Assembly: GCA_039096225.1 (NCBI GenBank)
Contig: JBBPEB010000009.1
Location: forward strand, 1,329,001-1,393,000
DNA length: 64,000 nucleotides
From: Blastocystis sp. Blastoise
Lineage: Eukaryota; Sar; Bigyra; Opalinata; Blastocystidae
Reading direction: 5' to 3'
In this document: positions 1-64,000 of the stretch, in pieces
Position numbering within the stretch: position 1 is the first letter of the stretch
Layout: every line of letters starts with the position of its first letter
Program-made: the position numbers and the translations under genes
The notes under the pieces: generated by a model
What the model was told of the DNA's origin: nothing
What the model saw: only the letters and a program-made list of their open reading frames with translations
Databases searched by the model: none

Positions 1-3000
1 TGTATTATTGAAGAATATATACTTGATATACATTGATGAAATAATGAACCTAAAGCTTCTATAGTATTAAATGAATCTAAATTTGTTGGATACAAGAAAT
101 AATTCTTAAGTTGATTAATTTGTTCTTGATTTTCAGTGGAATTTAATAATTGTTGTCTTTGATTTTTATCAGAAGAAATATATTTTAAATAAAAAGAAGC
201 ATCTTTATATCCATTTTGAAAATAGGGTGATAGATTCTTAACTTTATATAAGAAAGATAATGGTTCTTTATAATATTCTTCATCAAATCCATTTACAATA
301 TTTTTCTTTGCTTCAGAAGTATAATCATTACAAGATATATACATAAAATAATTCTTTAAAGGAGTTTTTCCATATACATCTTCATCAATAGTAGCAATAA
401 ACCGTTTATTTCCAAGATTAAATTCAGGATTCTGTTCACTTTCATGAAGAATAAAAGGTATATTATTATATGTACTTTCTAAAAGAGATTCCATTCTAGG
501 TAATACATTTTCACTTAATAAATCCATATGATTAAAACGAACTATTTTATTTGAAAATAAACCAACTATAATTTGACCAGGTTTAAATATCATTTGTGTT
601 GATGTTGTTTCTTTAGATTTATTGTCCATTGTATGAAGCCATTTTGTATATGATTCGTTAGTATTATTAGTTAAGTTATTATTATTCATATCTACTTGAT
701 TATCAACACTTGATTTAATATTTAAAATAGTATTGTGTATTTCAGTCTGATTAGCAATTGTATTATATCCAATTAAATAATCATTATCTAATGATCTTGA
801 TAATTCTATTTTATATGTACTTAAATCTCCACAAATATTACTTATAAATGTATCTATAGATTCATGACCACCAATAAGTAATGGAGGAATAGGAGTTATT
901 CTTTGTACTAATAAAATACGAAGAATTGAAGAATAACACCATTCTAAATTATCTAAAGAAATATTCTCTACATAAAAACTTAATATAGTATTATGTAAAC
1001 TTTTTGTTTCTTTATCATAAGAACAAGGTAAATGAATAAGTGTATGAATAGATTGTATTTTCTCATTTATTAAAGTAGCTAACTCATCTTCTGATATATT
1101 TTTTGTATCTTCTTCACGAATAGTATATGATGCTATATTATGTAGAAATGGAGAATTTATTTGTAGATATGAATCAGGTTGATATAAACAGACAATATAA
1201 GCCATATAAAATGAAGGATCAGATGTAAATATTTGTTTATTATCGGCTTTATTATTTACTATATACTCATAAATCTTATTAAAAATTACTAGTTGATTGA
1301 TAGGTATAGAATCATAGATATATAATGATTGTAAAACATTATTTGATAGTAATTTTGCTAATTCTTTCTTTGTATATGTAGGTATACTAACTTGATTAAT
1401 ATAAGTTGGTAATGTAAATTTAATTTTATCATTTTGATTAGATCTAAATACATAAATTACTCTAAATGTATCAGAAATCGTATATTTATCATTAATATAT
1501 AATACTTCATTTGATAAAGGATCTATAAACTGTTGAATAGATTCTAATAATTCTTCAGATAAATATTGAGCATTTTCAAATATAATAATATATCCATTTT
1601 TAAGAGCTTCAATTAATGGACCATCTTTATGACTATTTTCAGTATTATTACCTATAGAAGCAATAGTATAACTTCCAACTAATTGTGTAATATCTGTATC
1701 AGGAGTTAAATAAATAGTTTTAACATGATTCAAAGAACATCTATTTAATAATCTATGTAGTATATATGATTTTCCAGAATTACTCTTTCCAATAAGAGCA
1801 GTTGTTCTATTTTCACATAAACTTCTAAAAAGGCTTGTATAATATTTTTGACGAAGGATTGGTTTTCCATTAGCAGTTGTAAAAAGAGATAATTGTTTAT
1901 TGTCTATATAATCTTTTATTAATTGTGAGAATCCATCAGAAGTCTGTGTGTCTTCAATATCACACATTTGATCAATAAATCGTAAAGAATCATGTAATTT
2001 CTTTTTAGAAAAGAAATCATTTTGCTTCTGTATAGTTCTTTCAATATATTTATATATTTCTAATGTATCGTCTTTCTCATTATTTATAATATCTGAAAAG
2101 TATCGAAGATCTTTTAGAGGAGCTGATTTGATCTCCTTTGATATATTCTTTATAAGAGTATTAGGTATATAAATATGTGTAAATCGATTATTTAATGCAG
2201 GAGAAAATTTTTCTAATGATTTATAAGCACTTGTAGCAATTATTCTAAATTGAGGATTGACTTCAATATCACTATTTTCTTGTCTTTCATCAAAACGAAC
2301 ATCTTTAGTTGATAGTGTCATATCTTTAGAATTATTATTTCTACGAAATTCAATTTCTAATAAATTATTTAATCTTTCTAAAGAAATACTATTCATAAGA
2401 TCTATATTTTGTAATACATTTATATATCCTTTAATAGCACTATGAACAAGAGTAGAATCATTCCAAATAGGAATAAGTTGTTTATGATCTTCAGAAGGTC
2501 CAAGAGTAGAAGCACCAATTAAAGTCTCACTAGTAATTGCTTTAGAACAATATGTAGTACTATATCCAACACCAAAATCACCAGATCTTATAGATATTAA
2601 ATCTGTTTTTTGTTTGTTTAACTTATATCTATGATATAAGAATGCATAAACATATTTTCTTGCTGTATATTCATCATCAGCACATACGAGAACATGAGAT
2701 CCTGAACTTAATGCAACATTCAATAAATCATCTATATAAAAATATACTAAAGGATCTAAGGGAACAATAGGATAATCACATAATTCTTTATGTTTATTAT
2801 AGGCAGATTCTTTTAATGTAAATAATGTATTCAGTGATTGTTTTTTATTATATACTAATGCATTAATATATTCATTACATCTTGAATCATCATGATATCC
2901 ATAATAAATAGATATAGCTCTATTAATATCTCTTATTGTATAAAGTTTATTTACTAATCTTTTAGGATCAGCATTTACTGCTGATATATGACTAGTATTT

Positions 3001-6000
3001 AAAAGTTTATTAAACTCTGTAGTTAATCTCTTCTTTAGAATAAATGATTCAATTTCTGAAGGAGATATAGGAGGAAATAACTTCTCATTTAACACTCTAA
3101 AATAATCTTTAATATCTGTATTTAATGTATTTCGTTTATATACAGAACCAGCAGGATTTTGTGTAGCTATAATACGGAAATAAGGATTCATTTCTCTTAT
3201 TTCATATTGTCCAAGTTGATCAATAAAGATTTGTTTAGAATCTAAGAAAGATAAGATTGATTGAACAATAGATTGAGGAGCTAAAGACATTTCATCTAAT
3301 AATAATATACCACCATGAATAAATGCTTCTGTGAATGCACCAGATTTAAATATAAAAGTACTTCCATTCTTATTAGTTTTTAATGCAATATCACCAATTA
3401 AATCTTCAGGAGAAGACGTAGGAGAGAAATTATAACGAATAATACGAATACCTCCTATTTTACATATATATTCTACACTATAAGTTTTACCACTTGATGT
3501 AGGTCCTTCAATTAATAATGGAATATTATATTGAATAGCTGTTTTAACTTGATTAATTCTTTTAATAGAATCTTCAGTTTCTATATAATCATTCATAAAA
3601 GAAGATGGTTTAAATGAATAATAAGGATAAATAATATATTCCTTTCCACGAATAACATATTTCAATGATGAATTATTTGAATGAACAATCATATAATCAC
3701 CAGTACATTTATATAAATATGGTTTTTTAGATCCATTTTCAGAAGAAAAAAGTAATATATTATCATTTTTATAACTAATTTTTTCAGTTACTTTTGTATC
3801 TATATTTAGACTCTTTATAGAAGGATGAATAATACAATAGAAATATATAGTTTTTGACATAAAATTATATTTTGCTTCTTTTCTTTCTGTTTCAATTAAG
3901 GGTAACGTAAAGAATACTTTTCTATCATTGATTATAGTTGAGAAATGGAAATATTGATCTTTAGAAATAGAAGATAATCCATTATACAGAGCAATAGGAA
4001 GAGATAGAAATGAAGACTCATTTTCAAGATTCTTATAAGTTTTATTTGTATATAAAGTAAGATTTTCGAATGTTTGGAAATAAGATGTCTTAGAAGATTC
4101 GTTATATATATAATAACATGGTTCTAAAGGAGAATAACCACATGGACTAGGATGATTTTCTAAAGTAGAAGCATAAGAAGAAGGATCTGCTTTTTCTATA
4201 TTTTGTGTATTACCTATATAATTAATATATATATGTATATATGTATGATAAGAATACAAAGGATTATATATAAAGAATATAAACATAAAATAATTCTTAT
4301 AATTTTTTACCTGAATCATATTCTTTAATAAAGAACTCATCGTCATATTGAGAGATATGTTTTAGTGGATTATTATTTACCTATATATATATATATCATA
4401 AATACTTATCTATTAGTAGCAAAGACTTATTTATAATAAAACAAATATATATATAGGTTTATATATACATATATAATATCATGTTTGTATTTATCATTTG
4501 TTGTTATGGAATTAATAAATACATAAGCCATATAATAATTATATAAATAAGTTTCTTTTTCTGTTAACTGATGTTGAAATGAAAAAGATATTTGAAAAAG
4601 TTTCTTTATTACATTTAAACAACTTGGATTTCGACAGATAAGTGTTAGAAATTGTCTTATATTTTCAGCTATAAATGGAATAATATATATTATTCTTCTT
4701 AATAATAGTTACTTTATATATATACAGGTAATAACGATATTAGTAACAACGAAAATAAATAAATTATTCATGCGTCCAATAGAATAATGCCAGTGACATT
4801 CACAATGGTTTCTCTCTATATTGAGATAGATATGTATATACATTATTGTATGAAACATATATATATATAATAATTATATACCTTGTATAACAAGATTTGA
4901 TAGGAACGAAGTAGCTTTAGAGAAAAACACTTCTAAGTCTTTCGACTGATTTATATTTGATAAGAAATCTCCGTCATCTATAGATAATAATAATATATAA
5001 TAATAATAAATAGAATATGTTAATAATATTATATAATTTGATTAATAATAATAATAAACTGGTATATCATAATATATACAACAACATATTAAGCTATAAC
5101 GTTGTTTAAACCATTGAATATATTGTTTTTCATTCATTTCTTTAAGTTCATCAAAACTCGGTAAACTACCAGGATTATCTTTATCTATTAATATATGTAT
5201 ACATTATTCCAGATTATATATATATATATACTTAATTCAATTTGAACACGAAACAATAAACCAGTGTTTATGGGATAGGTTAGCTGTAGAGAATAATAAT
5301 AATAATAATTATTATTATTAATGAAATATAATATAATAAAAACTGTTAAAAAATAAGTGTAGAAATGTATATGAAAACGAAAATATATAAATGAAATTAT
5401 AATTGAGAATAAAACATACAATAAGAACAAGAAATCGTAAATTTTGATCGTTTTTATTCACTTTTTTATAGAAGGAATCATTGATTATATTATTTTTATA
5501 TATATAACAGATAGAAGTTGTTCTTTCACTATGTATTCTCATACCTTGCTATATATATAAATATATTTAAGTGATTATAAAAGATGGTAGATAGTAAAAA
5601 AAAATGATAAGTATATTGAATATAATAATGATAAATATAAATATAATAAAAAATAAGAATTATATATACATTTAATAAATCATAGACAGAAGACCATTCA
5701 CTGTTTAAAGGTATTTCAATTGACTGATACATTCTAGAATTTATATTGAAAACCTTTACTTCAAATGTTGTCTATATGTATAATAATAATATAATTATGA
5801 ATTCAATTAAAACAATAAATCTATACAACTATAAAAACTAAAAAAACTAAAAAATACTTTTAAACGACTTTTTAATGTATTATATTATATATATATACAG
5901 GAATAATAACTACTGGATCTATAATAGGTTCATGTTGTATTTCTTCTTCTGGAGGAATCATATTTAATTCTTTTACTATAAAAAAAAACGAAAATAGATG

Positions 6001-7419
6001 AATAAATAAGTATTTATTTACAGATAGATATTTCTTTTTCATCCATTTGCTTCGATACTAATCGATTATAACGAAAGCATTGATGATTCACCTATAGTAG
6101 TAGTAATAAAAAGATATTAGAAATAGAAGAATAAACACTAATTAAAAATAAAATAAATTAACAACTTTAAACATACTTTATAATGCATGAATTCTTGATG
6201 TGTCACAGTAGTATTGATATATTTCTTTAATAAATAGCCAAAGAATTCATTATAAGCAAACGAAGAAGGAAACAAATGTGAATCGACTAATTCAAATAAT
6301 TGAAGATTCTTTAAGAAAGGTGAATAGTTTCCTGACATAAATAGCAAGTAAATATATTTATCAAAGAATAATACTATATAATAAGATGTAATAGAATATA
6401 GAAATAAAAAGAATTAGTGATAATATACTATTTGCATCAATTTGAACAATAAAGAAATGTAACTGACCTTCATAATCAACATCAAATTGATAAGATAATT
6501 TATTATCAATATTCTCTAGAAAAAAATATTATATATTTATAGTTTATTTAATAGTATTGTATGTTGTAATTATATATATCTAATATCATAGTAATATAGT
6601 ATATATATCTACTATCATAGTAATATAGTATATATATCTAATATCATAGTAATATAGTATATATACCTCCAATTACACATTTAGAACAACGAGATAATGA
6701 TTCATCTGAAAATATTTCTATATTTTTTTCTTTATTATCAATATCCAGTTTATCTATATATTATATAATATAGATATAAACTATAAAATATAGAAATAAT
6801 TATAAATAATATAGTATCATAAATAATAAATATACATGAAACAGATAATTTAATAGTTCCTTTCATAAATAAGAAATATTCGGATATATTTGTAAAAACA
6901 GACATGGTATTTAATGATAACCTATCTATCTGATCTAAGAAAAAAAACATAATAAATATATAAATAGTCATATAGATATATACTTGTCTCTATATGGCAT
7001 TCAAATGATTTAAATCGAGGACAACTTAATAATGGACACTATATAATATAATAATAAATAATAATAAATAATAATAATAATAATAATAATAATAGTAATA
7101 GCTATTATTAAATATATATAATGATATATACTGGGACAAGACAAAGAGTTTTTATGCGATCATTTTCATTAAGAATATTATTAAAATTTTGTTCTGTTAG
7201 TAGATGTTGATAATAAAGGAAACAGTTTTTTGTTTCAGAATGATATTCCTATATATATATATATAAAATAAAAAGTAAGAAAAAAGACAGTATTATAATA
7301 TATAATACATACATAAAGAGCATCTTCTAAGTCACTAAGAGAACATTCTTTCATGATATTATATACATATATTTGTTTTGTACATACATTTAAAATATAA
7401 AGATCAATTCCTGACTATA

Positions 7420-7496
<77 letters not shown>

Positions 7497-9155
7497 TTAA
7501 ATATACTAAAGGTATGCCATTGAATCTTTTAAAACAATTTAGAGGTATGCTATATAATAAATAATAATAAATAATAATAAATAATAATAAATAATAATAA
7601 ATATAATAAATAATAATAAATAATAATAAATATAATAAATAATAATAAATATAATAAATAATAATAAATATAATAAATAATAATAAATATAATAAATAAT
7701 AATAAATATAATAAACATAATAAATATAATAAACATAATAAATAGATTACATTTCGATAAATGTAACAGGTGGGTTATGAATGATATTTTCTTGAATATT
7801 CTCTATAGGTCTATTTAAAGGAATATTTATATTTATTGGATTATTAGGTGAAGAATATATAAGTAATGGAGGAGCAGGAGAACCAGATCTAGATATATTT
7901 GCTTGGTTACTATTTTCACTGATAGTCCCATAAATATTTCCATTATTATTTGTAGGTGTTTCAAGTGGAATAGGAGTTAAGGAAGACATAGAAGAATTGA
8001 GACTAATTCTACTACTTACAGAAGTAGGTGTTCCTATAGACAATGAAGGAGTGCTATTATTTGTATTTCCATTTATAGATGTACTAGATCGTCTTATGTT
8101 TAAAAAACGTATATGTCGTGTACTATTACGAATTGATGATGGTCTTTTATTATTAGGTGTACTCGATATATTCTGAGTATCTTGATTATTTGGATCTATA
8201 GTATTCATAGATAATGAATTATGATGTGATATTGATAAATCATCAGTTGATAAATGCTTGAGTTTATTATTCATATCAGGTAATGACGCATACAGAGGAT
8301 TTACAATAGATATAGGCGATTCATCATTTTTAGGAATAATCTTAGTTGGAAATGTATTTATAGGTATAGGAGTAGTACTCTCTTTATTTTGAGGTGATAT
8401 ACTTTCATTTGAAATAGGGGATTGTGAATATGAATGAGAGGATATATTATTGTGAGTATTATTATTGGATACATTTGTAGTAGTAATTATAGGAGTAGGA
8501 GGTTCTAATGATTTAATTAAACTAAATATACAAATAAATAACATTTTGTAAATATATATATATAATATATAATATGTACTGGAATTAGTTAAATAAAAGA
8601 AATAAAGGAAAAGAAATAACAAAGAGAAATTATTATTATTATATATATATATATATTTACTGATTATTTGGACTTACAACTTGAGGAAGCAAAGAAGGAT
8701 TTATAACTATATAATAATAAATATAATAATATAAAGAAAATAATAATAAATAAATACTTACATGAAGAATTTTGTAGTGGGTTTTTTCTCTATAGAATAA
8801 ATGAGATATATACATAATTATAATACTATATATTTACTAGAAAAACAATGTAGATATAATAGTTATATTGTTGTTGTGGTAAGGGAGAAGGAGCAAAGCT
8901 AAAAATGTTTATATTAATACTAACACAAGAACCAAATTGCGTCTCTGGATCAATATTTTGTTTTATCTATATACGATGATACCAATAATTAAAGCAATGA
9001 AGACATACAAAATTAAGGAGATGCTCATTTTTCCTTGTTCTTAAATCTTGAAACCGAAGTGCCATAGCTAAATCTGGAAAATTTGACAAGATATAATCTA
9101 TTGAATATTTGAATTTGATAACGTGCACTCCACCTTTATAGAGCAGTTGCTGCAT
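1..9155 (-). CDS. Giant midasin-like AAA protein A, 3' end beyond window
   Basis: This is a multi-exon giant gene whose 3' end lies beyond the left edge. The last visible exon (1-4213) encodes about 1,400 residues of MoxR/midasin-type AAA modules. Seen: a P-loop GPTSSGKT near 3.49 kb followed by LLLDEMSLAP and ATQNPAGS, degenerate modules, and a second P-loop GKSNSGKS near 1.77 kb. The whole stretch aligns by eye with giant B (24414-42099). Upstream are many short exons (for example 4311-4380, 4.5-4.7 kb, 5.1 kb, 6.2-6.3 kb, 7.0-7.5 kb, 7.75-8.52 kb) split by TA-rich introns. Frames join cleanly across those checked, such as 8664-8707 into 7747-8520. The exon at 7.75-8.52 kb is Pro/Ser/Asn-rich, and the segment at 7.0-7.4 kb resembles a matching part of giant B. 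The start at 9155 is the first ATG of the most upstream linked exon and is uncertain. A role like midasin (mechanochemical remodelling of large complexes) is inference. Confidence 0.68.
6571..6664. repeat. Three-copy tandem repeat in an intron
   Basis: About 31 bp of the pattern TATCTAATATCATAGTAATA is repeated three times with one or two changes, inside an intron of giant gene A. It lengthens the intron, and no other function is visible. Confidence 0.85.
7421..7494. repeat. (TA)n microsatellite intron
   Basis: An uninterrupted TA tract of about 70 bp makes up most of an intron of giant gene A. On the minus strand the donor GTATATTTAAATC lies at its right side and the acceptor CTTATAG at its left side, so nearly the whole intron is simple repeat. 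Confidence 0.85.
7551..7744. repeat. AATAATAAAT-type repeat forming an intron
   Basis: An imperfect array of AATAATAAAT and AATATAAT units fills the interval between two giant-A exons. On the minus strand a donor GTAATCTATT near 7747 and an acceptor TATATAG near 7548 let the frame pass from VTFIE into IPLNCF. Without this splice the exon would end at a TAA here. Confidence 0.65.
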
Positions 9156-10034
9156 AGGATAACTACTAGGAATCTGCTGTTTGTGGCGATCAAAGTAAGC
9201 GTGTTCAATTTGGCTAATGTCATAACTGCAATTCTAAATAGATGTTCATTGTTATTCATTGGCAAAAAAATAATATATATATATATAAGATACCAGAATT
9301 CTTTTTGTGAAATCTTCTACGCTTAACGAAAAAACGGTTTGTATCGTTTCATTTATCACTCCACATGTGTCAATATATGTGTACTGAAGGCTACAGTTCA
9401 TTTATGCTGATTGACACAAATAAAAAGATAAATGTTTTTTTAAAAGAAAGAAATATTATCTGAAATTCTTTTTGAAAATATGAAGAAGACACTGAAATTT
9501 TTAATAAAAACATGGTTTTTCAAAATGGACAAAAATTCTCAGTTTTTTTCAAAAAATAAAAATAACCAAGAAAATTAATAGCGAAGCTGTCGCTTATTAC
9601 TGATGACACATTACAAATGGGGAATAATGAAAATGCATATAATTGGCTGATGATAAATAATATGTTCTTTTTTCGTTCTTAGAGAAACATAATGGAAGTT
9701 CTTATTTAAGTTTTTGTGAATGTTAAAAATAAACAGAAATTTCCTTTTTTAGTTTTTGATTTCTATCTTAGTAAATTTAAAATGGTTATCAAACAGTATC
9801 TGAGATATTATAATATTAAAAATAACTGAGTAGTTTATAACAAAACATAAATCAAGTAAATAAAATTAAGAAAAATAATACATCAGTTTCTCATGTATAT
9901 GGATTCACATAGTTAGAGAAAAAATAATAATAATAATAGAAATAAATTAAAAAAAAGTAGAAAAGTTAAAAATATATATACATATATATATATATAAAAT
10001 AATAAATAAATAAAAATAAATAAAGCATAAAATA
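9156..10034. other. Gene-poor interval
   Basis: No coding frame or RNA gene is recognised. The DNA at 9.1-9.9 kb is less TA-repetitive than its surroundings and resembles the 42.1-43.9 kb stretch in texture, which suggests old mobile-element debris, but no terminal repeats were found. It lies upstream of giant gene A and downstream of the protease-like gene. A giant-A promoter and an upstream exon could be here. Confidence 0.5.
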
Positions 10035-11961
10035 TTAGATTTGATTAAGAGAATGATGAATGAGTTCATGATTATACTTTTCATGATGGTTTATAGAATA
10101 CTGATTTATATTATTATTAATATTATTAATATTATTTCTATCTGTAACATCGATACAAATAGATCCATCGGTTTCAATATAGATATCAGGATGTAGATCT
10201 TCTTCAGATATATATATAGATTGATAAATAGGAGAGGAATTGAGTTCTCTTGGTGTTAATCCAGTATGAAGAGCAGATCTTTGAAGTATATTTCTATTAT
10301 TATTATTATTATTATTATTAATAGTATTTGGATATAAATGAATATCATTGATATTTTGAATAGTAGTAGAAGATATTTTTGGATTTATAGATGGAGATTG
10401 TGTTGGTATAGATATAAATTTATGTTTAAATAATAAAGAATGACCACTAGAAAATATATAAATAATTAAAAAAAAATATATATAAATGTATATATATATA
10501 TACTTTGCTTTGAATATATAATATAGAATAAGAATAAGTGTAAGTAGAACAAATAGAATAAGTAGAATAATAGTAGTAATAGAAGTATTTTGTTTAAGTA
10601 TATATTTTGATTCATTGATTCCACCTTCATAAAGATCTAAAGATAATAATAAAGATAATATATATATATATATATAATATATAATAATAAATATATATAA
10701 AATAAAATAAAATAAATACTATGACAAGATAATGGATTTGAAATAGTAAATCCAATAGAATTATTATATAGATTAAAAATAGTTGTAAATGAATGAAGAA
10801 AGCTATTTCCTAGGATAATATCATTCTATATAATAAATAATTAACAAAAAATAATTAACAAAAAATAATAAAATACATGATTTGAAAAGTTGTTTGGTTT
10901 GAAAATAAAGCAATAATAAGTTTTTGTATTAATAATATGTGGATAGAAATAGAGTGAAGGAGGAATAGAAAGAAATGTATGATTATATAGATATAGATTA
11001 ATAGGTGGCCATAAAGAAGAAGGGAAATAATATAAACAATTATCATTAAATATATTTGATGTTGTAGATATAGCTAAAAAGGAAATATAAATATATTATA
11101 ATATAATATAAATAAAATAAAATAAAATATAAATAAATAAAATATAAATAAATAAAAATAAATAAATATACAAGGTAAATTAGTATAATATGTTTGAAAG
11201 AAAAGAATAAGATCTTTATAGAGTAGAGGAGGTAGATAAATAAAAGGAATAGAAATATCAATAGATGCACTTGAAGGAAACTATATATATATAATAATAA
11301 TAAAAATAAATAAATAAATATATATACAGATTGAGTAGTAAATGGTTGATTGTCTATTAATATAGTATAGAAAGGAATATTAAATAAAGAAGAAGAGAAT
11401 TGATTTGGAAACCAATATATTTGATCTTTCTATATATATATTATAATAAATAAAAAAATAATAAATAAAAAATATACATAAAGTGAAGAATCTATAGTTC
11501 CAAAAGAAAGAATTCCTTTAGAATCTTCAAAACAGAATGTCATTATTTTATCTTTTGAAATAGATTCTAATAATGTATTTATATATATATTATTATTAGA
11601 AAGAAGTCCAAGATGACCATCATATATAGAATTTAATAAGGAACAATTTCTAATAAAAAAAATATATAAATAAACAAATAAAAATAATATACGATAATAA
11701 ATAAAAAGGAATAGAAAAAGAAATTGTTTGATTATTTTCTATAGTTATTTGATCTTCTATTAATCTATAAATAAATAATATATATATAAATATTAAATAC
11801 TGATTAGGAATAATTTCTTTATACGTAAGACTTTCGTTTGAATTATATATATGATTTTTATACTATATAAATACAATAAATAATAATAATAATAAATAAA
11901 AACTTACTGAAGAACAACAAAGACAATCTGAAGAATATAAAAATATATCTTTTGAATTCAT
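10035..11961 (-). CDS. Membrane-anchored pepsin-like (A1) aspartic protease homologue, probably inactive
   Basis: A pepsin-fold protein in several exons. Seen in order: FLYSSDCLCC (the position just after the first active-site motif in family members), a YDGHLGLL segment matching the FDGILGL region, ILSFGTIDSS matching the FGGIDSS region, ASIDISIPFIYLPP at the second catalytic site, and NDIILGNSFLHSFTTIFNL plus IGF matching the conserved C-terminal ILG-FLR-F-IGF block. A hydrophobic helix at about 10.51-10.60 kb (TTIILLILFVLLTLILILYY) is a likely membrane anchor, followed by an Asn-rich tail of about 130 residues ending at TAA 10035. Two things argue against activity: no first D-T/S-G motif was found upstream of the initial ATG, and the second site reads D-I-S instead of D-T/S-G. 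The 5' end may be missing an exon, so the start is uncertain. It could be a receptor-like non-peptidase homologue. Confidence 0.72.
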
Positions 11962-12507
11962 ATTCTATTTATAATATATATTAAAAAAATAATAATTAAA
12001 TAATAAAAAAAAAAAATTAAAAAAATATTTTGTTTACTAATTTTAAAGAGAACGATTGTTTTGGTGTACAAACGAATACATTAATAGTATAGAATCAATA
12101 AGAAATATTACAATAAATATATTGTTGTATATTAAACAAATACTAAATTAATTAAAATAAATGAAAAAGAATATTATATAAATATAGATAAAAGAAAATA
12201 CAGTTAAATAGAATAAAGAGAATAAGAGTATCAATATCATAATTAATAAATTAAAACATTAAAATAAATAAGAAAATAATAGTTTTTAGTATATATACTA
12301 AAATACTAAAAATTTAAAAGAAAGAAATAAATAATCATGTGAATAACTGAATAAAGAAGGGGAGTGAGATAAATGGTTCTTTATAAAATTTATCCAATAA
12401 ATAAACTGATGAAAACAAAACTGATAACGATTTAAATGAGAATTATTAAAAAAAATAAAATAAAATAAAATGTGTATTAAAAAAGAACTAAAAGAGATTT
12501 ATAATAA
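11962..12507. other. Spacer with no recognised gene
   Basis: AT-rich DNA between the 5' end of the protease-like gene and the 3' end of the TGS1-type gene. It should hold the protease promoter and the TGS1 3' UTR. A search for an exon bearing the missing first DTG motif of the protease found nothing convincing. Confidence 0.5.
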
Positions 12508-14611
12508 TTATTTTTTAATGATTAATTTTGCTTGTTTGATATTTGTTTGATCAACAAGATTACCATAGAAAACAACAGTCATCTTCACAATTCCATCTAT
12601 ACAATAATCTTTTATTTCTACACACTATATATATTTATTTATAATAAATATAAAAATAATAATTTTATAATGAATATAATAATAAAAATTTTATAATGAA
12701 TCTAATAATAAAAATTTTATAATGAATATAATAATAATAAAATACTTCATTAGAATCAGCTAATTGAATACATTCTTCTTTATTGATATTTCTTGGTAAT
12801 AAATAAACAATCTAGAATTATATTAACAAAAATAAAAAAAAAATTAAAATACATTTTTTGTATGTTTTCGAGCAAGATAGAATAATTCTTTTCCTGAAAT
12901 AGATAATGGTAAATTATTTAATGAATAATTATCTTGTTTTCCATATTCAGGTCCTCCCCAAGGAGGTGCTAATATAATTACATCACAAGGAATAGTACAA
13001 CTATAATAATAATTATTATTATAATTATATATATATATAAATACATTTGAAGTAATTGAATAGAATCCATATGTATACATTCAATATTATTATTTACATT
13101 ATATAAAGAAGCATTATGTTGAAGATAATGTAATTTATGAATATCAATATCAACACTAAACTATATATATATATAAATATATTTATAATATAATATAAAT
13201 ATAATATAATATAAATATAAATATAATATAATATAAATATAAATAAAAATAAAAATAAAAATATAAATAAAAATATATATACAACTTTAAAACATGTTCT
13301 AGCTAATTGAATAGAATTTCCACCAATTCCTGCAAAACAATCAATAACCGTGGGACAAGATACTTTTTGAGCAATTAAAATAGCAATAGCTTCTGGTGTA
13401 ACACTATAGATTCCTTCTTCATCCGTTTGAATTCCTTTGTCAAATAAAGAAAAATATCGATAACGTTGTTTCCAGTATCTAATAGAATAATAATGTTTAT
13501 TATTATTATATATATATACTTTTGTAAATGTTTTGGTATATTTGATTTTGTTATTACTATATATTATTAATGATATATATATATTATATTACATGGATTC
13601 ATTTGTTTAGATTCATTTGAAGATATTTCTTTCTTTTCCTATTTATAGTATATATATATATATATTATATATATTATATAGATACTTGAGTATTAGATGA
13701 TAGTATATAATAATCTAAAGATTGTCTTAATGGTTTTATTTGATTTCTTTGTAATATATATAATCCTTTATATCCTATATATTCTACTATATATCCATCT
13801 ATATATATAATATATATATATATAATAAATAAATATATAAATACTTTCTAAAGAATCATGAATATATATAGGTATATATTGTATATTATTATTTTCTTTA
13901 AATTCACCATAACAAATACTATTATAATCTATATACTATATACTATATAATAATAATAATAATACATTCATCATAAGAAATAGTTTCCATAGAAATTATT
14001 TCTTCTTCTTTATCTATATAATAAATATAAATATAATAATAATAATATATACTTTCAATATTCTTTTTATCTTTAATTACTTTCTTATGTTTTTTATTGA
14101 TTTCTTTTTTCTTCTCTTCTTTTGAAAAACTTAAAGGTAATCCATAATCGAATCGTTTCTATATATATATATGTAATTATAATAAAAATAAAATTATATA
14201 CCATTGCTTGTTGTCTTATTTCTTCAATTTTATTATCTTCTTCAATTAATATTTCGTTATTATTATTATTATTATTTTCAAATAAATAATTATAATTTAA
14301 TTCAAATTGATGAGTACCTATTTATTTTATTTTATTTTATTTTGTTTTTTAGAAAAAGAAAAAAAAGAAAAAAATATATAATTTACGATCAAAAACGTCA
14401 TTTAATATATTATTTATTATCTTATGAATATATTTATCTTTATATGCTTTCGATCTATATAAAATATATTTATTAAATGAAATAAAAGAAGAAACAATTA
14501 CTCGATGTTTTCGTTTGTAAGGATATATTGTTTATTATTTGAATAATAGAGATGAGAAGAATGTTTATATGTGAATTGTTGATCAATACAATAGGTTTCA
14601 AATAAATTCAT
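12508..14611 (-). CDS. TGS1: Trimethylguanosine synthase (TGS1-type cap hypermethylase)
   Basis: Converts the m7G cap of snRNAs and snoRNAs to the 2,2,7-trimethyl cap with S-adenosylmethionine, normally in the nucleus. The conserved catalytic domain is readable across exons: YWKQRYRYFSLFDKGI, then EGIYSVTPEAIAILIA, the SAM-binding motif VIDCFAGIGGNSIQLA near 13.33 kb, VDIDIHKLHYLQHNA, the catalytic NPPY-equivalent LAPPWGGPEYG near 12.96 kb, YLLPRN, and the final exon ending in KQAKLIIKK-stop (TAA at 12508-12510). The N-terminal part (about 13.55-14.61 kb) is a low-complexity acidic/lysine region in small exons. The start ATG at 14611 opens MNLFETYC and is the only one that fits. Introns are short and TA-rich, one tandemly repeated near 12.66-12.74 kb. 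It is divergent from the AMSH-like gene, 413 bp apart. All key motifs are present, so it is likely functional. Confidence 0.9.
12655..12745. repeat. Tandem repeat within a TGS1 intron
   Basis: A unit of about 34 bp (TTTTATAATGAATATAATAA-like) is repeated two to three times inside an intron of the TGS1-type gene. Confidence 0.7.
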
Positions 14612-15024
14612 AGAATTTATTTATTTATAATATCAAAATAAGATATATATAATATTAATAATTCTTTTACTAAATATAAAAAATTAAAAAAATAGAAAAT
14701 AAAATGAATAAAAGAAGAATGAAAAGAAAACAAATGAGAAGAGACTTGATTGTTGTTGAAAATTGATGAAATTTTTTAAATTTTTTTTGAATACTTTTTC
14801 TCTGAGAGAATAAAAGATTAAAACAATAAGATTTTATTCGATATTATTATATAATAAATTGAATATAAATTATTATTAGATTAATTTGATCTTATAATTC
14901 CTAATTTCATTAAAATATTAATAGATTTCAAATATAGTTATATAATTTCAGTTGGATATTTATTGATAAATAAGTATTTGATTGTTTATAAATTATAATA
15001 ATATGTTATATAGTTAGAATAAGA
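14612..15024. promoter_or_regulatory. Shared divergent promoter interval
   Basis: 413 bp separate the start codons of the TGS1-type gene (leftward) and the AMSH-like gene (rightward), so both promoters must lie here. It is AT-rich with T-runs (14775-14800). No individual transcription-factor site can be supported. Confidence 0.45.
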
Positions 15025-15796
15025 ATGAATGATCATGAAAAAGATATAAAGTTTCAGAATTATATGAGTTTAGTTCGAGAAAGATCAAGATATAATAAGC
15101 CAATATATAGTAAAGTTGATATAAAGAAATATTATGATGAAGGATTTGAATATAAGAAAGAGAGTTTGTTGTTAATGAAAGACTTTGCTTATGAGAAGAT
15201 ATATATGAAGTTAAATATGTATCGTAGTTTATTAGATCAATTATGTGCTCATCAACGATATGGTATTGATTGTCTTAATGAAAAAAATAAAGCAGAAAAA
15301 GTATATTTATATATTTATTTATTTTTTATTTTTATTTTAATTAATAGGATATGATACAAATAGAAGATTTATTAAAGAAATTAGAAATAAAATTATATGA
15401 ACAATATAAGAATGGAAAATTAGATATTCAAAGTATATATATAGTTTATTATTATTATTATTATATATATATAAAGAAATAAAGAATTCATTATATAATA
15501 CTGATTTTTATGATATTGTTCAAGATACAAATAAGAATAAGAATTCTTCTTTATCATCAACAATGAATATATTTCAATCAAATGATCCATTTATTGTGAA
15601 GGATAATAATAATAGAAATAATACTATTCAATATAATAATAGTAATAGTATTCAATATAATAATAGTAATAGTATTCAATATAATACTAATAGTATGAAT
15701 ACATTACCTTATACTGCTTCTCCTTCTCCTTCTCCTTCTCTTATTAGTATATCTCCTTATAATCCTAATGTTCTTATTCAAGGAAAAGGTATTTTA

Positions 15797-15833
<37 letters not shown>

Positions 15834-16658
15834 GTTGTTGATGATACTATTCCTGCTAATATAAAAACAAATGTATATATATAAAATATATATATATTAT
15901 TATTATTATTATTATATATAGATGAATTCTAACTATTGTACAACAACGTATATTTTATGAATAATAATTATTTATAAAATATAGATATAAAACAATAATA
16001 AATAAAGATATATTTTCTTTATTTTATAAGGCAGCTTATTCTTCAATTATTAGTACACCTCCTTTTGAAACATGTGGAATTTTAGGAGGAATCTATATAA
16101 ATGATGATATAAAAATAACACATTTAATTATTCCAAAACAAAAAGGTGATAGTGATAGTTGTACAATGTTAAATGAAGAAGATCTTAGTATTGAATTATC
16201 TAATCATGATATATATATGTTAGGATGGATTCATTCTCATCCTCGTCAACCTTGTTTTCTTTCTTCTATTGATATTCATACTACATTACCTTTTCATCTT
16301 CTTTTAGATAAAGTATATGAATAAGAATATTATTATAAATATTATTATAAATATTATTATAGTCTATTGCTATTGTTATTGCACCATTTGATACTAAAAA
16401 ACCGTAAATATATATATATATATATAATATTATATAATATAATATATATATAGAAGTGGTATATTTCGTTTATGTTCTTCTCAAATTCCTTTTCTTAAAT
16501 CATGTTCTCAACAAGGACATCATCAACATCCTGATGTATATATATAATAATATATAATATATAATAATATTTTTTAGAATTTAATATTATATGAGAATGC
16601 AGAGAATGTTGTTTATTTAGATGAAATAACAACTGTTATTGATATGAGAACTATATAA
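15025..16658 (+). CDS. AMSH/STAMBP-like JAMM deubiquitinase (left-arm copy)
   Basis: A zinc-dependent JAMM deubiquitinase of the AMSH family, which cleaves K63-linked ubiquitin chains at endosomes. My exon model is 15025-15300, 15348-15432, 15477-15788, 15835-15872, 15922-15947, 15985-16312, 16363-16403, 16454-16535, 16578-16658. It sums to 1,269 nt and gives an open frame of 422 aa. The N-terminal helical part (residues 1-130) resembles the USP8-dimer/MIT-like region of AMSH, and the middle is Asn/Ser/Pro-rich. The catalytic domain shows FETCGILGG, ITHLIIPKQ, the zinc motif WIHSHPRQPCFLSSIDIHTT (H-x-H with D) and GIFRLCSSQIPFLKSC, then HHQHP. All metal ligands are present. The copy at 63272-64000 has three extra introns in the exon spanning 15985-16312 and lacks the intron at 16536-16577. 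Confidence 0.9.
16536..16577 (+). other. Intron present only in the left-arm AMSH gene
   Basis: A 42-bp intron GTATATATATAA...TTTTTTAG lies between the codons CAT-CCT-GAT and AAT-TTA-ATA. The right-arm copy reads GAT directly into AAT (junction at 63352/63353, minus strand) with no scar. Confidence 0.9.
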
Positions 16659-18180
16659 TTATATATAAATCAAATTAGCTTTGCTTATTCTTTAAATATT
16701 ATTATTATTAAATATAATATAGTTTAAAAATATCTTTATATATAACAAAATAGTTTAGTTTCATTTCTTTTACATTATAATAAATATAAATAAAATTTAT
16801 ATCTATTAATTATTTTTCTACTTATTAACATAAAAATATTTTTTTTATTAAAAAAGAAAATATATTCTTTTATACAGTATAAAATTTATTAATTAATAAA
16901 AAAACTAAAATAATATTATTTTAACTTTTAATGAATATAAATATATTTAAAACACTTTTATAAATAATAAAATATACTATAAATAAAAAGAAATAAGACA
17001 AAATTTAAAACAAATAATTTTTTAATTATTAATTTAATAATTATTCATAATGATCAAAGAAATATAGTTTAAAATAAATAGAATAATAATATTAATGAAT
17101 ATCAATAATAAATAATAATGAGAAGGAATGATTTATAAGAAAAACATAAGCTTATTTTTAAAAAACTCTGAAATATTTCTTATATTTCTGTTATTGTATT
17201 GTTTGACTTATAGATAATCGTTAATTGATGATCTATAATGAAGTATCTATTGTTTATATTCATTTTAATAATGATTTTATAGAACTAGATAATTTTTTAA
17301 AATTTTTCATTCTTTAATATTTTATTATTTTATAGTAAATATGATAGAATAAGTCTTTATAAATAATTTAGAATTGATTTCAATCTTTATAAAAGTAATA
17401 AAGAATCCTTTTGTTTTAATAATAGAAAAGAACCAATCAATAATTATAAAATAGAAAAACTAAACCTTATAAGATAATCTATATATGATAATAAATATAT
17501 AATTATTGGTTTAGTCTTTTTTTAAAAGAAAAGAAAACGAAAACGAAAAAAGAGAATGAATGTAGAATGGTTCTAATTGACAATCCCCTTGAAAATAGGA
17601 ATGCCATAAAATTTTGTTTCATAAATATTTAATAAAGTCATAGGAATATTTAATAAATAATTGTGAATATCTTTTTAGTAAAAGAAGGGTTTAGTTTGTG
17701 TCCCGCACAAATGAAAAATAATTATAGAAAATTATAATAATAAAGAGAAAGAAGTGAAGCAAAGTTTTTTTTTTTAATTCAAATTGTTCAGCATTCTATA
17801 CTCAATTATTATCTTATTACTTATTGTATAATTTGTTTACTTAAGTAATAATTAATTGTTGTGTTATATTTCTTGATTAGTATGTTTATTATATAAGAAG
17901 AGTGTTTTTCATTTTGTTTCTATTATTAGAATATACATATTGATATCAATGATTACTGTGAGTTCTTATAAGATTAATAAGTTCATAGAATCATCTTTAT
18001 TTGAATGTTGTTTATTTTATTTTTTTAAAATAATTTATTCTTTATGTTTAAATATTATTTAATATATATATATATATTTTAGATTATTCAAGTGAGATTT
18101 ACATTGCTATTACTATATAAAAATAGAATTTCTGTATATATATAAGTGTTAGTAACGTCATGTATAATTAGTGTTAGAAA
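16659..18180. other. Intergenic spacer, conserved in the other arm
   Basis: No gene recognised. It separates the AMSH-like 3' end from the SANT-like start. Almost the same sequence occurs inverted at 60.39-63.27 kb, where it is interrupted by a foldback transposon. The uninterrupted target octamer TTGTGTCC is at 17696-17703 here. Confidence 0.7.
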
Positions 18181-21154
<2,974 letters not shown>

Positions 21155-22115
21155 TTATTTATAATATATTATAAATGAAAATATATTTTTTTATTCATTA
21201 TTTTTTTTTTCTTTTTCTTTTTTTTTAGATAAAAATATAAAAAAGAAAACAATATTTTATTTTATTAATAATAAAAATAATATTATAATATATATATATT
21301 TACAGAATATAATTATTTATTTTTTTGTTATGCTTTTGCTTTTATTTCTATATATATATATAATATATATATATATATATTTATCTTTAATCTATTTTTT
21401 CTTCTTCTTCTTGTTAGTTTTATATTATTTATTAAATAATAATAATATTTACTTTTATTTTTTTATTAACCTTCTCTTACTCTATCTTTATATATAAAAA
21501 TAATTATTTTTTTTTTGTTTATTTTAGTTTTCTTATTTTATTTAATATAATTATTTTTTGTTTCTATGTTATTATATATATAAAATATATAAATATATAT
21601 CTAGTTTATTGAATATATAATTATTTATATATTCAATAATAATAATAATATATATATATATAAATTGTATTTACTTTTCAATAATAGTATTATATAAATT
21701 TTTTTAAAAATAATTATTCAATATATTCAATTCTTTCTGTTGTATTCATTCTTATTATTTTCTAATAGTTTATTATTTCTTTTTCTTTGTTTATCTTTAT
21801 ATATATTTCAAATAATATTTTATTATCTAAATGTATATTTTATGAATTATACACTTTAATATATATATATATTTTATTCTTATATTAGTTATTCTTTTAT
21901 TTCTTACAACAGTTCAATTATTATCATTATTATTATTATTATATTTATATAATAATAATAATAATATGTTTCAATAAATAAAATTACAAAAAAATATATA
22001 TATTATATATTATTAATTGATTGTTTTGTTGATTATTTTATTTTATTAAAAAAAGAAAAAGAAAAAGAAAATAAAAAAAAACTAATAATAATAATATATA
22101 TAATATTAATAAAGA
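21155..22115. other. Convergent 3' spacer
   Basis: AT-rich, T-rich DNA between the stop codons of the SANT-like gene (+) and the coiled-coil gene (-). It should hold both 3' UTRs. No ORF, RNA or terminator signal can be singled out. It is duplicated at 56448-57411. Confidence 0.6.
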
Positions 22116-22660
22116 TTAAGAATAGAAAAAAGATTCATAATCATGAATAATATCTGGATAAAAAGGATGTATTTGAGATGTTATAGTATTTGATTCATTA
22201 TAAGATAGAGGAGGTAAAGGAGATAATGAATCATCCTATATATATATATAATAATAATATATAATAATATATAATATATAATATATACATCAGAAAGATG
22301 TTCAATTCGAATATGTACATATAATATCATTTGTTTAATAATATCTAAAATAAGAGATTTATCTTTAGATTCTAATATATATTCTCCTTCTATACTATTT
22401 GATATTTGTATACCTATTATTGGTTTTGGTTTTAATTTATTTTCTTTTGAATAATGTATAATAAAACGATTTTCATTTCTATATATTATATATATTATAT
22501 ATATTATATATATTATATATATTATATATTATATATACTTTGTATCAGGAATTAATTCAATAATATTATATATATAATGAATATGATGATTTAAATTATA
22601 ATAAATATCAAAACATAAATCTTGATTTTCATTTGTAAAAAACTATAAAATAAATAATTA

Positions 22661-22715
<55 letters not shown>

Positions 22716-23374
22716 CTCTTATATATCCAGAATATTTTCCTTTCCATGGAATAATACTAAGAATAGGAATTTTGATTTTATTATATTTTATATAAGATAA
22801 CTATAAAAATAATTTTTTTTTTAAATATATAATTATAATAATATTATATAATAAATACATATATTTTATATTTAAATAATAATTTTGCATAAGAATTATT
22901 TTCATTTGTTATTTTTTCTATTTTATTATTATTTTCTATATTATTATTTATTTCATTTTTATATTTCTATAATAATAATAATAATATTATATAAATATAT
23001 ACATTTTGAATATTATTTAAATCAATTTTTAATTGATTATTTTCATTTATTAAATCATTATATTTTATTTTATATATATCTTTTTCTTGTGTTAATTGAT
23101 ATTCTTTTACTAATAATTTTTGTATTTTTATTTCATATTCATTATTTTTTTTCTTTAATTCATATAATTCATTTTGTAATAAATTAATTTGTGTTTCTTT
23201 TTGAGATATTATATTATGAATTCTTTGTTCTGTTTCTTCTCTTAATTTTGTAGCATTTTCTTCAATTTGAGCAATTCTTTCATTAGAAATTTCTTTTGTA
23301 CGATTAATAACAGGTGTTATTGATATAAAATAATTTGGATTTGGTAATTCAGAAGAAAAAGAATTATTTTATTT

Positions 23375-23405
<31 letters not shown>

Positions 23406-23711
23406 AATTACTTATTTGAAATATTAGATGTTTGTAAAGATATATTTTGTTGTAATATAGAATCCATAGCTTGTTCTTTAAGTATTAATTCAGTTTTTAA
23501 CTGTTCATTTTCTTTTAATAATTCTAAATTTTGTTTTTCTATATACTATAAATAAATATAAATATAAATATAAATAAAATAAAATATATACATTATTTCT
23601 TATTTTTTCAGTTGTATATAATTTATGTAAAGATTGATTTTTTTCAATGAGATTAGGAATAATACAATCTGAAATAGTTGATATTGATACTTTAATATGA
23701 TTTGAATTCAT
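22116..23711 (-). CDS. Coiled-coil protein of unknown function (left-arm copy)
   Basis: Not recognised. It starts MNSNHIKVSISTISDCIIPN and ends ...YESFFYS-stop (TAA 22116-22118). A long heptad-rich coiled coil (rich in E, K, Q, N and L; for example KLREETEQRIHNII and NELYELKKKNNEYEIKI) covers roughly the first two thirds. It is followed by a globular C-terminal part with IPILSIIPWKGKYSGYIRF and a run of beta-like strands. At least seven short introns separate the exons. The acceptor of the second intron reads TAA instead of TAG (about 23371-23374), while the right-arm copy has a normal TAG there, so this copy may be mis-spliced. The right-arm copy carries an extra intron between CAA and AAT (junction here 23173/23174). 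A cytoskeletal or tethering role would be a guess. Confidence 0.7.
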
Positions 23712-24075
23712 TAATAAATAGATAAATAGATAAATATATTTATTTTTTTTTTATTTTAGTAAATAATAAATTAATCAAGATTATTATAATTAATTCAATA
23801 TAATTTTTATTATAATTTTTTTAAAAATTTTTAAATTTTTTTTGTTTGTGTTTGTGTTTTAATAGAAAGATTAAAGAGAAATAAATAATATTTCTTTTTA
23901 AAAAGAAATATTTTAATTTATTTCTTTATTTATTAAATTGATAATATAATAATAAATAAAATAAAAAAAAATGAATAAAAAGAAAGATATAAAAATGAAA
24001 ATAAAGAAAGAAAAATAGAATATAATAATACGAATAGAGAAATGAAGAGAATAAGAATAAATAATAGAATTATTA
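23712..24075. other. Spacer upstream of coiled-coil gene and tRNA
   Basis: AT-rich spacer of 364 bp between the start of the leftward coiled-coil gene and the rightward tRNA gene. It presumably holds the coiled-coil promoter. No motif is supported. Duplicated at 54429-54792. Confidence 0.5.
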
Positions 24076-24148
24076 GCCCGTCTAGCTCAGTCGGTAGAGC
24101 GCCAGGCTCTTAACCTGGTGGTCGGGGGTTCGAGCCCCCCGGTGGGCG
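24076..24148 (+). tRNA. tRNA-Lys(CUU)
   Basis: A 73-nt intronless cloverleaf. The acceptor stem GCCCGUC pairs with GGUGGGC, with G as the discriminator base. The D arm carries AGCTCAGTCGGTAGAGC (A box), the anticodon stem CCAGG/CCUGG holds loop CUCUUAA with anticodon CUU, and the T arm is GGGGGTTCGAGCCCCC (B box). No CCA is encoded, as usual in eukaryotes. T-runs from about 24152 can serve as the Pol III terminator. It is one of the few GC-rich islands here. An identical copy is at 54356-54428 (-). Confidence 0.98.
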
Positions 24149-24413
24149 TATTCTTTTATTTTATTTTATTCTATATTTTATTTTATTATATATTTTATTT
24201 TTATTATTTTTATTTTATTTTATTATATATTAAAATTTTTATTATATATTTTTATTATTATCATATTCATTCTTTTTATTCTTTTTATTTTTATTTTTAA
24301 TTAACTAAACTATTATTATTATTATTATAAATTATTATTATTATTATTAAAAAAAAAAGTATATAATTATAAAATATATATATATATAAAATTTAAAAAA
24401 AAAAAATTAAAAT
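24149..24413. other. Spacer between tRNA and giant gene B 3' end
   Basis: 265 bp of T-rich then A-rich DNA. It contains the Pol III termination T-runs and the giant-B 3' UTR. No gene. Duplicated at 54092-54355. Confidence 0.5.
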
Positions 24414-27400
24414 TTAAGATATACTCATATATCTTTCATAAGAATCTGTTATTATTTTTGCAAATAAATGAGCAAAATCTAAATCATCTTGTATATATGT
24501 TTTTATAAATTGTTTTGGTAATAAGGAATGTAATAAATCTGCTGTAAATTCAAATGCACTATTCTCGGATACTATTTCACTATCATTTATACAATTTATT
24601 GGTATCATATAAAATTCTACATCTATATTCTTTATTATTTCTATATGTTTATCCCATATATCATCCCAATTCTCATGTGTTTCAGGATTCTCATTTAATG
24701 TACATACTTCATATATACCATGATTTGGTTGATCACCTATTATTATACCTATATGCTTATAATTATTATACGGTTCTTTATTCATTCTTATATATGCTTG
24801 CTCTATTCCTCCTTCAACATCTTCACACATTCCAGCACAACATCCTGGCATAAAACCACCTCCTTCAATCTCTACTTTATCTATATATTCTTTTAATATC
24901 TCAAAATCATCTATTATCTCGGAACAAGAAAAATGTTCTATATAATCTGGCTCATAAAAATCTCGATAACCTATAAATTGACCTACTATCTTTGATTCTT
25001 CTTTTCCAAATTTCTCTCTTATTTTTATTAATAAATCTATTATTCGTAATATATGCTTCTTTACTTCATTATAAGGTGGATTCATTGAACCTGTACAATC
25101 CATTATTATCGATAAACAAAAATCACCTTTTGATGATACTATTGGCCTTTTCTTATCTAATACCTGAAATTCATTTATATCACATTCACTTAAATCTATT
25201 GTTTTGGGTATTTCTATATTTATTCTATCTAATCCTATATTCTTATCTATATTTAATAACCATATTATTGCATTTGATATCCATCTACTTGTTCCTTTCT
25301 CTGTAAATTCTATAAATAATTTAGATGCAGCTGTATCTATTATCATTCTTCCTTCTCTTTCATTACTATTTCGTAACATTATTGAAGCATGACCTTCATG
25401 TTCACGTGCAAATACTACAAAACCATTCTCTTTTAAGGCTTCTTCATCTATACTTGCTAATGTCTTTCCTTCATATATACTAAATAATCCTGTATCTATT
25501 TTTGTCTCTATCTTATTCTTAAATAAATCTTCACCTACTGATATAAAATGACCATAATTTATCGAATTCTCTCGTCTCTGAGGATCTCTTGTCATCTCTT
25601 TTGTACCCTCTATCATTGTTTTATCCGTTATATATTCAATATTATAAAAATTATGGAAATAAATATCAGCTTCATGATTAAAAGGATAATTTTCAAGAAA
25701 CCAAAAGACACCACCACCAACACTATGGAAATAATGTAACCAATTCAAAAATGCATCAAGATATGATGTATCAGGATTTATAGCCATTTCAGGTAAAGGA
25801 TTTCCTGTTTTAGAACAAGTTATACATACTACTTTATATATACCTGTTTTAATTTGTTCTATAGCATTATAATAATCATAAACAATCTTGACATTAAATC
25901 CTTTTTGATCTCTTAATTTCTTCATTGGACTTAACATTGTTTTACCATCTCGTTTTAATCCATTTATAAATACATCTTCAGTAATAAATTCATCAGGAAT
26001 TACTCCATCTTTTCCTACTTGAATATCACTTCTTCTTAAATGTAATATAACAAATAATATACTAAAATCTTTAAATGAATGATCTTTACCTAAATCATAT
26101 TCATTACCTTCTATATTAGCTTTCATACCTTTATTAACTTCATCTGTTGTACTATTTAAATTAAATAATTGAGCACGATATTCATAAATACCATAACAAT
26201 TTGATATTTGACCAATTAAATCACGATAATGAGGTATATTTTGTATATTATTATAATCAGAAGAAGATATACCTTTATAATTATCTAATATATTATTAAT
26301 TAAATTTTGTTTTGTTTCAATATTTATATTCATAATAGCATCTCGAATTCTTTTTGGATCTTTACTCCATAAGAAATTAGGATATATATCTTTATAATCT
26401 TGTAATATATATCCTATACCTATAGCTAATGTTTGAATACTATTATTATTTATATTATTCTTTATATCTTCTTTAGTATCTTGTATTATAGTTCCATTAG
26501 TAAATATAAATAATAAACCAGGATTACTTCTTGCCATTATAGTAGCATTTGCATATTTAATACCACTTGATAATACTGTTTCATTTTGAGGTAACATTAA
26601 TTCTAATAATATATTTGTTAATATAGAACCTGTCCATAAATCAGATGAAGGTATACCACAACATATTTTATGTATAGTATTATTACATATCCATATATCT
26701 ATTTCACTTATACTCATTTCACTTATAGCTCTTAATAATAACATAATTGTTAATATAGAATGTTCTCTATTTAATTCATTAAATCCAGAAATAGAACAAT
26801 CAATAATAAAAGATACAGAATAACTACGTATTTTATTACCTGTCTTCTTTTTAAATATTTTACCATCACCTATTTTTGTAACCATATATTTAATATAATT
26901 CGATATATGTAATGAAGTACCCGTTATACTTGGAACCCATGATGTTGGCTTATTTGGTGTTAATATACTACTATTTAAAGAATAAAATAATATATCACCT
27001 GGTATATTTTCATTTAAATCACGATATAAATCATTATTACCACCATTTATAGTATAACTTAAATCTCTATCTGTTAATATAGGTAATTCATTATTCCTAT
27101 ATATCATACCTAAACTATGACTAACTATAGTTAATAAATCTTTTTGATCTTCTTTACATTTTAATAATATACTCGTTAAGTCTTCTAAATAATTAATATT
27201 TATATTATTTATTCTTCTTATATAATCATATAAATATCTTCTTGGAACTTGAGTACTATCTATTTCTTTACCATTATCTATATCATTCTTAATCTTTTCA
27301 TATTCTTTATCATCTTCTTTTTTATTTTCTTCATTAATATTATTATTATTATTATCTTTATTATTATCTTGATAATTATCATATAAATAATACATACTAT

Positions 27401-29291
27401 TATTATCTGGACTTATATTCTCTTTTACTTCATTTGTATATATATGAATACATTTCTTAGTACTATAAAAATAACGAAGATAATTAGGTATTGTTATATT
27501 AATAATATCATTTATTGTTTTCATAAAAATAATATTTTTCTCAAAATTGGTTTCTAACATTTTCTTTTGATGTCCTAAATTAATATCGTTAATAGATTCT
27601 TCTTCTATTCCTTCTATATATAGGATTAATAAATGAGGATTAATAATATTTAATATTTCTTGAATAGAAGGAACAGGAGATAATAATTGTTCACTAAAAC
27701 AATCACTAATTAATATATATAATGATTCTTCATTAAGTATAATATCATCAGTATATTTAAATATATCTAAAGGAGTAGAAGGTGTTTTTGAAATATGTTC
27801 TAAATCAAATAATTTTATTATTTTTATACGTATATCTTCATCATAATCAGAAATAAAAAACCCTTGACCTCTAGATCCTGTACAAATTATTCGAATATTT
27901 ATATTTAATTCATTACATAAATAAATAAATAAACAACCTATAATTGTTCTTAAACGAGCTTTATTTTTCTTATGAGATAAATTAGTATCTATAATTAATG
28001 TAATATTAGAAATAAATTGATTTTCTTTAAGTTCACTATTCTTTAAAGCAATATATAAATATTGAATAATAGGAAGTAAAATTTGATATATATGGTAGAC
28101 ATCTTTATCAAATAAATGTTTATCTATTGTATTAATTGCATATCGAATCAATTTAGTATCTTTTGATGAAGGTTTTACATAAATATCTTCTTTAGAACGT
28201 TCAAATATTTGTTGAATATATTCATCTAAGGAAATACTATTAAAATGTTTTAATACATCTTTTACATCAACATTTGTTATTTCTTCTTTTATTTGATCTA
28301 TTTGATCTTGAACTTTTTTATTATCTACTTTCTTATTATTATCATCACCTTTTTTCTCCATTCCTTTTCGTTCATAATCAGGTACAAAACCCATATCTCC
28401 ATTATTAATTAATTGATTTGCAATAAAATCATTAAAATTCTGATTTGCATTAATAGCATTTAAGGGTTTTCCTTCTTGACGTTGTTCTTTAGGATCTTTT
28501 TCATCATCATCATCACTATCATATATATAAGCTATTCCATTATTATCTTCTTCTTGATTATTATTATTATTATTATTATCGTTATTATTATTATCGTTAT
28601 TATTATTATTATTATTATTATCATTATTTTTATTATTATTCTTATCTTTTTCATCTGAATGATTATAAACAAAATTATATTTACTTTGTTCAGGTTTATC
28701 ATCTTTATTAAATTGATTATTATCATTATTATCATTATCAAGTGGATCTTCTTGATCTAAAATATCAGCATTTACAAGTATATTATTCTCTTCTTTTTTA
28801 TCACGTTTCCAAAATAATTTTTTACCTTGATTAAATAAACCATATATATTATCTACAAATCGATTAATAGAATCAAAATAATCTATTTTATTCTTTTGAA
28901 TATAAAATAATGCTTTTATAAAGAATTTCTTTACTTCAACATTTTTATAACATATTAAATATGGAATATGTTTATATACAGCTATATATACTTCTAATTG
29001 ATGATATAAAAAGTTATCTTTTAATTGAGAGATATCTTTATTAAAATCACCTAAAATAATTTCATTAGCTTTATATATAGAATAATCATGAACTTTTAAT
29101 GTTTTTTGTCCAGTAATAGAAAACTTTGTAGTTTGTTGAATATTATCCGAAGGACGATCATTTGTAAAATAAACATAAAAGAATTCTAAGAACTTTTGTT
29201 GATCAAGTTTTGGTTGTTTTTCTAATAATTCTAATTCTTTAATAGATAATTCTTCAATTTTTTCTAAAGGTTGCTCATTAGCATCAGCTTG

Positions 29292-29363
<72 letters not shown>

Positions 29364-32300
29364 TTTTTCTTGAGCTTCTTTAACTCGTCTTTCAATTATT
29401 TCTTTTTGTTTCTTTTGTTTTCTTTCAATTTCTTTCTGTTTTGTTTTTATATTTTGTTTAATTACTTCTAATCGTTGATTCTCTTCTATAATTTGAATAT
29501 TTCTTTCAAAATGATATTCTTCATTATTATATTCAATTACAAGTGAATCACTATTACATATAAGCATATGTTTATCTTCAGAAACATAACAATTATTATT
29601 TGTTGATAATAAATCAATAGGTCTTATAATATTAAAGAAAAGTGTAAAAGAAGAATCATTTCCATTTACTTTTATATTTATAGGTCTTCTATATTCAGTC
29701 ATTTCTTCATATATACCTAATATATGTATTTGAATAGAATAAGGATTACATAATAATTCATAATATTCTGTATTAACACCTTCTATTGGTAAATCAGATG
29801 GATTAATCACAGGAATTGTAATTATAGGATTATCTAAACCTCTATAAAAAGGAGGTAAAACAAAAACATTATTTTGAGGATATATAATATCTCTATTTGA
29901 TTTTCCAAGTATAACAATACAATCCGTAATAACATAATTATTTTGAGGAACATTAAGTATAAACTTTTCTATATCAGGTATAAATATATGATCAGAAGCA
30001 TTCTTTATTTCATTTAATACATGATTTAAAGCAATTTCAGTATTCTTTATATCATTTTCAATTGTTTTTATATTCTCCATTGTGTTTTCTCGTTTCGTTA
30101 ATAAATCATTAAAACCATCAATAGCATTTCTTAACTGTTTATTTTCCCATGTATTACCTACATAAGAATAAGGTAAATATTCTTGGCTAGGATTATTATA
30201 TTGTTTTCTTTGTTTCCTTATTAATGATTCTCTAGTAATAGGCATCAATTGACTATTTTCATTAGCTTTACTCATCTTTGATTTCTTATCAAATTTTACA
30301 GGATAATTTCTTGGGAATTCAATTGTTTTTATAGAACCATTTAATGAAGATACAGGTAAAGGATAAGATTTTCTTTTTCTATCATCAGTTAGAGATGCCA
30401 ATTTGTAAGGTATAATAGAATAATTTGCATAATAAGCAGAACTATCATCAAGGAATAAATAAGTATTTATAAACGCATGACTTTTAATATCTGATTGTTG
30501 ACATTGATAATAATTTATAGCACGGTTATAAGGAGTACTATGAATTAATAATTGAGTAGATAATTCGTTATAATCCATTTTATCCTCTGTATTATATTTA
30601 ACACCATGAGCTTTACAAAAAAATATCATATTTTCTAATAAATATCTAGTAATAGAATCACGTATATCAGTATGTCCTTTATTCTCATAAATAGTCTCTA
30701 TTGATTGATGTATCTCACAATACATATACTTTATATTAACAATATTTTTCTTTGGTTCTACTATTATATCACATGAAGATAATGGTAATACAAATAAATA
30801 TACATTATTTTCACGATGATATCCCCTAAATACTATAGGATCATAACGTACATATTCTGAATTAGGAAATAATTCAACTTTAAAAGTATTTCTTGTGAAA
30901 CCAAGGTCAGAACCACGTAAATTCATCTGAAGATTAAAAGAAACACTGGTGTCACTATTCTTGGCATATAAATATGCCACTTTTAAATAATAGGGTGTTG
31001 TAGGATTTGGAGTTAAATAGTGTTCACAATTATCAGGATTTAAATAATCATTCATTTGCATAGATGCATTAGGTTCTAATCTATGTATATTGTATATTAT
31101 ACTAATAAAACGATTAATACTTTCATGATATAAAGCTGTTATATTCGATAATTGAATTGATCTTTCCTCATTCACATCAATATTTGTATGCTTTTTCAAT
31201 TGTTCTTTTTTATTATTTATATTATTATTATAATCATTGACAATGTCATCAGCCAATTGTTCAATTTGTTCATTATATATTGGTATAGTATCTTCATATT
31301 CTTTTAATTTCTTTTTCAATTCATTTAATTCTTCAGTTTTTTTCTTAGTTTCCATGGATAATTTTGATTCTTCTTTTTGTTTATAAGCATCAATAGTTGT
31401 ATCAACACATTTTAATAAATCCTCACATTTTGTTACTCTTTTTATTTTATATTTTAAATCAGGAATATCAACTAGATTGATAGCAAAATTAATAATATCT
31501 TTATAAATAGAAGTATTATTCTTTCTCATTAAAGGACAAATTAATACTAATTTTTGGACATAATCTAGATTTGAATCCCAAATAAATTGATCTAATTCAG
31601 AAGGTTCCTTGGGTTCAAAGAATTTTAAATCAATTTTTATACAAAAAGAAGGATATATATGACCTCTTCTCATATCAACCATTTGTTTATCTTGTTTATT
31701 TAATAAACATAAATATTTTGTTTCTAATGAACGATAAGATTCACTATTAATAGATTGAATATATTGATATGCCTTGGATTGAAAAGGAATATTTCTATAT
31801 ATAAATATATTTTGTCCTCTGATTTTATCATAACCATTTCTAATCCAATTTTGATCACATTTATTACTTATAGATTTAAATTCAGTTTGATTTAATAATC
31901 CTACTTTTGATAATTCAGTGACACTCTCTAATAATGTTTCTTTAGTATATTCATTATGTATATATAAATCTTTATTTTGTATAATTTTAAATACATCTTT
32001 TGTTAAGTCAACTTTATCTGCAATTTGATTCATAAAATAATCTATATAGATTTTTAAAGATGAATAAAACATAGGAAATTGTTTTAAATTAAATAATATT
32101 AATCCTTTATCAATTTTTAATAAATCAAATAAAAAGAAATATTGAATAATAACACCTTCGGATGATGATTTTTCTTTAATAGATTTTTCAATATTAACAA
32201 TAAAATGAGAACATTCAATATATACACGAGTTTCTTTATTTTTAATACTATTATAATTAATAGTAGAACTTGATAAAAGATCAATATCTTTAAATTGATT

Positions 32301-35300
32301 ATATACATAATCACGATTTTGTTTATCATTAAAATAATTACGAAGTACACTGGCTACATCTGAATTAATACGACCAATTTGTTGTAATAAAGTATTCTGA
32401 TTATATATAATTTGTCTTTCATTCTTATCTTTTATATTTATATATTCTAAAGCATCTTCAAGGTTCTTTTTCTTTTCTTCTATTTGTTTATAATAATCAT
32501 CCTTATAGATATCATAAGATATATATTTGAATACTATATCATTCTCAATAACATCTCGATAATAACTAAGTGCCTTCGTAATAGAATTAATATTCTTTTG
32601 TAATTGTTGACTTGATATAGTATCATCAGTTTTATAATCTTTACTTTCATCAAAATACATACATAATAATGAAATAACTTCAAAGAAATGAACAATTCTC
32701 TTTATAATATCTGGTTTTTCTATATTTTTAAAGAAGTTAAAAACTTCATTAAATTGCATAAAATGTGTACCAATACGTGATAATGATAAGAATTCTCTTT
32801 CTCTTTTAATAATAAATGCTAAGGATGCTAAATATTCTAATGACAAATTTAGATCATTTAATGATAAATTATATGAATTATTATATAAATCTTTACAAAT
32901 TAATTCATATATATTATTATCAATAGATTTCTGATTATATCCATATCGATTGTTAATATAAGGAATAGTACTTTTAAGTGGCGAATTGATTAATTCTTTC
33001 TTTGTAGGTATTTCAAAAAAGTTATATAATTGCCATCTATAGAGTTCATTAAAATATAAAGTATCTTTATATAATACAGGTCTATTCTCTGTAGAACATT
33101 GAGTAATAATTTCATAAATTAAATGTAAAGGATAAACAATAATAGAATTTTTAAATAATGTTGATATTTGTTTTTCTATATTATTACATACTTGATTAGT
33201 AAAATTAGATACATGATCATTTAGTATTTTAGGCATACATTGTTTTAAAGAGCGAATACTATCTTCAATATTAGTATCACGTTCACTATTTGATAATATT
33301 TTCTGTAATATTCTTGCTGATTTATAATTGTCTTTAAAATGAGGAACTTTATCAGGATTCTTTTTAGGATAATAATTATATTCATTCATAAATGCTTCTA
33401 TTGTATCTAATTGAATTACACGCAAAGCTTTACGGAAATGTTTAGATTCTTCTATACCAAAATGAGTAGCTTTAATAATATCATTTTGATTATACAATTG
33501 ATATTTTACTATTTCTTGAACAGAAGAAACAGTTGCTAATGATTCACAAGATAAAATAATACATCTAGATAATAAAGGTGCAGGTATAGATGATATATTT
33601 GAAGAAGAAATAGTTAAAAATAAACGGAAATCAGGATGTATTTGTCGAATAGCTTTTGTTGTTGATATATTTTGTTTAAGAAAACAATTCATTTTATCTT
33701 CTTGTTCTTTATTATTCGATATATCTCTTTTATATATAGTAGGAGTATCAGATTCTAATAAAGTTAACATAGGATTATCTTGACATAAAGAATTTAATCT
33801 TTCTAAGATATCTCCTGAAACCATCTGAATATCTTCTAAAAATAACCATTTTCCATTTTCAATAGCATCAATTAAAGCACCATTTCTATATTTATAATCA
33901 GTAATAGATCCTTCATTCTCTATACTTTCATATCTACCTAATAATATACTAGTACTACTTTCTGTATTCATATGTATAGAAATAAATGGTTTATTTAATA
34001 TTTGAGCAAATTTCTTTAATGTATATGATTTACCTGAAGGTGAAGATCCATATAATATAATAGAACGAGAAGATTGATATGATAAACCTAATTTATAACA
34101 TAATATTGTTTCACTTGTAGTTAATTCTAATGAATCCATAATAAATGAATGATTATAAATATTATTAAATTTTATTTCCCAAGGACCTTTAAAAATACAT
34201 TGATTTTTTGTTTTATCACTTGAAATAGAAATAGTAAGTATATCTGACATTCCTATAGCTTTATTCATATCTTCTAAATACTCACCATTATATTTACAAC
34301 AAAATATAAGCCATAATGCAGAACGTATATCTAAAGATGAATTTAAACAAATATCAACAACTTTTAAAATATCACGTAAAGTAAATGGTATACGTGTTTG
34401 TTGAGATATTTGATAAGATGTATCTAATATATTCCATAATTGTTGTTGAAATTCAGTATTACCTAAAATAATACTATTTCTTTTCTTTGTTTCTTCATCT
34501 TCTTTTACTTTAATAACTTTACGATCATTTATTGAACTTAAATAATAACTACTTAATTGAATTAATTCTGTTTTAGAAAAATTAATACCTTTAAAATAAA
34601 TACATATAGAAATAAGATTAGAAGGTAATGTATTTCGATTAGCAGACATAGTAACAGGATTTAAGGTATTAATAATATATATTTCATTTAAATGAATATC
34701 ATCAGAACCTGGAATAGTAAATAATTTAGATTCGGATTGAATAGCACGAATTAATGTTGATATAGTATCTAATAAATCAGGAGATGCTAAATTTAATTCA
34801 TTAAAAATAAGTGCACTTGTTTTATAATCATTCTTTAAAAATGTAGTTAATGGTCCATCAATAAATTGTATACTTTGATTACTATTAAATTTATAACTAC
34901 CAAAAAGATCTTCAATAGTAATATTTTGTGCAAAATCTACAATATAATAAGGTATATTCATAGAATCAAACACTTTTAATGCATTTTCAGATTTACCTAT
35001 ACCTGGTGCTCCTTCTAATAATAATGGTATATGAGTAATAATAGATAAATAAATAGCTATAAATATATGAACAGTAGTAGGTACAGGATATATAATATGA
35101 TGTAAATTAGAAGAAGTAATATCATTATTTGAATTTAATAAATTAAAAAATTGTTCAACTATTTCTTTATGAAAACATTTTTGAATCGATAATTTATAAT
35201 TATTATATATATGTAATGGATCTTGTTGACTTTCTTTAAAGAAATCATTACAATAAGATGATTTCATTGGATAACAGAAATCAATTATATCTTGTGATGG

Positions 35301-38300
35301 TTTATATTTAATAGTATTATTCATAAATGAATTATATAATTGAACTCGTTCATATTCATCAGATATACAATATTCCATAAAAAATAATGCATCAGAAGAA
35401 TTATTAAAATATTGTATTAATTGATTTGTTATAGATAATAAAGAAAAAGAAGTTATTGAAGAAGGAAGTAATTTAAATAATGATTGTATTTCTTGTTCTG
35501 TAAATGGTTGACATAAAATAGAAATAAAATCATTTTTTAATGAAAAATTAAAATATTGATTACTATCTATAGTAGATATTAATAATGGAGGATTCTTTAA
35601 TGTATTATATAAACTATCTGTACAATCTTCATAAAATACATGCATTTGATCATAATGTAATAACATTTTTAATCTTGGGAATATAGAATCATTCATTAAA
35701 TCAATATTTTCTAAAAGAATAGGTCGATCTAAAAGAATACCTTTCGTAATACTGCCAGGATTAAATAATATAGATGATGATTTTTCATTATTAAATGTCG
35801 ATAATAATTGTTTTAGAGTATTTCCCCATAAAATTCTATTTCTTTCAGGTAATACAATAGAATGTTCTTTAGAATGAACAATATTATTATAAGTAATTTG
35901 TATTTCTGTTTCATTAGAAAGTGTTGTAAATCCAATTAAATGTGTTCCTTCTAAAGAACGAGATAATTCTATAGAATATATATCTGGATATATATATTGA
36001 ATAACTTTATTTTTATAATTTTCAGAACCTACTAATAATATAGGATATTCATATAATATCATTCCTATACGAAATAATGATTCATTTAACCATATATATG
36101 ATTCAATATCTTTATGATAATAAGGTATATATACTTCAAGAGATCCTTTTACTAAATGATAATATGATATATCATCAAAATCATCATATTGTTCTATAGA
36201 GAATAAAATAGCTTTATACATATGAATAGGAATAAAAGAAGATCGTTCCATAAATTCATTCTTAGAACAATGAATTATTTCTATATTAACAGGTGATGCT
36301 AATATTTCCATAATCATTGAATTTGGATAATGTTTAGATATATATTGTAATGTAGAAGGTTGAACTTGATATAAACATATAATAGAAAGAATAGATATAG
36401 GTATTTTAAATAATGATTGTATATGTTTAAATTTTATTAATGATGATAATGATATTTCAGGATAAGATAATAAATAATATAAATTTATACCATTATTATT
36501 CTTTTCTTTTTTAGATTTTTCATTATCTTTTTTATCATTATTATTATTATTATTATTTTCTTCTATATAATAATCATTATCCTTTGGATATAATGTATGA
36601 ATAATTTGATATTTTTCTTCTGGTGTATAAGGTGATAATACATAATGAATAATATAATTAGGAAATTGATGAGAAATAGATGTAACTTGACATGAATATA
36701 AAAATATCATTTTAAATTGTGGATGTATCTTATGTTCTACACCAGAAAATATAAATGTATCTTCAATAGGATTACAAAATAATTGAAATGATTGAAATAA
36801 ATCATTTGTTAAATATTCACTATGATCAATAACAACAATAAATCCAGATTCAATATATTTTAATAATAATCCATCATGATATATACCATCACTAGTATAA
36901 AAACCCATTAGTTGATTTAATTCTGTATCATTTGATAATGTTAATATCTTTATTTGGGGTATATGTAATATATTTACTAATGTATTTATTATATATGATT
37001 TTCCTGTATCTTCTTCTCCAGATATACATAATGTACGATTTAATGAAAGACTTATAATAAAAGATGATATTAAGGATCCATATAAACTTATATTATTTAA
37101 TTGACTTAGACATGGTTTATTCTCTAAATCTTTTCTTAAATATATAATATGTTGAGATATTAAATATTGTAAAGGATCTATAGATTCATATATATTATTC
37201 ATATTTTTATATAATGATAATATTTGATAATGCTCACAAAAATTAAGCATATTATATATATTTTTCTTTTGGAAATAATTTGAAATAGTATATGAAGACG
37301 GTAGTAATGACATTTTTTCAGATTCTGTATGAAGTTCTTCTCTAGTAAATAATAATTCTTGGTCAATTTGAGGAGAAAGTTCATATTCTTCTTTATTAGA
37401 AGTTTTAGGTATATATATAATAAGAAAACGATTTAATAAAGCAGGTGAAAAATGAGATAATGATGATTTTATAGTAGTAGCAACTAATCGAAAATCAGGG
37501 TTAATTGATACGACTGGATCTTGACTACGTTCATCAAATCGAATATAATGTTCATTATTATCATTTAAATTAACTTCTAATAAAGAATTTAATCTTTCAA
37601 TAAAATTACTATTCATATTATGAAGTGAATTAAATAAACAAATACCACCATTTTCAATAGCTGTTAATAATGGAGAATTTTTCCATTGAGGTATTTGTGT
37701 TTCCATATTAATTTGATATGTACCAATCAATTGATCCGTTGATAATGACGAACTACATTGAATTTTTCCATAATATTGTTTTTTCCTTTCTATTCGATAT
37801 GATAAAAATGCATCTGTATAAATAGAAGCAGTAAAAATATCTTCACCAACAACTAATATATGATTTCCTGATCTTATAGCACACTTAATTCTATCTGCTA
37901 TATCTGAATATATACCTATTTGTAATGGATATTTAGGATAAAATATAGTTCTTTCTTTAACTGGAGAATTCTTATTAATATTATATACTATTTCAAGAGC
38001 TCTATTTAGTTTTAAATCTCGATTTAATAAGCTACGAACACGCATACAATCACGTAATGTATATTCACGAATATAATCATTATTATATTGTTGTTGTTTA
38101 TGTTGTCGTTGATAATTGGATCGATCTAAAGCTCGTTGTTGTTCTTCAAATACTTCATGAGCTTCATTAGTCATATCTTTACGGAATATATTCATAACAA
38201 TAGCTTTTAATTCATTTGGAAATATTTCAGGAAATTTTGTATTATCAACATAATAGAAATAATCTTTAATATCTGCTTTTAATTGATTTCGTTTATATAA

Positions 38301-41300
38301 AGAACCAGCAGGATTCTGTGTACAAATAATTCTAAAATTAGGATGCATTTTATATACACAACTTTTTCCAATTTCTTCTATATATAATTCTTTTGAATCT
38401 AAATACCCTAATAATGCTTGTACTATAGTATCAGGAGCTAAAGATAATTCATCTAATAATAAGATATAACCGTGAATAAAAGCATCTGTAAAAGGACCTA
38501 ATTTATATATAATCTTTGGTTTACCATCTATACTAACAAGAGCAATTTCTCCTAATAATTCTTCAATAGTTGAAACAGAAGAGAAATTATATCGAATTAA
38601 AGGTAATTGTTTTTCATTACATATACATTCTACAGTGAATGTTTTTGCAGAAGAAGTTGTACCTTCAATTAATAAAGGTATATAATTTAATATTGATCTA
38701 TTTACTATTTCTTTTCTCTTTTTAGATTCATTTGTACTCACATATATAGGTAAAGATTGAACAGCAATAGATTCTTTATAGGGTTTATAAGTAATATTAA
38801 TATTATTAATACGAAGTGTTAATGTATCTTTAGAAGAATGAATAAGAAGATAAGGAAAAGAACTAATAAATGTATATCCTTCTAAAGATATTTGTTTTCC
38901 TTGTATATTTTCTATTATATAGAAATATATAGTAGATGGAAAAAAATTATAATTAGTTCCTCTAGGGAAAAAAGGGAATAAATAGGAATCTCTTGTCTTT
39001 TCATTATATAAGGAGACTTTCTGATTTGTTTTAAAACATGTTAAACCATAATATAATGAAGAAGATAAAGTTGGATAATTATATAAATTAATTCTATTCT
39101 CTAATGAATTATTATTTTGATTAGGAATCGACGAAGAAGAAGAATTAGATTCGTTATTATTATCATATTGACAATCAAATTGAATCGAAAGACTTTGATT
39201 CAACGGTAATATCGTCACATCCTCAGAATTATTCATTTTTAAGAGAATTCCTATAGGTATATTATTATTATTATTTAAATAAAAAGAATATTAAATTCTA
39301 AGAAATGTAAATATTATATGAAAGATGATAGAATAATTATTATAAAACTAAAGAAAATAAAAGAAAATATATATATATACCAGTTTTAGTTAGATCAATA
39401 ATAGGAATACTATTAGAGTTAGTTTGAGGGTTTAAAAGGTGATCCCTCATGTACAGAGGGGTTAATGGATATTTAGAGAAATAATGTTTATACATTTTTG
39501 AATTCTCTATTTCATAATCTTCTATATATATATATTTAATGATATATATATAATATAATAGAAGAATAATATATATATATACCTTCAATATTAATAATAT
39601 TTAATTGAATATCTTCAGAAAAAGGTAATATATCATTTATTCTTTGTACTATAGAATAATAATAGTAATAATTTGGTTAATAATAATAAAAACTATATAT
39701 ATACAGAAATCAAGTGGAATAGTAAGACAACTAGGAATAGGTATTTGATTTTCATTATTCCCGCGGTTATATTGATCAGTTGGATGTGAATAAGTATATA
39801 ATATACATATATCATCATAATGAATATCTATATATGTATTAATAATCATATATATATATATATATAGCATACCATCAACTAAAAGAAATGAAATATGATT
39901 GGCTATTATAGTTTTAATGATCCAATCAGATGTCAAATTTGAACAAGAATCTATATATATAATTATATATAGATAATTATATATATATATATATACATTG
40001 TTCAATGATTTTCATATTATCATTTGTAGTACCTATATATATATTATATAATATATATATATATAATTATATATATACCATTCATAGTAATATTTTTAAA
40101 TTCAACATATTCCAGATTTGCTGAAGGAAACTAAATATATATGTATATATATATATATATATAAATATATAAATATATAAATATACTTGAATAATATAAA
40201 TATCTTCATAATTTTGGATATTAATTTTTTCATCATTTTGTGGAATAATTTTTTCTTGAGAAGTATATAAATATAAATTCATATTATTTTGATGATATTG
40301 TTCCTAGAATATTATATATAGATATAATATAATACATATATATATATATATATACATCAATTTGTTGATATAACATTGAATTTGTTAAATCCATTTTAAT
40401 TTGTTTTTGACAATTTGTACATGAATACAAACATATTAAATTTATCTATATATATTTATATATAAAAAACAATAAATAGATATATATAAATATACAAAAA
40501 TAGATCGACTAAAGATATCAATATCACCATCTTCTTCTTTATGTTCATCTTTTCCCGTGGGAATTCCTTCATTAGTCTGTATATTTTGAGGAATAGAAGT
40601 AGTAGGTTGTTGTATATTAATATCATGACTGGAAGAAGTTAATAATTGTGAAGTAAAACCAGGAGATAATACAGGAGATCCATCTACAGCAGAGACATCT
40701 TCATTATTTACGGGAATATTAGAATTTCCAGTATTAACATTATTATTTCCATGATTACTTGTAGTATTATTAAGATATGTATAGTTAGTTTGTGGTAATA
40801 ATATAGGAGGTGGAGAAGGAGATTTCTGATTATTCGCGGGAGACGAAGGAGGCATTGGAGGCGAAGGAGATCGTATAGGATTAGTAGATGCTATATTCCC
40901 GCGGTTATCTGGATTAGTAGAAGAAGTTGATACTGGAGATGGAGAAACATATGCCTATAGATAAGTAATAATTATAATAAAATAGTTCTTATATTGATAT
41001 ATTGTTATTATTAATTATTTTATTGAATAATTAATATATACTTTTTGTTCATTAGCACTATATACTTGATTCTGAGAAAAGATCTATTTATAATGAAATA
41101 TTAATACTATATTATTAGAATAATCAAAATTAAATTAAATTAAAAGAATAATATAACATAATAACTATAATAATAATAATTCTTAACGAAAATGCTAATA
41201 AAACATAATAGAACATTAAAATAATATCAATAATATACTTGGATAACAGAATTCATTTGAAATCCAAGTTTAAATATAGGTTGTGATATATCTATATAAT

Positions 41301-42099
41301 TATTATTATACACAAAAAAAGGATTCTCTCCAAACGATATATTATCTTTTAAAAATATCTATATATATATATATATATTATAAATAGTTTAATTTAAAAA
41401 AAATATAATATACTTGTAAAATTTTTCTGGCAACATTATAAAAACTTTCTGTAATGAGAACAGAAATATTTTTATATGTATTATTTCCATAAAAGAATAA
41501 AGTCAAACAATTATTTTGTGGATTCTCATTAATAACGAAGTAAGGATAATTATTGCGATACACCGATGCAGTTGCTGAAGGAGCCGCATTTGAACTTGAG
41601 GACCCTAAAGCATCTGAATACGCATTATATGAACCATTCACTATGATTCGTTACACAATATGAAATTAAATCGCATACCATTAACATTATTTTGAGTTCC
41701 ATATGTGTTCTGATAAGAATATCCTGAAACCTGAGCATTTAGATTAGATGCTAAACATACATAGTATAATATTACAAAAAGATGCAAGAGATACAATTAG
41801 TATTCTGTGAAGCGTATGTTCTTCTATCGGTAACAAAAATATAAGCATTCAGATCCACTGGTATGTGACATACACAATAGTCTTTAAAGTCGAATCGACT
41901 ATCGTTGATCATCCAGACTTGATCCTCAACCATGATGCCATAAGATAGCTATATTCGTTTAGAAGAATAATAGAAACTATTAGTGACATACTGCAATTTG
42001 CTGAGCAATTGTCACTAGATAAGTAGCAGGATCGTAGTCCCATGAGACTGGCGTATTATTTATATAAAAATAAAGACGACGTAAACGGCTTTGATTCAT
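24414..42099 (-). CDS. Giant six-AAA, triple-vWA protein B
   Basis: Sixteen exons: 41992-42099, 41795-41948, 41679-41750, 41414-41640, 41239-41358, 41042-41083, 40496-40954, 40356-40445, 40187-40303, 40079-40130, 39997-40032, 39873-39950, 39705-39827, 39583-39648, 39381-39521, 24414-39250. They sum to 16,722 nt and give an open frame of 5,573 aa, which supports the model. N-terminal exons encode a possible ubiquitin-like segment (residues 1-75) and a Pro/Ser-rich linker. Six AAA modules follow. P-loops are GTTSSAKT (~824) with LLLDE, GEEDTGKS (~1372), GAPGIGKS (~2040) and GSSPSGKS (~2361) with WLFLED; two modules are degenerate. Then come coiled coil, poly-Asn (~3925), an acidic linker (~4190), vWA-like units at IIDTNLS (~4377) and IIDCSIS (~4777), an alpha/beta segment (~5025-5290), and a C-terminal vWA, IIMDCTGSM (~5343), of the alpha-kinase-associated type. 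AAA-linker-acidic-vWA matches midasin. The extra parts do not. Confidence 0.85.
28557..28636 (-). repeat. (ATT)n/(GTT) repeat encoding poly-Asn in the acidic linker
   Basis: ATT-rich repeat coding for interrupted Asn/Asp runs in the acidic, Asp-rich linker of giant protein B, placed like the D/E-rich linker of midasin. Confidence 0.8.
29292..29361 (-). repeat. (ATT)n tract encoding poly-Asn in giant B
   Basis: About 23 uninterrupted repeat units, coding Asn on the minus strand, between two Lys/Glu-rich coiled-coil stretches (ERRVKEAQEKI on one side, QADANEQPLEKI on the other). Confidence 0.95.
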
Positions 42100-43860
42100 A
42101 TCTAAATAAAATAAATTATTGCTTTTTGGTTTTTTATGGAAAAAAACTCGCAATGCAGATAAGAAAACACTAGTAATTTTTCTTAGTTCGTATTTGTCAT
42201 ACGATTAATGCTAGTAATAAAAAGATATTTCTTTAAATTATTCTAGAACAATACTGTAATTTGAAAATTATTGCATCATGCAAACTTTATTAAATTTATC
42301 GTTACAATTAGTTTTTTCTAGGTTATATTTTTTAAATTAAATAAAAAATAATAATAATACTGAGCATGACCATTCATTATTATTACATTAAACTGATAAA
42401 ATTAGCATGAATAAAGTTATATGAAACAAAGAAGTTTCAATTAAACAAAAGACTTGACATTCCCAGGTAAAAAGTGCAATTTATAGGGTCAAAAAAAAAT
42501 GTTCATTTTTTTAAAACTTTTACACAATTGGATAGTTTAAATAGGTGCTTTTTCATTGAAACCTTGTTGAATGAGCTTAGAATTATGTCCTCTATCAAAA
42601 TGAACCTAGTGTAAAAATAATTTAAAAATTTTGAAATGAATGGAGAAATCTCTTGTTATATTTTTATTTTTTATAATTTTTCATACCTAAAATACTTTAT
42701 ACATAACCCAGATAGTAATGAAATATAAAAAGTGAGATTAATATACAAAGTCAAATTTGTAGATTAATCACTTGATTCTGTCATAATATAGTGAAAAAAG
42801 GTGTAATTCTTCGTTTTATATAACTAGAAGAACTAGGAGTATATTTATTTTCATAAATGATTCTTTATCACTGTCAGGCAGGGTGGCCTATTTAAGAGTT
42901 TTGATTGGCTAATTTTAAAAATAGTCCAATAATTTTTCTTTAAAAAATTGACCTTCTAAAAAAGTGGTTTAGAGAAGGAATTTTTCTGAAAAACAAAAAA
43001 AAATAATTCTAAGTCGCTATTATTTTTCTATTTTTCTATATTCTTCTCATATAGAGTTAATATGAGGTTTTTGACATTATATTCAATCAATAGGGTCTTT
43101 ATTTGACAAACAGAGCTGCTTTTTATGTTTGTTTTCTTAACATTAGTGGTTTGGAAATGTTGACTTATTTTCAATAAAAAGTTGTTAAAATGCATTCAAT
43201 AGACCATGTAGACTCATAATATAAATGAAAAAACTTGTTTTATGATGTTTATAAAAAAAGTCAAAAACAAAAATTCAGACAGTCAAATTTTGTAATACAC
43301 GGTAATTTTTTCATTTCAAAAGAAAAAGCAAAATTTGAAAGTTGGTCTTTTGATTACTTTTTATATTGAACTTGATGTATGATTATATATTTTGTTTTAA
43401 TATATCATTTTTTATTTAGTGAGGATGTTCGTGTTTCAAATTTGTTGTATTTTATATATTTTATTTTAGTTAATTCATTTCTTATTTTAGGTATCAGGTC
43501 TTTTAAAGATGAGACAACTCTGCCCATCGTGAAATTGGGTTCTGTGTTTTCCTAGGTGGTTCAACTGGATCAAAAATACTTTCTGTATATAATTATATTT
43601 TTTAATTAGCATTATTTATTTAATCTATCTTTATTTTATAGTATAGAATGATTGCTGGTGATCAAAAGTGTTTATTTATTTATTATCTGTCAGTCTAGTA
43701 AGTATTTATATTAATTAGATTGTAATTACTTATTTTTTCTATTATATATATTTTTTAAATTTATTTTTTTATTAATTTATTATATTAATCGCTATCTTAT
43801 TATTTCTACATTTTTAAATATAATTTTTATTCTATTTTTACGATAATAAATTATATATAT
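42100..43860. other. Gene-poor interval of different texture
   Basis: No coding frame is supported. The DNA lacks the TA/AAT repeats of its surroundings and is somewhat less AT-rich in places. The stretch CAGGCAGGGTGGCCTATTTA near 42.88 kb looks like a DNA-transposon end, but no matching inverted end was found. Near 43.49-43.70 kb, pieces bounded by TTTTAG, CCTAG and TTATAG suggest short spliced exons without an open frame. It probably holds the giant-B promoter next to mobile-element debris. Confidence 0.45.
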
Positions 43861-43985
43861 ATAGACATACGAGTTAATACTTTCATTGAGTGAAGAACTT
43901 GTTTATCTTTTAATTTATTTTTTGTAGTGTTTATTATATATCAAAATATAGATGAGTATATATATATATTATTATTATTATTTAT

Positions 43986-44044
<59 letters not shown>

Positions 44045-44633
44045 CTGAGATATTATTATTATTATTATTATTATTATCTGAGATATTATTATTATTATTA
44101 TTATATAATATATTTAAATACTATTATTATATATTAAATATTATCAGTTCTCTTATTTATAAATTAAATAGATAGCAGAATTTGATTATAAATCTATTTT
44201 TTCCCGTGGGAAGAAAGATAATCTCTGGTCGATGGGTGATGGTATCGATACATGCGGGCGTTGTACTGAAATTTTTTATGCACATGTATATAGATATAGA
44301 TAAATATAATAATAATATAAATCATATTATTTATAAAATATTTTTATACTATTTATATATATAGGATCCTGATTGATATATAAATGATGATCTTCTTGAA
44401 ATATGGAACACTGTATTCATGGAATACGAGCAGAAGGAGTATATATATATATATAATTATATTTAATGATATTTGTATATTATACTATATATATACAATA
44501 TAATGAATAATTCTATATTTAATTTTATAGTTATATATATTATTTCCCTCCTTTTATCTTAGTCTTCCCTCGTTCCTCTGACACACTACTACTTCGACAC
44601 ACGAATGGGTGCAGAACGTATGGCCATACGTGT

Positions 44634-44688
<55 letters not shown>
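44634..44688. repeat. (TA)n microsatellite intron in AlaRS relic
   Basis: A pure TA tract bounded by GTATATAT and ATATAG separates the ERMAIRV and IQGVCSNF exons of the AlaRS-like gene, so the intron is almost entirely microsatellite. Confidence 0.8.
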
Positions 44689-44691
<3 letters not shown>

Positions 44692-45401
44692 TTCAAGGCG
44701 TATGTTCAAATTTTGATACAGATGTTTTCTATTCAATAAAATATAATTTACTTGTATATATATATATATTCTTAATTATATATAATATATATATTATAAT
44801 ATAAACTATATACAGTTAATTCTGCAACCCTATATAAAAACTGATAAAAATCACGTGCTCAATTTGAAAAGTTCCCGCGAATCACTTCCCGCGTAAACCT
44901 ATCACCGTATACTACGTTGCTTAATATTCTTTCAGACCATTTCAGAACAGTTTCAGCACTTATATATCAAGGTATATATCCATCGCATACAGGTTGCGGA
45001 TGTATACTAAGGAAACTAATCAGGTATATATATATAATTATTACTCATAAATACAATAAGTATAATTTATATATAATCCTATATATATAGATAGGGTTTA
45101 AAATATGATTATATATACAATATTCAATTCCCTTTCTTGTCTTCTTGTATTCCCGCGGTTATTCAATCTTTAGGTTTATATATATATATATAATAGAACT
45201 GTTTTATCCTGATATTCCAAGTCACGTACAGAACATAACGTCAATTGTGGAGAATGAGGAAATGCATTTTTGGCGGGCATTTGAGTGCGGTAAAGATAAC
45301 ATGAAGACATATTAAAATCATCAAAAGTATATACTTGTGTTGATTTATTTATTTTAATTTTATTATTGTTATGCTTATTTGTATTGTAGAATTAGCTTAT
45401 G

Positions 45402-45444
<43 letters not shown>

Positions 45445-45734
45445 TATATAGAAGCGATCTATTCCCCCATCTCTCGTGGATTTGAACCAATTATATGGAA
45501 GTACAGGAATTCTATTGGGTTTTTCTCGTGTATTATTGGAAGAACGTGGAATTGTGTTACAGAACACAAATATTCCTGAGGATGAAATAGACCAATCAAA
45601 AAACAAAGATAATAAATCTAAAAGAACAGTATTTATCATATATTTATTAGTTATATGTATATTTATTTATAGAATATAGGTTTAGATAGTTATGCTATTC
45701 CCGCCCTTTCTGTTCTTTCCGCGCTTCACAATTC

Positions 45735-45736
<2 letters not shown>

Positions 45737-45802
<66 letters not shown>
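45737..45802 (+). repeat. (AAT)n tract
   Basis: About 22 AAT units within an AlaRS-like exon just before the editing-domain motif. It would code poly-Asn and is an insertion relative to the family. Confidence 0.9.
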
Positions 45803-45805
<3 letters not shown>

Positions 45806-46242
45806 CTTCCTCCTCTTCTTTCAACACAATCAACATCTAGTATACAAGCAATATTGAATCCTCCCCGCGGGGATAAAACTAAATATTCATATGCTTGTAT
45901 TGATCCATGTCCATTCTTCCCCACGGGAGGGGGTCAAGTGGGGAATCAAGGAACACTATTTACTGATGATAGAAACACTATTCCAATTATAGATACTATT
46001 CGTGTGAATGACCATTGTATATTATTAAAGACTTCCATTTCTGTTCCCAAGTCCCTCCTTCATGCACGTGTCAATCCCTCTGTTAACTCTGATAATTGAA
46101 CGTATATATATTTATACTAATATTTTTATTCTTATTTTGCTTTTATTTTTCTCTATCTCTATATATATATAGTCAGACCTCTATTCATCACACTTCTACT
46201 CATCTCCTTCATGAACTACTTCGAAGATAGATTAATGATCCA

Positions 46243-46274
<32 letters not shown>

Positions 46275-46735
46275 TATATATATATAACTAATTATATATA
46301 TATATAGGCCTTATTAATCCTTTGAGTTCGAAATTCCCTCTAACTTCTCCTCTTCAGGCGGGAAGTTATGTGGATCCCTCTATAATACGATTGGAATATT
46401 CATTTAAAGGGGATCAAAATAGCTTGCCACAAGTATTAAAGAACGTTGAGAAAATCAAGAATATTATTACCAAACAATGTATATAGGAGTTATAATATAA
46501 TAGTATAACATAATATAGTATATAATATAATAGAATTGTATATAATAGTTATAATATAATAGTATAGAATATAATAGTATATAATATTATATTATATATA
46601 GCTAATCCTGTTCATTATGATTATATGTCCTATACTAACTCGATTTCCCGTGGTTATAATGGTATATTTGCGAATAATTTCAAAGAGATCGTTCGAATAG
46701 TTGAAGTGGAAGGAGTTAGTAAAGAATTATGTGGA

Positions 46736-46779
<44 letters not shown>

Positions 46780-47100
46780 TTATTATTATTATTTTTATAA
46801 CTATTATTATAACATTATTATAACATTATTATAACATTATTATAACATTATTATTATAGGAACTCATTGTGAAAACATTAAAGATATTTATCCATTTATA
46901 ACTCTCAAGAATTCATCTATTTCCGCGGGAATAAAAAGAGTAGAAGTAGTAACAGGTATGTATATGTTTTGAACATAATTCAAGAATCTAGTATTATTAT
47001 AAAACTTTTTATTATATTTATATTTATTATTATATATATATATAGGTCCAAAAGCAGTTGATTATTTATATACTTTATATAATGAGTATATATCTTTAAA

Positions 47101-48620
<1,520 letters not shown>

Positions 48621-48778
48621 TATAATATTCAATATCTATTTTTTTAGATATACCTAATTATTCCCGTGGTTATATACTGTTTTCCTGTTATCCCATAGTT
48701 TATCTTCCCTCCTTACAGTGGTGTGTTGTCTTTATGGATCAATAATCACGGGAAATACTTATTCGTGAGAATTTCTCA

Positions 48779-48813
<35 letters not shown>

Positions 48814-48832
48814 TTTATTATTATACTTTGAG

Positions 48833-48870
<38 letters not shown>

Positions 48871-50010
48871 TATCACAATTCCATACATACTACAGAAAAA
48901 TAATCATTATCTATTATAAATTCAACATATCAAATATATATACAACTATATACATCCTTTAATACCCGTGTTTTATTTCCCTTATTGATAACCATGATTA
49001 TGAGAACATGGTTATGATGTATTGTATATATATATATGTATATATACTATTATTATTTTATTATTATTATTATATAGACTTTTGGATAATTTATTTTGTA
49101 TATTTAAAAAATGATAACTTTCCAATGTATATATACATTTATAATACTATATTAATATATATATATATATATATATTTAAATTATATCTAGTTTAAAAAT
49201 CATGTATATATAGGATAGAAAAAAGTTTAATATATATTTTTATTATATATATTATAATAATATATTACTATATATACTATATATTATCTATTTTATCTAT
49301 CTTTTATGTTTTAATTATTTATATATTACTCCTTTTGTTTTGTGGTATTTAACAATAATAATATTTATAGAATTCTTTTTGAATAATAGAAAGAAAAAGA
49401 TAAAATATGAATCTACTTTATGTTGTAATAAATTACATTCTTTATTATGTCTAAAGCAACTTAATGACCTTTCAAAAAAATAATTTTATTCAGTCACTTA
49501 TAATATTCGATAATTCGTTTTAATAAAACATATTTAAAATAAAAGTTTATAAATTATAATTCTTATATTAATAAATAACTATATTAAATATATTCTTTTA
49601 TTCTTCATACTCTTTACTCTATAAATTAAATGTTATGATATAATATAACTGATAAATATTTTGAATTAGAATTATAATGTGCTAAAATAACAACATTTTT
49701 GTTTTAATAAGTCTTAAACATGTTGAAATAAAATAATTTATGTTGATAAACACATAATATATTTATAAATCAATTTTACATTCAAATAGACTTTATAAAA
49801 GAGAAAAAGGGAAAATTTTAAAATGTTTTAACCCCTGGAAACAACGAATTTATACAAACTTTTATTATAGAAATAAAGATTTTATAAGGGGGAATTTCTC
49901 ATTGTTTTTAAGATTTAATATTTTCACATATTTATTTTTATTTTTATTTATTTTTCAGATATATTTTATATATTATAAAATGTATATAATATTTTTTATT
50001 TATTTTATGC
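48621..50010. other. Gene-free AT-rich interval
   Basis: TA tracts (48.78-48.87 kb, 49.14-49.18 kb) and unstructured AT-rich DNA. One GC-rich palindrome copy is at 48661. No coding, RNA or transposon signal recognised. Confidence 0.5.
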
Positions 50011-50017
50011 TATATAG

Positions 50018-50563
50018 GCTTACTGGTCTATCCAAATGATTTCAAATGGGTCGCAATTGGTCTTCTTCTTTAAAGGTATGTTTCTTTTTCATTTCTTTTA
50101 TTCTCTATAGGTAGCCTATGAGTTGTGGAGTATGGACTAGAAGGAATCCTGTGTTGTTGAAGGTATTTATTTTTACATTCTCTAGGTTATTTTTATTTAT
50201 TGTCTTCTATAGGTTCAACTGTTGTCTCTGGTCTCCTTGATCCTTGACTATCTGGTTTTAAAGGTATATATTATTATTGTATTTTTTTTGAAATTAACTA
50301 TTTTTATTTTTTATAGATAATAGGTGGTTTATGGTGTCCCTCTTAATTATAACGAGTTGGTATTTGAAGGTATATTGCTTTATTATATTTATTTTTTTAC
50401 ATTCTATTTTTATAGTTGTAATTTCTCTTAACTGGGTTGTCTAAAGGTGCTACTAAAAGGTATATATTATATATTATCTATATTATTATTAGTTCTATTA
50501 TTTTTATATGTATAGTCCTCAAAATGGTTCACAATCAACTCAAAACAAATCAAAATAACTATT
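50018..50563 (+). other. Ladder of tiny non-coding exons
   Basis: At least six exon-like blocks of 44-58 bp (50018-50075, 50111-50162, 50213-50263, 50317-50369, 50416-50459 and 50516 onward) alternate with intron-like blocks of about 35-56 bp. Donors all read AAG/GTAT, and acceptors read TATAG or CTATAG. Joining the first two blocks meets a stop in every frame, so this is not protein-coding as read. It could be a spliced non-coding RNA or the relic of a many-intron gene. Directly downstream is the mariner insertion. Confidence 0.45.
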
Positions 50564-50728
50564 ATTTTTGTTGTTTTCTTTTATTGTTATAATTATTATA
50601 TTATTATTTATTGTATTTTGTTATTATATTTTTTATTATCATTCACACAACGATTAAATAAATAAAAAAATGACGTTTCTAAAAGAATTCTAAACGAATG
50701 AAAAGAAAGACCATATCCGACAAAAATA

Positions 50729-52399
50729 CTGGGTTTTTCATAAACAATAATGAAAATTTTACAAATTTTCGTGATTTTTCACAAACATTCGTTTTTTTTT
50801 CATTTAGATTCGCGAAAATTTCATTTGATTTAATAAAAATTTTACTTTATTTCACTTTATTTTTATAAATATTCGTAATTTTTCACTTTGATTAATTTTT
50901 TTTTCATTTAAATTTAATAATTTTTTCATTTAAATTAACGTAAGTATTTTTGACTTTTGACCCTTTTTTTTTAACTTTTATAAACATATAGACTATGAGC
51001 GAAAACAATTTAAGCCGAAACCAGCGAGGCCATTATTCCATCATTACTGATGAGACGAGAAAGCGAATTATTGACTTTTATACAAGCGGTGCCACCGATT
51101 TCTCAAGTTTTTGTCAAACTATGAAGGTTAATGAAAGTACTGCCCGATCAATCATTTCAAGTTATGTTAAAAATGGAAAAGTTGTCCGTCAAGTTCCTTC
51201 GGGTCGAAAAGCAAAAGTTGTTAGTCAAGAAATGAAAGATCAAATTATAAATTCAATTGATGAAAACTGCTGTATTACTTTAGGTCAAATTAGAGGAAAA
51301 TTAATCGCGGTTTTTCCTGGTCAAGAAATTCCTTCGGTTTCCACTATTTTTAGAACCATAAATGGTCTTTTCTATTCGACGAAAAAGGTTCAAATTTCTC
51401 CTGCTGATCGAAATTCTCCAACCACAATCGAGAAACGTCATGAATACGCTGACTGGTTGGCTAGCAATAGAGACAGTTTTAACTTCGTCTACGTTGACGA
51501 ATCTGGCTTTAATTTATGGGAAAAAAGAATTTTTGGCCGAAGCAAGATAGGTTCTCCCGCAATTATGGTTGTTGATGGTCAACGTGGTTGTAACATTTCA
51601 TTGGTTCTTGCTATTAGTGGTCTTCGGGGAAACGTTCATCATCAATTTTTCCGCAATTCTGTTGGTTCCGAGCAATTTCTTGAATTTCTTACTGGTTTAT
51701 GCGAGACACTTCGTGGAATTTCAACTGCTAAGCCGTTTTGCATTATAATGGATAATTGTTCCATTCATAAAACCAAGGAAATCCTTGATTTTTTAGGCGC
51801 TTCTGGTATTGCTTTTCATTTTCTTCCGCCTTGGTCCCCTTTTTTGAACCCAATTGAAGAGTCCTTTTCTTCAATTAAAACAAAAGCTAGAAGCAATATT
51901 GCTTCTTTTGACTGGTCTAAGGAAAACATTCTGTCAGAAGCCAGAGCTCATGAAATGACATTACTCGATTATCGATATTTCATTCTTGAGCTCATGGTAA
52001 CTGACAGTTTCCCGTCTAGTCTGACTATTGAGAACGTCCAAAAGTGGGAACAACACTCAATGGACTTCTTAAGAAGATGTCAGAATGATGAAATCATTCT
52101 TTAAGTTATTTTTTAAGTTTTTTTTTTATAAAAGTGTTGTTTAGTTGTTAAAATGTTAAAAAAAAAGGGTCAAAAGTCAAAATAAAAATAACTAATTTAA
52201 ATGAAAAAATTATTAAATTTAAATGAAAAAAAATTAATCAAAGTGAAAAATTACGAATATTTATAAAAATAAAGTGAAATAAAGTAAAATTTTTATTAAA
52301 TCAAATGAAATTTTCGCGAATCTAAATGAAAAAAAACGAATGTTTGTGAAAAATCACGAAAATTTGTAAAATTTTCATTATTGTTTATGAAAAACCCAG
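50729..52399 (+). mobile_element. Tc1/mariner-family transposon, apparently intact
   Basis: The element of 1,671 bp is bounded by TA duplications at 50727-50728 and 52400-52401. It begins CTGGGTTTTTCATAAAC and ends with its complement. The terminal inverted repeats are very long, about 230-240 bp on each side, and nearly identical. They extend to TTGACTTTTGACCC on both ends. The single intronless transposase ORF (50995-52104) is intact. Base composition and codon use are richer in G+C than the host genes. Near-identical repeats and the intact ORF suggest recent insertion. Confidence 0.95.
50995..52104 (+). CDS. Tc1/mariner DD34E transposase
   Basis: 369 aa, intronless. The N-terminal ~110 residues are helix-turn-helix-like (ETRKRIIDFYTSGATDFSSF and VNESTARSIISSY, then GRKAK) and should bind the terminal repeats. 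The catalytic RNase H-fold part shows FVYVDESGFNLW (first Asp), CIIMDNCSIHKT (second Asp) and FLPPWSPFLNPIEESFSSIK (Glu). 34 residues lie between the second Asp and the Glu, which is the DD34E spacing of the IS630-Tc1-mariner superfamily. The length fits the family. It performs cut-and-paste transposition at TA sites. No frameshift or stop is seen, so it may be active. It sits between ~240-bp terminal repeats. Confidence 0.96.
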   Translation: MSENNLSRNQRGHYSIITDETRKRIIDFYTSGATDFSSFCQTMKVNESTARSIISSYVKNGKVVRQVPSGRKAKVVSQEMKDQIINSIDENCCITLGQIRGKLIAVFPGQEIPSVSTIFRTINGLFYSTKKVQISPADRNSPTTIEKRHEYADWLASNRDSFNFVYVDESGFNLWEKRIFGRSKIGSPAIMVVDGQRGCNISLVLAISGLRGNVHHQFFRNSVGSEQFLEFLTGLCETLRGISTAKPFCIIMDNCSIHKTKEILDFLGASGIAFHFLPPWSPFLNPIEESFSSIKTKARSNIASFDWSKENILSEARAHEMTLLDYRYFILELMVTDSFPSSLTIENVQKWEQHSMDFLRRCQNDEIIL

Positions 52400-52706
52400 T
52401 AACCTAGTTTTTGGCTACTCTTTTCGCCTGGCTGAAAAAATGCTTAAATTTTAACAAGCAAAATTTCTCATTAGAGGTATTTTTATATTCACGATTATGC
52501 CTCCTAGTGTATATCCATCTAGAAAACGTTTTAAATAATGAATGTCCAGTATTTCCTGTAAAAGTGTCAAAAAAACAATAAGTCTTTTATAAATGAGACA
52601 ACCACACACAACTACAGATATAGTGAATATGATTAACATATAACAACTTGCATATGGCTAATTGTGGCAATAGTATTTTTATTTATCAAATCAAAAAAAA
52701 AAACTA
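52400..52706. other. Spacer between mariner element and MITE
   Basis: About 300 bp without a convincing gene. A 62-codon minus-strand ORF (52451-52639) has no recognisable features. Confidence 0.5.
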
Positions 52707-52851
52707 CAGACGTTCTCAGGTTCTTGTGGAAAAGTGTCGGACGATAGTGGAAAAGTCATTTTTCCATTATTATTTGTTAGTTTTTCCATAGTGAAAAAGT
52801 CGTTTTTCCACTATCGTCCGACACTTTTCCACAAGAACCTGAGAACGTCTG
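52707..52851. mobile_element. TA-flanked foldback MITE
   Basis: A 145-bp palindromic element with ~50-bp near-perfect terminal inverted repeats starting CAGACGTTCTCAGGTTCTTG, flanked by TA at 52705-52706 and 52852-52853. TA duplications and the CAG start point to mobilisation by a Tc1/mariner transposase. Its ends (CAGACGTTC) differ from those of the neighbouring element (CTGGGTTTT), so a different transposase is probably needed. It could form a stable hairpin if transcribed. Confidence 0.92.
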
Positions 52852-52988
52852 TATTACCAACGTGCAATTTTTGAAATTCCCGCGGAAATATTGTTGCTAG
52901 CTTTTTTTACTAATTACAATACTAGAAAAATAGTAAGTAAAAGTATAATATGGATTACAATCAATTCATTTTTTATTTATTTGCATAG

Positions 52989-54091
52989 ATGGTTCCTGCT
53001 CCTACTTGTAGTTCCTCTGAGCCTGTTTCTTCTTCAAGTTGTCAGCATGAAGGTATACACTTATCTTTTTTATATATTTTTGATAGATCAACAAATCAGA
53101 TCTGTGGATCCTTCCCAAACCCCTGATGCTGTTAATACTGCTGCTGCTGCTGCTGCTAGTAATATACATAGTGATGATATTCACGTCGATAGAAGCTGCT
53201 CTTCTGCTGGTGCTGATGTTTCTGATTGTGCTCAAGGTGATCAGAAGTCTGCTGTTCATGATCCTCATTCCGTTGATATTTCTGAAGACTGCTGTGATAG
53301 AGAATCTAATGATGTAGCTTCTTCAGAAAAAGCAATTGAGGTATTAGATAAGAAAAGGCCAATAGTATCATCAAAAGGTGATTTTTGTTTATCGATAATA
53401 ATGGATTGTACAGGTTCAATGAATCCACCTTATAATGAAGTAAAGAAGCATATATTACGAATAATAGATTTATTAATAAAAAATAAGAGAGAAATTTGGA
53501 AAAGAAGAATCAAAGATAGTAGGTCAATTTATAGGTTATCGAGATTTTTATGAGCCAGATTATATAGAACATTTTTCTTGTTCCGAGATAATAGATGATT
53601 TTGAGATATTAAAAGAATATATAGATAAAGTAGAGATTGAAGGAGGTGGTTTTATGCCAGGATGTTGTGCTGGAATGTGTGAAGATGTTGAAGGAGGAAT
53701 AGAGCAAGCATATATAAGAATGAATAAAGAACCGTATAATAATTATAAGCATATAGGTATAATAATAGGTGATCAACCAAATCATGGTATATATGAAGTA
53801 TGTACATTAAATGAGAATCCTGAAACACATGAGAATTGGGATGATATATGGGATAAACATATAGAAATAATAAAGAATATAGATGTAGAATTTTATATGA
53901 TACCAATAAATTGTATAAATGATAGTGAAATAGTATCCGAGAATAGTGCATTTGAATTTACAGCAGATTTATTACATTCCTTATTACCAAAACAATTTAT
54001 AAAAACATATATACAAGATGATTTAGATTTTGCTCATTTATTTGCAAAAATAATAACAGATTCTTATGAAAGATATATGAGTATATCTTAA
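52989..54091 (+). pseudogene. Chimeric ORF: unrelated 5' gene piece fused to duplicated giant-B vWA end, frameshifted
   Basis: The first part reads MVPAPTCSSSEPVSSSSCQH (exon 52989-53052), a 34-bp intron (53053-53086), then a Ser/Asp/Ala/Cys-rich segment up to EKAIE at 53338. It is G+C-richer than host genes and of unknown origin. A consensus donor GTAAGT near 52933 and the acceptor TTGCATAG before the ATG suggest a 5' exon upstream. From 53339 the frame runs directly into the giant-B C-terminal vWA (VLDKKRPIVSSKGDFCLSII, DCTGSM). A six-A run at 53478-53483 (five in the left copy) shifts the frame and stops it at 53553. The rest of the vWA (53490-54091, ending ERYMSIS) stays intact in the other frame. 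If transcribed, it would give a fusion ending within the vWA domain. Confidence 0.85.
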
Positions 54092-54355
54092 ATTTTAATT
54101 TTTTTTTTTTAAATTTTATATATATATATATTTTATAATTATATACTTTTTTTTAAATAATAATAATAATAATTTATAATAATAATAATAATAGTTTAGT
54201 TAATTAAAAATAAAAATAAAAAGAATAAAAAGAATGAATATGATAATAATAAAAATATATAATAAAAATTTTAATATATAATAAAATAAAATAAAAATAA
54301 TAAAAATAAAATATATAATAAAATAAAATATAGAATAAAATAAAATAAAAGAATA
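54092..54355. other. Spacer between vWA relic and tRNA
   Basis: Duplicate of 24149-24413 in inverted orientation, AT-rich, no gene. T-runs on the minus strand serve as the tRNA terminator. Confidence 0.6.
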
Positions 54356-54428
54356 CGCCCACCGGGGGGCTCGAACCCCCGACCACCAGGTTAAGAGCCT
54401 GGCGCTCTACCGACTGAGCTAGACGGGC
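54356..54428 (-). tRNA. tRNA-Lys(CUU), right-arm copy
   Basis: Reverse-complement, base-for-base copy of the tRNA at 24076-24148, with the same cloverleaf and anticodon CUU. The duplication doubles the gene dose, and nothing suggests decay. Confidence 0.98.
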
Positions 54429-54792
54429 TAATAATTCTATTATTTATTCTTATTCTCTTCATTTCTCTATTCGTATTATTATATTCTATTTTTCTTTCTT
54501 TATTTTCATTTTTATATCTTTCTTTTTATTCATTTTTTTTTATTTTATTTATTATTATATTATCAATTTAATAAATAAAGAAATAAATTAAAATATTTCT
54601 TTTTAAAAAGAAATATTATTTATTTCTCTTTAATCTTTCTATTAAAACACAAACACAAACAAAAAAAATTTAAAAATTTTTAAAAAAATTATAATAAAAA
54701 TTATATTGAATTAATTATAATAATCTTGATTAATTTATTATTTACTAAAATAAAAAAAAAATAAATATATTTATCTATTTATCTATTTATTA

Positions 54793-55098
54793 ATGAATTC
54801 AAATCATATTAAAGTATCAATATCAACTATTTCAGATTGTATTATTCCTAATCTCATTGAAAAAAATCAATCTTTACATAAATTATATACAACTGAAAAA
54901 ATAAGAAATAATATATATATTTTATTTTATTTATATTTATATTTATATTTATTTATAGTATATAGAAAAACAAAATTTAGAATTATTAAAAGAAAATGAA
55001 CAGTTAAAAACTGAATTAATACTTAAAGAACAAGCTATGGATTCTATATTACAACAAAATATATCTTTACAAACATCTAATATTTCAAATAAGTAATT

Positions 55099-55129
<31 letters not shown>

Positions 55130-55843
55130 AAATAAAATAGTTCTTTTTCTTCTGAATTACCAAATCCAAATTATTTTATATCAATAACACCTGTTATTAA
55201 TCGTACAAAAGAAATTTCTAATGAAAGAATTGCTCAAATTGAAGAAAATGCTACAAAATTAAGAGAAGAAACAGAACAAAGAATTCATAATATAATATCT
55301 CAAAAAGAAACACAAATTAATTTATTACAAGTATATATTTTATATTATTATTATATTTTATATTATTATTATTATATATATTTAGAATGAATTATATGAA
55401 TTAAAGAAAAAAAATAATGAATATGAAATAAAAATACAAAAATTATTAGTAAAAGAATATCAATTAACACAAGAAAAAGATATATATAAAATAAAATATA
55501 ATGATTTAATAAATGAAAATAATCAATTAAAAATTGATTTAAATAATATTCAAAATGTATATATTTATATAATATTATTATTATTATTATAGAAATATAA
55601 AAATGAAATAAATAATAATATAGAAAATAATAATAAAATAGAAAAAATAACAAATGAAAATAATTCTTATGCAAAATTATTATTTAAATATAAAATATAT
55701 GTATTTATTATATAATATTATTATAATTATATATTTAAAAAAAAAATTATTTTTATAGTTATCTTATATAAAATATAATAAAATCAAAATTCCTATTCTT
55801 AGTATTATTCCATGGAAAGGAAAATATTCTGGATATATAAGAG

Positions 55844-55902
<59 letters not shown>

Positions 55903-56447
55903 TAATTATTTATTTTATAGTTTTTTACAAATGAAAATCAAGATTTATGTTTTGATATTTATTATAATTTAAATCATCATATTCATTATATATATAATAT
56001 TATTGAATTAATTCCTGATACAAAGTATATATAATATATAATATATATAATATATATAATATATATAATATATATAATATATAGAAATGAAAATCGTTTT
56101 ATTATACATTATTCAAAAGAAAATAAATTAAAACCAAAACCAATAATAGGTATACAAATATCAAATAGTATAGAAGGAGAATATATATTAGAATCTAAAG
56201 ATAAATCTCTTATTTTAGATATTATTAAACAAATGATATTATATGTACATATTCGAATTGAACATCTTTCTGATGTATATATTATATATTATATATTATT
56301 ATATATTATTATTATATATATATATAGGATGATTCATTATCTCCTTTACCTCCTCTATCTTATAATGAATCAAATACTATAACATCTCAAATACATCCTT
56401 TTTATCCAGATATTATTCATGATTATGAATCTTTTTTCTATTCTTAA
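54793..56447 (+). CDS. Coiled-coil protein of unknown function (right-arm copy)
   Basis: Near-identical copy of the gene at 22116-23711, starting at the same ATG (MNSNHIKVSIS) and ending YESFFYS-stop at 56447. It has the same coiled-coil and C-terminal IPILSIIPWKGKYSGYIRF part. Two differences matter. The donor of the first intron reads AT instead of GT (about 54912; AATAATATATAT against AATAATGTATAT on the left), so normal splicing may fail and the ORF would stop soon after. An additional 55-bp intron (55331-55385) splits the coiled coil, where the left copy is continuous. The acceptor of the second intron (AAAATAG before TTCTTTTTC, 55140/55141) is normal, unlike the left copy. Function unrecognised. 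Confidence 0.68.
55331..55385 (+). other. Intron present only in the right-arm coiled-coil gene
   Basis: A 55-bp intron GTATATATTTTATA...TATATATTTAG between CAA and AAT-GAA. The left copy joins CAA-AAT directly at 23174/23173 (minus strand), with the same amino acids. Confidence 0.92.
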
Positions 56448-57411
56448 TCTTTATTAATATTATATATATTATTATTATTAGTTTTTTTTTATTTTCTTTT
56501 TCTTTTTCTTTTTTTAATAAAATAAAATAATCAACAAAACAATCAATTAATAATATATAATATATATATTTTTTTGTAATTTTATTTATTGAAACATATT
56601 ATTATTATTATTATATAAATATAATAATAATAATAATGATAATAATTGAACTGTTGTAAGAAATAAAAGAATAACTAATATAAGAATAAAATATATATAT
56701 ATATTAAAGTGTATAATTCATAAAATATACATTTAGATAATAAAATATTATTTGAAATATATATAAAGATAAACAAAGAAAAAGAAATAATAAACTATTA
56801 GAAAATAATAAGAATGAATACAACAGAAAGAATTGAATATATTGAATAATTATTTTTAAAAAAATTTATATAATACTATTATTGAAAAGTAAATACAATT
56901 TATATATATATATATTATTATTATTATTGAATATATAAATAATTATATATTCAATAAACTAGATATATATTTATATATTTTATATATATAATAACATAGA
57001 AACAAAAAATAATTATATTAAATAAAATAAGAAAACTAAAATAAACAAAAAAAAAATAATTATTTTTATATATAAAGATAGAGTAAGAGAAGGTTAATAA
57101 AAAAATAAAAGTAAATATTATTATTATTTAATAAATAATATAAAACTAACAAGAAGAAGAAGAAAAAATAGATTAAAGATAAATATATATATATATATAT
57201 TATATATATATATAGAAATAAAAGCAAAAGCATAACAAAAAAATAAATAATTATATTCTGTAAATATATATATATTATAATATTATTTTTATTATTAATA
57301 AAATAAAATATTGTTTTCTTTTTTATATTTTTATCTAAAAAAAAAAGAAAAAGAAAAAAAAAAAATAATGAATAAAAAAATATATTTTCATTTATAATAT
57401 ATTATAAATAA
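56448..57411. other. Convergent 3' spacer (right-arm copy)
   Basis: Inverted duplicate of 21155-22115, lying between the stop codons of the coiled-coil and SANT-like copies. AT-rich, no gene. Confidence 0.6.
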
Positions 57412-60388
<2,977 letters not shown>

Positions 60389-60873
60389 TTTCTAACACTA
60401 ATTATACATGACGTTACTAACACTTATATATATACAGAAATTCTATTTTTATATAGTAATAGCAATGTAAATCTCACTTGAATAATCTAAAATATATATA
60501 TATATATTAAATAATATTTAAACATAAAGAATAAATTATTTTAAAAAAATAAAATAAACAACATTCAAATAAAGATGATTCTATGAACTTATTAATCTTA
60601 TAAGAACTCACAGTAATCATTGATATCAATATGTATATTCTAATAATAGAAACAAAATGAAAAACACTCTTCTTATATAATAAACATACTAATCAAGAAA
60701 TATAACACAACAATTAATTATTACTTAAGTAAACAAATTATACAATAAGTAATAAGATAATAATTGAGTATAGAATGCTGAACAATTTGAATTAAAAAAA
60801 AAAACTTTGCTTCACTTCTTTCTCTTTATTATTATAATTTTCTATAATTATTTTTCATTTGTGCGGGACACAA

Positions 60874-62226
60874 TTGGCCAGACTAAATTGCGCTATTAAC
60901 TGTTCTCGGTTTCTGGCGGATACTACTAACCAGAAAGATAACAAAAAAAAGCCAGTGAAAAAATTGGTTTTATCACGATTATAAAGTAGTATTCTTTTGA
61001 TCATTTTTCAAAAATAAAAATCGAGGTACAAAAATCGTTTTTTGCTATTTTAAGGGCAAAGACGTTTGAATATAAAAGAAATTATATTTTTATTTATACA
61101 TATATGTTATTTAAATTATAAGAAAAGTGAGATATGAATCATAACATTAAAAATAAATGAGATATTAAGAAAAGTCTATAATCATTAAAAAAGTAAAATT
61201 ATAGAGAAAAAAAGTTAATAAACCTGGGAATGCTAAAAAAATTCTTTTTTTCCCATATTATTTAATTCTCTATTTTAGATTAATAACAGAAAAAAACTAT
61301 TTAAATTTAATTAATTCAGATATTATTATATGTATATATTTGTGGAAAAATATCATTTAAAGCTATAAACGTTATTTTCTAAGAATCAATACAATTATGT
61401 TTATAAAATATGACTATTCAAGCATAATTAACAAGATGTGTATTTTTAAAATATTTATTTAAAACAAATTGCAACTAAAAAACTATTTTGTGTATGTGAA
61501 TATAATGTGAATTAATAAATGGCAACATTTACGTGTTTAAATCGTTGTTTAAGAAACACTGAGACATTTCTTAGGAATAAAACCGATTTATTTCTCATTT
61601 TGAGTATTCAGAAAACACGGACTTTTTAATAAAATATTTTAATATATGTAGTCTTAGTAATAATACTTTGCTGATTATACACGAATAATGCATTTTATAA
61701 ACATAATTGTATTGATTCTTAGAAAATAACGTTTATAGCTTTAAATGATATTTTTCCACAAATATATACATATAATAATATCTGAATTAATTAAATTTAA
61801 ATAGTTTTTTTCTGTTATTAATCTAAAATAGAGAATTAAATAATATGGGAAAAAAAGAATTTTTTTAGCATTCCCAGGTTTATTAACTTTTTTTCTCTAT
61901 AATTTTACTTTTTTAATGATTATAGACTTTTCTTAATATCTCATTTATTTTTAATGTTATGATTCATATCTCACTTTTCTTATAATTTAAATAACATATA
62001 TATATAAATAAAAATATAATTTCTTTTATATTCAAATAATTTTGCCCTTAAAATAGCAAAAAACGTGTTTTTGTACCTCGATTTTTTGTTTTTAAAAAAT
62101 TGTCAGAAATAACTACTTTATAATCGTGATAAGATCGATTTTTTCACTGCGTTTTTTTTGTCATTTTCTGGTTTAAAATATCCGCCAGAACCGAGAATAT
62201 TTAATAGCGCAATTTAGTCTGGCCAA
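60874..62226. mobile_element. 1,353-bp foldback DNA transposon, non-autonomous
   Basis: Flanked by an 8-bp target duplication GGACACAA (60866-60873 and 62227-62234). The left arm of the large duplication carries this octamer once, uninterrupted (17696-17703, minus strand), which proves the insertion limits. The termini are TTGGCCAGAC...GTCTGGCCAA. The inverted repeats are about 535 bp each (60874-61409 and 61692-62226) around a 282-bp centre, with scattered differences. No transposase ORF. The 8-bp duplication fits hAT-like or P-like elements but the ends match no family I can name, so it presumably depends on a transposase encoded elsewhere. Confidence 0.95.
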
Positions 62227-62234
62227 GGACACAA

Positions 62235-63271
62235 ACTAAACCCTTCTTTTACTAAAAAGATATTCACAATTATTTATTAAATATTCCTATGACTTTATTA
62301 AATATTTATGAAACAAAATTTTATGGCATTCCTATTTTCAAGGGGATTGTCAATTAGAACCATTCTACATTCATTCTCTTTTTTCGTTTTCGTTTTCTTT
62401 TCTTTTAAAAAAAGACTAAACCAATAATTATATATTTATTATCATATATAGATTATCTTATAAGGTTTAGTTTTTCTATTTTATAATTATTGATTGGTTC
62501 TTTTCTATTATTAAAACAAAAGGATTCTTTATTACTTTTATAAAGATTGAAATCAATTCTAAATTATTTATAAAGACTTATTCTATCATATTTACTATAA
62601 AATAATAAAATATTAAAGAATGAAAAATTTTAAAAAATTATCTAGTTCTATAAAATCATTATTAAAATGAATATAAACAATAGATACTTCATTATAGATC
62701 ATCAATTAACGATTATCTATAAGTCAAACAATACAATAACAGAAATATAAGAAATATTTCAGAGTTTTTTAAAAATAAGCTTATGTTTTTCTTATAAATC
62801 ATTCCTTCTCATTATTATTTATTATTGATATTCATTAATATTATTATTCTATTTATTTTAAACTATATTTCTTTGATCATTATGAATAATTATTAAATTA
62901 ATAATTAAAAAATTATTTGTTTTAAATTTTGTCTTATTTCTTTTTATTTATAGTATATTTTATTATTTATAAAAGTGTTTTAAATATATTTATATTCATT
63001 AAAAGTTAAAATAATATTATTTTAGTTTTTTTATTAATTAATAAATTTTATACTGTATAAAAGAATATATTTTCTTTTTTAATAAAAAAAATATTTTTAT
63101 GTTAATAAGTAGAAAAATAATTAATAGATATAAATTTTATTTATATTTATTATAATGTAAAAGAAATGAAACTAAACTATTTTGTTATATATAAAGATAT
63201 TTTTAAACTATATTATATTTAATAATAATAATATTTAAAGAATAAGCAAAGCTAATTTGATTTATATATAA
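62235..63271. other. Intergenic spacer (right-arm copy)
   Basis: Inverted duplicate of about 16659-17695, between the foldback element and the 3' end of the AMSH-like copy. No gene recognised. Confidence 0.6.
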
Positions 63272-63804
63272 TTATATAGTTCTCATATCAATAACAGTTG
63301 TTATTTCATCTAAATAAACAACATTCTCTGCATTCTCATATAATATTAAATTATCAGGATGTTGATGATGTCCTTGTTGAGAACATGATTTAAGAAAAGG
63401 AATTTGAGAAGAACATAAACGAAATATACCACTTCTATATATATATTATATTATATAATATTATATATATATATATATATTTACGGTTTTTTAGTATCAA
63501 ATGGTGCAATAACAATAGCAATAGACTATAATAATATTTATAATAATATTTATAATAATATTCTTATTCATATACTTTATCTAAAAGAAGATGAAAAGGT
63601 AATGTAGTATGAATATCAATAGAAGAAAGAAAACAAGGTTGACGAGGATGAGACTATATATATATAATTAATAATAAGAATATATATATATATACATGAA
63701 TCCATCCTAACATATATATATCATGATTAGATAATTCAATACTAAGATCTTCTTCATTTAACATTGTACAACTATCACTATCACCCTATATATATATATA
63801 TATA

Positions 63805-63836
<32 letters not shown>

Positions 63837-63894
63837 TTTTTGTTTTGGAATAATTAAATGTGTTATTTTTATATCATCATTTATCTATATATAT

Positions 63895-63926
<32 letters not shown>

Positions 63927-64000
63927 ACATAGATTCCTCCTAAAATTCCACATGTTTCAAAAGGAGGTGTACTAATAATTGAAGAATAAGCTGCCTATAA
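63272..64000 (-). CDS. AMSH/STAMBP-like JAMM deubiquitinase (right-arm copy, 5' part beyond window)
   Basis: The catalytic-domain half of the second AMSH-like gene, stop TAA at 63272-63274. The same protein motifs as in the left copy are readable across exons: FETCGILGG, ITHLIIPKQ, the zinc motif WIHSHPRQPCFLSS and ID, then GIFRLC, HHQHPD and ENAENVVYLDEI. The gene structure differs. Introns at 63654-63695, 63786-63836 and 63885-63928 split what is one exon in the left copy, and the intron at 16536-16577 of the left copy is missing here. The window ends at an apparent further acceptor (TATAG before GCAGC) where the left copy reads TATAAG-GCAGC. The coding sequence is otherwise the same, so both genes could make the same enzyme. 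Confidence 0.88.
63654..63695 (-). other. Right-arm-only intron in AMSH gene (within the zinc motif)
   Basis: A 42-bp intron GTATATATATATATATTCTT...TATATATAG placed between CAT and TCT-CAT, that is, inside the His-Ser-His zinc motif. The left copy is continuous at 16234/16235. Confidence 0.92.
63786..63836 (-). other. Right-arm-only intron in AMSH gene
   Basis: A 51-bp intron GTATATATATAATAATAATA...ATATATAG between CAA-AAA and GGT-GAT. The left copy is continuous at 16144/16145. Confidence 0.92.
63885..63928 (-). other. Right-arm-only intron in AMSH gene
   Basis: A 44-bp intron GTATATATATAATATATATA...ATATATAG between ATC-TAT and ATA-AAT. The left copy is continuous at 16096/16097. Confidence 0.92.

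Follow-up and report, generated by a model that had tools for sequence, protein, structure and literature searches.

Intron differences between two copies of an AMSH-like gene

How can two gene copies with identical exons differ by whole introns, and which of the two states came first? We address this question at a locus of Blastocystis sp. Blastoise (genome of 33.3 Mb in 34 contigs, denoted by C and a number), in a window of 64,000 nucleotides (C3:1329001-1393000) that holds most of an inverted duplication. BLAST and exact-block comparison place the left arm at 9926-25165 (plus strand) and the inverted right arm at 70205-53339 (minus strand; 53339-64000 within the window), with a spacer of 28 kb between them. 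Because the right arm overruns the window, the adjoining sequence beyond 64,000 was analysed as well. According to the gene models, the arms carry intergenic DNA together with genes on both strands.

Each arm harbors a gene for an AMSH-like protease (JAB/MPN). The left copy (15025-16658, plus strand) is modelled as a 423-aa protein with a JAB domain (Pfam JAB, 1.4e-11), and its translation contains HSHPRQPCFLSSID, the metal-binding HxH...SxxD stretch of JAB domains. The model of the right copy (63272-64000 in the window, minus strand) extends to 65067. The best protein match of the left model, at 93%, is WA158_000794 from Blastocystis sp. Blastoise itself (stramenopiles, Opalinata), and the protein cluster of this entry has two members, encoded on one contig, which are presumably the two AMSH copies. 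The public WA158_000794 protein lacks the stretch YKTIINKDIFSLFYK (15985-16031), which by eye corresponds to the start of the AMSH catalytic domain, and the deposited gene model may be wrong at this point.

A DNA search of the genome, in which the best candidates were scored, revealed no third copy of AMSH that could serve as a standing template; only the two arms stood above the TA-rich background. Neither among the best candidates of this search nor by a JAB profile search did we see an intron-free AMSH retrocopy. The profile search matched the left exon and five other places, which may or may not be related to AMSH; since it misses the split right copy, other split AMSH copies could escape it too.

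Differences between the arms were listed from the exact-block comparison. The original prediction held that three introns of the right AMSH copy are absent to the base from the left one, and the exact comparison bears out both their positions and the left junctions. The right copy alone contains introns of 42 bp (63654-63695), 51 bp (63786-63836) and 44 bp (63885-63928), whereas the left copy reads through at 16234/16235, 16144/16145 and 16096/16097, respectively. All three run GT...AG on the minus strand, that of the gene, and no base is gained or lost at the left junctions. A fourth difference, suspected at the window edge, proved to be a 36-bp GT...AG segment at 63995-64030 (minus strand; 63995-64000 in the window), which again occurs in the right copy only, the left copy reading through near 16030/16031. 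The coding sequences had been described as nearly identical, and around the differing introns the exons show 0 substitutions in 2,327 aligned bases (left positions 15335-17703).

The left copy is not a simple loser, as the prediction had implied, since the right copy itself lacks an AMSH intron present in the left, of 42 bp at 16536-16577 (plus strand), and reads through at 63352/63353. The left copy is without introns 6-9 of 12 and the right copy without the last one; among the introns common to both are those at 16313-16362 and 16404-16453 (plus strand; 63526-63575 and 63435-63484 in the right copy). Outside AMSH, a 55-bp intron at 55331-55385 (plus strand), in the gene at 55037-56447, is found in the right arm only, and the left arm reads through at 23173/23174. 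A gene model made from the sequence alone had put an intron at these exact coordinates. Neither this intron nor the one confined to the left AMSH copy had been caught by the earlier reading. The remaining genes of the arms, such as that at left positions 18181-21154 with seven predicted introns, show no intron differences. Along the proximal arms (left 15335-25165, four stretches) there are 5 substitutions in 9,695 aligned bases, fewer than the six intron differences between the arms.

Exact intron absences in mobile-element copies

Intron change on this timescale had been called rare, but in this genome the AMSH pair does not stand alone. Each near-identical duplicated segment that we compared in detail displays intron differences, though not each gene. 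Three further pairs, all of mobile-element copies outside the arms, illustrate this. C25:298834-305687 and C4:1815729-1822807, a pair that surfaced by chance in the first genome DNA search, differ by six precise introns, all absent from C25, with 4 substitutions beside 6,509 identical-block bases. Copies on C19 and C5 show four intron differences, two absent from each, with 3 substitutions beside 4,102 identical-block bases, and those on C2 and C29 show two (102 and 58 bp), with 1 substitution beside 1,966. Counting the arms, the four near-identical pairs show 21 indels of at least 20 bp, of which 18 are exact GT-AG introns (19 of 22 rows when a fifth pair, which repeats one site, is added). 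Of the remaining three, one alters intron length by 28 bp, one alters TA length by 42 bp and one is a 1,361-bp insertion. Exact GT-AG ends occurred by chance in 115 of 20,000 random segments of matching lengths (0.6%) and in 6 of 5,000 TA-rich ones. An aligner artefact limited to short indels was tested by size: most of the lost introns measure 32-58 bp, and one 102 bp.

Likewise, alignments of multi-copy genes are interrupted at introns. In a six-copy set of one gene (C2, C30, C31, C15, C13 and C29), all 17 internal gap clusters of at least 22 columns are intron sites, and the intron is absent at 30 of 102 site-copies. A seven-copy set (C4, C25, C17, C18, C19, C5 and C23) consists of copies 3-6% apart, except for C4/C25 and C19/C5; in its C18 member two additional exons lie where the other copies have introns, and these exons do not enter the intron-site count. 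The carriers of these genes have CACTA-like inverted ends, CACTATCAGCGAT...ATCGCTGATAGTG, and 3-bp duplications, TTT and TAA, in the two copies examined. Inverted ends of this kind with a 3-bp target duplication are traits of the CACTA superfamily, and we class the carriers as CACTA-type on this ground. One CACTA-type copy lies in the spacer between the arms (42869-50659, approximate ends, no strand assigned). At both the 102-bp and the 58-bp site it carries an intron, which is absent from some sister copies. Its 1.5-kb left part recurs at no fewer than about 40 places in the genome, and the middle varies between groups.

As a separate observation, in four element copies one upstream sequence gives way to another within a TA-rich intron, near alignment column 2010, as though introns served there as recombination points for exon shuffling.

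Ancestral state of the variable introns

The AMSH pair consists of two copies without an outgroup and alone cannot be polarised, so we turned to the multi-copy sets. Of the 17 variable sites in the six-copy set, 16 show the intron in three copies or more. In the seven-copy set, every one of the 13 variable sites, located by eye, shows it in two copies or more. Taken together, two or more copies share the intron at 29 of the 30 variable sites, indicating that the differences there are losses, with the exception of site 7 of the six-copy set. In the element of the window, 14% distant, the intron is present at both the 102-bp and the 58-bp site. This element did not serve as an outgroup for all 17 sites; among the aligned sites listed for it and the six-copy set, only the last of the 17 align well. 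By analogy only, the AMSH differences would be losses too.

At site 7 (alignment column 2591), four of the six copies hold the 14-bp GTATATATATATAG (GT...AG), C2 holds a 41-bp intron and C29 holds nothing. This could be a shrunken intron, or one that has grown in C2.

Runs of neighbouring losses, splice junctions and reverse transcriptases

Neighbouring introns tend to be absent together. Pooling the left AMSH copy, C25, C5 and C19 gives 9 adjacent pairs of losses against 3.3 expected (P 2.5e-5, the number of sites in the older family having been fixed by eye), while copy by copy the clustering is weak (P 0.018 for the left AMSH copy, 0.046 for C25 and 0.17 each for C5 and C19). The six-copy set yields 13 adjacent pairs against 7.3 expected (P 0.0055), or 12 against 7.1 when site 7 is omitted (P 0.015). 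C25 lacks five neighbours, towards the 5' side, and one more intron, and C5 and C19 lack two neighbours each. A 3' bias of losses, expected from simple poly-A priming, was not seen, the losses being mostly internal; such a bias is a trait of one priming model and not of the whole family of losses mediated by reverse transcriptase.

Splice-site use varies among the absences. The same intron is missing from C4/C25 and from C19 through different 3' splice sites. In C17, the 5' site of one intron is joined to the 3' site of a later intron, with 764 bases missing relative to C4; alternatively, this junction could stem from a DNA deletion that fused two introns, the fused intron then being lost. Private substitutions amount to 1.15, 2.86 and 0.89 per kb where none, one or two of the flanking introns are lost, with no clear enrichment in loss tracts. 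The loss patterns of the six copies conflict with one tree and require repeated loss or recombination.

Reverse transcriptase genes are plentiful in the genome. Of 21 RVT_1 matches, 20 lie above the cut-off, 13 of these 20 fall in open frames that span 2,400 aa or more, and ten have an equal score. On C10, C13, C14 and C29 the genes form four pairs, about 8.5-8.6 kb apart and with identical scores, which may be a sign of a recently active retroelement.

Probable loss through spliced RNA and its alternatives

The original prediction had left two explanations side by side, loss through a cDNA or gain of introns. The splice-exact absences, the runs, the ancestral introns at 29 of 30 multi-copy sites and the reverse transcriptase genes favour its cDNA-loss branch, whereas the gain branch finds no support wherever polarity is readable. 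We therefore read the differences as probable recent losses of ancestral spliceosomal introns, templated by spliced RNA through cDNA conversion or RNA-templated repair, and give this a probability of about 0.7.

Gain would mean that TA-rich introns, introner-like or arising by TA-repeat expansion, were newly inserted into the right arm, C4 and other copies. The introns are indeed short and nearly pure TA, the AMSH pair by itself is not polarisable, and a full-length intron at site 7 is confined to C2. However, the intron occurs in at least three of six copies at 16 of 17 variable sites and, by eye, in at least two of seven at 13 of 13. C4 and C19, about 5% apart, carry the same 53-bp intron at one and the same position, and introns shared between copies have an equal composition, so that TA-richness is not a mark of new introns. 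Gain thus appears improbable. We give still less credence to deletion at the DNA level without RNA, by end joining or by slippage at TA repeats. TA repeats are unstable here, and C4 at alignment column about 1750 looks like two TA introns fused with the exon between them removed; yet the 18 of 21 indels that end exactly at GT and AG stand against 0.6% of random segments, and TA slippage in the same data alters repeat length and removes no introns.

The main rival is an artefact of assembly, in which RNA-seq or cDNA reads that were used in polishing, or slipped into it, deleted introns from the consensus of some copies. We hold it to be unlikely, though it deserves more weight than the two alternatives above. 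Splice-exactness and runs are expected under it too. Losses fall mainly on tips, more divergent copies do not visibly lack a larger share of introns, and the loss patterns do not track neighbouring SNPs and conflict with a single tree. Moreover, five HSP70 and two actin matches, from genes presumed to be strongly expressed, are uninterrupted, while some relatives are split into exons; this agrees alike with a real loss process and with the artefact. On the other hand, the consensus appears as accurate as expected from DNA: among 102 A/T homopolymers of at least 6 in about 26 kb of duplicated sequence (four comparisons) there is one pure single-base difference in run length, with a few mixed ones. 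Mobile elements scattered through the genome account for many of the losses, and there RNA coverage would hardly exceed DNA coverage; the lost introns reach 102 bp. Identical sets of losses at sites 1, 4, 5 and at sites 8, 10 (4 identical pairs against 0.7, P 0.008) suggest inheritance, and the four losses of C4 are nested in the ten of C25 (P 0.09 with 17 sites or 0.05 with 19 sites, counted by eye). The 1,361-bp insertion is found in one arm only, indicating that the arms were assembled separately.

Two further candidates were rejected. CACTA-type ends with 3-bp duplications (two copies) imply that the carriers should move as DNA, without losing introns by moving, and the AMSH arms hold intergenic DNA and genes on both strands; loss by transposition through partly spliced RNA is out on these grounds. 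Internal eliminated sequences of ciliates leave a TA behind. The junctions here retain no TA, and the missing segments run from GT to AG, so elimination of this type is out as well.

Proposed mechanism and pace of loss

In the loss through spliced RNA that we favour, the template would be a spliced RNA, which either is first copied into cDNA by the reverse transcriptase of a retroelement or itself guides repair. Recombination would return its sequence to the chromosomal gene in short tracts, each of which would remove one to five neighbouring introns exactly and keep the flanking introns. The internal position of the tracts would fit patchy cDNA conversion, as in Cryptococcus, or RNA-templated break repair, as in human cells.

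Between near-identical copies a large share of introns is gone within few substitutions, and copies 3-6% apart still share many. In the copies compared, exact intron absence is about as frequent as point mutations. Introns common to copies 3-6% apart are so numerous that a steady pace is impossible, and either a recent burst or purging of loss alleles (or losses made by the assembly) is needed. We lean slightly towards the view that Blastoise is undergoing a burst of intron loss across its genome, with spliced RNA being written back at a pace that would roughly match or exceed that of point mutation. This burst perhaps accompanied an expansion of reverse transcriptases.

Comparison with known systems

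In Dictyostelium, intron loss mediated by reverse transcriptase is documented, with 441 and 202 precise losses in two species, and it resembles the present case in exact removal, joint loss of neighbouring introns and abundant reverse transcriptase (PMC4683709). Cryptococcus shares with Blastoise internal islands of loss in place of 3' runs (PMC2395259). Both cases concern losses between species or related genomes, whereas here the losses separate copies within one genome, few substitutions apart, and affect 17 sites in one gene. In RNA-templated repair of double-strand breaks in human cells, deletion of a whole intron is likewise the scar of repair from spliced RNA (PMC12065846); that process is described there from reporter assays and tumour data, while our case concerns assembled gene copies of a protist, at high density. 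Introners and other recent intron gains also produce presence/absence differences over a short time (PMC9860276, PMC4202315), but in the opposite direction, the variable introns here being ancestral at 29 of 30 multi-copy sites. In Daphnia, detected intron gains outnumber losses nearly 18 to 1.

For Blastocystis itself, the ST1 paper puts the modal length of introns at 30 bp for three subtypes, and neither "retrotransposon" nor "reverse transcriptase" was found in its passages (PMC5608401); another paper notes turnover of minor introns (PMC10639083). Our literature search found no publication naming both Blastocystis and Blastoise and nothing combining RNA polishing with intron loss, and among the matches listed no title dealt with copy-level intron loss in Blastocystis. 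Events of this kind are already known; such density and recency were not met in the literature found.

Intron loss is usually inferred between long-separated genomes, which leaves patterns as the basis for arguing about its mechanism. In the present case, exact losses are numerous between copies few substitutions apart, whose flanks, splice variants and ancestral states can still be read. If the losses are real, the template (cDNA or RNA), the tract length, the enzyme and the rate would be directly measurable in culture. If a burst is under way, a large share of introns would be copy-variable, as are the 17 sites of one gene in six copies, and the rewriting of DNA from RNA could be watched in one cell line. 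Should the losses be an artefact, it would be an important one, as silent deletion of introns by assembly would mislead studies of intron evolution on such genomes.

Other features of the inverted duplication

The distal part of the arms (left 9982-15308) has 32 substitutions in 5,308 bases and 0 whole-intron differences. Divergence of the arms is thus bipartite, the segment 9926-15308 (32/5,308) standing against 15335-25165 (5/9,695). Ongoing gene conversion in the inner part of the inverted repeat may account for this division.

The 1,361-bp element confined to the right arm (60866-62226) has inverted ends of 380 bp that are 98% identical and begin with TTGGCCAGAC, and is flanked by the 8-bp duplication GGACACAA. 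The left arm is empty at 17703/17704, indicating that the insertion (or a loss) postdates the arm duplication. An intronless open frame of 4,940 aa with AAA_5 domains (24414-39236, minus strand) spans the inner end of the left arm, and two further open frames of more than 4,000 aa lie in or near the arm flanks.
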